DNA of 64,000 nt from Telopea speciosissima (taxonomy: Eukaryota; Streptophyta; Magnoliopsida; Proteales; Proteaceae). The position numbers and the translations under genes were made by a program. The DNA lies in assembly GCF_018873765.1 (NCBI RefSeq), contig NC_057923.1:59142593-59206592 (forward strand), written 5' to 3'. Below are positions 1-64,000 of this stretch, one piece after another. A model generated the notes under the pieces. The model worked only from the letters and a program-made list of their open reading frames with translations, ran no database searches and was not told where the DNA came from. Position 1 is the stretch's first letter. Every line of letters starts with the position of its first letter.

Positions 1-1207
1 CAGATGGGGTTGGGCTTTGGAAACCCCTAGGCCTTTACCACTGCCATTGGTCCCCTTTGATTGGATTAGGAAGGGATATTTTTTATCATGTACAATAGGT
101 GTTGACAGTTTATCCAATCACAAGATCAAATCACCAACACTGAAGGGATTCTTTCTTTTTTGCGTTGAAGGAAACCTTTGTCAAGAATCAGTATAAGCTA
201 AAACATTTGGTGATATCCAAAGCATGGTTTGAGGTATCAGATAGCCCGATGCAGCTGATACTGTACGGTTTTAAAGGTGAGCAATGCCAATACTTGGCCA
301 ATATTGTATCAGTGGAACGGTACGGATAAAGGATAAAATAGTCAAGAAATCACATTTTTAAAGAAACCCAGAGGTAAACTTGTCTGATATGGCCGATCCA
401 TGCCGATACTGTATAGGCATCGTATCGATTTTGAAGATGATCAATACCCGATCTGATACTATGCACTAAAACCATGATCCAAAGAGCGAGGTGGAGTTGT
501 CAGATATATATAAGTTCTTTTTTTAATCATAAAGAGGTCTCATATAAGGAGGAGGATAAGAAGAACAAATTCCCTTATCATAGCAGGAGCTTGAGCCGCG
601 ATCAACTCCCTTTTCTATAGCTTTGGTTGTGTGTGAGCTTAGCTTTCCTTGGTGAGTAATGTTTTTGAGTTTGAGGGAAAAGTCTGAGTGCTTGTGTGTC
701 TTGAATGGATTGAATCAGTGTTAGTGTTGACTTCAGGAGGTCTTAACAGGTGAACCGGAAGCTGAAACTGTTGAAAAAAAGATTTTTAATTAAAGTCCAT
801 AAGATTTTTAATTAGAGTCCATTGACTCACCTTCCTCTCATTGCCACCTCGGAATTAGCCATCTTTGACTCCATCCTTCTTGGAGAGGCTCTGTCAATCA
901 GATCCGGTCTTCTTTGCATTGGTGATTGTATTGACAAAATTGAAGTGGAAATCGATAATTTAGATTACTCAAATTTGCTATCAAATCCTCTAAAATCAGC
1001 ACCTTTGGCAGTCGCCTCTATTGTTTTTTTTGTTTTTTTTTTTTTTGAAAAAGAAGAATTTTAATAGTAAGATAACAAATACAAAGAATTTACATTATGA
1101 AGAACTTCTTCCTATTGACACCATCCCATATGAGTGCGGAAAGATTCTCTGAGAGACTACTATCTATATTCAAATGGATCTCTTATTGTTGCTGATATTA
1201 GATTTTA
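1..1207. other. Left flank, no gene seen; part of duplicated block
   Basis: No convincing gene. From about 180 to 760 the sequence is an imperfect copy of 22260-22760: both contain a degenerate region rich in ATCGGTATC-like words followed by a shared stretch around 480-570 / 22570-22660. This marks the left part of the duplicated NLR block. The short ORF at 822-1064 ends in a poly-T run and looks like chance. Confidence 0.5.
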
Positions 1208-1215
1208 GTGTCAAG

Positions 1216-1606
1216 TAGGGATGTAAACGGGTATTTGAAAATCTGAATTCGATTCGCATCCGTATTCATTTAGGGGTATTCGTATCCGTTAGGGGTATCC
1301 AAATTTTTATTTAAATTATCCGAAAAAAAAATTATCCCATCCAAATAGATATCCAGCGGGTTTTTGAAGATTCAACAGGTTCTAAAAAAAGAGGAAATGT
1401 GAATTATGAGAGTAAAACATGGATTGAGATTGAATCATATCCATTGGGGGAAGGAAGGTATGGGTTACACAAGTCAGGAATGTAAACAAATAGTCAAAAA
1501 TCCGAATTCAATTTCCATCCATATTCGTTTAGAGATACCTGCATCCAAGTAGAGAATATCCGGATCCGATCACTTTTGATCTGCATCCCATCTGTTTACA
1601 TCCCTA
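1216..1606. mobile_element. hAT-type MITE with 8-bp target duplication
   Basis: The ends are inverted copies of TAGGGATGTAAAC (starting 1216, ending 1606). They are flanked by 8-bp direct repeats, GTGTCAAG at 1208-1215 and GTGTCCAG at 1607-1614 (one mismatch). Length is 391 bp with no coding capacity. An 8-bp duplication with this kind of end is typical of the hAT superfamily. A second internal GGAATGTAAAC word near 1480 suggests a nested or composite copy. Confidence 0.75.
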
Positions 1607-1614
1607 GTGTCCAG

Positions 1615-2460
1615 TTTGGAAGAATCAAATATCTAGAGATTTTTTTTTTTGGGTGGATCCATCGTTCATGAAATATGTAATTTGGATTTCTTGGTTTTTA
1701 CACGTCATTTTTTTTATGATATTTACACGTCATTTTGAATAAAGATCCTTTACACCCAAATAAAAAAAAAAAATTCTGATATGAATAATGATAAAAACGT
1801 GGGGCCTTGTGGATTACACCACTCTATTGCCTCACATTATGAAATGATATTACAAATATACCAAAAGAAGTGTTTTCCGATGATGATCAGATTTAATATA
1901 TGAGGGGGACATTATAGGAATTTCAGAACGGCTAAATGCAACGCGGAAACGATCTTGACCTATCGAAAGCTAGCAGGAAATGAGGACCACCGATCACTGC
2001 TCTGAGTCACGTGTTCCTTTGTTTCTTTTCTTCGTACCCTGCACTGGCAGTCCTGCTGATCATAAAAGCATCGGAGTAGCTGTGAGGAGGAGGAAGACCC
2101 ACGCGGTTAGCGGCTGACACATTTCTACTCACCATGTCCATGTTGGTTGCATTGAAAGGACAAGACCCCACACGACCCAAAACCGTATTGGATTCTTTTT
2201 CTCTTTTCTTCTCATTTTTTTAAGAAGTAAAATCGGTGTTGGAATCGGTCTTTAACGATTTCGATCCCATTCCGATTCAAATTGAGTATAAATTACTTAA
2301 TTCTGAACAAATGATCCAAAAGGGGTTCCTTATTTGCCTGAAACTACACTTGGACAGTGTAGCCGTGTAGGGAAGGAATCGTTTCCCATTAGTTAAATAA
2401 ATAAAATAATTCAAAAAAAAAAAAAAAAAAAAAAAAAACCTACAACTTTTTCTCCCACCC
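1615..2460. other. Intergenic, no gene seen
   Basis: AT-rich spacer with poly-A and poly-T tracts, including a run of more than 20 A at 2413-2438. A stretch near 2150-2290 reappears in copy B around 22760-22880. No ORF with family resemblance was seen. Confidence 0.4.
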
Positions 2461-3539
2461 CTCTCTCTCACATGGTTTTAAGAATAAGTATTTGATCGGG
2501 TGTATTGGCCTATTTGTACCGATATTAGGCATGCCCAATTCCAATTCTGATACAAATTGGTGATCTTGGGACAATTAGACATATTTGAGGGCAAAATCAT
2601 CCAATTCAGCCAATGTTGGTATTGGTCTAGCATAACATTATTGGAATTACATTTTTTTTTTAGGACATATCCCTAAGAGTGAAATGCCCTTGCATTTTTG
2701 AAAAAAAAAACAAAAAACCTGAAAACAAAAATGGACAAATGGATCAAAAAGTGCTCCAATGGTTCACCATGAAAAGGAATCCACATCTTTGTAGGAAAAT
2801 TTCTCACTCCTTTCTAACATTAACCATAGAAATGTAGAAGAAATGGTCTCAATAAAATATTACTATGAAATTAAGGGTGTCAATTGTACATAAAAAATGT
2901 TTATCGAATCCAAAAACATACTTCCATTTTGGGGGATTTTAAAAAAACAAAAAAATAAAAGGGTCAATATAAGTCAGAACTCAAAAGCAGTCAGGCCAGG
3001 TAGGCCCATCATAAAAAAGCAATTCACATCTTCTTTCACATTTATTTCTCACATGTTGTTACCACTGGAATCCTGCTTGATGACGTGGAGATCTGCAAAA
3101 GGTAGAAGGGCAATGAAGAGACCCGGAGTGGACTCCGAGGGAAGATTTTTCGATGCCAAAGTCAATTCGGCAGAACAGTAAGTAGAGGAAGTACGAAAGA
3201 GCTACAGTCAGTAATGGTGAGATGCCTTACCTGGATCCATTCGCTTACTGTTTATAGGAGGGGAGTCCTCCAAGGCGGTTGTACTTCCGTAGTTTACTGT
3301 CACTGGGAGTCTCCTGAGGTTGCGTCGGAGTGGGACTGTTCCTCCTCCTTTGTGAGCAATCTTCAACAGATAGGGGTTATCTGTCGGTTACTTGGATAGG
3401 GATTAGAGTCCCTTTACCTTATACGGCAAGATAGTGACATCATCGTCGTTATCTGCTTTGTCATTAATGGCGTCGTTATCCACGTGTCTTTATGTCATTG
3501 GTCGGGATCCGTTTGCCCCTATCACATGTCATCTCTCAT

Positions 3540-4060
3540 TTACAAAACATCACCTGCAAACCATCTTCTACTTGGAGTTTCTTTCTACAATTGAAGAAAG
3601 AGGAGGACAAACATCTCAGCAGAAGCCATTGGTTTTGGACTTTATTGCTCTTTCTTACGGTTATCAGGTTAAGTATTTCATGCAACCATTCTTACAACTT
3701 GGGGTTTTTTCTTCTTGTTCGATCTTCTGTTTTTTTTTGTTTTTTTGTTTTTTTTAATAATCTCTGTTCCATATTTATTGCTTTATATTTATCATTCTCA
3801 ATTTTTCTTTATTAGAGTGGAGTGTCAAAGGAAGGACAACATCTCAGAAGCAAGTGTTTTTATTTTTTATTTTTTGGAGGGTTTTATTGCTCCTTTCCTT
3901 AGCCAGGTAAATCATCCATATATCCTTAAAGCTTAGAGCCTCTAGCTTCTTTTTCTTGTGCTTCTAATTTTTCAAACTATTTTTTTTTTTTATTATTCAT
4001 AATATTTCAGTATTAGAGATTTCTGAATTACAAGTAATGTAAGTGTTGGGAGAAAACCTT
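3540..4060 (+). repeat. Leader-exon-like repeat units (array A0)
   Basis: Two exon-like cores resemble the units of the larger arrays at 7680-8748 and 12292-13690. One begins around 3590 and ends at a CAG|GTTAAG site near 3668. The next follows a TTTATTAG acceptor-like site near 3815, contains AGGAAGGACAACATCTCAGA, and ends at CCAG|GTAAAT near 3906. A third, diverged element lies around 4010 (TATTAG|AGATTTCTG). The core contains stop codons in all frames and is taken as non-coding. Confidence 0.6.
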
Positions 4061-4742
4061 TACCTTTAGATAGCTAAGATATCTTATTTATCATTATATT
4101 TTGGAGGTTTATGCGTTGAGATAGCTAATCACAGTTTGAAACAATGATCTAATTCACATATGGACCAGGGTTTTAAGAATCAGGAATCGATCGTGATCAA
4201 TCTCAATTTCCATCAATCCGATACGTTGGATTCACACCCAAAACCCCTAGAAATTTCCTGGTTTTTTTTTATGTGAAGATCGATTCTAAGGTTCTTGAGC
4301 ACCTATTCAAACCGATTCTGATTCGAGTCAAATCCAAATCATCCAATGACCGATTTCATTCCCGATTCTGTGTTTTAAAACCTTGATATGGAAGTCATTC
4401 TACTTAACTTTCATTTTTCCACCTAAGAAAAATTGTGTTAGGTGGGAGTGGGAGAGGAAGACGAAAGAAAAATCAATTCAGAGCAGAGGAGAGATCAGAA
4501 CAATGCAAGCTGAAAAGTCCAAAAGCCTTGGGACGTTGAGTCATCAGACACGTGATGACGAATTATTGAGGGCCCCAAACTACAAAAGTAAATTTTTTTT
4601 TCGGTAAACAAAAGTAAAGTTTGATAAATTACACTTCCCTCTTTTGAGTCTAGTGATTGGGGTTATGGGGTCCGGTCACTTTCCTTGTATAAGGCCTTTT
4701 GACCCTTTGGTCTGGTAAAAGAGTTCACAGGTGTTTTGTTGT

Positions 4743-4927
4743 ATCCGATTCCTCTACTTCCGCCTGCTCCTACTGTCTTGTGCTCCCAACACACAAGCAA
4801 GGTGGAATGTACCGCTTTACCCTTGCCTGAGTGTCTTGTCCGAGCGAGGGTAAGGCCGTACTTTCCGCCTTGCTTGTGTGTGTGGGCGCACGACAGTACC
4901 AGGGAGGCGGAAGGAGAGGAGTCGGAT
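4743..4927. mobile_element. Foldback MITE, family 1, copy A
   Basis: The terminal inverted repeats are about 22 bp with two mismatches (left ATCCGATTCCTCTACTTC). The interior is also largely palindromic, including CGCCTTAC / GTAAGGC arms. Related copies are at 25474-25654 (the duplicate) and 55939-56119. There is no coding capacity. Confidence 0.7.
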
Positions 4928-5153
4928 CCTGTTTTGTTCTCTGTCCTCCTTTGTCATTGGATTGGGCGGTTGCACCACTAACTAAGGTCTACTGTCATGA
5001 ATTGATCGATCCTGAGTCCCGACCATGGTTCGTAATCTCGGATTGGATAAACAGATCCGATACACTTATACGGACAAGGGTATAAAGTGAAAACATAAAA
5101 CAGGGGCAAATGCATCATATTTGGCCTGATTTTGGGGCGATACACCGAGTCCG

Positions 5154-5294
5154 GATCCTCTCCAATGACATTTAACCACCAGAGTCGATCTCCCATCATC
5201 CATGGGGTGTGGGGACCACCTCTGGGATGTGGGGACCACACCCCATGGATGGTGGGAGATCGACTCTAGTGGTTAAATGTCATTGGAGAGGATC
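5154..5294. mobile_element. Palindromic MITE, family 2, copy A
   Basis: This is an almost perfect long hairpin: the left arm GATCCTCTCCAATGACATTT is matched by its reverse complement at the right end, with arms of about 65 bp. The same element sits at 25818-25957 in the duplicate block, so the insertion predates the duplication. Confidence 0.7.
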
Positions 5295-6889
5295 TGACCA
5301 ATCCAACCCCGATATTGAGATTACAAATCATAATCCTAACATAATCAATATTCATCCAAAGAGGTTTTGGAATCGCCCGATCGGTCATGGCAGATTTTGA
5401 TTTCCTAATTTTAAAATAGGAGAAAGAATGTCACTTGATTGTGTATTGTGGCCTGTCCCGCACCCAGACACGGCCAGGTACAAAATGACCAGCACACCCC
5501 CATGTTTGCACCCGACTGTGTCGAAAAGAAAGCCCTGTTTATGATATTTTTCACTCATATTTTGGCTTTTGAAAAGCATGATAATAAATATAAATTTAAA
5601 GTTGTAAATAATTCTTGGGATTTTATGTTATAAGTATACGCCCTATTCAACGCATATGTAAAACTCAACCAGAAGGTAGCACGAGCATATGATTTTTTTT
5701 GTTTTTTTTGGACTAGCCCACAAGCTTAAAAGCCCAGTCTATGCTTTGAAATTTTCAAGTGGAAAATTTCAGCACAGCAACCTAGGTTATTGATAGACCG
5801 TTCCACATGATCTAGGTTCATGGAAGTCATTCTAGTTTATAGTTTTGATGAACATGCAAGGCAGGTACCAATTACAAAAGGGACTAGTTTTGGTTCACCT
5901 AGGGCAACTCAACCTTTATTCGCCAAGCTAGTTTGGAAACCACAAAACATGGATTAGTTGCCATTGTAGGTGCACGGATTTTAGGTTCAACCTTGCACCT
6001 TCCTCTCTCGCTATGGAGTGAGGGATCGTTGAGTCTTCTTCCTCAGCTCGTAGAGGACGATGAAATGAGTCATCACATAGATCCGGATCTAGAACCTAGA
6101 AATTTCTCTCATTTTCAAAAAAGAGGTTGACTTCAAAATGGCAATGGTCTGATTAAAGATTTGGGTGTCTCAAGTTATGGAGACGGTAAGGGTTTAGGCA
6201 TGCGATCCGCCCGGTAAAACTAGTCTTTCCTATGATAATAAGCATTCAATAGAAGATGGTATAAAATAACAATTATAGAAAAGGGAGAAACTCACCGGCC
6301 TGAAACCAACACGCTACACATCAAAATAGACATTAAGGAATATATAACAAGATATAGGGGAATAAAACCCTAAACTAAGCATGACTATTCAATAAAGAAA
6401 TATAGATACACGATATTTGCACAAAAAAGGGGTAGCATTACAGTATAAAAAATGGATTTATCTAAATGAACACGAAGGAGTCGATAAATGACGCCAATAT
6501 CTACAAAACGGCAAAACATGTAACATAGACAACAAATTGCTTGTATTGAGTGGTAGAGGTAAATAAATAACCACAACTATAGATATGGGAAAAAGAACTC
6601 TGCCCTCCACACTCCCATAAGTCAATCTCTCTCTTCCCCATATGAAAAGACACATCTTTCCCTTTGCTTAGAGGAGTAGAGAGATAGACACATGGTACTG
6701 CTGACATAGGCTACACTCTCGGATAGAAAACTATTTTCCAATAAATATAAAAGATAAAGAACGCTAATCGGTCGTGCCCAAAACGTGGCGACCATGCCCA
6801 AACACAAAATGCACATTGCATGCCTGAAAATTATCGTCTTACCGTCATGTAAAAGTTGAATTTCCAAGCACCCAAAGCACTTTTTTTTT

Positions 6890-7640
6890 GTCTTGGCATG
6901 ATCGCCACGCCTTACACATGACCTGGAAGCGTTCTATTACCCTAATATAAATATTCTGAAAATGACCAAAAAATGTACAAATAATACCATCTGAAAAGGA
7001 TCAAATGTATAGAATGCCAACAAATGGGAATCGGTGAATACTTCTGGTAATAACCAAAAAGTACAATAAGTGACAAAAAGCAGTAGCAGTTGGGATATTA
7101 GAACTGGCAGTGGGAGCAGTTTATAAACAAACATGGAAACCGGTAGCAACCGGCTTACTAGCTATGGATACTAGAATTGGCTGTTAGGGAAGTTTAAATG
7201 GAAAGTAGTAGCAACCGTTTTACTAGCTCTGGACACCAAAAATGGCGTAAATGGTCCTTTGCAGTGCCGCCATGACACCTCCTTTGCGGTGTCCAGAGAT
7301 GCATTTGCAATGCTGCAGGCCTGCAGCAACATCCTTTCCTATGCCTCATTGGACTTTGAGGCATCATAGGGGGCGACATGTGGCAGCCTCTTGTTGGTAA
7401 TTTTGTAATTTCATATATTTTATGTGAAAAAGCTTTGAAAAATCTTATCCCCCTATTCAATGGTCCAAGGTTTTATAAGCTCCTAGGGGAGGGTACACTA
7501 GGACCTTTCTCTCTATGTCATTCCTCCTCACATGGAATGCCCTGCTGCCCTCCCATGTACAAAACTGTTTCCTTGCACCTCATTGGGGCATTCCTCTATA
7601 CTGCTTGCTTAGACAACCCTCTCCCCGAAACATATAAGAG
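6890..7640. other. Spacer ahead of leader array, missing from copy B
   Basis: No gene was recognised. Copy B loses collinearity at the matching point (about 27445) and resumes only inside the Gypsy-type element (about 27830). This spacer and the array at 7680-8748 are therefore present only in copy A. Confidence 0.45.
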
Positions 7641-7650
7641 TCACATGTAT

Positions 7651-7658
7651 TTATAAAA
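7651..7658 (+). promoter_or_regulatory. Candidate TATA box of an NLR leader
   Basis: TTATAAAA lies about 45 nt upstream of the first leader-exon-like core. The arrangement recurs at 39603-39610 (TTATAAAT). Both are followed by a CATGC(A/C)ACCCATC stretch and then (A/T)GAAGTTTCATTC. That conservation across diverged copies suggests a real transcription start region, but no transcript evidence exists here. Confidence 0.35.
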
Positions 7659-7679
7659 CGTTATCATGCAACCCATCCA

Positions 7680-8748
7680 CTTGAAGTTTCATTCTGCAGT
7701 TGAGAGAAAAGACATCATCTCTGAAGCTAGGGTTTTGGGGCTTTATGACTTCTCGTTATTGGGTTAACTATTTCATGCATACATTTTTTTTTTTTTGGGG
7801 AATTGGGAGCTTATATATATTTGGGGGCAGGGGGTGGGGGAAGGCCCAAGGAGAGTTGATCTTATGACCTCTTACTTTTGGGGTGTTGGTCTTTGCCAAC
7901 TGAGCAACCCCCTAGGGGTCATGCATCCATTCTTGCAACTTGGGTCTTCTACTTGTTATTCTTCTGCTTTAGTCTTTTAACCTCTATTTAATGTTCACTG
8001 TTTCATATTTATTATTGTCAACTTTTCTTTATGGGAGTGTTAAGAGGAGGGGGGAAAAAATAAGTCTGAAGCAAGTGTTTATTTTATTTCTATTTCATGG
8101 TCACTGCTTCATATTTATATTATCAATTTTTTTTTATTAGAGTGTTGAAAGGAAGGACAAAATCTCAGGACCAATTTTTTTTTAGGTCTTATTGCTCCCT
8201 CTTCCCAAAATCAATTAAGTTTGATGCACGTATTATTAAAGTTTAGGGAGCTCTTATTCTCTCCTCTTGTTCTTCCCATTTTCTCTTTTAATCAATATAT
8301 CAAGTTAACTACTTCATATTTTCATCAAAAAAAAAAAGTTACCTACTTCATATTTATTATTCCAAATTTTTTATTAAATTAGACTGTTGAGTGGAAGGAT
8401 AGCATCTCAAAAGCAAGTGTTTGTTTGTTTTTAGTGTTCCCTCTTCCATAATCAGGTATGTATCATGCACAATAATTACAGTCGAGGGGACTGGTTTCTT
8501 CCTATTTTTCTTTCAATCTTTATTTTATTTTCACTACTTCATATTCATCATTCTCAGTTTTTTCTTGTATGGTGTTGGGAGGAAAGACAACATTTCAGAA
8601 GTAAGTGTTATTGGGGTTTTATTGCTTTTTCTTACCATAATCTGATAAGTGTCATGCATCTTTTCTCAAAGGCTGGGGCCTCTTGCTTCTTCCCGTTATT
8701 CTTCTGTTTTTTTTTTCATTTAGTTTCTATTTCATGTTCATTGCATCA
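7680..8748 (+). repeat. Tandem leader-exon-like array (A1)
   Basis: About five diverged units are present, with cores near 7690, 8035, 8155, 8385 and 8575. Each has an AG-ending pyrimidine tract, then a GTTGAGAGGAAGGAC-like core with a CTCAGAAGCAAGTG word, then a TCAG|GTAAGT-like edge followed by ATCATGCAT. The array is interrupted at 8749 by the Gypsy-type element and continues at 12292. Confidence 0.65.
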
Positions 8749-10382
8749 TGTGAGAGCAGTAAATTTTTATTTATTATAAGAGAATCTTATCCTCCTTTTG
8801 AGAGAGAAGGAATTAGAAGTTGCTACTTTGATTAGGGTCTAGGACCCACATAAAATACATGACTCAATTTTCCATTGCTTATCCACACTTTTCTTGGCCA
8901 AGATATCAACGAAACAAATACCCTCTGATGAACCCAAATTCACACCAACCAATCAGAGGATGCCATGTGGCACGACCTAAGAATGTGGGCCAAGACAGAG
9001 CCAGAAAAGGGCCAACAACAGACGCCAACCACCAACGCCCACAGGCGCCAACCCCATCGGGCGTGGCCACCCTTGGGGGGGCGAACCTCCTTGGGAGCCA
9101 ACCCCCTTGGGGCGTGGATCTCTTTGGGCGCCAACCCCCCTGGATGAAGACCCCGGGGCACGGATTCCCCGAACACGTCATCCCCGGGCACAGTCTCCCT
9201 CGAACACGACAGTCACCATCGCCATCAACAAGACACAGGTCGCATCACCAAGGACTCTGGGCCACCGCCTATCGAGTTACGTAGTCTGAACGGACTCATA
9301 TACTAGGAACCTCATCTACCACGTAGATGAGGTCTATCCGCCAAGGATGCCAAGTCTATCAAGGACACTACGTCTTACAGGAAGACGACTACCAAGTCTA
9401 TCGTGACACCACGTCTCATGGGAGACAACCTATCAAGGAGGAGGGTCATCCCAAGTACAAGAACAATAACAACACCAAAAGCAAAAGAGTAAGAAGCATA
9501 ACTCACAGAAGCCATTTCCTGATAGAGGGACTGTGTCAGGAAGGAGTCACTAAACCCCTACAGGACTGAAAGCTCGCCATGAAGCCTCCCCATATCTAGC
9601 CACTCTAGGCATACTCCGCGGCTGATCAACGTCGGTCCCTCCTGGAGATCCCAAGGCAGCACCAAAGGAGAAGAGGTGGGCGGATTAGCAACAACCTCAG
9701 AAGAAGAGGAGACCACCCCTTTGCCTCTAGAAGGGGGTGGAACAGAGGATCCAGGAGCCACGACAGTATGAGACGACTGTGGAAGGATAACCCGCGGCCC
9801 GGACCTCACCGAGCCAGGGGGTCAGGCCTCCCTTCCGCTTGGTCCCAGGGACCCCAGAAGGAGAAGAAACAGGAACTAAAGGATCAGCAGCAGAAGAACC
9901 AACCCCAGATGGAGCAGCCTGAGTACTCCTCTTCTGCAGATCCGAGCGGAAGACACTAAGATCAGGTCGAATATCCACTACACCACAACATACAATCAAG
10001 GAACATACAACAAGTCAGACAATAGGTGCACAGAAGAAGAGTACATAAGCAAATATCAAAGAAGCCAAATGTCTTACCAGGACTCAACTTCCAATGACAT
10101 AAGAAGGCCTCGGAATCCAACTGACGGACGTCGAACGGGTCTCATCCTTGACACCGCTGGAGGGAGTCGCGCTCAAAGTCGCTCAACTCAAGAGGGCAGT
10201 TCACTCCCTTGACATCAATAACCTCCCAGGTAGATCGCAAGGCACATTGGGGGACCATGGCAAAAAAGAAGTGGTCTCTCTAATACTTCACCGAGCTGGT
10301 GATCCCCACTAGAGGACAAGCGTGGCAAGTGACCCCCTAGGGAGACGACGGGCGAAGTGGTAACACCCCCCTTCCCCCTTCT

Positions 10383-10934
10383 TCAACACATAGAAGTAAG
10401 AAAATAGGGGAACGGTGGCGGCACGCCCCATCCGAGCGAAAACGCATAGAAGCCCAGAATGACACACCAAGAGTTGGGCAACACTTGCTCAGGAGTGAGA
10501 CCCCAGTGCTCCAACACCAACTCCACTAAACGGGAGATAGGGAAACAAAGACCATGAGCGAAGAAGATACGGTAAAGGCAGACCTCATCCGCTCGATGGG
10601 AGTAAGCGCTGTCATCAGGGCCAGGGACGCGAAGCACGACCTCAGAGGGTATATGGTACTCCCAACGAAGTGATGCCAAGTCCGAAGAAGTCAAGATGCT
10701 AGGAATATGAGCCAACTTGCTTCTAGGGTCACCAACTGAAGTAGAAGCCCTGGAGGCCTTACGACCCCTGTTAGGGGATGGACCTCCAGAAACCTCCTCC
10801 TCCCTATCACTAGAAATAGGGGAAGGCAAGGATAAAGAAGTATCCGCGGGGGATGATGACCCCGAAGAAGACTCCTCAGCAGATCCGACAATGATCATAG
10901 TCGGATCAGAGTCATCAGATGAAGACATGGACAA
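10383..10934 (-). pseudogene. Gypsy-type transposon domain protein fragment
   Basis: The open frame encodes 183 aa. The N-terminal half is low-complexity, rich in Ser, Asp, Glu and Pro. The C-terminal half (roughly residues 95-180) has the pattern FAHGLCFP...LVELVLEHWGLTPEQ then PNSWCVILGF. This matches my knowledge of the plant-specific 'putative gypsy type transposon' (Transposase_28-like) domain found in gag-like ORFs of plant retroelements. Broken frames on the same strand (9558-9999) probably are the downstream remainder. Its function in the element is unknown to me. It is treated as a pseudogene because the frame stops early and there is no pol. Confidence 0.6.
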
Positions 10935-11154
10935 ACAAGGAAGCGGACTAGCTACTAGCTACTTACTCAGAATGACGGTCTCCCAAAGCAAGGCGACCAA
11001 TGAGAAGTGAGGGATGACAACCTGCGATCGACAATGCAGGTTCAATAAAAAAAATAAAAAAATAAAAAAAGAGAAGAAAGGGAAAGAAAAGAGCATACAT
11101 GGCGCAACCGAGTAGGCGTCGACTAAAGCGCGGACGTCGAACAAACTCAGATGC

Positions 11155-11355
11155 AGATCGATCGGACACAGACCCCTGGGGTGCAGATCACTTGGGCGCG
11201 GATCGCTTGGGCACAGATCGCCAAGCGCGGACACCAAGGCGCGGATCGCCTGGGCGTAGATCACCAGGTGCGGACCCTTGGGTACTGATTGCCTGGGCGT
11301 AGATCGCCAGACGTGGACCCTTGGGCGCGGATCGCTGGGCGCGGACTGCTTGGGT
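11155..11355. repeat. GC-rich degenerate tandem repeat
   Basis: Reiterated 18-22 bp units are built on GCGCGGATCGC and TTGGGCG words, at least eight imperfect copies. They lie inside the Gypsy-type element. A related reiterated GGGCG/CCAACCCCC block lies at about 9060-9180. Confidence 0.6.
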
Positions 11356-12291
11356 CTTAATCTAGACTCGGACACAGCCGCGGATCCCCAACGTGGTGAG
11401 GCACAAGTGTGGTCGGGCACAGAACAAAGCTTGGCCGCGAACACAAAAGGGCTCAAGCCCAAATCAACAAGCAAGAGAATAGAAGCACAAGGCAAAAGCC
11501 AAACACCAAGCCATGCAGGCCATGAAGCAAACCAAGTCCAGAGGTAAGACTAGAAGAGGCAAGCAAGTAAGTGGAAGACACTACTCTCCATGGTGACCCA
11601 AGAACAAACACCAGGGGGGCATAATGAATAGTGACAAAACTCAAGGCCAAGCCAAAGAGGAAGATGCATAAAAACTCCAATATGAAAATCTGCCCTATAA
11701 TATGAAAAATCTAAACAAAATATTAATATGCATAGAAAATGAATCTTTGAGAAATTGGAAAATATCCATCCAATGGAAAACCCTCCAAGGTTTTGGCTTT
11801 GGTTTTGTTGAAATCGATCAGGTTTTAGGGAAGTTATGCTAGTTTTAAGATCAAGGGATGAAAAGATGGATAAAGTCTCATGAACCAATGATAAAAATTA
11901 GATTTTAATTAATATAAAATGTTTAACTTATCCAAAATGCAACATAAAGATTATATAAATATTCCAGATATGAGGCCCATGGGATTAAAAATAGAAACTT
12001 AGTAAAATAATTATCAAATCAAATCCTTTTCCAAAATTTTTTTAATCCAAGGATTACGATGACGAAATACACTAAATTAAAAAATTTGGACCAGTTTCAA
12101 AGACATTTGATCATTCTCTTATCTGATCAACATTTCCAAGGAAATTTGGATAATTTTAACTGATTTTCTCAATCTTTCCAAAAAGGTAGAAAACGTCACC
12201 CAAACTATACATTATACAAAACACACCATTCAAGGACACTTACTCATTATTGTTGTGTAAATCTCCAAGGTGACAAAATGAGGTGTCTACA

Positions 12292-13690
12292 ATCATATTA
12301 ATCATTCTCATTTTTTCTGAATAATAATATCTCAAAAGTAAGTGCTTTTTAGTTTCATTGGTCCTACCCATAATAAAATAAGTATCACGCATTCATCCTT
12401 AAAACATAGGGTCCCTGGTTTCTTCCTTCATTTCTTCTCTTTTTTAATTTTCTAGGTCTCTATTTCTTGTTCATTGAACATATTTATCATTGTCAACTTT
12501 TCTTCATTTGAGTTTTTCAGAGGAAGGACAACATCTCAAGAGCAAGTCTTTTTAAGGTTTTATTGTTCCTTTGTTCCCATTATCTGGTAACTATCATGCA
12601 TCTATTTTTAATCTCCATTCCATGTTCACTACTTCGTATTTATCATTCTTAATGTTTCTTTATTAGATTGTTGAGAGGAAGGACAGCATCTCAGAAACAA
12701 GTGTTTTATGGGATTTATTGCATCTTCTTCCTATAATAAGGTAAGTTTCATGCAAGAATTCATAAAGCTTAGGGACTTTGGCTACTTCTTCTTGTTCTTT
12801 TGCTTTTTTGTCCTCCTCTTCATCTCTATTTCATATTCACTGCTTCATATATATCATTCTCATTTTTTATTTTTTTTTTAGTTTTGAGAGGAAGGACAAT
12901 ATCTCAGGAGCAAGTGATTTTGGGTTTTAGTTCCCCTTTTTCCTATAATCGGGTAAATATCATGCATCTATTCTTAATGCTACTTAAGGACCTTAGCTTC
13001 TTCCTCTTGTTCTTCTGGTTTTTTCCTTTTAATATCTATTTCATGTTCACTACTTCATATTTATCATTCTTAATTTTTCTTTATTTGAGTATTGAGAAGA
13101 AGGACAATATCTTAGGAGCAAGTCTCTTTTTGTATTTTAGTGCTCCTCATAATTAGGTAAATATCATGAATCCATTCATAAAGTTTAGAGCCCTAGTTTC
13201 TTCTTATTGTTATCTTGGTTTTCTTCTTTAAGCTTTATTTCATGTTCACTACTTATTTATCATTCTCAAATTTTTTTTAATAGAATGCTGAGAGAAAGGA
13301 AGACATCTCAGAAACATGTATTTTTGGGGTTTTAGAGCTCCTTCTCCCCATAATCAAGTAAGTATATATCGTGCATCTATGCTTAAAAGGAAGGATAACA
13401 ACTCAGAAGCAATTTTTTCTGGACTAAATTAATTGCTCCTTCCTGTAAACGGGTAAGTGTCGTGCAGCTATTCTTAAAGATTAGGGGCTTTGGCTACTTC
13501 TTGTTGTTCTTTTGATATATATATTTTTTTTCTTTTATTTTCTCTTTCGTGGTTACTATTTCATATTTATAATTCTTAAATTCTTTCTTTATTACAGTAT
13601 TGAGAGGGAAGATATATAGCAGCTCAGAAGCAAGTGTTTTTTTTTTTTTTTGGGTTTCGTTGCTCCTTCTTCGTCTAATCAAGTAAGTAT
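12292..13690 (+). repeat. Tandem leader-exon-like array (A2)
   Basis: At least six well-formed units plus a degenerate first one. Exon-like cores, bounded by AG on the left and GT on the right, are at 12521-12585, 12667-12740, 12882-12952, 13090-13156, 13284-13357 and 13598-13682 (65-85 nt each). Three have a GTAAGT donor; most are followed by ATCATGCATC-like sequence. The intervals between cores are pyrimidine-rich and end in TTTCTTTATTAG-like acceptors. Core lengths are not multiples of three and contain stops, so they are non-coding. The final donor (13683) faces an acceptor at 14035-14036 just before the NLR start. Confidence 0.75.
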
Positions 13691-13940
13691 CTTGCATCTA
13701 TTTCTTAAAGCTTAGCGACCTTAATTGACTTCTTCCTCTTGTTCTTTTGGGAGTAAATAGTTTTCATTGTAAAAGATGTGATTAAAAGAAAAGTTTATAA
13801 AGAAAGAAGCAGAAACAGCAAATCGAAAACTATACAAATAGCCAAAATTATGCATATAGGATCTATTTCCTAGTTAGGGGCACCCAAAAATTTGATGTTT
13901 CATGGGTGTCGGTGTTGTTCACATCTTCATTATCTATTTA

Positions 13941-13973
13941 TCCCCCTCTCTCTCTCTCTCTCTCTCTCCCTTT
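13941..13973. repeat. (CT)n microsatellite in the leader intron
   Basis: A CT dinucleotide run lies 70-100 nt upstream of the acceptor that precedes the NLR start. Shorter CT-rich versions sit at the same place in the other copies (49315-49330, 51415-51435). Confidence 0.7.
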
Positions 13974-14050
13974 CATCATTTCAATTATTAATTCCCTAGA
14001 ATGAATTAATTGGTGTTGAAATCATATGGCGCGCAGGTGAAAATTCGTTG

Positions 14051-14677
14051 ATGGATTCCATTGGACAAATAATAGTAGCCATCGGACAAACTTTTTGGGT
14101 CCCGTTTGGACGTCAAATCAGCTACGTCAAAAACATTGAAAAAAAATCAGAGAAGCTGAAAGAGAAAGCGATTGAACTCTGTAACAAAAGGGAGGATATA
14201 AACAGAGACACCATATCAACAATGCCGACAAATGAATGCCAAGCTTGGCTTCGGAAGGTTGGACAGATGGAAGATAACATCAAAGCCATAGAAGCAGAGA
14301 TCCAACAAATAAGCGTTGCTGCATTTGTGAAATTGCCGTTTGATGTTGCTCTTTTCCCAAAATTGAAGACTCTCTATCTTAGTGACTTTCCCAGACTAGA
14401 AAGGATTTGGAAAACAGTTTCTTTTCATCCAATCATGGCGCCATCCTTAGAAACGATATCAGTTATGAGTTGTCAAAATCTGAAGAGTCTGGACCCTTTG
14501 AGTTTGGGGATGATTCAGCAGCAGCAGCAAAATGGATCATTATCTACATCCAGCAGAACTACTACTCTAATAAGAAGGATTGAGGGCTCAACCCAATGGT
14601 GGGAATCATTGGAATGGGAACATGATGAGATCAAACAACTACTCCAACCTTTTTTCGTGGCTGAAAGATTGAACTAA
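14051..14677 (+). CDS. Internally deleted CC-NLR: coiled coil joined to LRR end
   Basis: The open frame encodes 208 aa and begins at the same ATG as the intact paralogues, 14 nt after an acceptor-like AG (14035-14036). Residues 1 to about 85 are the CC domain (QISYVKNIE and ECQAWLRKVGQME match the intact genes). The rest, from VALFPKLKTLYL, is the last LRR and the C-terminal WWESLEWEHDEI tail. The whole NB-ARC and nearly all LRRs are missing. The join contains a short NB-ARC scrap (KLPFD) between two deletion points at about 14326 and 14341-14345, and one A has been lost near 14310 (CAACAAATAAGC against CAACAAAATAAGC). Despite three lesions the frame stays open to the normal C terminus. It could be a non-functional derivative or a truncated CC-containing protein able to pair with full-length NLRs; the sequence alone cannot decide. 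Confidence 0.7.
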   Translation: MDSIGQIIVAIGQTFWVPFGRQISYVKNIEKKSEKLKEKAIELCNKREDINRDTISTMPTNECQAWLRKVGQMEDNIKAIEAEIQQISVAAFVKLPFDVALFPKLKTLYLSDFPRLERIWKTVSFHPIMAPSLETISVMSCQNLKSLDPLSLGMIQQQQQNGSLSTSSRTTTLIRRIEGSTQWWESLEWEHDEIKQLLQPFFVAERLN

Positions 14678-15238
14678 TGGGAAGCGCACGATCAGCTTGG
14701 TCAGTAGGAAGCAGAGGAGAAAGAGTGTCAGGGGTTGTCGGTTGTTGTGAAGGGGAGTAGGAAAGAGTTTCCCACTCTGGCATTGCAGGTAAATTTTTCC
14801 CACCCAAAAATTTATTCTCTAATTTTATTCATCCAAGGAAATTAGAATTGTATTTGTAATTAACCTTTGCCGCCTTTACAACAATTGATAGAAAGAATTT
14901 GCTTTTTGTAGGTGAGGACAGTTTCAAGGGAGCAGGTGAAGGGATGCAGATCTATCATGAAGCAAGTTTAACCAACTCTGATCTTGTTTGAATGAATTCT
15001 GCTCCTTTGAATTTTTATAGAATATTGGGTGTTCAATTCTAGCTTATCTCATCATCTCTCCAATCTACTATATAAGCCTCATCTGGTTTTCATAATCTAT
15101 TGCTAATCAGGATTTTCTTATTGGGTAATAAATAATAACTATGGAACTGTATGTACTGAATTTGAGTCTCTAAGTACCAGTTATGTATATGTAGCGACAA
15201 GGCACTCAGTAAACTGACAGGAACCAATCTAAGGCTCT

Positions 15239-15353
15239 ACTATTTATAATTTGTTTAAAAAAGGACGTATCCAGTACGTGGAAAAGGCTCCCACCACTAT
15301 GGGGTCTAGCTAGGGAGGATCATAATGTATGCAGCTTTATCCCCACTTCGTGA
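15239..15353 (-). mobile_element. SINE-like element, left part (split by CACTA)
   Basis: The 18-bp repeat ACTATTTATAATTTGTTT at 15239-15256 recurs at 20874-20891 and bounds an element interrupted by the CACTA transposon. With the CACTA and one TGA removed, the two halves form an element of about 150-165 bp. It carries GGGAGGATCATAATG in this half and, in the other half, a motif whose reverse complement resembles the tRNA B box. The A-run just inside the left end would be a terminal T tract on the minus strand, as in Au-type plant SINEs. Confidence 0.65.
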
Positions 15354-15374
15354 CACTACAAGAAATATGATTTT

Positions 15375-15840
15375 TGCCGACGGTAGAAATAGAGTTTCGT
15401 AACCAAATATGATTTTCGATGACGGTTAGTTTATTACCGTCGCCCTATATAATTTGGGCGGCGGTGTATAATTTTCCGTCGTGAAAAATATAATAGAACG
15501 ACGGTTTATATTTATTCGTCGGTAAAAATAAAATTAAGCGACGGTTTATAATTTTTTGTAGCAAAATATAATATTGGGCGACGGTTTACATTTAACCGTC
15601 GGCGAAAATGGAATTGGGGCGACGTTCACGGATTAACCGTCGTCGAAAATATAATGGGGGCAACGTTTTATAACTATTCGTCGTTGAAATTGAATTTGGG
15701 CGACGCTTTATACCTATCCATCGTTGAAAATACCTTACCAAAAAAAAAAATCGTTGAAAATAAATTTTGGACGACGTTTTTTAGTTATCCGTCTTGAAAA
15801 ATAGAATTTAGGCGACGGTTGGATTCTTACCGTCGTCGAG
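15375..15840. repeat. Left subterminal GACGGT/ACCGTC repeats of the CACTA
   Basis: A run of alternating GGCGACGGTT and ACCGTCG words is spaced by roughly 25-35 bp AT-rich filler. It is matched by a mirror array at the right end. In CACTA elements such arrays are known transposase-binding regions; binding here is inferred. Confidence 0.8.
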
Positions 15841-16400
15841 GAGTAGCTTTTAACTTGGCAATTTTCCTCTTCCTGCTTTTCTTTCTCTTAAACCCAAACA
15901 ACACCCATTATTCCCTCACAAAATCCCGCCATTCTCTCCTATCACTCTCCCCCCGAACTTACGCTCTCTCACTACTCAATCTCTCAAACCCTAATATCTC
16001 TATAGCCATAATCAGAAGTTCAGAACCCTATTTTCCCCCTCTATTGAAAATCCCTGCGCTCTATTATTCACTCAATCTCTCTCAATTCTTTCTCAATCGC
16101 TCTAATCCTCTTTCAATCTCTAGTCCATTGCTCCACCGCTCCACCGCTCCACCAGGATAAGGAGATAACGACGGAACCGGCGGGCTTGAAGTTGAATGCA
16201 TCGGTACCAGGTATTATTTTTAATCCCATTTTCATCGCCCGTGTAAAAGAGGAGAGTAGAAGAGTAGAAGACTTTGAATAGCTAATGTCTTGTTATTCAT
16301 CATCAGGGGAAGAAGGAGACGAGGAACCGACGCGTGAGAGTTGGAGATTTCAGCCTCACTGCATTTTGCGATTTCATCATCCGAGAGATGGAGTTCGGGG
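15841..16400 (+). other. Possible captured 5' UTR / first exons
   Basis: The region is pyrimidine-rich with CTCAATCTCTC and AAACCCTAA words typical of plant 5' leaders. A CTCCACCG triplet repeat follows at about 16131-16153. A donor-like CCAG|GTATTA occurs near 16210 and another GGGG|GTAATC near 16398. It may be the leader of a captured gene. The ORF 15819-16160 has no recognisable protein and starts inside the CACTA subterminal repeat. Confidence 0.35.
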
Positions 16401-16888
16401 TAATCTTTTGCACTATATTTGTTCTTTGATCATCTGAGATACTTTGGTGTCTATGTGTCTCCTTTAATCTTTTTCTCATATTCCAGATTTTAATGCATTT
16501 TATAGATTTCATAAAACTCTGTTCACAGAAAATCAAATCCTATTTGAATGACAGTTATGCTTGCCAATTTTCATTACCCTGGAGTGCTTTGAGTGACAAG
16601 CTTTATCAAATTTTCTGTGTAGTTATGTAATATGCTGCTTTTTTCTTCTCTTTTATCCAAAAGAAATACAAGCCAGACATAAGTTGCAGCTCTTATAGCG
16701 GCACATTCAACCCTATATTTGTGAGATGGGAAATCAAAAGTTCTATTCAAGTTGTTTGTTGTTTCAAGTTGTATGAAACTATTTTAATTCTAATGTCTTT
16801 CAACTATTGCTACTAGAATTTTCAGTGTTTAAATTGATTGGATATTCAACTTGCATTTACACTTTGATTGTATCTGACTTGGCCATAG

Positions 16889-17780
16889 ATGGTGCGTGGT
16901 GCTGTAAGTCTGCCACATGGTACTGGAAAGGTGACCTTCAATTTCCCTTTGTTCATTAAAAGGAAATATATTGCTTATTAGATTGTTCGGGTAGCTGTGT
17001 TTGCTAAAGGAGCAGCTACAGATGAGCTTATTGAGGGAATCAAAAATAGTAATTTGCATACTCCAATATATGAAATCTCTGATCTCTGATAAATAAACCA
17101 CTGAGAACTGAGAGGGAGAACTTTCCCTTTCAATTTATATATTATGACTGTCATAATACCTTATCTTAATTTTTTAACACTATTATTTACATCCTTACGA
17201 TAAACGATATCATACCAGTAGGATCTAGAATGAGAATTGAGACCATGTAGATCGAGAGAAAACAAAATTTGCTGTTTTTTGGCTATCACCAAGTCACTGT
17301 TACTTATCATGTTATCTCACTATATAATATTTTCTCTAATTTGAACTATATCTTAACTTATAAAACTTCTCAACTTGGATTCTTGCAGGTGGTGGAAACT
17401 CAATTTTGATAAGTGTATTGGGATGCCCATTTTCATGCCCCGTCTTGGAAAGGTATGGGATTTTTTATACTATTTATATTATGTATAACCAAATCAACTA
17501 GTACTTCTCTTCAAATAAAGGTTTTGATCTTCCTGTTACAGATAGCAAGAATTCTTGGACCACGTGGTTTGATGCCAAACCCCAAAGTGAGTTATCCACT
17601 TGTTGATATTGAATGGATGTAAACATATGGAGCGATCGCAATGCCCTTAATTATTTTCTTCCTGCTACATAGCTAGTTTCAGTGACCAGTGATGTTACTG
17701 GGGCAGTGCAAGAGGTGAGACGTGGTCGTATTGATTTTAAAATTGACAAAATTGCCATTGTGCATGTGGGCCTTGGGAAG
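16889..17780 (+). pseudogene. Captured ribosomal protein L1 (organellar type) fragment
   Basis: Five exon pieces with clean splice edges are seen. 16889-16930 encodes MVRGAVSLPHGTGK. 16982 to about 17050 encodes IVRVAVFAKGAA...DELIEGIKN. 17389-17452 encodes NFDKCIGMPIFMPRLGK. 17542-17586 encodes IARILGPRGLMPNPK. 17673-17780 encodes TSDVTGAVQEVRRGRIDFKI and on to IVHVGLGK. These are in order the conserved core of bacterial-type uL1, including the ILGPRGLMPNPK signature, so the source was a nuclear gene for a plastid or mitochondrial L1. Relative to the family, the second piece lacks about ten residues between AKGAA and DELIE. N- and C-terminal parts are absent. It is carried inside the CACTA and unlikely to make functional protein. 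Confidence 0.85.
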
Positions 17781-18831
17781 GTATGATTACTGATATATCA
17801 TTTTTAATTGCATAGTTAAATTCAATTTTATTATCGCAGTGGGTGAATGTACTGTGTGATTAGTAAGCTTGTTAGCCTGCAGTGAGTCACTTCTTTGGTA
17901 TGGTTGAATGTCAGTTCTGGCATGTCTTAATTCATTTAATGTGATTTATTATATAATAACATCAGCAAATATATAGAGGGAAAGAAAAATTAAAGTTTTA
18001 CTATATTTTGTTGCCCAAACCTTGTTCTTTGTTGACCATATGTAGGACAATCACAGGATACCCAAATTTGATAGAAATTTGATCTAATAATAGGGTGCCA
18101 CAATAGTAGTATCTCCAATAGTTGCAACTAATGCAGCCTCCAGCCAAACTAGGTAGTCGATTAGGTAAAAATATTCTAAAACTGCTGCTGTTTGCAGCAG
18201 GGGAAGACTAGTAGCTTGAGGGTTGTAGGATCAGTTTAGTGCTAGGGTTGGAATTAATGATGGGTGATGGGTAAGTTTGGATGGTAGAACTAGAGCTTTA
18301 GGTGAATAACAACAATGGTTTAGGGGACTTGAATAATTTCATGAACTGGGTTTTAGAAAATAAATAGGTGAAAAACACTCCAATCGGTGTCTAAGGTTGA
18401 AGTGAGCAGGTTAGGGGTTTTGTTGCATAGTGGTTTGATGGAGACAACATGGGGAATGATGGTTGATTATGTTATTGGGAACCTAGATTAGGTTGCCATA
18501 ATGGTAAATAGAAACTAGAAGTGCAAAATAAGCAGAAAAGAGATAATGCCTAGGAAATAGGAATCCACCTACAGAGAGACCAACTCCACAACAATTTATT
18601 GATACTAATATTCTTGCTTGGGTTACCAACCTTTATATGGTTGCCTGCTATGACTGAATAGTAAATAGTTGCTAAACTTCTTAATAGACAGAGATGTTCA
18701 TGACTCTTTCTGTACACTCTTTCTGTACAAAGCAAACCATGCATATTTGCAGCTGTCGCTTTGGTTTTTATTTTAATAGTTGGTTATTTTGTTGATTACT
18801 TGTTCATCATATTTTTTCCTTTTGCCTGCAG

Positions 18832-19094
18832 AGAGTAGACTTTTGGATGTGCATCAAAGGCGTTTGTCAAGCTATGTTGGCACTTTAGCTTGGAGAGCAC
18901 GTGAAGCAGATGGAGCAACTGATGCCAAACTACTTAAAGAGCTTTACCGCCGAAGTGATCCAGAAGGAGTGATAAGACTATTTGAAAGTCAACCTTCACT
19001 ACATTCCAATCCCTCCGCACTTGCTGAATATGTTGAGGCATTAGTTAAAGTAGATAGGCTGGACGAAAGTGAATTACTCAAAACATGCAGAGAG
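18832..19094 (+). pseudogene. Captured FTSH4-like mitochondrial AAA protease exon
   Basis: One exon lies between TTTTGCCTGCAG (acceptor ending 18831) and AGAG|GTGGGT (donor 19095). It encodes LSSYVGTLAWRAREADG..., then LLKELYRRSDPEGVIRLFES and SNPSALAEYVEALVKVDRLD. From memory this closely matches the N-terminal matrix region of the plant mitochondrial i-AAA protease FTSH4 family (pattern R.NDPEAVIR.FESQPSLH.NPSAL.EY.KALVKVDRLD). The AAA and zinc-protease domains are absent. It sits 1 kb downstream of the L1 fragment in the same orientation inside the CACTA, so a chimeric transcript is conceivable. Confidence 0.85.
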
Positions 19095-19099
19095 GTGGG

Positions 19100-20385
19100 T
19101 TAGGAACTGTTCCATTCTTTTTGTTGTGAGGATTTTGATCCGCACTCTCATGTCTTATTGATGATTGTTGATGGTTTAATATGGTGACCTTTCTATTAAC
19201 AAAATAGTGACATATGTAGCTTGTAGATATTTTTATTTTAGTTTGTGGTTTGTTTATTACATGAGAGGATGGCTGCTTGAGTGCTTGTGTATCTGTATAT
19301 TTTAGATTGTTGGTAAGTGTTTGTAGAGGATATCTGATGCAGGAACACTTCCTTGGACTAGCCCAAACTCGATGGGGAGCCCAGATGGAGATGAATCGGG
19401 TCCAAATTTAGTTTTCATTTAGTAGGATATCAAAGTTTATTTATTTATGTAGATCTAGATTTATCATTTGGATTTCTTGTCATCTTTTGTTTTACTTTCG
19501 ATAGGCTAGGTAGTGGTAGAGTTTGATTTAGTGCTTGTTTCATTTTTAGTCTAGATATGAGTCTTTATTTCCCTATTTAAATACAAGGTTGTAACCAATG
19601 AAAGTTGCAGTTTTTTGAAAGATAGAATTTTGGTGTGGTGCATCTACTGGCTGTGTGGCTGCCTTCTCCTTCTTCTCTAGCCATCTTAGCTGTTCTATTC
19701 TTCTTCTTTCTTCAACCCTACTCTGTTGTAGTGGTACTAACAGTACCCTTGTTTTAATTTTGATCTTTCTCCTCCCTTACTTGTCCCTTCTCAGATCTTA
19801 GGAATATGAAGCCCTTTCATAGGTGGATATGGTTTGCCACTTCTTAGTGTCAAGATGATGACTTGTCAAGATGATCCCTTTTTGTTTATTTTAGTCCTTC
19901 AAAGGATTTTAACTTATTTGTAATTTGTTCATCTATGTTTCCTTCAGGTGCAATGAAGTTAGAAGCTAGAAAGTTCCAACTATGAAATTCGAAAGGATGG
20001 AGATTGGAAGGAGGACTAGATTATGATGTTCTTGATCTGCAATGTGGAGAGCAACGGTGATGAAGTATTTTATTGGAAGGAGTATTAGATTATGATGTTC
20101 CTTTGGTTAGAAACTTTTTCTCTTTGGGTTGTTTTTTGTTGGTGTTTTGGTTATAACAACATTGGTGGAGAGTTGATTGAAAGTGAATTTTAAAGGAATC
20201 CTTTTGAGTTTGTGTTAATGGAAAGCAATGCATTAATGCAATGCTTATATGGATTTTGTAGTTAATGGTTTTTCTTTTAGGGAATGTATATAATATATGG
20301 ATGTAGATTACAGGTGAAAATTTCCCTTTCTAAATTACAAGCAATGAATACCCTATAATAAATAGGGGGAAAAAAAAAGAGAGGC
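19100..20385. other. CACTA interior, no gene recognised
   Basis: AT-rich sequence without a recognisable protein. It holds intron-like or unrelated captured DNA between the FTSH4-like exon and the right subterminal repeats. Confidence 0.4.
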
Positions 20386-20815
20386 TTTTTGGCGACGGTA
20401 AACATATGACCGTCGCTAAAGATTCATTTTTACCGACGGTTATTTAAATGTTCGGCATATAAATTAGATTTTTCCTGACGGTATACCAAAGACCGTCGCC
20501 TAATATTTACATTTATAGTGACGATTAAAACCGTCGTAAAACATAAATTTTTAGCGACGGAAAAGTATGTGTCGCCAAAAATATATTTTTAGCGACAGAA
20601 ACACTAAACGTCGCCAAAAATATATTTTTAGCGACGGAAACGTAAAGCGTCGCCAAAAATAATTTTGCTAGACGGGAGCAGTTTTACCGTCGTTATTTTT
20701 CCCGACATCACTTTAGCCGATGGACTGGCGATGGTTAAAATTACCGTCGCCAATATTTTTAGCGACAGAAAACTATTTTTGGCGACGGTTTATTACCGTC
20801 GCGAAAAATCATATT
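20386..20815. repeat. Right subterminal GACGGT/ACCGTC repeats of the CACTA
   Basis: Alternating GGCGACGGT and ACCGTCGC words plus three near-identical TATTTTTAGCGAC units around 20578-20650 mirror the left array. Confidence 0.8.
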
Positions 20816-20825
20816 TTTTGTAGTG

Positions 20826-20891
20826 TGAAGAGGCTATTAATTTCGAGAGACTCAAATCCGTGACCTCTTGGTCACTATTTATAATTTGTTT
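20826..20891 (-). mobile_element. SINE-like element, right part
   Basis: This half continues the element interrupted at 15353. It contains GAGACTCAAATCCGTGACC, the reverse complement of a B-box-like GGTCACGGATTTGAGTCTC, and ends in the 18-bp repeat 20874-20891 shared with 15239-15256. Confidence 0.65.
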
Positions 20892-22259
20892 CTTTCGGTT
20901 TAATCCATTTGATTATTTTATCTTTTTTTTTTTTTTAATTTATTTTTACAGAGATACAAAGAAAATGCGAGCCCCATTCAACATCATAATGATAGACCAG
21001 TTTTGCTGTATACTCCAAGAATGACTGGAGACTCTACCTAGCATGGGTTATAGAAATATTAATTGAATATGAATTTAAAATATGAAGATAGAAATAAAAG
21101 AAGTTTGTTTATAGTAGTGTAGAGCCAAACTTTTGTGCTTAATTACAAGTATTCTTAGATTGTTAGGAGGCTGTTCGGATCCAAATGGACCTATATATGT
21201 TGTTTAAACTTTCAAATACTAAAGATGTGTTTGATATGCATTCTAAGAATAAATTCTGGGTCTAGAATGCTTTCTGAAACCCTTTTATTTTCTCGCTTTC
21301 AAATACATAATAGACGTTGAATATATTCCAAAATGCATTCCAGACCTAGAATTTATTCGGAAAATGCATACTAAACACAACCTATAGAAGAGATTAGATC
21401 ATTAAAGAATTCAAACTAATGAAACGTATGTATAAAGTTTGAATTTGAGTGATCCATGCATTTTTGTGTTAAAGGCCTTTTCTACTCACAGCATTAGAAT
21501 TTGGAATCTAGTGTGGTTGGTATGACTTCTGTAGAGTAAGGGATTTTTTGGTTCTTTGGAGTGAACTCTGAATAGAATTCAGTTGATCACTTTAGTTTTG
21601 TCACCAACCCTTTTAACATTGAGGTCCTAATTTTCAAACAATAGTTTGTGTCATTTCTTAAGCATAGGGTCTCCATCCCACTATTTAGATAGTCATTAGA
21701 ACAAACATTGATGTTATACAACTTGGGCATCCTTATTTTGTATATGTGAGAGTGGGTGCCATGGTTTTAAAAATTAGAAATCGTATCGGTGAATTAACCG
21801 ATTCAGATTGAAACACTGATTTTGTTCCTTTTTTGACCGATTCCGATCAATTCTATTGTTTGAAAGCTTGGTGTGGACGCACTTGAATGGAAAGGGTTCA
21901 TCTCTCTGCCTCTTGACTATATCTCTACTTAGATATGTTTCTCATGTTTTTTCTCCACCGACAACAGAGTATAGAAGATGACTTCTCATTAAAATATCAC
22001 CATCTAACCCTGTACAGCTAATGTTATTGGGGACCATCATTATTAAGCGAATTGATATCAGATCGGCTGTATCAATATCGATTACTGATCGATGTGATAT
22101 TATTCCAAGGATACTGACCAGGAGTAAAAATGAAATTTTGGTTTTTTTTTTATTGAAACTGGAAGTAAAATCATCCAATCCAAATCCATACAGACCGATT
22201 CGGATCGATATCATACAGCTAGCAGCCATGACCAATCTCGACACCAAACGGAACCTCTA
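20892..22259. other. NLR 3' flank, copy A continued; no gene
   Basis: From about 21410 to 21780 this is homologous to 33790-34140, the region downstream of the intact NLR in copy B. This confirms that the SINE and CACTA split an NLR 3' flank. No ORF with family resemblance was found. Confidence 0.6.
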
Positions 22260-23865
22260 GAGTAATTATTGACGAGGATCAGTATCATTAAGCTAAAATA
22301 TTTGGTATCAACCAAAGCATGGTTTGAGGTATCAATATTGGATCCCCCGATACGATTGATACTGCACGATTGTGAAGGTAACTGATACCGATACTTGGCC
22401 AATACCGTATCAGTGGATTGGTACAAACAAGGGGTAAAATAGTCAAGAAAACACATTTGAATGAAACCTAGGGATAAACTTGTCCGATACGATCGATCCA
22501 ATGCCAATACTATATCGGTATCATATTGCTTTTGAAGACGATCAATACCTGATCTGATACCGTGCACTAAAACCATGATCCAAAGAGCGAGGTGGAGTTG
22601 TATATATATATAAAATTTATTTTTTTAATCATAAAAAGGTTTTCATATAAGGGGGAGGAGGATAAGAAGAACAGATTCCCTTATCAATAGCTTTGGCTGT
22701 GTGAGGTTAGTGTTGAATGCCGGAGATCTTAACAGGTGAACCGGAAGTGAAACTATTGACAAAACCGTATTGGATTCTTTCTCTTTTCTTCTCACTTTTT
22801 AAGAAATAAAATCGGTGTTGGAATCTGTCTTTAATGATTTCGATCCCATTACGATACCAATTCCAATGCCGATTCAGATTGATTATAATAATTACCCGAT
22901 TCTGAACAAATGATCCAAAATTAATAAATAAATTAATTGGGATTTCTTCTTCTTCTTGTTCTTTTGATTTTTTTTTCTTTTAATCTCTTACTATTTCACA
23001 TTAATTTATCATTCTCTTTTTTTTTTCTTTCTCTTGGAGTGTTGAAAGGAAGGACAAATTCTTAGAAGCTAGTGTTTTTTGGGTTTTATTGATCGATCCT
23101 TTCCATAATCAGGTAAATCATTTATCCGGCCATCCTTAAACCTTAAAGGCTCTAGCTTCTTCTTTTTGTTCGATCTAGTGATTTCTTTGAACTATTTTTT
23201 AACTATCTATTCTTAATATTTCATTATTAGAAATTTCTGAATTGCGAGTAGTGCAAGTGTTTGGAGAAGAAACCTTCACTTTGGAAACCATTCTTGATAT
23301 CCAATAGTGAAAATTCCACAATCCAAGAAAACCCTTTATGTAGCTTATTATCTTTATATTTTAGAGTTTATGAGTTGAGATAGCTAATCACAGTTCAAAA
23401 CGATGATCTAATTCATATATAATTGACAGCACCAGCTAAAGAACAAAGAAAGGAGCAGAAATAACAACTTGAAAAGCAAATAGAATATGGAATCAAACAT
23501 TAAAAAATTTTAAATGTACAATTTTAAAAAATTGAAAAGTGTTCCAATGTTTACTTTTTTTTTTTGTTTTTATGGAATCAAACATTAGAAAATTTTTCAA
23601 CATGTAAAATTTTTTAGGTAAGATTTTTACGTTGAAACAAACAGAACCTTTAGAGTAATTATTGACGAGAATTAGTATCATTAAGCTGGAATATTTGGTA
23701 TTAATCAAAGCATGGTTTGAGGTATCGGTATCAGATCCCCCCGATACGACCGATACTGCATGGTTTTGAAGTTGACCAATACCGATACTTGGCCAATACT
23801 GTATCACTGGATTGGTACAAACAATAGGTAAAATTGTCAAGAAAACCCATTTGAATGAACCCATC
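22260..23865. repeat. Start of duplicated block B with degenerate repeats
   Basis: 22260-22760 pairs with 180-760. A second related copy of the same degenerate repeat lies at 23640-23870. A leader-exon-like unit is visible around 23030-23115 (AGTGTTGAAAGGAAGGACAA ... TCAG|GTAAAT). No gene was seen. Confidence 0.55.
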
Positions 23866-24399
23866 TCTCTCACATGGTTTTAAGAATAAATATTTGACCG
23901 GGTGTATCGGCCCATCTGTACCGATATTAGGCATATGTCCAATTCCAATTCTGATACAAATTGGTGATGTTGGGACAATTAGACATATTTGAGGGCAAAA
24001 TCATCCAATTCAGCCATTAATATTGGTATTGGTCTAGCATAACATTATTGGAATTCATAGGACATATCCCTAAGAGTGAAAAGCCCTTGCATTTAAAAGA
24101 AAAAAAACCTGAAAACAAAAATGGACAAATGGATAAAAAATCGCTCCAATGGTTCACCATGAAAAGGAATCCACATCTTCGTTGGAAAATTTCTCACTCC
24201 TTTCTAACATTAACCATGGAAATGTAGAAGAAATGGTCTCAATAAAATATTACTAAGAAATTAAGGATGTCAATTGTAAATTAAAAATGTTTATCGAATC
24301 CAAAAATATATTTCCATTTTGGGGGAATTTTTTTATTTTGAAAATAAAAAGGTCAATCATAAAAAAGCAATTCACAACTTCTTTCACATTTATTTCTCA

Positions 24400-24900
24400 C
24401 AGGTCATCTCTCTTTTACAAAACATCACCTGCAAACCGTCTCTTACTTGGAGTTTCTTTCTACAGTTGAAGAAAGAGGAGGACAAACATCTCAGCAGAAA
24501 CCATTGTTTTTGGACTTTATTGCTCTTTCTTACGGTTATCAGGTTAAGTATAACTTGGGGTTTCTTCTTCTTGTTCGATCTTCTGTTTTTTTTTTTTTTT
24601 TTAATAATCTCTGTTCCATGTTTATTGCTTTATATTTATTATTCACAATTTTTCTTCACTAGAGTGTCAAAGGGATGCACAGTATCTCAGAAGCAAGTGT
24701 TTTTTTTTTTTGTTTTTTTGTTTGGGGGCGGGGGGGGGGGGGGTGGGAGAGTGATTTAACCAGGTAAATCGTCCATCTATTCTTAAAGCTTAGAGCCTCT
24801 AGCTTCTTCTTCTTGTTTTTCTAAAATTTTCAAACTATTTTTATTTTTATATTCATAATATTTCAGTATTAGAGATTTCTAAATTACAAGTAATGTATTA
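24400..24900 (+). repeat. Leader-exon-like units (array B0)
   Basis: This pairs with 3540-4060. The core near 24460-24541 ends TCAG|GTTAAG. A second core starts after a TTCACTAG site near 24661, contains ATCTCAGAAGCAAGTG and ends CCAG|GTAAAT near 24764. A G-run at 24730-24743 lies inside the second unit. Confidence 0.55.
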
Positions 24901-25473
24901 GATAGCTAAGATATCTTATTTATCATTATATTTTGGAGGTTTATGAGTTAAGATAGCTAATCACAGTTTGAAACAATTATCTAATTCACATATAGACCTG
25001 GGTTTTAAGAATCAGGAATCGGCCGTGATCGATCTCATTTTCCATCAATCTGACACATTCGATTCATACCCAAAAACCTTAGAAATTTCTTGATTTTTTA
25101 TTTTTTTTATGTGAAGATCGATTCTAAGGTTCTTGAACACCTATTCGGACTGATTCCAATATGAGCCAAATCAAGATCGTCCAATGACTGATTTCATTCC
25201 CGATTCTGTGTTTTAAGTGTGTTAGGTGGGAGTGGGAAAGGAAGACGAAAGAAGAATCAATTCAGAGCAGAGGAGATCAGAGCAATCCAAGCTGAAAAGT
25301 CCAAAAGCCTTGGGACGTTGAGTCATCAGATACGTGATGGCAAATTATTGAGGGCCCCAAACTACAAAAGTAAAGTTTGATAGGTAAGATGAAGTTACAC
25401 TTCCCTCTTTTGAGTATAATAATTGGGGTTATGGGGTCCGGTCACTTTCCTTGTAGGCCTTTTGACCCGGGTG

Positions 25474-25654
25474 ATCCGACTCCTCTACTTTCGCCTATCT
25501 CTACTGTCGTCTGAGCCCAACACACAAGTAAGGTGGAATGTATCGCCTTACCCTTGCCCAAGTGCTTTGCCCGAATGAGGGGTAAGGCGGTATTTTCCTC
25601 CTTGTTTGTGTGTGGGGGCGCACGGCAGTACCAGCAGGCGGAAGTAGAGGAGTC
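25474..25654. mobile_element. Foldback MITE, family 1, copy B
   Basis: This is the duplicate of 4743-4927, with the same GACTCCTCTACTTTCGCC ends and palindromic interior. Confidence 0.7.
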
Positions 25655-25817
25655 AACTTTCATGAATTGATCGATCATGAGTCCCGATCATGGTTCGTAA
25701 TCTCGGATTGGATAAACAGATCCAATACACTTATACGGACAAGGGTATAAAGTAAAACATAAAACAGGGGCAAATGCATCATATTTGACCTGATTTTGGG
25801 GCGATACACCGAGTCCG

Positions 25818-25957
25818 GATCCTCTCCAATGACATTTAACCACCAGAGTCGATGTCCCACCATCCTTGGGGTGTGGGGATCACCTCTGGGATGTGGGGAC
25901 CATACCCCATGGATGGTGGGAGATCGACTCATGTGGTTAAATGTCATTGGAGAGGAT
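25818..25957. mobile_element. Palindromic MITE, family 2, copy B
   Basis: This is the duplicate of 5154-5294, with arms GATCCTCTCCAATGACATTT and its reverse complement. Confidence 0.7.
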
Positions 25958-27445
25958 TTGACCAATCCAACCCCGATACTGAGATTAAAATTCATAATCC
26001 CAACATAATCAATATTCATCCAAAGAGGTTTTGGAATCGCCCAATCGGTCATGGCAGATTTTGATTTCTTAATATTAAAATCGGAGAAAGAATGCCACCC
26101 GATTGTGTGTTGTGGCCTATCCTACGCCCATACACAGCCCGTTCATGGGGGTGTGCCGGTCATTTTGCACCCGGCTGTGTCGGAAAGAAAGCAATGTTCA
26201 TGATAATTTTCACTCATGTTTGGCTTTTGAAAAGCATGATAATAAATATAAAGTAGTAAATAATTCTTGGGATTTTATGTTATAAGTATACGCAGTATTC
26301 AAAGCATATGTAAAACTTGAATCAGAAGGTAGCACGAGCATATGATTTTTTTTTTCCTGGACTAGCCCACAAGCTTATAAGCCTAGTCAAAATTTTCGAG
26401 TGGAAAATTTCAGCACAGCAACCTAGGTTACTGATAGACCATTCCACATGATCTAGGTTCATGGAAGTCATTCTAGTTTACAGCTTTGATGAACATGCAA
26501 AGCAGGTACCAATTGCAAAAGGGACTAGTTTTGATTCACCTAGGGCAACTTAACCTTTATTCGCCAAGCTAGTTTGCAAACCACAAAACATGGAATAGTT
26601 GCCATTGTAGGTGCCATGGATCTTAGGGTTCAACTTTGCACCTTCCTCTCTTGCTATGGAGTGAGGGACCGTTGAGTCTTCTTCCTCGTAGATGACAATG
26701 AAATGAGTCACCACATAGATCAAGGTCTAGAACCTAGAAATTTCTCTCCTTTTCAAGAGAGAGGTTAGACTTCAAAATGGTGATGGTCGGATTAAAGATT
26801 TGGGTGTGTCCATAACTGGTATGTCTCAAGTTATGGACATGGGAAGGGTTTAGGTATGTGGTCTACCATGAAAAACTAGTCTTCCTATGACTTGACAGTT
26901 TTATCAAATAATAAACATTCAATAGAAGATGGTACAAAGTAACAATAATAGAAAAGGTAGAAACTCACCTGAAGCCAACAGGTAAAAGTATAAAAAGGGA
27001 TTTATGTAAATGAACACAAAGGAGTTGATAAATGATGCCAATATCTATAAAATGGCAAAACAGGCAACATAGACAACAAATTGCTTGTATTGAGCGGTAG
27101 AGGTAAATAAATAACCATAACAATAGATATGGGAAAAAGAACTCTGTCAAGGAGTGTGGCCTACGCCAACACTCCCATGAGTCTTTCTCTCTCTTTCCCA
27201 TATGAAAAGACACCTCTCCCCACTTGCTTTGAGGAGTAGAGAGATAAACATATGGGAAATCTGGCATAGGCCACAATCTCGGACAGAAAACTACTTCCCA
27301 ACAAATATAAGGGATAAAGAATGTACACTGGTCGTGCTCAAAGCGTGGCGACCACGCCCAGGCACAAAAGGCGCCTTGTGTGCCTGGAAATTACCGTCCT
27401 CATGTAAAAGCAGAATTTCTAGGCATCCAAAGCACTTTTGTGTCT

Positions 27446-28773
27446 AAAAAGAATGTAAAATTAATTATTTTAAATCTGGATTTAAAAGGAAAAGGTAAAA
27501 CAGAAGAAAAAAAAAATCCCTAATATGCATCTCTATGCTAAAATGTATTTAATATTCATGTAAAAAATATTCAAGAAACATAAAACATTTAAAAACAACC
27601 CTAATATGTATAGAAACCATAAAAATAGTGAGAAACTATTTTTCGATAAAGTATAATTATTTATATAAATTAAAATAACCTATATGCTACTAATGCAAGA
27701 AATACAACCCTAAGTGCCTAAAAATATACAGAGGATCAACTCAGTAAAATAACTTTAAACTAACATTGTTATGATTCTGAAAACTGAAATAAAATAACAA
27801 AAATAAAAATTTTAAACTAAAATATGCATAAAAACCCCCAATATGAAAACCTTCCCTATAATATGAAAAATCTAAAAAAAAAACTTATTAATATGAAGAG
27901 AAAATGAATCTATGAGAATTTGGAAAATATCCATGCAAAAATGGAAAACCCTCCAAGGGGTTTGGCTTTGGTTTTGTTGAAATCCGTCAGATTTTAGGGA
28001 AATTATGGTAGTTTTAAGATCAAGGGCTGAAAAGATGGATAAAGTCTGATGAAAACGCTCTTCCTGGACTAACTGTCAGAAAACTATGTTGAATGAACCT
28101 AGGTACTCACTTTAGATTCCTTCCAATCTTCTGGAGGCCGTACCAAGTTGCCGTGTATGACGCGAACGAAAAATAAAGGAGCTGAACTACCTAGACTCTG
28201 TGATCACTGGAAACGGGCGAGTCCTCCCCGTCACCCATTGGTAAGGTAGGCCGCTTTCTAATGTCTTGTCCGAATAAGAACCTTCGTCACCTCACTGGAA
28301 AGTCCGAGTATTAGCGCAAAAACGTACCACGCCTGACGCTAAAATATTATGTTGGGTCCGACCCAATGATAAAAAAAATTGATTTTAATTAATATAAAAT
28401 GTTTAACTTATCCAAAATGTGATAGAAAGATTATATAAATATCCCAGATATGAGGCCCACGAGATTAAAAATAAAAAGTTAGTAAAATAATTATCAAATC
28501 AAATCCTTTTCAGACAATTTTTTAATACAAGAATTACGATAATGAAATATGCTAAATTAAAAATTTTGGACTGATTTCAAAGACATTTGATCATTCTCTG
28601 ACCTGATCAACATTTCCAAGGGTATTTGGATAACTTTAACGGGATTTTTTCAATTTTTCTAAAAAGATAGAAAACGTCACCCAAACTATACATTAGACCA
28701 AGCACACCCGTTTGAGGACACTTACTCATTATTGTTGTGTACATCTTCAAAGTGACAAAATGAGGTGTCTACA
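27446..28773 (-). mobile_element. Gypsy-type element remnant, copy B
   Basis: 27830-28773 matches 11664-12291, including the terminal GGTGTCTACA, and abuts the leader-exon array at the same position. Relative to copy A it has an extra stretch of about 300 bp (28055-28370). It lacks the whole GC-rich internal region, so most of the element has been deleted here. 27446-27830 has no counterpart in copy A. Confidence 0.55.
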
Positions 28774-30040
28774 ATTATATCAATCATTCTCATTTTTTTT
28801 GAATAATAATATCTCAAAAGTAAGTGCTTTTTGGGTTTCACCGGTCCTACCCATAATAAAATAAGTATCATGCATTCATTCTTAAAACTTAGGGTCCCTG
28901 ATTTCTTCCTCCATTTTTTCTCTTTTTTAAGTTTCTAGGTCTCTATTTCTTCTTCACTAAACATATTTATCATTGTCAACATTTCTTCATTTGAGTTTTT
29001 CAGAGTAAGGACAACATCTCAAGAGCAAGTCTTTTTCAGGTTTGATTGTTTCTACGTTCCCATTATCAGGTAACAGTATCATGCATCTATTTTTAATCTC
29101 CATTACATGTTCTTTACTTTGTATTTTTCTTAATATTTCTTTATTAGATTGTTGAGAGGAAGGACAACATCTCAGAAACAAGTGTTTTATGGGATTTATT
29201 GCTTCTTCTTCCCATAATTAGGTAAGTGTCATGCAAAATTTCATAAAGCTTAGGGACTTTGGCTTCTTCCTGTTGCTCTTTTGGTTTTCTTCTCCTCTTC
29301 ATCTTTATTTCATATTCACTGTTTCATATATATCATTCTCAAATTTTCTTTATTATAGTTTTGAGAGGAAGGACAATATCTCAAGAGCAAGTGATTTTTG
29401 GGGCTTTAGTTCTCCTTTTTCCTATAATTGGGTAAATATCATGCATCTATATATTCTTAATGCTACTTAAGGACCTTCACTTCTTCCTCTTATTGTTTTG
29501 GTTGTTTCTTTTAATATCTATTTCATATTCATCGCATAAGCAAGTTTTTTTTGTTTTTTTTTTGGGGGGTTTTAGAGCTCCTTCTCCCCATAATCAAGTA
29601 AGTATCATGCATCTATTCTAATAGATTGGGTCCTGACTTCTTCTTTTTGTTCTTATGGTTTTCTCTTTTAATATATATTTCATTTATCACTACTACTATC
29701 TATTTACCATTATCATTTTTTTTCTTCCAATTAGAGTGTTAAGAGGAAGGATAACAACTCAGAAGCAATTTTTTTTGGACTTAATTTAGTTGCTCCTTCC
29801 CGTAAACGGGCAAGTGTCATGCATGTATTCTTAAAGATTAGGAGCCTTGGCTACCTCTTGTTGTTCTTCTAATTATTATTTTTTTATTCTCTCTTTCGTA
29901 TTTACTGTTTCATATTTATCATTCTCAATTATTTATTTATTTATTATTATTATTATAGTGCTGATCGAGAGGAAGGACGACATTTTAGAAGCAAGTGTTG
30001 TTTGGGTTTCATTGCTCCTTCTTCCTCTAATCAGGTATGT
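28774..30040 (+). repeat. Tandem leader-exon-like array (B)
   Basis: About seven units pair one-to-one with array A2, except that the unit matching 13090-13156 is lost. Cores lie near 28805, 29003-29070, 29149-29221, 29360-29430, 29545-29598, 29739-29810 and 29961-30034. Right edges include TTAG|GTAAGT, TCAA|GTAAGT and TCAG|GTATGT. The last donor precedes an acceptor-like TTGCAG at 30389-30394 just upstream of the NLR start. Confidence 0.7.
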
Positions 30041-30162
30041 ATCATGCATATATCTATTTCTTAAAGCTAGCTTAGTGGCCTTGGCTTCTTCTTCTTGTTC
30101 TACTGTGGATAAATAATTAGATTAATTTCATTGTAAAAGATGTAATAAAGAAATTATAACAA

Positions 30163-30192
30163 AGCAGCTAGCTAGCTAGCTAGCTAGCTAAG
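30163..30192. repeat. (AGCT)n microsatellite
   Basis: Seven or so GCTA units in tandem, self-complementary, in the presumed leader intron of the NLR at 30410. Confidence 0.8.
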
Positions 30193-30409
30193 AACAAAAA
30201 AATTAAAGAAGCTGAAACTGCAAATCGAAAAATATATACAAACAACAAAAAATAAAATTATGTTGGAATGGGGTTTGGTTATATTGTTCTATTTAAAGCA
30301 TGTGTAAAACTTATGCAGAATGTACGTGGTATGAGCATTTTATCTTTTTCAATTGCTAATTCACTGAGAAATTGTGTTGAAATCATAATTGCAGGTGAAA
30401 AAGTCATCA

Positions 30410-33400
30410 ATGGCTTCAATTGGACATATACTAGTCGGAATTGGGCAACCAATAGCAGCCATTGGACAATGTTTATGGGTCCCTCTCAGACGTCAAATTA
30501 GCTACGTCAAAAATCTTGAAAAAAATTTTGAGAAGCTGGAAGGAAAAGCGAAAGATCTGTATAGCAAAAGGGAGGATGTAAACAGAGAGATAAACAGAGA
30601 TACCATATCAAAAATGCCAACAGATGAATGTCAAGATTGGCTTGGGAAGGTGGGAGAGACGGAAAATAAAATCAAAGCCATAGAAGCAGAGTTCCAACAA
30701 AATAAGCGTTGCTGCATTGGTGGATTGTGCCCCTACATTTGGTGGCGAAAGAAACTGGGTAAAAAAATTGTGAAAATGATAGATGATGAGATTGTTGATC
30801 TCTTCAAGGACCACGACTCAATGTTTTCAGCTGGAAAAAGGTATGTGGTTGAGCGACCTCCACTGCCAGTTGAACCCATTCCTGCACCAGCAGCTATGGA
30901 AGGCCACAATAATAATACATCATCACCAATTGATCGTACTGTCCAGAAGATATTAAGTTGCATAAGGGATGATGATGATAGGCATAAAATTGGGTTATGG
31001 GGTATGGGCGGAATTGGGAAGACCGTTACAATGAAGGTCCTACACAATTCACCCGAATTAACAGCTATGTTCCAAATGGTTATTTGGGTAACTGTGTCCA
31101 AAGATGGAGGAAGAGGAGAAAAAATAATTAGAAAGGTACAAAAGGATATTCTTAAGCGTCTAAAATTGCAGTTTGATGATGATGATGAGTCTGTTGAAAG
31201 AAACGCCAGCAGAATATTTCAAGGATTGAGAAATATGAAGTATTTGCTGCTTCTAGATGACTTGTGGGAAACATTGGATTTGGAAATCATAGGAATCCCC
31301 AACCCAAGCAGAGAAAATGGATGCAAAATGATAATAACGACTCGGTCCATGGTTGTCTGTAACAAAATGGAGATTGATAAGACAATTAAAGTTGAAGTCT
31401 TATCTAAAGAGGAGGCGTGGAATTTGTTTCGGAAAAAGGTTGGTGACGTTGTGGATTCATCAGAGGATATAAAAGAAATAGCTGCACAGGTCGTTGGAGA
31501 ATGTCGAGGTTTGCCACTTGCCATTATTGCAATTGGAGGGTGCTTAAGAGATAAGAATGGGGTAAGTGAATGGAGAAATGCATTGAAGGAGTTGAGATCA
31601 AATAAGTACGAAATTATTGATGAGATGGAAGAATCTGTGTTTAAGATATTGAAGTTCAGTTACGACCAAATAAAAAGTAACAATATCAAGAACTGCTTTT
31701 TATACTGTGCTTTATACCCGGAGGACTATGGGATTCCAGTAAAAGAAGTTGTACGACGTTGGTTGGCAGAGGGTTTCATTGATGATGATGGTCGTTATTT
31801 TTCAAGGTTGGATGATGCATGTGATAGAGGGCATGCTATAATAAATTACCTAAAAGATGTTTCATTGTTGGAAGATGGCAACGACTCATGGAGTCGGTAT
31901 GTCAAGATGCATGACGTGATTAGAGATTTGGCATTAATGATCACTTCATCATCAGCATCATCATCATCATCATCATCATCATTATTGTCTGCTCATCATC
32001 AGATGGTGTTGCAAGAAGAGGATGTTAATAATCGGTTCTTGGTTAGGACAAATATGGGAATAAAGGAGCTCTCAACTGAGGAAGAATATTATTGGAGACA
32101 GTCCCAGAGGATCTCATTGATGCGTAATGAAATTGGCAATCTACCTGAGAACCCCAGATCCCTCTCACTTGTGACGTTATTTTTGCAGGAGAATTATGGA
32201 AGCTTGACTAGAATTCCAGAATCATTCTTCGAGCATATGCACAATCTTCGAGTTTTGGACCTGTCACACACTGATATCAAGGAGTTACCATCTTCTGTTT
32301 CCAATTTAGTAAGCCTTCGAGGATTATATCTCCTTGAGTGTCGTTATTTGGTTACTCTGCCATCCCAAATAGGGAATCTGAAAAAACTTCAAGTGCTTCA
32401 CTTAGGATGCAGCTATGGCAAGTTTGAGTACTTACCTATTGAAATTCAGCAGCTTACGCTCCTTAGAAGTCTGCAAGTGAAAACTGGAGGGATGGTGGTT
32501 CCTAATGGGATTATATCAACCCTCTCTCTGCTTGAAAACTTGAGCCTACGTGTGCCTGATCATTCTCCAAAGTATGAAGAAAGCATTGTGGAAGAGGTGG
32601 GTAGCTTAAAGCAACTAACTCAACTTGAGTTTCAGTTTGGAACATTGGAAAGTTTTGAGCATTTTGTACGTGAAAGTTATCCATGGAAAAATCAAAGCTT
32701 GAAATCATTTCAGTTCACTTTGAATTGCAGCAATGAAGAAGAAAGAGCATCATTCTCAATTTATAAGCCATATTTACAACTGGTGGGAGATAATTACACA
32801 CCCAGCAACACTGCAATTGCAGAGGTACTCCATCGGGCCAATGGTTTCGGTTTAGTAAGCAATCACACTAATTGTCAAGGGCTGTTGGATTTTGGCTTGA
32901 AGAACTTGAGTCAGCTGAAAGAATGTTATGTTCGTGAATGCAAGATGATGGAGATCATCATCAACATCAATAATGGAAATCATTATGATTTAAGTGCTAC
33001 TTCTTCAACAACAACTCCTCCATGTGCAGTTTTACCAAACTTGGAATACTTGGAAGTTAGTGATATGCCAACTACGAGAGCCATTTGGGAAGGGCCAATG
33101 CCACCAGGAAGCTTCAGTCGTTTATCAAGTTTAATTATCTGTGATTGTGCAAACCTGAGAAATATTTTCACATGGGGCATACTCCAACAACTTTCAAACC
33201 TTGAAAGACTTGAAGTCTCGCGCTGTGATACCATCCAAGTAATAATAGTGAATGAAGAAGAAGAAAAAGGTCATGATAATGATGATGATGATGATGTTGT
33301 TCTTCTCCCAAAATTGAAGTATCTCTATCTTGAGGGACTAGACAAACTAGAAAGGATTTGGAAAACAGTTTCTTTTCATCCCATCATGGCGCCATCCTTA

Positions 33401-33679
33401 GAAACGCTAGCAGTTGTCTGGTGTCCAGATCTGAAGAGTCTGCTCCCTCTGAGTTTGGGGGTCTCAACATCCAGCAGTACTACTACTACTACTCTAAGGA
33501 GTATTGAGGGCCATACCAAATGGTGGGAAGCATTGGAATGGGAACATGATGGGATCAAACAACAACTCCAACCTCTTTTCGTTGAAAGGCTCGATCCTTG
33601 GGAGACACTTTTGAGTTCAGGGGAGGGGAGAGTTATTACCCAATACCCAGGGGAGGGGTTTGTCATTCGGGCATCATAG
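30410..33679 (+). CDS. CC-NB-ARC-LRR immune receptor (CNL), intact
   Basis: An intracellular NLR receptor of the RPS2/RPS5-like CNL class, single coding exon, 1,089 aa. I chose the ATG at 30410; the frame is open upstream only to a TTG within a TTGCAG acceptor-like site. CC domain about residues 1-120. NB-ARC: P-loop GMGGIGKT at 198-205, RNBS-A VIWVTVSK, kinase-2 LLLLDDLWE at about 279-287, RNBS-B CKMIITTRS at about 305-313, GLPLA at 367-371, RNBS-D CFLYCALYPED at 429-439, and a canonical MHD at 500-502 (codons 31907-31915). A Ser run follows the MHD region, coded by a TCA microsatellite (31945-31983). LRRs start around residue 570 (SLSLVTLFLQ) and run to the end. In plants such proteins bind ADP/ATP through NB-ARC and trigger cell death on effector detection. 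Oddities are V after GKT where most NLRs have T, and a C-terminal tail derived from a transposon end (33615 onward). Confidence 0.92.
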   Translation: MASIGHILVGIGQPIAAIGQCLWVPLRRQISYVKNLEKNFEKLEGKAKDLYSKREDVNREINRDTISKMPTDECQDWLGKVGETENKIKAIEAEFQQNKRCCIGGLCPYIWWRKKLGKKIVKMIDDEIVDLFKDHDSMFSAGKRYVVERPPLPVEPIPAPAAMEGHNNNTSSPIDRTVQKILSCIRDDDDRHKIGLWGMGGIGKTVTMKVLHNSPELTAMFQMVIWVTVSKDGGRGEKIIRKVQKDILKRLKLQFDDDDESVERNASRIFQGLRNMKYLLLLDDLWETLDLEIIGIPNPSRENGCKMIITTRSMVVCNKMEIDKTIKVEVLSKEEAWNLFRKKVGDVVDSSEDIKEIAAQVVGECRGLPLAIIAIGGCLRDKNGVSEWRNALKELRSNKYEIIDEMEESVFKILKFSYDQIKSNNIKNCFLYCALYPEDYGIPVKEVVRRWLAEGFIDDDGRYFSRLDDACDRGHAIINYLKDVSLLEDGNDSWSRYVKMHDVIRDLALMITSSSASSSSSSSSLLSAHHQMVLQEEDVNNRFLVRTNMGIKELSTEEEYYWRQSQRISLMRNEIGNLPENPRSLSLVTLFLQENYGSLTRIPESFFEHMHNLRVLDLSHTDIKELPSSVSNLVSLRGLYLLECRYLVTLPSQIGNLKKLQVLHLGCSYGKFEYLPIEIQQLTLLRSLQVKTGGMVVPNGIISTLSLLENLSLRVPDHSPKYEESIVEEVGSLKQLTQLEFQFGTLESFEHFVRESYPWKNQSLKSFQFTLNCSNEEERASFSIYKPYLQLVGDNYTPSNTAIAEVLHRANGFGLVSNHTNCQGLLDFGLKNLSQLKECYVRECKMMEIIININNGNHYDLSATSSTTTPPCAVLPNLEYLEVSDMPTTRAIWEGPMPPGSFSRLSSLIICDCANLRNIFTWGILQQLSNLERLEVSRCDTIQVIIVNEEEEKGHDNDDDDDVVLLPKLKYLYLEGLDKLERIWKTVSFHPIMAPSLETLAVVWCPDLKSLLPLSLGVSTSSSTTTTTLRSIEGHTKWWEALEWEHDGIKQQLQPLFVERLDPWETLLSSGEGRVITQYPGEGFVIRAS

Positions 33680-33703
33680 AGGGGAGAGGGGAGCAATTTA
33701 CCC
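33615..33703 (+). mobile_element. Transposon-end fragment coding the NLR C terminus
   Basis: The sequence GGGGAGGGGAGAGTTATTAC through GCAATTTACCCT matches the right end of the TIR element at 40707-42488 (its 42400-42486 portion). Here it replaces the last residues and the 3' flank found in the paralogues (14660-15120, 54625 onward). It gives the tail SSGEGRVITQYPGEGFVIRA and the stop codon. Confidence 0.7.
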
Positions 33704-34424
33704 TAAATAATAACTAAGAATTAACTGTATGTACTGAATTTGAGTCTCTAAGTACCAGTTGTGTATATGTAGTGAGAAGGCACTCAATATACTGATGACA
33801 GTTGAGTGATCTTTGCATTTTTGAGTTTTAACCCTTTTCCACCCAGAGCATTCGAATCTAGAATTTAGTGTGGTTGTTATAACTTCTGTAGTGTAAGGGG
33901 TTTTTGGTTCTTTGGAATGAACTCCCCGAATAGAATTCAGTTGATCATTCACAAGCCATCTTCTTGGATCAGGTGGCCTTCTGTAGCCCAACCCAATACT
34001 AATTTTCAAATACTGGTTGTGTCATTTCTTAAGTCATAGGGTCTCCATTCCACTATTTGGAATTTTCTTTGGATAGTCATTAGAGCAAATTAACATTGAT
34101 GCTTATACCACCTGGGTATCTTTATTTTGTCTTCTTTAATCTTGTATGGGATGGGTATGGTTCCAATAATTGGAAACGGATCACCGAATCAGATTGGAAT
34201 CAGTTGGATTTGATTCCCGAATATTCTTGCCAATTCTCGCTTCAAAAAATCAGGTTTTTTTTCTTTTTTTTTTCCTTTCTAGTGTTCAGGTCGATTCTGA
34301 CTGATTCTAGGTTGATTCCAGCCTACTCCGGCAACATTGAAATCGGTGGAAAATGATTTGGTTAGAAATTTCACTCCACCAACAATAGGGTTGGGACTCT
34401 GAACAAGTTCCTAAAGGAATTTTT

Positions 34425-34594
34425 ATCTCCGACAATTCTGACACCCTCCAATTCCCCTGCAATCCCTCACATGGGAGCTGAAATGACCACTTACCCACTG
34501 CCTGGACACACTTCCCAAGGCAGTGGGTAAGTGGTCATTTCACTCCCATGTGAGGGATTGTAGGGAATTGGAGGGTATCAGAATTGTAGGTGAT
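34425..34594. mobile_element. Palindromic MITE
   Basis: This is a long hairpin. The left ATCTCCGACAATTCTGACAC arm is matched by the reverse complement at the right end, and the inner arms CACATGGGAG / CTCCCATGTG are also paired. Length is about 170 bp with no coding capacity. Confidence 0.7.
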
Positions 34595-34599
34595 AATGA

Positions 34600-35550
34600 T
34601 CCCTAGTGCACTTGGTAGCATGTGGTGTGTGGAAGCCATTGCTACTAGGAGTCTGATGCAGGCCCAACCCATGTCATGAAGGCCCCAATTCAAAATCATG
34701 CCCAAGATCCAACTCAAGTCCCAACACCAACTCTTGGTCTAAAAGGAATCAAAGATCAAGGCCAACAAAGTGGCAGCCCAAAGTTGTCACCAAAATTTTA
34801 CATGTGCACATATATCAAATTCAAAGGTATTTTTGGGTTATCAAAAATGTTATTTAGAGAAAACCCAAAGAATAAAAGATGTAGTCATTTGAGACTGCTT
34901 TGAAATGGCTTTTGAATCATGTCAAACGGTGTAACGATAGCAATAATGGAAGAACACACACGTCACACACAGACAAAACTAGTTATGTGGTTCGGCCAAT
35001 GTGCCTACATTCACGGGGATGATGTATGTTCTTTGATCGATGGAGTAAACAGGAATACAAAATGTTTTTCTGCTTAAACGTCTCTTACTATCCTTAACCC
35101 TAAATACCCCAAGCAACTATGAAAAAAAGGCAACAATAATAGGGACGAAGTTACAAAAATAACCCCAAAAAATAGTCCAATCGTCAGAAGTCAAGACACC
35201 AAACCTCAACAAACGGAACTTTATTGAAGGAGATGTGATTTTTCAACAGAGTACACGCAGTCTAGTCCACCTACCCGGGTTCTAGTTCATTTTTTGGACT
35301 AAATCTCTCCTTGGACCTAGCCCAACCTCCATAAAAGAGCCTATATGTGAACCCAACCATTTACTAAGCACCCCTCCTAGTTGGCATCTTTCGATTGAGT
35401 GATTCTCCATCTCCTTAACGTTGCTCTTCAATTTGTTAGTGCAGAATGATCTGGTTTTGGATGAAATAAAAACATTTGAAGTTTGAATCAAATTTATTTG
35501 CTCTTCCTCCCATTAGAATTACAGTTTTCTTTACTTTAAGGATTCGAGGG
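34600..35550. other. Repeat-like spacer, no gene recognised
   Basis: It contains a stretch around 34970-35050 (TATGTGGTTCGGCCAATGTG, then a GCCTACATTCACGGGG-like piece). This resembles 48165-48215 and a motif often seen in plant retroelements. No ORF was recognised. Confidence 0.35.
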
Positions 35551-36059
35551 TCGTGAGTGCTAAAATGAGATATTCCTCTTTGCATTTTTCTCAATTACAC
35601 TTTGACCCCCTCTAGTTTGCAAGAAAATTACTATTACACCCCTATCGTTAGTGTCCGTCTATTAAATGGTGACATGGCTTAGTAATATTTTTCGTAATCC
35701 CCAAACTAGCCCTGGTTCCTTGTGAGATGACCCTTTTACCCTCTTTCTTTTTCTTCTTCCTCTTCCTCCTGCATCTCCGATTGTGATAAAATACACATAC
35801 AGGGTAATTAGGAAGTTTAACCGATTCCAATCTACCGAATTAAAAACTGTTAAAAAAACACAGATTTTGAGAAATCTTTACTTATTCTTTCAAGTCAAAT
35901 TTCAAGGGTTCTAATCGATTCCAATTTCAAGGATGCAAGAAAGGCAGAATTTATTGAAGGAATTCCCAGAACAAAGGCAGTATTTATCTTACACTTAGGT
36001 GAAGGTGTCAGATATTGGCATAATTGTTAGTTGAAAGGGGACTGTATAGCCTTTGTTAC

Positions 36060-36285
36060 GTTAAAAAAGCACAGGAGGTTTTCAATGAAATGAAAAAGAG
36101 AAGATTTACACCCGACCTCAGGACTTACACGATTCTCTTGGAGGGTTAGGGCCAAGAACAAAATGAGGTCAAGCTGAAAGAAGTATATACGAAGATGGGA
36201 GATGAAGAGTTGAGTTGAAACCTGAAGTTGTCTCTTATGGGATTATCATCAATGCTTTCTGTAAGATGAGGAAATACAATGAATT
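36060..36285 (+). pseudogene. PPR (pentatricopeptide repeat) gene fragment
   Basis: Conceptual translation gives AQEVFNEMKKRRFTPDLRTY then TILLEG, a stop, GQEQNEVKLKEVY, and later GIIINAFCKMRKYNELQ. This is the classic PPR helix pair pattern (A..VF.EM...G..PD..TYT.LL.G). Stops and a frame change make it a pseudogene. Its last motif is the part that has been tandemly amplified downstream. Confidence 0.7.
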
Positions 36286-37296
36286 GCAGCTCTGCCGTTT
36301 GAACAACATTCTAAACACTTAGAACAGAGGCAATCATGGCGGAGGCGATGGAAGAGGATAGATAGATATGGGTGTTTTAGGTTGAAGAGGAATAAAGGGT
36401 AGCTTTTATTTATGATGTTTTAGCACAAGGGTAAAATAATCTTTTCCAAACTAAAACTAACAGCAGGCTAACACCATCAGCCAAAGGAGGTCTAGGTGTA
36501 ATTGAGGAAAATTCAGGGAAAGAATGTGGAATTAGACCATAGTACAAGATAGGGGCCTGCATGCTAATATGAGAGATGAAGAGTTGAATTGATTTGTCAC
36601 CTATGAGATTATCATCAATGCTTTCTGTAAGCTGAGGAAATACAATGAATTGCAGTACTGCCGTTTGAACATTGTAAACACTCAGTGCAGAGGCAGTGGC
36701 GATAGCAATATTGGAAAAGGAAAGATAGATATGGGTGTTTTAGGTTGAAGATGAATGAAGGTAGCATTATACTTTTATTTTTGATGTTTTAGCACAAGGG
36801 TAAAATAATCTTTTCCAAACTAAAACTAACAGCAGCAGACTAACACCATCAGCCAAAGGAGGTCTACGTGTAATTGGGGAAAATCCAGGGAAAGAATGTG
36901 GAATTAGGCCATAGTACAAGGGAGGGCCATGCATGCCAATATGAGAGATGAAGAGTTGAATTGAAACCTGACGTTGTCACCTAGGAGATTATCATCAATG
37001 CTTTCTGTAAGTTGAGGAAATACAATGAATTGCAGCTCTGCCGTTTGAACATTGTAAACACTAAGAGCAGAGGCAGTGGTGGAAGAGGAAAGATAGATAT
37101 GGGTGTTTTAGGTTGAAGATGAATATATGGTAGCATGTATTTCTGATGTTTTAGTACAAGGGTAAAATAGTTTTTTCCAAACTAAAACTAGGCTAACACC
37201 ATCAGCCAAAGGGGGTCTAGGTGTAATTAGGGAAAATCCAAGGAAAAAATGTATAATTAAGCCATAATACAGGGGAGGGGCATGTATGCCAATATA
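36199..37296 (+). repeat. Three-unit ~370-bp tandem repeat with PPR scrap
   Basis: Units start at GAGATGAAGAGTTGA: 36199, 36573 and 36945 (spacing 374 and 372), the last ending about 37296. Each contains the PPR-derived ATTATCATCAATGCTTTCTG, a GATAGATATGGGTGTTTTAG block and the ACACCATCAGCCAAAG block. Units differ by small indels and substitutions. Confidence 0.85.
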
Positions 37297-39600
37297 TTGA
37301 CACTTGAACAATATAATGTTTCTAAATATCCAAATCCAACAATGTGACTGTTTTCCGTGTGTAAATCTTACTCAAAAGTTGACCAAACAAAAAATCCAAC
37401 CCATCTTTCCACTGCACTTGCATTTTTTGAAAAAAATAAAAAAAGTTAAAATGAATGTTCAATGAATCAAATGCAGCCGCCATGGCCCACAAGAAGCAAT
37501 CACAAGAAATTTCATTTCCTTGTGCAGTTTTAAGGGGAGGGGAGGGGAGGGGAGGACATCATCTTAGAAGCCAGTGTTTTTGGGTTTTATTGCTCTTCTC
37601 CCCGTCATCTCGTCAGTCGTCAGGTTATGTGTTTCACTTGCAACTTGGGGCTTCTTCTTTATGTTCTTTCTGGTTTTTTCTTTTAATCTCTATTTCTTGT
37701 ACATTACTTCACATTTGTCATTCTTAATTTTTCTTTATTAGAGTGTTGAAAGAAAGGTCAGCATCTCAGAAGCAGAAGCAAGTGCTTTTTTCTGTTTTGT
37801 TTTTGTATTGGGTTTCATTGGTCCTTTCCATAATCAGGTAAATCATTCATTCATCCTTAAAGCTTAGGGGCTCTAGCTTCTTCTTGTTCTTTTCTGATTT
37901 CTTCGAAGTATCCTTTTCATTTTCATTGCTTTATTTTGATTATTCTAAATATTTTCATTATTAGAGATTTCTGAATTGCAAGAAGTGTAAGCGTTGGGAG
38001 AAGAAAGCCACTTTGAAATAAGTGGTCAATCTAAACCATTCCTTGGATAGCCAACAGTGGAGATCCCCACATCATCTTTCCATATGGCACAACTAGGTAT
38101 GCATCCAAGAAAACCTTTACTTTATAATCATTTATATTTTATAAGTTTGAGTTGAGAGAGCTAATCACAGTCTGAAACAATGATTCAATTCATATTTGGA
38201 TAGTAACCAACCAAGATCACTTATAGATCGTTTCACATAAGCTAGGTTCATGGAAGTCATTCTAGTTATAGTTTTGATGATACAAGGCTGGTATCAATTG
38301 CAAAAATATGGAATGGTTCAACATCAATTGGGGGGGGGGGGGGCTAATTTCAGTTTTGCCTTGAATTTGAATTTCTAAGATAGGGATGCCTTGAATTAGA
38401 TAATATATCAAGTTCAGTTTACACTATGTGGCCTGAAATGCAAATCCAAACAGCACATCTCATCAATGATCCTTTGATCTCTATATGCAAGAGGTTCCTC
38501 TGCCTACCTACATGGGCAATGTATTTTTCAAATTAAATTTTTTTTTTGGCCCCATTTACAGAATCAGATAGGGAAAGTAATTAGCCTAACAAATTCCCGC
38601 CCCTTGACGCAAATGGGAGGAACTACAAGTGGCAAGTTGTGGCAAGGGATTCCCAGTCTTTTGGATTTTCACACATGTACAATGATCTTGTCCATGTGAA
38701 AATACATCCACCAACCGTGTTGCAGTCTTCTATCAAGTTTTCTTTTTTCACGGATAAGTAACTAGATTTCATTGTAAAAGATGTAAAAAAGAAATATTTT
38801 ACAAACCAACGAGCCAAGAACAAAGAAAGAAGTAGAAACAACAACTTGAAAACTATACTAGAAGCAGCAAAATCAAACTATGTTGGAATGGGATATTCTC
38901 CCATGTAAATATCATCTCTCTTGTACCAACCTTTGCTAGTTCATCAGCTGTAGAGTTAGACGATCTTGGACAGGAGTAGAACAAGGTGTCCAAGGCTACC
39001 TTTCTTACTCTTACACATTGAATTAGACTTCAAAGTCTCCATAATCCTCTCATCTCACCCACCATCCATCTAATGCCAAGTTTTGAATCTTCCTCCTCAC
39101 TAATGATTCAGCCCCAATTAAAGGGCTCTTAGCTCAGATTTTGTTGTTTGCATGGGCTTTCACTGTCCCATCTGATCACTTTTGGTTCTGCTCCCTTATA
39201 AATACAAAATAGCCTTGAATTACAAGAAGTTGAAAAAAGGAAGACTCTTCTGGAGAGGGCTCATCATGGGCTTGCCCATTCAACTTTTATGCTTCAAAAT
39301 TGCACCATTTAGGCCTTACTTGATGATTTTCGGAAATAATCCTCTGTTCATGATATTTTTTTGCTCACGTTTTACTTTCAAAAAGCATGAAAAGACTTGT
39401 ACAAATGTAGGCTTGTAAATAATACATGGGATTTGATGTTATATGCACTATTCAAAGCATGTGAAAAACTTAAACTAGAATGTGGCATGAGCATATGATC
39501 TTTTTTCTGGCCTAGCCCGCAACCTTAATAGCCCAGCCAATGCCCTGAAATTTTTGGGTGGGCTCCAGCCAAGCTTGCAACCCTAGAATAGATGGCATCT
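37297..39600. other. Diverged NLR-unit spacer with two leader-exon-like units
   Basis: Leader-exon-like cores lie at about 37545-37624 (ends TCAG|GTTATG) and 37742-37837 (TTATTAG|AGTGTTGAAAG to TCAG|GTAAAT). The part around 38220-38300 is homologous to 5800-5870 and 26450-26520, showing that this is a third, older copy of the duplicated block. A G-run occupies 38330-38343. No gene was seen. Confidence 0.5.
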
Positions 39601-39602
39601 CT

Positions 39603-39610
39603 TTATAAAT
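39603..39610 (+). promoter_or_regulatory. Candidate TATA box of an NLR leader (copy C)
   Basis: TTATAAAT is followed by CATGCCACCCATC and GAAGTTTCATTC, paralleling 7651-7710. The inference rests only on this conservation. Confidence 0.35.
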
Positions 39611-39639
39611 CATCATCATGCCACCCATCTAAATGAAGT

Positions 39640-40060
39640 TTCATTCGGTAGTTGAGAGGAAGGACAGCAAATCAGAAGCTAGTGTTATAGGGGGCTTTAT
39701 TGCTCTTTCTTCCAATTATCAGCTTAAGTATGTTATGCATCCATTCTTATAACTTAGGGCTTCTTGTTCTTCTGGTTTCTAATATCTATTTCATGTTCAC
39801 TGCATAATATTTATCATTCTCACTTTTTCTTTATTAGAGTATTGAGAGGAAGGATAACATCTCAGAAGCAAGTGTTTTTTGGTTTTATTGTTCCCTCTCA
39901 CATAATCAGGTAAGTACTATGCATCTATTCTTTAAGCTTAGGGGCTCTTGCTTCTTATTGTTGTACTTCTAATTTCGTTGAACTATTTTATTTTTATTAT
40001 TCTCAATATTTCATTACTAAAGATTTCTGAATTGCAAGTAGTGCAAGTGTCGGGAGAAGA
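39640..40060 (+). repeat. Leader-exon-like units (array C)
   Basis: Cores lie at about 39652-39722 (right edge TCAG|CTTAAG, a damaged donor) and 39839-39908 (TTATTAG|AGTATTGAGAGG to TCAG|GTAAGT). A diverged third element follows at about 40016 (AAAGATTTCTGAATTGCAAG). Confidence 0.6.
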
Positions 40061-40706
40061 AATCCCACTATGTACAAAACACTTAGTTGTGCCATGTGGC
40101 ATGTTGGATGGGGCTAAAATATTTTGTTTGACAAATGAAACACATGGTACCCTAGTCATTTGTCAAGTTTCGGCCCAACGGGAGTTGGCTAAGTGGGAAA
40201 ATAAAGCATAAAAAAATTCAGGACTACCAAGAGGATGCATGCAATTGCATGCCTATACATGGGAGGGCATTGAATTTGAATCCGAAATTTAACAAGTGGT
40301 CAATCCAGACCATTCCCTGGTTATCCAACAGTAGCAATTGACAGTCATTCTTCCACATGGCACAAGTAACCGTGCTAGCATTCCATAGTCCAAGAAAAAT
40401 TTAACCTTATAGCCATTATATTTTAGAGGTTATAAAGTGACAGCTAATCACAATCTGAAACAATGATCTAGTTCATATATGCACAACAACCGATCCAAGT
40501 CACTTGTAGATTGTTCCACATGAGCTATGTTCATGGATAACATTGTACCTTATAGTTTTGATGACCATGCAAGGCTGGTACAAATTGCAAAAACAGGCTA
40601 GTTTTGGTTAACCTAGGGCAACTCAGCCATTATCTGCCAAGCTCGCTAAAACCATAAAATATGGAATAGGTCAACTTTCAATTGGTCCTTTTTTTTTTTT
40701 TTTTTT
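40061..40706. other. Spacer of the third NLR block, no gene
   Basis: Around 40450-40600 it is homologous to 5760-5900 and 26420-26540. The small ORF 39948-40211 reads through repeat units and is not supported. Confidence 0.4.
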
Positions 40707-42488
40707 GAGGAAATTACTCCCCTTTCCCATGACAAGCCCTTCCCCTGCATATTGAGTAATAGCTCTCCCCTCCCCTAAAATCAAAAGATTCTGTCAACCG
40801 TACCCATTCCGTAAAAAATCTCTGTTAAGTGATGACATCACCCTAAATATATTCAATTAAACCCCAAAATGCCCTTTTGTTTGTGATATTTCAATAATAC
40901 CCCTTAATGACAAGAGAGAAAATGAAAGGAGAACTTCCAGAAGCTCTCCTTCTTCTTCCTTTGTTCGAAGACTCCGGCGGTAACCAGAGCTTGGTAGCAG
41001 GCATCTCCGGCGCTATTCTTCCTTATTCAAACACTCGCTGGCGGTAATTTTTACTGGCGGAGAGTTGTATACACCTTGTGAGCCATCGATCTCCTTCTAA
41101 CCAAACGAAGACCTCGAATGGATTCATCTAATTAGGTTACCTGTTTAGGTGATTCAGTTACAGTAGCAAGTTGGCTTTGAAACTGTAGTAATTGGAGGCT
41201 GGTCATCTCAAAAGAGAAGCAAAAGAAGTCTGCTATTGAACGGATTTCAATTTCAATTCATTAAACAAAAGGAGGAAGAAAAAACAGATGCAATGAAAAT
41301 CTACAAAGATGAGAAACGAAACCAAGAAACTCACCATCTCCTTTCTTCTGCGTCGATCCAGTGCAACCCATTTGTGTTTTGGTAGAATCAGATCGAACAC
41401 TCAGACAATCTTCATCGACACAATAGAACCGAAAATCAGGTCCGTAAGCTGTAAGAGTCAGAATTTTGTGGAGAATTCCAGGAGAACTCACTGTAATTTG
41501 CAAGTGTTGTGTGGGAAGATAGATTTGGAGATTGCAATTAAAAGGGGTTCAGAGCGACTGAAAAAAGAGAGGTCAAATATGGCAGGATAAACGATCAAAG
41601 GAAAGAAAAATCAGAGGAAGTATGAACGTTTAAATCACCTCCATAGGTAATCAGATCCTATGGAGGGAATCACTTCCATAGGATCTGGCTAATCAGATCC
41701 TGCTCTGTTTTTTTTTTTTTGAAACTCTTGCTGATCTGATCTCTTGAGGCCTGAACCTACTTGCTTTAAAACAACGTTTCTTCTGTATTTTCTGTCAAAG
41801 AAGCCGTGAGGTATCGAAGGGAATCAGCCATGGCAGATGTATCCAACGTTTAAATCACCACCATAGGCCGATTCAACCCTTAGATCCCAGCCCCCAACCT
41901 AGTCTTCCGTTGTGAGATTTTTACTGAAAACTTCAGATCTGTTTCTAAACCTACCGCCAGATCTAATTTCAGGAATTGATCTCTCAAATAATGGTCTGGT
42001 GCTGGAATCTCTAAGGCCTGGAATCCATAGGGTTTGGAATTACCTAGTTATTCCATAGAGATGGTCTTACAGGTTTAGGGTATTAAAGAAGAAGAAAAAG
42101 AAAAAGAACAGAAGCAGAGGGGAAGAAGATGGTTCGGTTTGAGCTGGGTTTTCACATTAGAAAACAGAGAAGATGAGAGAAGAAGCAGAAGGAGATGATT
42201 CGGTTAGTTCGGCCATGGTGGAGGAGAAGAAGTTGGGGATTTGGTGGCTGAAGTAGTTAGATGGGTTTGGTCATTGGTTGCAGGAAGAAGAAGAAAAAAA
42301 AGAAGGTAGGGAGGTTAGAGATGAGGGTATTATTGTCTTTTTCATTGTATTTCTAACACCGTCAGTCAATATGGGTACGGTTGATAGAATCTTTCGATTT
42401 TAGGGGAGGAGAGAGTCATTATTCAATACGCAGGGGAAGGGACTGTCATTAAGGCATAATCGAGGGGAGGGGAGAGTAATTTACCCTC
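40707..42488. mobile_element. 1.78-kb TIR element, MULE-like
   Basis: The ends are inverted repeats extending over roughly 120 bp: left GAGGAAATTACTCCCC..., right ...GGGGAGAGTAATTTACCCTC. Inside each is a GGTACGGTTGA/TCAACCGTACC pair. Poly-T flanks both sides, so a target duplication of T residues cannot be measured. No transposase frame was found. The interior (40900-42350) is purine-rich with CTTCTTCTTC / GAAGAAGAAG tracts and may be captured UTR-type host DNA. Its right end also occurs at 33615-33703. Confidence 0.75.
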
Positions 42489-42956
42489 TCTTTTTTTTTT
42501 TTGGGGGGGGGGGGGTGGGGGAGCTAATTTCTCAAGAAAATATACAGATTACCTAGGTTTTCTACTGATTCCAATTTCGGTTTGAGTTGGAATTTCGGTT
42601 AACCTGACAGCTTACTCAAATTCTCTAAGCAGACTATGTGGAATCATGTAACCCTTTATAGGGCTACACCAATCGGGCCCTACGCCCTAATCCTAGGTGG
42701 CAACTCCATTTTATTTTATATGTTGCATGATCTCAAACCCCCACAATAATTGTGCAACACTCTTCTTTCTAGTCCTTGAAGGGAGGACCATTTCTGGGAG
42801 GAACCCCGATACACCCACATTCCTGGGAAACCCCCGATCTTTGTGGCGGATCCTTACACCAGCCGTCAAATGCACACCAGACACGTTGCCGTACTGGAGA
42901 GATCCAGGTCCACAACTTACATAGAATGTTGCATGAGAATATGATCTTTTCCCTTG
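42489..42956. other. Short spacer left of the LINE
   Basis: It contains a T-run followed by a G-run (42503-42515). The tail 42915-42950 (GCATGAGAATATGATC) matches the NLR-unit spacer seen at 5665, 26330 and 39480. No gene. Confidence 0.4.
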
Positions 42957-43394
42957 TTTTTTTTTTTTTGGTGAAAGAAAGACTATGCATTAAAGCGAGA
43001 CCAAAGCAAGGTATCCTGATTACATAGATCAGTTAACCAAGAGGTGGAAATGGGCCATTCAGTCCTGCTCGCTAAGGACGAGGCCCTCCGGGTCAGAGAG
43101 TCAACCACGCTGTTAGTCTCTCTAAGAATGTAAAGAAAAGAACAGGATAGAAAGTGGAGAGGTGTTTAATATCATGTATGATATTATCTACTTCCAATTG
43201 GGGGGGGGGTCAAAACCTTACAGTCCAACTCCACCAATAAATTATTCAGTCCTTCAACGATTCCTTGCAGCATTCCTTGTCTCAATTCTAAAGCTTCTCC
43301 CAAAAGAACATTTGACAAAGGGATGGGATCTGAAACTGTTATATAGGATGCCCACTGCTGTCTCGGATGATAAAGCCAATGCCGCTCTTGTTTT

Positions 43395-43655
43395 TCAAAT
43401 AAGAAGCATCAGAATTGAGTTTAGCATATGGGGGGCAGGGGGCGACCACAGAGGCTTTGGTGAAATGTCTTCTTTCTTGGAGTATGATTGGCACCCGAGA
43501 AAGCCTGAAGTAGGAGCCACTTTTGCCTCTTTGAATTCCTGAAAATCTCGATCAGCTTTGGAGATGATATCAACAGGCGACCATTCCTCACGATTGAAGA
43601 TGAAATCGTTTCTTGCATTCCATAAGTTCCAGCAAATAAAAGAAGCTTGGCCCAT
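43395..43655 (-). pseudogene. LINE ORF2 C-terminal fragment
   Basis: The frame opens with FICWNLWNARNDFIFNREEW followed by DIISKADRDFQEF. This is the linker typical of plant LINE ORF2 between the zinc-binding RVT-associated domain and the RNase H-like region. The RNase H part downstream is frame-broken. Confidence 0.7.
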
Positions 43656-44633
43656 GATCTCCTTACTAATAATTTTATTTGCTGAGGGATTTGAAGCCCA
43701 ACTCGATTGTCTTTAGGAGTGGAGGATCAGAGCTGGGAGGAATATAGATGAGCTTTGAACCAAACCAAACTGCTCGAGCAATTGGGCAGTCCAATAAGAT
43801 ATGGTCAGCTTATTCAATCTTCTCTCCACACCTAGAACAACATGGGTCAATAGGGACTTTCCTTCTAACCAACCCTTCTGTTGAAGCTATTCCATCGGAT
43901 ACAGTGCACCAGAGAAAATTTCTAATCTTCGCCTCTTCGGAAGTATGGAGCAGGACTAAATTTTCTTTCAAACAATATCTGGAACATACTAATGTCAGCT
44001 GTGGGTAGAGGAAGAGGCAGCGGAACTAGTTTTAATATCTTCCATGTTTGAAAGGAAGTGGTAAGCAGGCTTAACCGAACATATCATATATGCCATCTTT
44101 GAATCCCCCCCCCCCCACCTGGAAATCAGGTCTTTCGAACAGACTCAGTTGAATGAGTTTAATGGCTGCGACATCTTCTGGATGGAAAATATCACGCAGG
44201 ATATCTAGGAGACATGCCCGGTTCTTTTGATCAATAAGATCCGATACCAGAGTGAAGCTGTTATCTCTGAAACTTTGGCGTTGAATCTTCAATGTAGGGA
44301 GGAGGAGAGCCAACAGTCTTCCCAAATCCGAATTTTATCTCCATTACCCACCACCCACAACAGCCCGGCTTTGAGGACTTTTCTACCTTCAATGAGACTG
44401 CGCCAGGCTCAAGATGAATTTGAACCAGAGGGGGCATTCGGAAAATCAGAATTAGGAAAGTAAACTTGCTTCATAAATTGACCCCAATAGGAATTAGGAT
44501 CTTTCCAAAGCCTCCAAGCTAATTTGCCAAGCACAGCCCTGTTATGAATAGCTGGGTCTCGAAAACCCAATTCTCCCCTGCTTTTTGAGCTACATAATTT
44601 TTCCTAGGCAATCCAATGAATATTATCTGCATT

Positions 44634-45664
44634 CTATTTTTCTCCCCAATAGAAACGAGACGCGGCCCGTTTAATTTCTAGATGATGGGATAATGGGAGT
44701 TTGAAGTGAGAGGCGGCGAAGTTGTTCATGGAGAGAACCACTGATTTAAGAAGAACTTTCCCCGCCGGTGAAAGAAGACGTTTCTTCCACCCTTGTAATT
44801 TGGTGGATGTTTTCTCTGCAATGCCTCTAAATAAGTCCACTTTAGATGTCCCGAAGATTGTTGGAAGGCCTAGATATACTTCTTAAGAGCTTCCCCATGA
44901 GGAATTTTTGAAATCCCAGAAAACCACCGCTTGATCTTAGAGGGAGTGTTGGGAGAAAAGGTTAGGGAAGACTTGTGGCAATTAATCTATTGGCCGCTTG
45001 CCTTGCAGTAGAGTTGCTAACAATCTCTCAAGTTATGAAATTCTTGAAGAGATACCTCCGAAAATAGTAGGTTGTCGTCGGCAAATAGAAGATGAGATAG
45101 AGATGAGGTTCTATTGTGAACTTTCATCCCATGGATCAAACCCGAAACTTCAGCCTGGTTCAGCCAAGCACTAGGTGCTTGGGATCAGATTACAAAAATT
45201 GCTGGGGATAATGGGTCTCCTTGGGGAATTCCCCTTGAAGGGGCAATTTTCCCATGGACTCCTCCATTAACAATGATGTCGTATGAGACTGAAGTAATAC
45301 ACGACATTACCATACTTGTCCATTTTCTGCAGAAACCAAACCAGAGGAGAATATTTTCGATGAAAGACCACTCAAGACGATCATACGCCTTCTTCATGTC
45401 CAGCTTAATAGCGGCAAATCTTTTCTTCCTTTTTTTCTTTCTTTTGATGAAATGGGAAGCTGTGTGGGCAAGAAGAATGTTGTTCGATATGAGACGATTG
45501 GGTACAAAGGCTGATTGAGTTGTAGAAATGATGGATTCCAAGTAGCTGCTTGATCTCCTGGCTATGATCTTTGTTGTAGTCTTAACAACAGCATTACAGA
45601 GGCTGATTGGCCTATAGTGGTCCACTGTCTCAGGCTGATCGTTCTTATGAATTAGACAAAGCAT
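44634..45664 (-). pseudogene. LINE ORF2 reverse transcriptase, stop-broken
   Basis: The frame 45185-45664 carries CLIHKNDQPETVDHYRPISL, FAAIKLDMKKAYDRLEW and GIPQGDPLSPAIF, the RT motifs of L1-type elements. A TGA at 45185-45187 ends this frame, and the same reading continues to the catalytic FADD box (codons 45074-45085). 44634-44840 carries the thumb-type GIAEKTSTKLQGWKKRLLSP. The upstream RT fingers are disturbed by a G-run at 45770-45788. Confidence 0.85.
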
Positions 45665-46577
45665 GGTAGAGTTAGAGTTGGGAGGGAGAGATCCATTTTC
45701 AAAACATTCTTTAACAAAATTGCAGATATCAGCTTCAAGAAAATCCCAATATCGCTGAAAAAAAGCGCCGGGGGGGGGGGGGGGGGGGAGTAACCCATCG
45801 AGTCAGGTGATTTCAATGGGGCCATAGAGAACAGAGCTGATCTAACTTCTTCCATATTCGGGATCTTGTATAGTTGGTCATTTGCAAAATCATCGACCGA
45901 AGGTAAAATCGCTTGAAGCACAATATTGAGCTCAAACTCATCAACACCTTCATGACTTCCTGGAAAATATCTTCTTCCAATTGGGACCAAGTGCCTGATT
46001 GGAGATGTAATTTTAGCATTTTGTTTCGATTCTTCTCTGCATCGTGGTTGTGTGGAAGAAACGGGTGTTCTTATCGCCACAAAGTGCTATGGACTTCTGA
46101 TGCCATAAGGTTTGTTCTCACTGAAAACTCAACCCAGAAGATTATGAAGCTCAGTTTCCCTTTGAGAATTTGCATCCCAAAGTCTTCCTTGAATTTGTTC
46201 TAGCTCCTTGAGATATCTTTCAATTTTTCTGTGAACATTGCCAAAGACATCCCGATTCCAATCTGAGAAAAATGATTTGCATCTCTCTGTTTTGAGGCGA
46301 AAAGTTGTCCTGGCTGACCCTGGTGAAGGTAAAGACCATGCTCTCAAAGCAGCATTTTTACAATCGGGGTGCGGAAACCACATCACTTCAAATCTGCAGG
46401 GGTGAGTACCAGAGCTTTGACCACACTCAGTGGAAAGTGATCAGAACCCACTGTGGAGTGAACCAGAACAGTCGCTTGACTTGCTTCAGTGAAAGGGCTA
46501 CGCCATGCCTAATTAGAAAGAACTCGATCGAGTCTTATTCGGATGTTTGCAGTGCCCTTTCTCATGTTGTTCCAGGT

Positions 46578-47114
46578 TTACACTGGCCCATGTGCTCCAA
46601 TATCTATGAGATTGCATATAACCAACAACTTTTTAAACTGCCGAATGTCATTATACCCTTTTTTATTTCCCCCTTTCTTTTCATGCCAGGCTAGAAAAGA
46701 GTTGAAGTCGCCCACGCACATCCAATTATCATGGTGGTGGTGTCCAAGTGAAATTATTTGATCCCGTACCTGCTGACGAAAACCCTTCACAGGATTACCA
46801 TAAACACATGTTAGAAAGAAAGATGGGCTAAGCTTAGATTTCACCTCAACATCGATAATACGATGATCTGCATAGAGAATGTTCAGTTGATATTGCTGAT
46901 CCCATAGGATGCTTAGGCCACCTGTTGTTCCCACCGGATCGACACAAAAGGAAGAAAACAACTGAAGTCGCCGCGCAATATTAGAGACCTTACTGCTGCT
47001 ACGAGTCTCCATAAGGAAAACAATGTTCGGCCAAGCAGAGTGGGAGAGATGCTTTAAGGATTGAATTGTCAGGGGTCTCCCCAGCCCCTGACATTTCCAA
47101 CTGATGAGCTTCAT
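46578..47114 (-). pseudogene. LINE ORF2 apurinic endonuclease domain
   Basis: The 178-codon open frame starts MKLISWKCQGLGRPLT (family pattern M..I.WN.RGLG.P) and contains IVFLMETRS, GGLSILW and NWMCVGDFN. These are the magnesium-binding and catalytic motifs of the EEP/APE endonuclease at the N terminus of plant L1 ORF2. The frame fails just after FNSFL...DIRQF, so ORF2 is not intact. Asn in the usual WNCRG motif is Lys here. Confidence 0.88.
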
Positions 47115-47129
47115 ATCTGCCCTTGGGGT

Positions 47130-47940
47130 TGATTTCCCCCAACCACCAAGGGGTCATCAATTAAATATTGTTTCTGAGGGGGTGGTAGCTCAGCATCTTC
47201 CATTGAATTTTCTTCCTGGTTGGAATGTGGGACGTTTGGATCCTCCACTGGGGGGCTTCAACTCAGCAGATCGAGTCCTGAGATATGGTTTTCTGTCTTA
47301 CTTCTCTCACTTGCTTCTTCAATCTTGATGGGCCTGAGTTCTGGGTTAGGGGGAAGACTCGAGAGTGTGAGTCCTGGGTTTGATTCTGAGGAAAGGTAGG
47401 GGAGTGGGGTATGCAGCTGTGTGGCTGGGCCAAGGTTGTCTCTTTTTGGCAGGCTTCAATGGGAGGGTCCACTATGGGCTTAACAGTAGGTCTGGGGTGA
47501 ATGGGATAGTTTGTGTAAGTTGATGGGCCTGGGGTTAAGAGTAAAGGTTGAGTGGGTTATGGGTCGGGTAGTTGGGTCAGGCTTAAGTGGGAAAGAACTA
47601 GGTCTGATAAAGTAGTTCCTTCTAGAAGAGGGATGAGAGAGGTGAGGGAATTTGGATGATTGGGAGTCTTATGAAGTTGGGTTTTTATGGTGTCCAGAAG
47701 GTGCAAGGATGATGTGTCAAAGTCTGGGATTGGAGTAATGCTAGACTGATGCGAGACATTGAAGGCTGGGCTGGGGTCCAAATCCCTAATGATTGGATTG
47801 TTGTTGTAACGGTTATTTGCTGGAGAGGACAGGGTGGCAGGCGATAGTGGTGAGGTGATGTCGAAGCAGGGTGGACACGTGTGATACAGGTACTGGAAGG
47901 AAGCCTGCGCGTGGAAGAGGACACTGACATTCTGCTGTCA
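47130..47940 (-). pseudogene. LINE ORF1 C-terminal tail, frame-broken
   Basis: Overlapping short frames (47685-47930, 47557-47781, 47263-47472) encode Ser/Thr/Pro-rich sequence directly upstream of ORF2. This is the position and composition of the ORF1 tail in plant L1 elements. No zinc knuckle was recognised. Confidence 0.5.
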
Positions 47941-47959
47941 TCTTCCTTACGGCAAGTCC

Positions 47960-48950
47960 CCCTTCTATAATGTGAATGCTGGATCGAACTGAGAGGGGGG
48001 AGGTGAATCAGTTCCCTTAAATTTTACAACGTCTTCTGCAAACCACATAGTCGCTTACAGTCTCACCTCGCACCACCAGAATGTGGCCAGGTCTACCAAG
48101 ATTGTAAACCCACTCTGCAAAACAGGGATTAGTCTCCAACAAATAAAAATAGACACAAGACACGATTTACGTGGTTCACCTCACAGTATGTGAAGGCTAC
48201 GTCCACAGAGCAGTACCCCTTAGGGTTTCGTATATGCCCAATACTCAACAATAGTATAATTAGCCGCCCCTATGGCCAGGATACCCTTACCCTGCTTCAA
48301 CCTCTCACCTCAGTGAGGGCAAGGACTATAATCCCCAATATAAACTGGCCTCAGCCTTACGATCAATCAACCCAGTAATCAGATTTCAATCATAAACCCA
48401 ACCCTTAACAGATTACACAGAGACAATGGTTTGTGAACATGTTTACCTTCTCAAAGGAAAACTCCCAACTCCAAACGAATGCTGTGAGATCTTCAACAGG
48501 ATGAATCAAGCACTCGAATCCATTGCTAACGACCAAACCATAGTTATCAAGGCGTCGCCATGGCGTCCAGACTCCTTGGTCGCCTTGGACGACTTGGGCA
48601 CCATGGCGGGCCCCTTGCCGCCATGGAGGTGTCGCCTTGTTTTTTTACCCTCTAAAACGCCATGGTCGCCTTCCCACCTTGATAACTATGGACCAAACTG
48701 ATGTTTTCTGTTGATTTCCTTCGCGCCTATGCTCTCGAATCACGTTGGAATGGTAGAAGATGACTTCTCCTCGATTTCCTTCTTCACTAGGGCTCCAGAG
48801 ATGCGTTTTCGGTCCTTTAACGAGAATATATATACAATTTCAAAAGATAGCCTTCGGACCAATGAATACTGCCTCCACAACCATTTACTGATGACCACTA
48901 CCACCACTGCCAAATCCTTGTTGCCAACAATTACAACACTTCTAAGAGCA
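47960..48950. mobile_element. Insertion nested in LINE ORF1
   Basis: It separates the DUF4283-like start of ORF1 from its tail. It begins near GAACTGAGAGGGGGG and contains ATTTACGTGGTTCACC with GCTACGTCC, words I associate with plant LTR retroelements. Boundaries and class are not certain. A hAT MITE is nested inside it. Confidence 0.4.
48539..48690. mobile_element. hAT-type MITE, 8-bp target duplication
   Basis: Ends are CATAGTTATCAAGG and its inverted copy CCTTGATAACTATG. It is flanked by identical GACCAAAC at 48531-48538 and 48691-48698. Length is 152 bp, and the GC-rich interior has repeated GCCATGG and GTCGCC words. Confidence 0.85.
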
Positions 48951-49238
48951 CTAACATATAACATTAACCACATCTAGGTAATGATTAAAATAGAAAATAA
49001 ACTGGTGAGAATCCAATGGAGTTACCTGAACTCCATACAGAGGGTGCCACACAGCGATTAGGGCTTCCAGAATCGCTTGCTTCCGAAATGGTTTACCGTC
49101 CAGCATTTTGCCTACCAGGATCAGTTCTGCTTGCTTCTCTAACACATCTTCTGTTTCATCGTCCAAAGTCAAGAAATCATCCTCCTCACCTAAGGGCGAG
49201 GAGCACAAAAATTTTTCCCACCTGCTTCTTTGTTTCAT
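48951..49238 (-). pseudogene. LINE ORF1 N-terminal (DUF4283-like) fragment
   Basis: The frame reads WEKFLCSSPLGEEDDFLTLD, ELILVGKMLDGKPFRKQAIL and AVWHPLYGVQV. This matches the pattern VGKLL..KPFN..AF...L...W of the DUF4283 domain in plant L1 ORF1. It is cut off by the nested insertion. Confidence 0.7.
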
Positions 49239-49379
49239 CTTCTGTTTCCCTTGTTATTTGGAGCACTATAATTTTTATGTTGCATAGGTGTTGGTGTAGT
49301 TCACAGCTTCATGTTCCCCCACCCCTTTCTTCATTTCAATTGTTTAGTCGCAAGATATGGTTGTGTTGAAAATTCATCA

Positions 49380-49490
49380 ATGGATTAAACTGGACAAAAA
49401 GTAGCCGCCATTGGGCAACCAATAATGGCTACTGGGCAATGTTCATGTGTCTCGCAAAGACATCAAATCAGCTACATCAAAGATCTTGAC
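49380..49490 (+). pseudogene. NLR N-terminal relic
   Basis: It reads ATG GAT TAA, then in frame TGQKVAAIGQPIMATGQ and HQISYIKDLD. This lines up with residues 1 to about 36 of the intact NLR at 30410 (ASIGHILVGIGQPIAAIGQ, QISYVKNLE). The third codon is a stop and homology ends by about 49490. The preceding leader (49270-49375) matches 13890-14036 and 51365-51492. Confidence 0.8.
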
Positions 49491-49944
49491 GTAGCTGATG
49501 AAATATTGGGGCTTTGTGGACCATATAACTCAGTGTCCCTAGTATGAGATGAAAACCAAATTTCCCCATTTGTGCATGGATGGCTGAAAAATATAAATGT
49601 AACATACATGGGACGTTATATGATTGAATTTGGATTTAACTGTGAACAATTCAAAACATTTTGTAGGTGTTTATGAGTCAGAATTGCCGTATCACCCTCT
49701 CATTTGGCACAACTAAGAATATTGCCAGAGGCGTATCCGCAGTGTGACTCTTTCATCTGTGTAAATCCCACCATTTCATTACCTTATAAGCATTAAAATA
49801 CATATATATCCCCAAAAGTTGCATGATATTAGCTTGCATTGTGGGGGGAAAGTGAAAATAAATGAACCATTACTTAAAACAGTTGCCATGGCCCTTGCCA
49901 GCCACCATCGAAAGGAATTCACATCTTTTGGAATTTCTTACTTC
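49491..49944. other. Spacer between NLR relic and array D
   Basis: AT-rich, no gene seen; the NLR body is absent here. Confidence 0.4.
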
Positions 49945-50640
49945 TTTCTTGAAAGTCTCTTTTTTGTATTTTAGTGCTCCTCATAATTAGGTAAATATCA
50001 TGAATCCATTCTTAAATCTTAGGGCCCTAGTCTCTTCTTGTTGTTTTCCTGGTTTCTTCTTTAAGCTCTATTTCATGTTCACTACTTATTTGTCATTCTC
50101 AAATTTTTTTTTATTAGAGTGCTGAGAGAAAGGAAGACATCTCAGAGCAAGTATTTTTTGGTTTTAGAGCTCCCTCTCCCCATAATCAAGTAAGTATCAT
50201 GCATCTAGTCTTATAGCTTGGGTCCCTGACTTCTTCCTTTTGTTCTAATGGTTTTCTCTTTTTATATATATTTCATTTTTCACTACTATATATTTATCAT
50301 TATCATTAATTTTTTTCAATTAGAGTATTAACAGGAAGGATAACAACTCAGAAGCAATTTTTTTGGACTTAATTAATTGCTTCTTCCCTTAAACGGGCAA
50401 GTGTCCTGCATCTTTTCTTAAAGATTAGGGGCTTTGGCCACTTCTTCTTGTTCTTCTAATTTTTTTTTTCTTTATTCTCTTTCGTCTTTCTATTCATATT
50501 TATAATTCTCAAATTCTTTCTTTATTAGATTGTTGAGAGGAAAGACAACATCTCAGAAGCAAGTGTTTTTTGGGATTCATTGCTCCTCCTTCCTCTAATC
50601 AGGAAGCATCACGTATCTATTTCTTAAAGCTTAGTGGCCT
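49945..50640 (+). repeat. Tandem leader-exon-like array (D)
   Basis: Four units correspond to the last four of array A2, with cores ending at about 49991 (TTAG|GTAAAT), 50190 (TCAA|GTAAGT) and 50398 (damaged). The last one is at about 50532-50602, where the donor has decayed to TCAGGAAGC. It lies 0.9 kb upstream of the intact NLR. Confidence 0.65.
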
Positions 50641-51506
50641 TGGCTTCTTCCTCTTGTTCTTCTGGGAATAATTAATTGGCTTTCATTGTAAAAAATGTAA
50701 AAGAAAAATGTATAACAAAGCAGGTAGCTAAGAATAAAGAAAGAAGCAGAAACAGCAAATCGAAAACTATACAAATAGCCAAAATCAAATTACATTGGAA
50801 TGGGGGTACTGTCCCATGTGAGAATCATTACTCTAGCACCTACCTTTGCAAGTTCATCAGCTGTGGAGTCCAACGATCTTGGACGCCAGTAGAACATGGT
50901 GTTCAATGCTGCCATCCTCGCTCTCACACATCATATTAGATTCAAAAGTCTCCAGTGTTCTCTCATCTTGGCCTCCATCCATCTAATGCCAACTTTTGAA
51001 TTTTCCTCCCCCAATATTGTTTCAGTCACAAAAGCTCTTGTGCAGATCCAGCCCTCAATAAAAAGTTTCTTAGCTCAGCTCCTGCATGTAGAGTGCATTA
51101 TTTCATCTCACCATCTGATCACTTTTATTTCTGTTCCATATAAATACATAATAGCCTTGAACTACTACGGCATGGAAAAGAAACTCTGCTGGTAGAGGGC
51201 TCATTTTGGGTTTCTCATTCTTTTAAGTGATGATTTTCAGAAGGATCCTTTGTTCATGCTTTTCAAGCATGAAAAGGCTTATACATGGGATTTGATGTTA
51301 TATGCTCTATTCAAAAAGCATGTTTAAAACTTATGCAGAATGTGGCATCTTTTTCCTAGTTATGGGCACCCAAAAATTTTATGTTGCATGGGTGTTGGTG
51401 TTGTTCACATCTTCACTAGCCCCCTCTCTCCCTTTCATCATTTCAATTGTTAATTGCCTAGAATTAATTGGTGTTGAAATCATGGCGCGCAGGTGAAAAT
51501 TCGTTG
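50641..51506 (+). other. Leader region of the downstream NLR
   Basis: It is homologous to 13750-14050 in its last 150 nt. An acceptor-like GCGCGCAG ends at 51492, 14 nt before the NLR ATG. The ORFs 50676-51195 and 51302-51496 are not conserved in the other copies. Confidence 0.4.
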
Positions 51507-54500
51507 ATGGATTTCATTGGACAAAGTATATGGGTCCCGTTCAGACGTCAAATCAGCTACGTCAAAAACATTGAAAAAAATTCAGAGAAGCTGAATGAGG
51601 GAGCGGCAGATCTCTATGACAAAAGGGAGGATATAAATAGAGAGATAAACAGAGATGCCATATCAACAATGCCGACAGCTGAATGTCAAGCTTGGCTTCG
51701 GAAGGTGGGAGAGATGGAAAATAAAATCAAAGTCATAGAAACAGAGATCCAACAAAATAAGCATTGCTGCATTGGGGGATTGTGCCCCAACATTTGGTGG
51801 CGAAGGAATCTGGGTAAGAAAATTGTGACTATGATGAATGATGACATTGTTGATCTCTTCAAGGACCACACAATGTTTTCAGGAATATCAAGGTATGTGG
51901 TTGAGCGACCTCCACAGTCAGTTGAGCCAATTCCTGCACCAGCAATGGAAGGCCACAATAATAATAATAATAATACATCATCATCAATTGGTCGTACTGT
52001 CCAGAAGATATTAAGGTGCATAAGGGATGATGATATCCATAAGATTGGCATATGGGGTATGGGTGGAGTTGGTAAGACAACTTCAATGAAGCTCCTAAAC
52101 AATTCAACAGAAATTGCAGGTATGTTCGACATGGTTATTTGGGTAACTGTGTCCAAAGGAGGAGGTATAAGAAAGGTACAAGAGGATATTATAGAGCGTC
52201 TGTCGTTGCCGTTTGATGATGATGAGCCTGTTGAAAGAACCGCCAGGAAAATCTTTCAAAGATTGAGTAATAATAATATGAAGTATTTGCTGCTTCTCGA
52301 TGACTTGTGGGAAAGAATGGATTTGAAAGATATAGGAATCCCCAACCCATGCGAAGAAAATGGATGCAAAATGATAATAACAACTCGTTCCATGGTTGTC
52401 TGTAACAAAATGGAGATAGATAAGGCAATTAAAGTTGAAGTTTTATCTGAAGAAGAGGCATGGAAATTGTTTCGCAAAAAGGTTGGTAACGTTGTGGATT
52501 CATCATCAGAAGATATAAGAGAAATAGCTGCACAGGTCGTAGGAGAATGCAAAGGTTTGCCACTTGCGCTTATTGTAATAGGAGGGTCCTTAAGAAATAA
52601 GAGTGACCTGCGTGAATGGAGAAATGCATTGAAGGAGTTGAGATCAAATAAGTACGAAATTATTGATGATATGGAAGAATCTGTGTTTAAGATATTGAAG
52701 TTCAGTTACGACCAGTTAAAAAGCAACAATATCAAGAACTGTTTTCTATACTGTGCTTTATACCCGGAGGACTATGAGATTCGAGAAAAAGAACTTGTCC
52801 AACGTTGGTTGGCAGAGGGTTTCATTGATGATGGTGGTGATTTAAGGCTGGATGAGGCGTATGATAAAGGGCATGCTATATTAAATTACCTAAAAGATGT
52901 TTCATTGTTGGAAGGAGTAGTAGTTGATCCTTTTGGGAAGCTAGCAGTCAAGATGCGTGATGTGATTAGAGATTTGGCATTAATAATCACATCAGCATCA
53001 TCATTAATGTCTGCTAAATTATTAATGGTACGACATGCAGTAGAGGAGGAGGAGGATGGTAATCATCAGTTCTTGGTTCGAACTAATATAGGAGGAATAC
53101 AAGAGGAGCTCTCAATCTCAAATGAGGAAAATTGGGGACAGTTCCAAAGGATCTCATTGATGGGTAATAATAAATGTCGCATTAATCTTCCTGAGAACCC
53201 CACATCCCTCTTACTTGTGACGCTATTTTTGCAGCATAATAGAAGGTTGACTAAAATTCCAGAATCATTCTTCGAGCATATGCACAATCTACGAGTTTTG
53301 GACCTATCATACACTCATATCAGGGAGTTACCATCTTCTGTTTCCAATTTAGTAAACCTTAGAGGATTATTTCTTCTCAGTTGTCCCTATTTGGTTACTG
53401 TACCATCCCAAATAGGGAATCTTAAAAAACTTCAAGTGCTTCATTTAGGAGGCCGCCATTTGGAGTGCTTACCTATTGAAATTCAGCAGCTTACACTCCT
53501 TAGAAGTCTGCAAGTGTCATTTTATGAAATTCCAAGTGGGAATCGACGACTGATGGTTCCTAATGGGATTATATCAAGGCTCTCTCTGCTTGAAAACTTG
53601 AGCATACGTGCATATGGTGGATATTCAGATTTTGGAGAAAGCATTGTTGAAGAGGTGGGTAGCTTAAAGCAACTAACTCAACTTGAGGTTAAGTTTACAA
53701 CATTAGAAAGTTTTGAGCATTTTCTACGTGAAAGTTATCCATGGAAAAATCAAAGCTTGAAGTCATTTCAGTTCACTTTGCATTGCAGCAATGAGTCTGG
53801 ATACAGTATTTTTTATTATGAAGAAGAAGAAGCATCATCAAATAAGCGATTTTTACAACTGGTAGGAGGTAATTACACGCCAACTGCAATTGCAGAGGTA
53901 CTCCGTAGGGCCAATGGTTTCTATTTAAGAAACAATCACACTTGTCAAGGGCTGTTGGATTTTGGCTTGAAGAACTTAACTCAGCTGAAACGATGTTATG
54001 TTAGTAAATGCAAGATGATGGAGATCATCATCATCAATGGAAATAATGATTTAAGTACTACTTCAACAACAACACCATGTGCAGTTTTACCAAACTTGGA
54101 ATACTTGCAAGTTGAAGAAATGCCAACTATGACGACCATTTGGGAAGGGCCAATGCCACCAGGAAGCTTCAGCCGTTTAGCTTATTTGAGTATCAGTGGT
54201 TGTCCGAACCTGAGAGAGATTTTCACAAGGGGCATACTCCAACAACTTTCAAACCTTGAACAACTTGTTGTCAAAGACTGTGATACCGTCCAAGTAATAA
54301 TAGTGAATGAAGAAGAGGAAGCAGAAGGAGGTCATGATGATGTTGCTCTTTTCCCAAAATTGAAGAATCTCACTCTTGAGAAACTACCCAGACTAGAAAG
54401 GATTTTGAAAACAGTTTCTTTTCATCCCATGGCGCCATCCTTGGAAGTAATAGGAGTTGTAGGGTGTCCAAATCTGAAGAGTCTGCTCCCTTTGAGTTTG

Positions 54501-54644
54501 GGGATGATTCAGCAGCGATCCAGTAGTACTACTTTAAGGATGATTAAGGGAGAAACCCAATGGTGGGAAGCATTGGAATGGGAACATGATCATGAGATCA
54601 AACCACTACTCCAACCTCTTTTTGTGCACTCATCACGGCTGTAA
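51507..54644 (+). CDS. CC-NB-ARC-LRR immune receptor (CNL), intact, MRD variant
   Basis: A paralogue of the gene at 30410, single coding exon, 1,045 aa. The ATG at 51507 (MDFIGQSIWVPFRRQISYV) is preferred. The frame is open 39 nt further up to a TTG, but a splice-acceptor-like GCGCGCAG lies between. CC about 1-110; Asn run (AAT microsatellite) near 150-156. P-loop GMGGVGKTTS at 184-193, kinase-2 LLLLDDLWE at 261-269, RNBS-B CKMIITTRS, GLPLA at 350-354, RNBS-D CFLYCALYPED at 412-422. The ARC2 MHD motif reads MRD (483-485; Arg codon 52956-52958), unlike the paralogue. LRRs start about residue 555 (SLLLVTLFLQ) and end with HSSRL. In known NLRs the MHD His contacts ADP and its loss often causes autoactivity or marks helper or decoy types; which applies here is unknown. 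Confidence 0.92.
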   Translation: MDFIGQSIWVPFRRQISYVKNIEKNSEKLNEGAADLYDKREDINREINRDAISTMPTAECQAWLRKVGEMENKIKVIETEIQQNKHCCIGGLCPNIWWRRNLGKKIVTMMNDDIVDLFKDHTMFSGISRYVVERPPQSVEPIPAPAMEGHNNNNNNTSSSIGRTVQKILRCIRDDDIHKIGIWGMGGVGKTTSMKLLNNSTEIAGMFDMVIWVTVSKGGGIRKVQEDIIERLSLPFDDDEPVERTARKIFQRLSNNNMKYLLLLDDLWERMDLKDIGIPNPCEENGCKMIITTRSMVVCNKMEIDKAIKVEVLSEEEAWKLFRKKVGNVVDSSSEDIREIAAQVVGECKGLPLALIVIGGSLRNKSDLREWRNALKELRSNKYEIIDDMEESVFKILKFSYDQLKSNNIKNCFLYCALYPEDYEIREKELVQRWLAEGFIDDGGDLRLDEAYDKGHAILNYLKDVSLLEGVVVDPFGKLAVKMRDVIRDLALIITSASSLMSAKLLMVRHAVEEEEDGNHQFLVRTNIGGIQEELSISNEENWGQFQRISLMGNNKCRINLPENPTSLLLVTLFLQHNRRLTKIPESFFEHMHNLRVLDLSYTHIRELPSSVSNLVNLRGLFLLSCPYLVTVPSQIGNLKKLQVLHLGGRHLECLPIEIQQLTLLRSLQVSFYEIPSGNRRLMVPNGIISRLSLLENLSIRAYGGYSDFGESIVEEVGSLKQLTQLEVKFTTLESFEHFLRESYPWKNQSLKSFQFTLHCSNESGYSIFYYEEEEASSNKRFLQLVGGNYTPTAIAEVLRRANGFYLRNNHTCQGLLDFGLKNLTQLKRCYVSKCKMMEIIIINGNNDLSTTSTTTPCAVLPNLEYLQVEEMPTMTTIWEGPMPPGSFSRLAYLSISGCPNLREIFTRGILQQLSNLEQLVVKDCDTVQVIIVNEEEEAEGGHDDVALFPKLKNLTLEKLPRLERILKTVSFHPMAPSLEVIGVVGCPNLKSLLPLSLGMIQQRSSSTTLRMIKGETQWWEALEWEHDHEIKPLLQPLFVHSSRL

Positions 54645-55938
54645 GGTTGAACTAATGAGAAGCGCACGATCAGCTTAGTCAATAGGGAGCAGAGGAGAGA
54701 GAGTGTCAGTGGTTGTTGGGGGAAGACCGGAGGTAAGAGGCTGTGAGAAAGAGTTTCCTACTCAGCTGGCATCACAGGGAAACTTTTCCCTTCATTTATT
54801 CTAATTTTATTCAAATGTTATTTGAAAGATTTTTTGTTGGGGGGGGGGGGGGTATTGTAGTTATTAACTCTTTTTTCCTTGATGGTATTCATCTTTTGCA
54901 AACGTTTTTGGTACACTCACAAGATACATATGTCTAGAAGTCTACTTAGTGTGATAGCTAGCATTGGTTTGGTTGTTTATTATTATTATTAGTAATGAAA
55001 TTTTATATCAATTAAGTTAAAGAAGTTTAATTATCAGGGAAATTGCAAGAGATCATCAGATTCAGATCACCCGGATCCAAACAGAGCCTATATTTTCTTC
55101 AATTGCTACTTTAAATAAGAGGTTTGTCTTAATTTACATGAATAATTAAATTCGAGTTAACCTATTCCTTTACCATTTATACAAGAGCACAGAATGTTCT
55201 ATACTTCCACTGAACTCCTAATGTCCTTTTTTTGATGTAATCACATAAATCACACATCAATCCCAAAAGATTAACCGACTTTTAGGACCGTGGAATGGCG
55301 GATATACACAATACACACCACACTCACACACTCGATGTGGGACTAAACACACACACCCCTTTTTTTCTTTTTTGATGAAAGTGTAATCACACAAAAATAA
55401 GCCTTCAATTGTGCTTAACTAAATTCTACTCCTTCCCTCCCATAAAGAGAGTTTTGTTTGAGGTTTTTCATCCTCATAAAATGTTAGTCTCTAGTATATT
55501 CCTCTATTACTTACATACCTCAAACTAATTGGGATAATATTGGAAACAATGTTTGAGTTAGTGGGTAATTAATGCATTAACAACAACCTTATGAAAAAGT
55601 GGTATTTTAAGTCACTCAATTACATTTAACTATGGGGCAGCAACTGCATTTTTTAATCAAGGAAAGAGGAACAAAAAAGAAACAAATATGTACAGAATAT
55701 AAGTTTTCCTTCATGCATAGAGGAGGAAGAGGAGTATCTGACCATGTGATTAGACTTTTGTATCATCATTAACTCTCACTCTTATTGTACAAGGTCAAAA
55801 CTGCCCTCCCCATGCCAATCCGACAATGGTTCCAATGTCTATGATGAGGGGATTCCTCATTCACCATCGCTGGAAGAAAACTTGATCCAATAAGTACTAT
55901 GCCAATTGGTAGATTAAGTATGAATATTGAATGGTTAC
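54645..55938. other. NLR 3' flank and spacer, no gene
   Basis: 54645-54790 is homologous to 14664-14800 (AGCGCACGATCAGCTT). A T-run plus G-run lies at 54839-54852. The remainder is AT-rich without a recognised feature. Confidence 0.5.
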
Positions 55939-56119
55939 TTTGATCCTCTACTACCGAGCTGTCCGGCAGGACCCTACTGCTAAGACACAGCAAGGCTAGG
56001 AATGACCGCCTTACCCCTGCCTGAGTGCCTTGCCCGAGTGGGGGTAAGGCAGGCATTTACCGCCTTGCTGTGTCTTGGCAATAGGGTCCTGCCAAGCAGC
56101 TCGGCAGTAGGGGATCCAA
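55939..56119. mobile_element. Foldback MITE, family 1, third copy
   Basis: The ends TTTGATCCTCTACTACCGAG and the reverse complement at the right are imperfect inverted repeats. The interior CGCCTTACCCCTGCC...GGGGTAAGGC matches the family at 4743 and 25474. This copy lies outside the duplicated blocks. Confidence 0.65.
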
Positions 56120-56970
56120 ATTGGATAAAAGGTGGAGTGGTCAACCCTCACCTCTTTCCTGGAAATAGTCTTATTTTTCTAATAAAAGTCCATTTTGTCC
56201 CTCTGGTCTGGGGTGAGAAGTACAAGGAAAAAAAAAAAAAAAAAACACACAACTTGGGCTGGGCATCCGAATTCCAACCTGGCCCAACACCATTTTCAGC
56301 CAGATTGGATTGGGCTTTTCAGCCCATGGTCTGGCTTTGACTTATTGATCTTGAGCCGGTTTCCATAATAGAAATCTAGTTTGCCAGTTGTACTAATCAT
56401 TGATCACAAGACTTTATATATAGAAGTATAGAACTAAGCTTCATTTTGGATTATGAGAGTCCAAATATATAATTAGGAATTCATTAGTCTCTGCATTAGA
56501 TCTGTTTTAATGATTTAATTAGTAGTTTAGATGGCAATTTAAGAGATTCACATCTAAGAAACTAAATCCACCAAATCAATAGAAATTGGACTTCACAACT
56601 TTAGGTGGAGGCCTTAATTCTTGTTGGTCACAAGGATTGTGTAGCTAAAAAAATGGAGGTTAGGATTCATGATTGTTTGAATTCTTAGTAACCAAATTGA
56701 GCCTTAACCATGCAATTCTCAATTGTTTGGATCCTCGCTATCTTAATTAGCCATAATCCCCCCCCCAAAAAAAATAATACACTCTATATAGTACAATATG
56801 ACTGAATTTTTATTCTCTCAATTGTGGTGCATTGTCCAGCGTATCGTTCGGTGCATCTCACTTGTGCATTGGATTTTTATCCTTTCAAGTACAGTGATTG
56901 CTGTCCGATGCACTTTAAAGATAGCATAATGTGCATTAAATAAATATGATGATTCAATTACAATGATCTT
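56120..56970. other. Spacer, no gene
   Basis: AT-rich with an A-run at about 56228-56246. No supported feature. Confidence 0.4.
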
Positions 56971-57122
56971 TATCGTCTCCATTTATCTGCCCCTCCATTT
57001 CCTCTCATAGCGGGCGAAAATGACCACCTTACCTCCTGCCCGAACAAACTGCCCAGGTGGGATCCACTCCCCCCTATTAGATGAAATGGAGGAAATGGAG
57101 GGACAGATAAATGGAGACGATA
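56971..57122. mobile_element. MITE with 34-bp near-perfect inverted repeats
   Basis: The left arm TATCGTCTCCATTTATCTGC continues for 34 bp and is matched at 33 of 34 positions by the inverted right arm ending 57122. The terminal TA on each side could be a TA target duplication. It lies about 380 bp upstream of the LSU-like start codon. Confidence 0.8.
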
Positions 57123-57202
57123 ATTTTCCATGATAACCCCACTGATGCTTCATCAATTTGGGGTGTAGGTACTAGGTAGGCTCTACCATCCATATATAGA
57201 AG

Positions 57203-57262
57203 TGTGCATGAAGAGGGCATGCATGGTTAACACCTGTGCATGAACAGGGCATGGTTAACACC
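57203..57262 (+). repeat. Short direct duplication upstream of LSU-like gene
   Basis: TGTGCATGAAGAGGGCATG then GTTAACACC at 57203-57234 is followed directly by a near copy at 57235-57262 lacking four bases. It lies about 120 bp above the candidate TATA box. Confidence 0.75.
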
Positions 57263-57377
57263 TCCATTGATCTATATCTGGAGGCTTCTCCAATGGTCTA
57301 AATTGCCTTTACTGCATGAATCTCAAGTGGAGCATATCGTGTCTAACCCTCCATCATGTGAGCTCAGTCATGGAGGC

Positions 57378-57385
57378 TTATAAAT
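57378..57385 (+). promoter_or_regulatory. Candidate TATA box of LSU-like gene
   Basis: TTATAAAT lies about 120 nt upstream of the ATG, which would leave a leader of roughly 85-90 nt. The call rests on motif and spacing only. Confidence 0.45.
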
Positions 57386-57500
57386 CTCAGGAGATATTTG
57401 ATCATACAAACTCAACTGTGTATGCTCTAATAATGGCATACCATCCAAATGACTCCTAATGCTGTGGTTGCTGTGTACCCTGTGAACCATAATCGTCCAA

Positions 57501-57815
57501 ATGGAGACAAATATAGGAAAGACATTGAAGGAGAGAAACAAAGAACTTGAGAGAGAATTGAAGAAGAGTTCAGAGAGGGAAGAAAAGATAAGGGAAGAGC
57601 TCCAAAGGACTTTGTACAGACTTAGAATTGCAGAGGATGCAGAGGAACGCCTTTGTTTTCAGCTTGGGGAGGTGGAAGCAGAAGCTCTGGAAATTGTTCA
57701 AGCCTATCTCACACAGATCAAGTCTTTGAAGGAACAGCTCTCCCAAGCTCAAAATCTTCTTCAAGCATCCAACCCCGCAACTCCAAGATCATTCCATAGG
57801 CTTGGAGGCCTTTAA
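57501..57815 (+). CDS. RESPONSE TO LOW SULFUR (LSU)-like protein
   Basis: The intronless frame encodes 104 aa, almost entirely coiled coil (METNIGKTLKERNKELERELK onward). The core RIAEDAEERLCFQLGEVEAE followed by ALEIVQAYLTQIKSLKEQL matches, from memory, the LSU family pattern (AEEAEERLC.QL.ELE.E.......Y...I..L..Q). LSU proteins are about 90-105 aa, plant specific, induced by sulphur shortage and other stresses, and act by binding partner proteins. A basic, Ser/Pro-rich tail (TPRSFHRLGGL) follows the coil. The ATG is the first in the region and sits in AAATGGAG context; a TATA-like box lies about 120 nt above. It appears to be a normal single gene outside the NLR block. The family call is strong, but which LSU member it is cannot be said. 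Confidence 0.85.
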   Translation: METNIGKTLKERNKELERELKKSSEREEKIREELQRTLYRLRIAEDAEERLCFQLGEVEAEALEIVQAYLTQIKSLKEQLSQAQNLLQASNPATPRSFHRLGGL

Positions 57816-58550
57816 AGCTTTAATATATAAAAAGTCATGACCATACATGTTCTTCATCTTTTTCCTTTTGATATATATGGGTATCTGCATTTTGGTTTAG
57901 GGTTAATTTTGGTTAATTTCTTGACTCAATATATTGACTTGGTCCCCTTTTTGTTGATGGTTGATGTCTTTTGGTCCCTTTATTGTTGATGGTTGATGTC
58001 TTGTATTCTATGGTTTGACTAGGGTGTGGGTTGCCTCGAATGGGCCGTTAAAGCTCATAGGGTTTTGAAAATTTGTATCGCTTTGTTTTTCTTTAAAATT
58101 TTTGTGATGAAGGATTACGTGGAAATCTTTTGTAAACACAAAGAGGTGTGAGGAAGAGAGCTTGCAATCTTTTTTTTTTTCTTCCATTGTTAGTGAAATT
58201 GTTGTGTAATTTTTTAATTACTCTTTATGTTGGATTTTTTGTTTTGTCCATAGAATTTTGTTTATAAATATTTCAAGTCTCAAGAATAAATATAACAAAT
58301 GTCACTTACCTAGAATTGATTAATATCTGAAGAGACAAATCTATTTGACCTTGGATTAGATGACCTTTTTAAGGGTGGTTCTTTTTTTCTTTTTTTTTGG
58401 GGGGGGGGGGGGGAGAAGTTAAGATTTTTTAAGGTCTTTCCCACACAGCCACAACCATTCTCATGATCAATTTTCCTTTGACTTTGGTATCTAGGAGGAT
58501 CTTCATCCATTCAATTTAAATAATATTGCAATAAAATCTAAGGGAGAAAG
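57816..58550. other. LSU-like 3' flank and spacer
   Basis: The presumed 3' UTR includes a direct repeat of TTGTTGATGGTTGATGTCTT (about 57950-58005). A G-run follows a T-run at 58399-58413. No further gene. Confidence 0.45.
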
Positions 58551-58559
58551 AACGATGTC

Positions 58560-58735
58560 TGGTTGCATGGTTCCTGAGTCCACGCATAGGAGCATGAGCG
58601 AGAACTGATCGTCCCACCCTTCTTGAAATAAAACATCTCATATATATTGATGCCCCTATGCACAATCTCATTGGCCTACACCCTGGTGTAGAGACTACAC
58701 AACCAGGCTGAGATCTCTTGTCCTAAATCAATATG
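58560..58735 (-). repeat. Dispersed SINE-like repeat, copy 1
   Basis: It shares, in the same order with 62095-62295, a CTGGTTGCATGGTTCCTG-like start, a CAATCTCATTGGCCTACACC-like middle and an AGATCTCTTGTCC-like end. That end on the minus strand reads GGACAAGAGATC. Probably a SINE family, but no clear Pol III boxes were established. Confidence 0.4.
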
Positions 58736-59043
58736 AGAAAGCAAGAGATATAGTGGTATGTATAAAACTTATACTCTACCCAAAGTCATAGCAATAATTG
58801 AACATTTGTATTAGTTTTCATGTTTATGTGAATTTTCTGATTAAAAGGAATCCAGATCTTTTCCATGTACGTGGGTGGTAATTTCTCTCCACATACACTC
58901 CAATTTTGTTACCTTCATAACCACCAATCCACCATGACGGAAAACTTCCATAAGTTACTTCTATAAAAAAAAAAAATTGATCCATAGAATTCCCCCTTCC
59001 CCGAATATCCTTCCATCATGAAGAGAAAGCCATTGCAAATCAA

Positions 59044-59213
59044 TTGAGCTCGTTTCCAGGGAGGCCAACACGCCTAGAGAGCATCCAGTCGTTGGGCTGT
59101 GCCGCACACATCCCTAGACGTGCGCTGAGATGTGTGCAGTATAGCCCCACCCTTGGATGGCTCCTGGGCGTGCCCTGGGCGCTGAGCTCCCTGGAGAGGA
59201 GCCGGATCCACTA
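59044..59213. mobile_element. Foldback MITE, GC-rich
   Basis: Left GAGCTCGTTTCCAGGGAG pairs with right CTCCCTGGAGAGGAGCC. The interior is GC-rich, with TGTGCCGCACACATCCCTAG paired imperfectly with GAGATGTGTGCAGTATAGCC. No coding capacity. Confidence 0.5.
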
Positions 59214-60334
59214 CAAATAGAGGTAATCCATCTATATATCTTGCGTACTTCTTGCTTATTAATGAAATTTATCTAATTTTCCTCTTCTATTTCTGTTCTT
59301 TTAACCTTTTGAGCTTAGCCTACATCAGTTGTAGTTGTCTAGCTAGTTTTTCTTTTGATTTTAGCAGCCCAAATGTTATTGAGCTCATTTTGCTTTGAAT
59401 TTTAAATCAAATTTCTTTTTGTTTAGTTCTTTGATACCATATTATCATCTAATCATGACTTAATTATAAACTAATATAACCTTTCAATTTGTCAATACAA
59501 TGAAGTTAAAGTTGTTTGAAATAAAAACGTGTGACCATTTGAAAAAAAAAAAGTTAAAAAAGAGAGCATAGTGGATAATATTGTTGAAATAAGCCAACAA
59601 ATTTGATACATACGAATGACACCCATTCAAAGATCAAAATGACCAAACTATCATTCTATGTTGTGATTATTATTGTTCGTATATGGATTGGCAATCAACC
59701 TTAACTCATTGACAAACAACGTGGAGATTTGATATCAATTCACCAGTTCTCATGCACTTGTGCCAATTAGCACGATCATTTTCTATAAATCTATTAAAAT
59801 ATATGTAAGAAGAATCCATTTTAGCCTACCAAGTTGAGCTTGCATCAAGACCTTAATAAGTATCTATCATACAAAAATTTAGTTGGCACTCAAATTTTAT
59901 GGACATATTGAAAATCATATAATTATTTTTCTTTCAAAGAATAAAAAATATAAGGATAAAATTTGGATTCATAATGAACCATATGGTTGAGATGACATAC
60001 CAAACTTAAAAGATGGCTAATCCAATAGAGAAGTGGCATGTAGACAAGTTTTAAATTGTTAAACATGAAATGCACCTGATTATCTTTGGACTCAATCTAA
60101 TAACTATAGACTTAACCCTTTCATCCAAAAAAAAGAAAAACTAATACTCATTAGAATCGTTATTTATTTAGTGGGGGAAAATGGCTTTGGTTGTTAATAG
60201 TACATAGTGTTAAAAATCAGACCAGATACCAAACCAGTGCCCAAACCGAGTCTAAGCTAGGGCTGTCAAAAATCAGTTCAACCTTCTTGAACCAGTCGAA
60301 TGACCGAACAGAAACTGACGGACCAAAACCATTA
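59214..60334. other. Spacer, no gene
   Basis: AT-rich; no supported ORF or RNA gene. A hAT-like TAGGGCTGTCAAA end starts at 60258, but its partner near 61017-61029 lacks a matching target duplication. Confidence 0.4.
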
Positions 60335-60672
60335 GGCCCCATTTGTTTTGACAGGGAGGATGGATTGGGAATGTTGTGGACTGAGTCCCACAAACCACAG
60401 TGTAGTGGGTTGGGAAACAGAGATGAGATTTTTACTTTTCTCATGAACAGTAACTAAAGTCATTTGTTTTTTTGCAATTTTAGATAACATATGAGTGAGA
60501 TTTCAACTGATACGTCAACAGATAAAGCATTTAATGTTGTTCCCTTAGAATTTATCAGTTCATCAGTCCAGATTAACACATAAGGTTGGGGTGGGATTTT
60601 GAAGTGCCACATCAACTCTTTCGCACCCCAACTCTCCTACACCACCTAAGTTCCATTCAAACAAACGGGGCT
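60335..60672. mobile_element. Tourist-like (PIF/Harbinger) MITE
   Basis: Left GGCCCCATTTGTTTTGA is matched by right TTCAAACAAACGGGGCT in inverted orientation with few mismatches. Flanking TTA is present at 60332-60334 and 60673-60675, the 3-bp target preference of PIF/Harbinger. Length is 338 bp. Confidence 0.7.
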
Positions 60673-62094
60673 TTAAAGTTTCAGTATTGATTTTGTTTTA
60701 AAATAAGAGACAAAAACAGATTTGGATGACCGACAACACCAAAATAGGCATGAGACCAAAATTGAAAAAAAAAATTGATAGAATACAATATTTGTGTACT
60801 TTTTTTATTTATTTTTTATTTTTTAATATATGAAAATCAAGACAGATCAATAAGGGACCATTAAAAGAAATCGATAACATACTAAAACCAACTGGATTGA
60901 TAGTTATCGTATTTTATTTTATTTTTTGTAGATTGAACACCTTATCAATTTGATTTCAATTTGACCAAGTATATGAAAATACCAAAAACCTAACCAAATT
61001 CAAACCAAACAGATCATTTGACACCACTATGTACCGAGGTCCACCAGTAGGGCATGAACTTACCATGTCTTTACAAATCCAAATGATCAGGTTCAATATA
61101 TATAGTTATACCTACCTTCATGGTTCAAGGAATCAAGAGTTGATCGGTTTAAACGACTGATTTGAATTGGAATCAGCTAAGATCAATTCAAAATGCTCGA
61201 TTCTATAGTTTTCGAGGGTTTAGGAGATTCTGGTCAAATTTCGATTGATTTTGATTAGATCGAAAATTGATTATAATGGTAGAAGTCGATCCCATTAGGA
61301 GTGTCAAATGCTAGTCCACACTAGTAGGCCTAGGCCTGATTAGATCCGACTAATTAAAGGCCAACATTAGAACGATCGGTTAGTTAATAGTCCAGTGCCA
61401 GTCCTAGCCCGATTATGAAAAGGGTCAATAACAATGTTTGGTTGTAGTCTGACGGGTGACCAAGAGCGACCAACACACTTGATTGACCGTTTGTAGCCCG
61501 ATTAACTCATTTAAGCCTAGTTAGTCCGCTATAGCCCGTTTATGGATCGTTTAAGTCTTGTTGATAACCCAATTTAGCCCGTTTAAAGCTCGATTACTAT
61601 GAGCCTGATTATGGACTAGTAACTAACCAATCAAATAGAAACGTAATTCCATGCCTTAACCAAATGTGAAACCTAATGTGTCAATCATTTGGTTTAGTTT
61701 CGGTTGGACTGCTCAGTTTTGGTCTGTTACTAGGCCTGATAACCAAACTGTTAACGAAGTTTCAGCTTTGATCAGTTTTGGATTGGTCCGCTTTCTTATC
61801 AGTTTTTTGTTATCGGTTTATAATCGAGCTACTATTGGGTTTGGTCCAGTCCAATCCAATTTTCGGTTTTACCTGTATACATAAGAAGCTCAATGGAAAA
61901 TTTCTGATTTTTTTTTTGTGTGTGTTTTCGGTTTCATATTGGGTTATCATCAGACCAGCCTCATTGTTTTTTATCAGGTTCGATTGGTCCGATATTGTTT
62001 TAATTTCCTCGAGTTCCATAAGCTTCAACCTAAAACCATTCAGATATGGGTTTAGTTCACTCTAGGCTGACCTAGTTGATTTAGGTCTTGGGAA
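60673..62094. other. Spacer with degenerate repeats, no gene
   Basis: The region around 61320-61600 is rich in reiterated TAGCCCGATTA / AGCCCGTTTA words, probably a degenerate MITE. ORFs at 61666-62065 are unlikely to be genes. Confidence 0.35.
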
Positions 62095-62295
62095 AAAAGA
62101 AGGTTACCTGGTCGTGTGGCTGGCACAGTTCCTGCACTTGAACACAAAAGTGCATCAAAGTGTGTGAAACTACCACTCTACCCTCCATGAAAACAAAAAA
62201 TGGCATCAGTGTTCATGCCTCTACATGCGTTCTCATTGGTCCATGCGCTGATGCAGGGGCTACAGGCCACACAGTGATCTCTTGCCCTTTTTTTT
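62095..62295 (-). repeat. Dispersed SINE-like repeat, copy 2
   Basis: It pairs with 58560-58735. The right edge GATCTCTTGCCC is followed by a T-run. Confidence 0.4.
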
Positions 62296-62299
62296 TTTT

Positions 62300-63036
62300 T
62301 TTAATATAATTTTAACCAGTTGACTGTTGTTTTCTGTTTTTCATGGACTCTCTAAAATGAAAAAAATGTTTTGTTAGACTCGAATTTTCTCAGAACGTAT
62401 AGTCTGTAGATCCTTATTCCATACTTTTCACGACGACTTGGGACTTGGAAAATTTTCACTAGATTCTAAATGGTAGTGAGGGTTCATCGTCCTTATTGGA
62501 CCCACTTCCATAAACGTAGATCAAAACCATCCGATCGGTGGGAATCAATTGGTAGCCCAAATTATGAAAGAAAACAACGGTCAAAAATTCCCCGAACCAG
62601 TGGACTACAGTAGCCAATCGTACTCCCGCGATATTTTTTGAAAAAGCTTTCCTTCACAGTCTGCGAGCAGTCTCGAGCTCTGGGAGGCGATGGGGAGGAA
62701 CAAATGGAACAATGAGAACACGTTAATGAACATAACCCCATTGGCTCACGTTAGCACGTACAAGATGCTTTCCTGTTACCGTCTGTCTCTTCGATTCTTC
62801 TCTTTTCCGTCTCTTCTCATCTTCCTTAATTTTTCGTATTCATACTTATCCTGCGCACCCTCATCACCTCTCTATCAACCTTGTTCACATAATCAAAGGG
62901 CTCATCTTGTTTTATGATTGCCTACTAATAATAATAATTCACAAGCTTCCTCTTCTATGCTTTCTAGGAAATTCGAGTTTTTGTTTTTGGGGTTCCTTAC
63001 TTCCTTTATCAGAGCCTGCAAACCCTAACTTAACAT
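62300..63036 (+). other. Upstream and leader region of INO80
   Basis: No separate gene was recognised. The 75-codon ORF at 62690-62917 could be an upstream ORF in the INO80 leader or chance. The CT-rich stretch 62780-62870 resembles a plant 5' leader. Confidence 0.35.
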
Positions 63037-64000
63037 ATGGAGAACAAGCGTCACTCAAAGAACGGATATTCATACTCCAATCTCTTCAATCTTGAGGTTA
63101 GTGGTATGGGTGTCTCTTAATTTGTTAGATGGGTTCGTTTTGCTTCCTGATCTGAACGAGGTATTTGGGTTTTGAAAAGATTATGTTTTGGTTTTTGGAG
63201 TAGAGATTAGGTTTTGAATTTCCTTTTTGGTGGGTTTCAATGAGATGGGTCTATTCTTATGTTCGTTTTTTAAATTTCTGTTTACATGTTATTGATGAAT
63301 TTGAGGTTTATTTTATGTATTTTTTGTTTTTGTTTTTTGTTTTTGGGTTGTTGTATTGTAGTCTTTGATGAACTTTCAACTTCCTCAACAAGATGATGAT
63401 TTTGATAATTATGGCAATAGTAGTCAGGATGAGAGCAGAGGTAGCCAAGGTAGGCACTTTTGTATCGAGATTTGTTTTTTTGGTTTCTAGTTCTTTTCAT
63501 ATTTTTTAGACGTTTATTCTGACTTTGAGTGGAAATTACGACTACCCAGTTGGATTTAGGCTTGACAACATTTTACATTTTGCACATCTTCATTCTACTG
63601 TCCTAATACTTATTAGTTAGAATGCTGTCTTTTGAGTTCCCCAGTTGAGCTAGTGGGGAAGATTTGGGTTGGGCAATTGTGAATTATGTACATTGTTGGT
63701 TCTCTGGTTGTAATTTAACAGGTAAAGAAGTAATGGTGGACAGTGGGAATGGAGTTCTGTTACGGAGGTCATCAGAATTAGGCCGCAAGAAGAAGCGGCG
63801 GTACTTCGACGCTGAGGCTGGTTCAAATTCTTCTGCCAGGAGAGACGCCGAAAGTAACGACGAGGACGAAGACAGCGGGTATAGGAACCACATTACGGAG
63901 GAGCACTACCGATCAATGCTGGGGGAACACATTCAGAAGTACCGAAGGGTGAGGTTCAAAGAGACTTCATCAAATCCGGCGGCCACCAGAATAAAAATGC
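63037..64000 (+). CDS. INO80: INO80 chromatin-remodelling ATPase, first exons (partial)
   Basis: The N-terminal part of the nuclear INO80 SWI2/SNF2-type ATPase, running off the window. Coding exon 1, 63037-63096: MENKRHSKNGYSYSNLFNLE (donor GTTAGT). Exon 2, 63362-63449: SLMNFQLPQQDDDFDNYGNS then SQDESRGSQ (acceptor TTGTAG, donor GTAGGC). Exon 3 from 63722 (acceptor TTAACAG): a basic stretch GRKKKRRYFDAEAG, an acidic stretch SNDEDEDSG, then HITEEHYRSMLGEHIQKYRR. From memory, plant INO80 begins with YSNLF.LE..M.F..P and has YG.SSQDESR and TEEHYRSMLGEH, so identity is firm. Reading phases join correctly (exon 2 ends one base into a Gly codon, completed by exon 3). The DBINO and helicase domains lie beyond the window. 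INO80 repositions nucleosomes and exchanges H2A.Z with actin-related partner proteins. Confidence 0.93.

Follow-up and report, generated by a model that had tools for sequence, protein, structure and literature searches.

A tandem array of units with splice-like edges stands upstream of every identified close copy of an NLR gene in Telopea speciosissima

On chromosome 8 of Telopea speciosissima, arrays of diverged, non-coding units with exon-like edges stand upstream of all eight identified close copies of an RPS2-like NLR gene. The feature is real and unusual. The reading we favor, to which we assign a probability of roughly 0.6, is that the units are inherited copies of a leader-exon segment that act, at most, as optional and partly decayed leader exons. 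Whatever splicing of the units, or effect on NLR output, is proposed below is a reading of the DNA sequence, wherein the evidence for splicing is mixed and present-day use of the units as spliced exons is possible.

Results

Arrayed units carry acceptor- and donor-like edges

Searching with a profile built from one unit and later re-centred, nhmmer found 36 matches within the 64,000-nt stretch of DNA that was analysed (C8:59142593-59206592), hereafter called the window. Applied to the window together with seven related loci of chromosome 8 (L011-L017), the re-centred profile gave 89 matches, many of which cover only part of a unit. A unit is ~198 bp long, equal to the 198 columns of the model, and its core of ~73 nt occupies columns 63-135. 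Successive unit starts are ~150-230 bp apart, in good agreement with the original prediction that cores of 65-85 nt recur every 150-220 bp. The left edge of the core also is as had been described, a T-rich tract followed by AG, with AG present at columns 61-62 and/or 63-64 in 67 of the 73 units that have a letter in each of these four columns. Likewise, the right edge is donor-like, as GT is found in 66 of the 77 units in which both letters are present. Donor-like 9-mers (at most one mismatch) occur at 2.75 per kb inside window units versus 0.17 per kb outside, counts that are not independent because the units share descent.

Profile matches fall in every one of the eight stretches previously listed as arrays. 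One additional array site absent from that list lies at ~22939-23199, where a lone unit (22990-23171) has a partial neighbor at 22939-23016. Three arrays in the window, which like its other arrays, acceptor-like sites and NLR genes are on the forward strand, lead straight into an NLR start. The first (12293-13750) is an octamer of unit types T1-T8, with units at 12293, 12454, 12607, 12817, 13026, 13227, 13383 and 13533, and precedes a deleted NLR copy. The second (28776-30105) comprises T1, T2, T3, T4, T6, T7 and T8, without a separate match for T5, and precedes an NLR of 1089 aa. The third (49953-50665) is, by profile matches and unit types, a shortened array of T5-T8 before an NLR of 1045 aa. 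The claims that an array lies ahead of each NLR, and that the last unit always is followed by an acceptor and an NLR start codon, were not confirmed, as the arrays at 3590-3965, 7688-8706, 22990-23171, 24462-24822, 37522-38024 and 39640-39970 do not lead into an NLR in this way.

With the exception of the lone unit at 22990, these other arrays begin with a related first unit, termed U0. At 3532-3965 and 24407-24822, U0 carries TTTACAAA in place of a TATA box and is joined by one more unit, the latter array lying ~4 kb ahead of the array at 28776-30105. The U0 that opens the array at 7643-8706 has TATAAAA at position 7652 and a GT donor, and no NLR directly follows this array. At 37501-38024, U0 is without a TATA box, has a GT donor, and is followed by further units. 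Finally, the array at 39594-39970, ~10 kb ahead of that at 49953-50665, consists of a U0 with TATAAAT at 39604 and CTTAAG at the donor position, plus one unit with a GT donor. Such U0-type arrays that do not abut an NLR may form the distant leader part of the next NLR. The sequence at 38754-39281, after the array at 37501-38024, resembles the leader intron of the NLR at 51507, and thus this array probably is the leader of a lost copy. A 372-bp tandem repeat in three copies (36195-37295) lies just ahead of this leader remnant.

Eight close NLR copies share the arrangement

Two NLR genes in the window are open, one encoding 1089 aa (30410-33676) and the other 1045 aa (51507-54641). Pfam identifies an NB-ARC domain, a winged helix and an RPS2-like LRR in both, with PF00931, PF23559 and PF23247 above the curated cut-offs in these two proteins, which are the two of the eight copies that were scanned. 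No coiled-coil match was listed by Pfam for either of them, and the "CC" in the label CNL used here is assumed by analogy with RPS2-like proteins in general. The third copy (14051-14674) has an open frame, wherein the CC start is fused to the LRR end. Residues ~10-97 are joined to residues ~962-1066, indicating an internal deletion.

A search of the genome with the first 167 aa as query identified eight close copies, all on chromosome 8 near 41.4-41.5 and 59.1-59.9 Mb. Four are open (the two window genes, L011 and L013), with frames in this search that run to 1058-1100 aa, whereas the other four (window 14051, L014, L015 and L017) are broken or deleted. Among the remaining matches listed, which are the best candidates, none exceeds 30% identity to the NLR N-terminus, and a single-copy ancestor beside a more distant NLR was set aside on the basis of these candidates.

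All eight copies, including the broken ones, carry the sequence CAG|GTG 14-18 nt ahead of the ATG, and all eight have an array upstream of this acceptor-like site. In the window, the CAG is located at 14034-14036 (14 nt ahead of the ATG at 14051), 30392-30394 (15 nt ahead of the ATG at 30410) and 51490-51492 (14 nt ahead of the ATG at 51507). A ninth array of the octamer type (L016 5684-8655) is followed by no NLR of this clade and is counted separately from the arrays before NLRs. Window positions 49392-49508 also encode a piece of an NLR N-terminus, covering residues 5-43 with 51% identity, that probably is the remnant of a lost NLR copy. Leader-like sequence is present at 49245-49371, and this ninth NLR start is without CAG|GTG.

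The eight-unit block is old, and its units match by position

Units that cover at least 140 of the 198 columns (67 of the 89 matches, or 52 for T2-T8) were used to build a tree. Judged from leaf order, without support values, the units group by array position and not by locus. Of 63 units compared, 62 have as their closest counterpart a unit of the same type at a different locus, a statistic that is partly built in because the types were set by hand from the leaf order of the tree or, for short units absent from the tree, from their place in the array. The one unit that departs from this pattern, the third of L013, is nearest to the last unit of the array before the gene at 51507 and may be a chimera. 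Mean identity is 0.845 for the same unit type between loci versus 0.752 for different types within one locus.

The fact that units match by position across loci indicates that the eight-unit block, with its unit order, arose once, before the gene was duplicated. Arrays with fewer units, of which T5-T8 at 49953-50665 is an example, would seem to have lost some. Units are less alike within an array than at the same position between loci, which is not the pattern of a dynamic tandem repeat (VNTR). A recent variable-number repeat was rejected for this reason, and because TRF detects a single one of the listed arrays. The notion that the arrays vary freely in unit number likewise finds no support in the position-wise matches, which point to one old expansion. 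The ends of the block also are regular. In seven loci, T1 opens at model column 30 or 31 and is without the core start. Seven of the eight pre-NLR arrays have a last unit that reaches column 197-198, whereas in that of L013 it stops at column 193.

Between close loci (L011/L014, L011/L017, L014/L017 and w14/L015), units differ by ~5-8% mismatches, and the leader introns of the same pairs align in patches with 75-95% identity, gaps included. Synonymous divergence among the open copies is 0.16-0.26, with two of these copies represented in part, by the 777 codons of L011 and the 486 of L013 that lie within the loci. Coding and array similarities are out of step between locus pairs, and this mosaic divergence suggests exchange between copies. 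Even if the block is inert, this positional orthology of its units makes it useful for tracing the order in which the NLRs were duplicated.

U0 resembles a first exon with a TATA-like promoter

A profile seeded with five of the final set located U0 at twelve places. Of the 16 matches shown, four with a start at model column 49-50 proved to be T units and are not counted here; two that were kept (L029 and window 37501) match only from column 38-39 onward. U0 is present upstream of eight of the nine octamer-type arrays, about 4-13 kb away, with its promoter part matched in seven. The U0 of L016 is without this part, and no U0 was found for L014 within the 20 kb fetched beyond the locus. At the TATA position, four of the twelve have exact TATAAA, four have TTTACAAA, a further two have near variants and the last two lack any such motif, and thus the box is altered or absent in eight. 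The GT donor is kept in nine of the twelve.

We infer that the clade had a first non-coding exon to which U0 corresponds, either directly or by descent. The presence of related U0 units 4-13 kb further upstream makes a duplicated 5′ leader exon the likely origin of the block. This part of the original prediction, descent from a non-coding leader exon, gains further from the exon-like composition of the core and from its slower substitution (ratio 0.75; see below), and we grade it as likely. The direction of change, with U0 first, and the site of transcription initiation also are presumed from the sequence arrangement. Indeed, the sequence directly before T1 is shared over ~84-140 bp in most of the pairs compared and over ~410 bp between the two window loci, such that transcription might also start near T1.

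The core evolves mildly slower than the spacer when bases are matched

The original prediction held that its exons would be at odds with equal divergence of core and spacer. In raw identity the two are indeed equal (0.846 for the core and 0.849 for the spacer, P 0.38), whereas they differ mildly when bases are matched, so that the outcome is intermediate. Among T2-T8 units, the core has undergone 226 steps versus 299 predicted from the spacer rate (ratio 0.75, permutation P 0.0035). The corresponding values for all 67 units are 318 versus 411 steps (0.77, P 0.0020), and edge columns were left out of both ratios. In a sliding control, the core window comes 13th among 198 when windows are ordered from the slowest. 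The slowest ones start at columns 59 and 67, and windows that start at columns 28-38 come close to them. The slow stretch therefore already begins ahead of the T-rich tract and extends across the core. Such an extent fits a past or present exon together with its acceptor signals, and uneven mutation or alignment in the T-rich spacers could produce it as well. Runs of deletions number 24 among 3796 core positions and 23 among ~5887 spacer positions; the core is thus not depleted of them, which argues against strong constraint on the core. Its T content is 33% versus 49% for the spacer, consistent with the exon-like composition noted above.

Functions of the core as a structured RNA were also considered. 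No Rfam family matches the window at the gathering score, and a known RNA gene was rejected accordingly. RNAalifold predicts not one consensus pair from 54 aligned cores. Single cores fold slightly better than their shuffles (mean z −1.04, with 12 of 54 below −2), and one unit examined individually folds no better than shuffles (z 0.87). A conserved core hairpin thus was set aside.

Most splice-like edges are retained, with losses in some units

The donor-like GT at the core edge is the best kept among nine consensus GTs. In T2-T8, the donor reads GT in 50 of 56 units and GC in two. By conservation in these units, its G comes first among 31 G columns, and its T ranks 27 among 78 T columns. When steps at both positions are counted on the tree, their number is not significantly low, either for all 67 units (P 0.136) or for T2-T8 (P 0.087). 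At the acceptor side, AG is absent from both places in six of 73 units, about as independence predicts. An AG lies within columns 61-65 in 52 of 56 T2-T8 units, and three of the other four rows stop there. For free mutation of the splice dinucleotides, the second pattern named as adverse to the original prediction, the outcome again is intermediate. GT and AG mostly are kept, and some units have lost them, even before an open NLR. Specifically, in the array before the open gene at 51507, unit 50259 (T7) has a GC donor, and unit 50477 (T8) has lost one donor base.

These data bear on the possibility that the arrays are inert fossils, wherein a tandem duplication hitch-hiked with NLR duplication and then decayed neutrally, and the splice-like edges merely record the chance content of the founder. 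Equal raw conservation of core and spacer, loss of GT or AG in some units, the unremarkable number of donor steps and the frequency of core deletions all are expected under this view, as is array divergence that is not clearly unlike that of the alignable leader intron. It is harder to reconcile with a base-matched core that is 25% slower, with a donor G that tops its column class, and with retention of the block in all eight close copies. On balance, we regard wholly neutral decay as rather unlikely, and favor inherited leader-exon copies that are partly decayed.

A second alternative, which is that of the original prediction, is that the arrays are functional tandem leader exons whose number varies the 5′ UTR and thereby tunes NLR output. 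Most units do have donor- and acceptor-like edges, and a leader-exon origin is in keeping with this proposal. Moreover, an ATG is present in 13 of 54 cores, and including such units in a transcript could add upstream ATGs. Against it, the fixed unit order and the old expansion mean that number is no live variable across most copies. Donors before open NLRs also have no extra protection, with GT retained in 19 of 23 units before open NLRs versus 26 of 28 before broken ones (P 0.39), a comparison tempered by the chance that the broken copies may be recent. Tuning by exon number thus appears unsupported by the sequence, and we consider it quite improbable.

Discussion

In the reading we favor, one RPS2-like CNL ancestor would have had a 5′ leader segment composed of U0, with its TATA-like promoter, and the start of an intron. 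This segment would have multiplied in tandem once to give the eight-unit block T1-T8, before the gene was duplicated into the two regions of chromosome 8, and the block would since have been copied along with the gene, with its unit order retained. Its place would be within the leader, with either a distant promoter-like U0 or a promoter immediately ahead of T1 on one side and the acceptor-like site 14-18 nt before the ATG on the other, and the primary transcript would pass through it. The spliceosome could then join the donor of U0 or that of any unit to the NLR acceptor, and no single unit would be required. A bolder version, which we view as unlikely, is that T1-T8 form a bank of alternative leader exons, wherein the choice of unit and not the number of units varies between transcripts. 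Units with an upstream ATG or weak splice sites would lower receptor output, and the block would be a splicing-based dosage buffer kept through duplication.

Tandem duplication of exons can give rise to cassette or mutually exclusive exons. The arrays resemble this process in that a putative exon and its flanking intron are repeated head to tail with splice-like edges, and differ from it in that the repeated putative exon is non-coding. Clusters of RPS2-like CNL genes are known to be copied as blocks in plant genomes. The loci described here share with such clusters the duplication of clustered NLRs, the presence of broken copies and mosaic divergence, but here the copied block carries an eight-unit leader array. 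The dosage of NLRs is under tight control, in which the part played by 5′ leaders has received little study. The presence of the leader block in all eight identified close copies allows the role of non-coding exon copies in receptor level to be tested.

Arabidopsis FWA is a gene with 5′ tandem repeats, and its first exons are non-coding and located in the repeats. In the published account (PMC2270340), the FWA repeats are SINE-related, lie in the promoter and start-site region, occur as two to four copies or two pairs, and have formed in four independent events in the genus, and their SINE-related region is methylated. The arrays in T. speciosissima likewise stand 5′ of a gene but have up to eight diverged units with exon-like edges. 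By this parallel, the units could be a regulatory or silencing repeat that acts at the DNA level, drawing methylation or small RNAs to the 5′ end of the gene, as at FWA. Different units of one locus are only ~75% identical, however, and for this reason they would be poor mutual targets of small RNAs, such that a silencing repeat seems very improbable indeed. A limited search of the open literature, covering titles and the openings of abstracts, returned no description of the arrangement reported here.

A relation of the unit to transposons was not found in the loci examined. A transposable element as carrier of the unit was considered for three loci on other chromosomes (L020, L021 and L022, on C7, C1 and C2) and rejected, as these are segmental duplicates wherein no mobile unit is apparent. 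Pattern matches at five further sites (L018 and L019 at C8:64.69 and 64.72 Mb, and L023-L025 at C2:68.1, C3:60.7 and C5:31.9 Mb) hold no unit by profile, and a sigma-70 promoter scan was discarded as inapplicable to plant DNA.

The three segmental duplicates, which were left out of the unit alignment, are 4-5 kb long and 92-94% identical to each other. Each has an array piece of ~320 bp (L020 1662-1981, L021 2204-2529 and L022 1832-2150) that is most like window positions 8127-8481 (80-83%). The frame ahead of this piece resembles, by eye only, the end of a C2-domain-type gene. Elsewhere in the window, ~40-bp tandem repeats with GCGACGG/CCGTCG-like motifs are present at 15458-15732 and 20528-20666.
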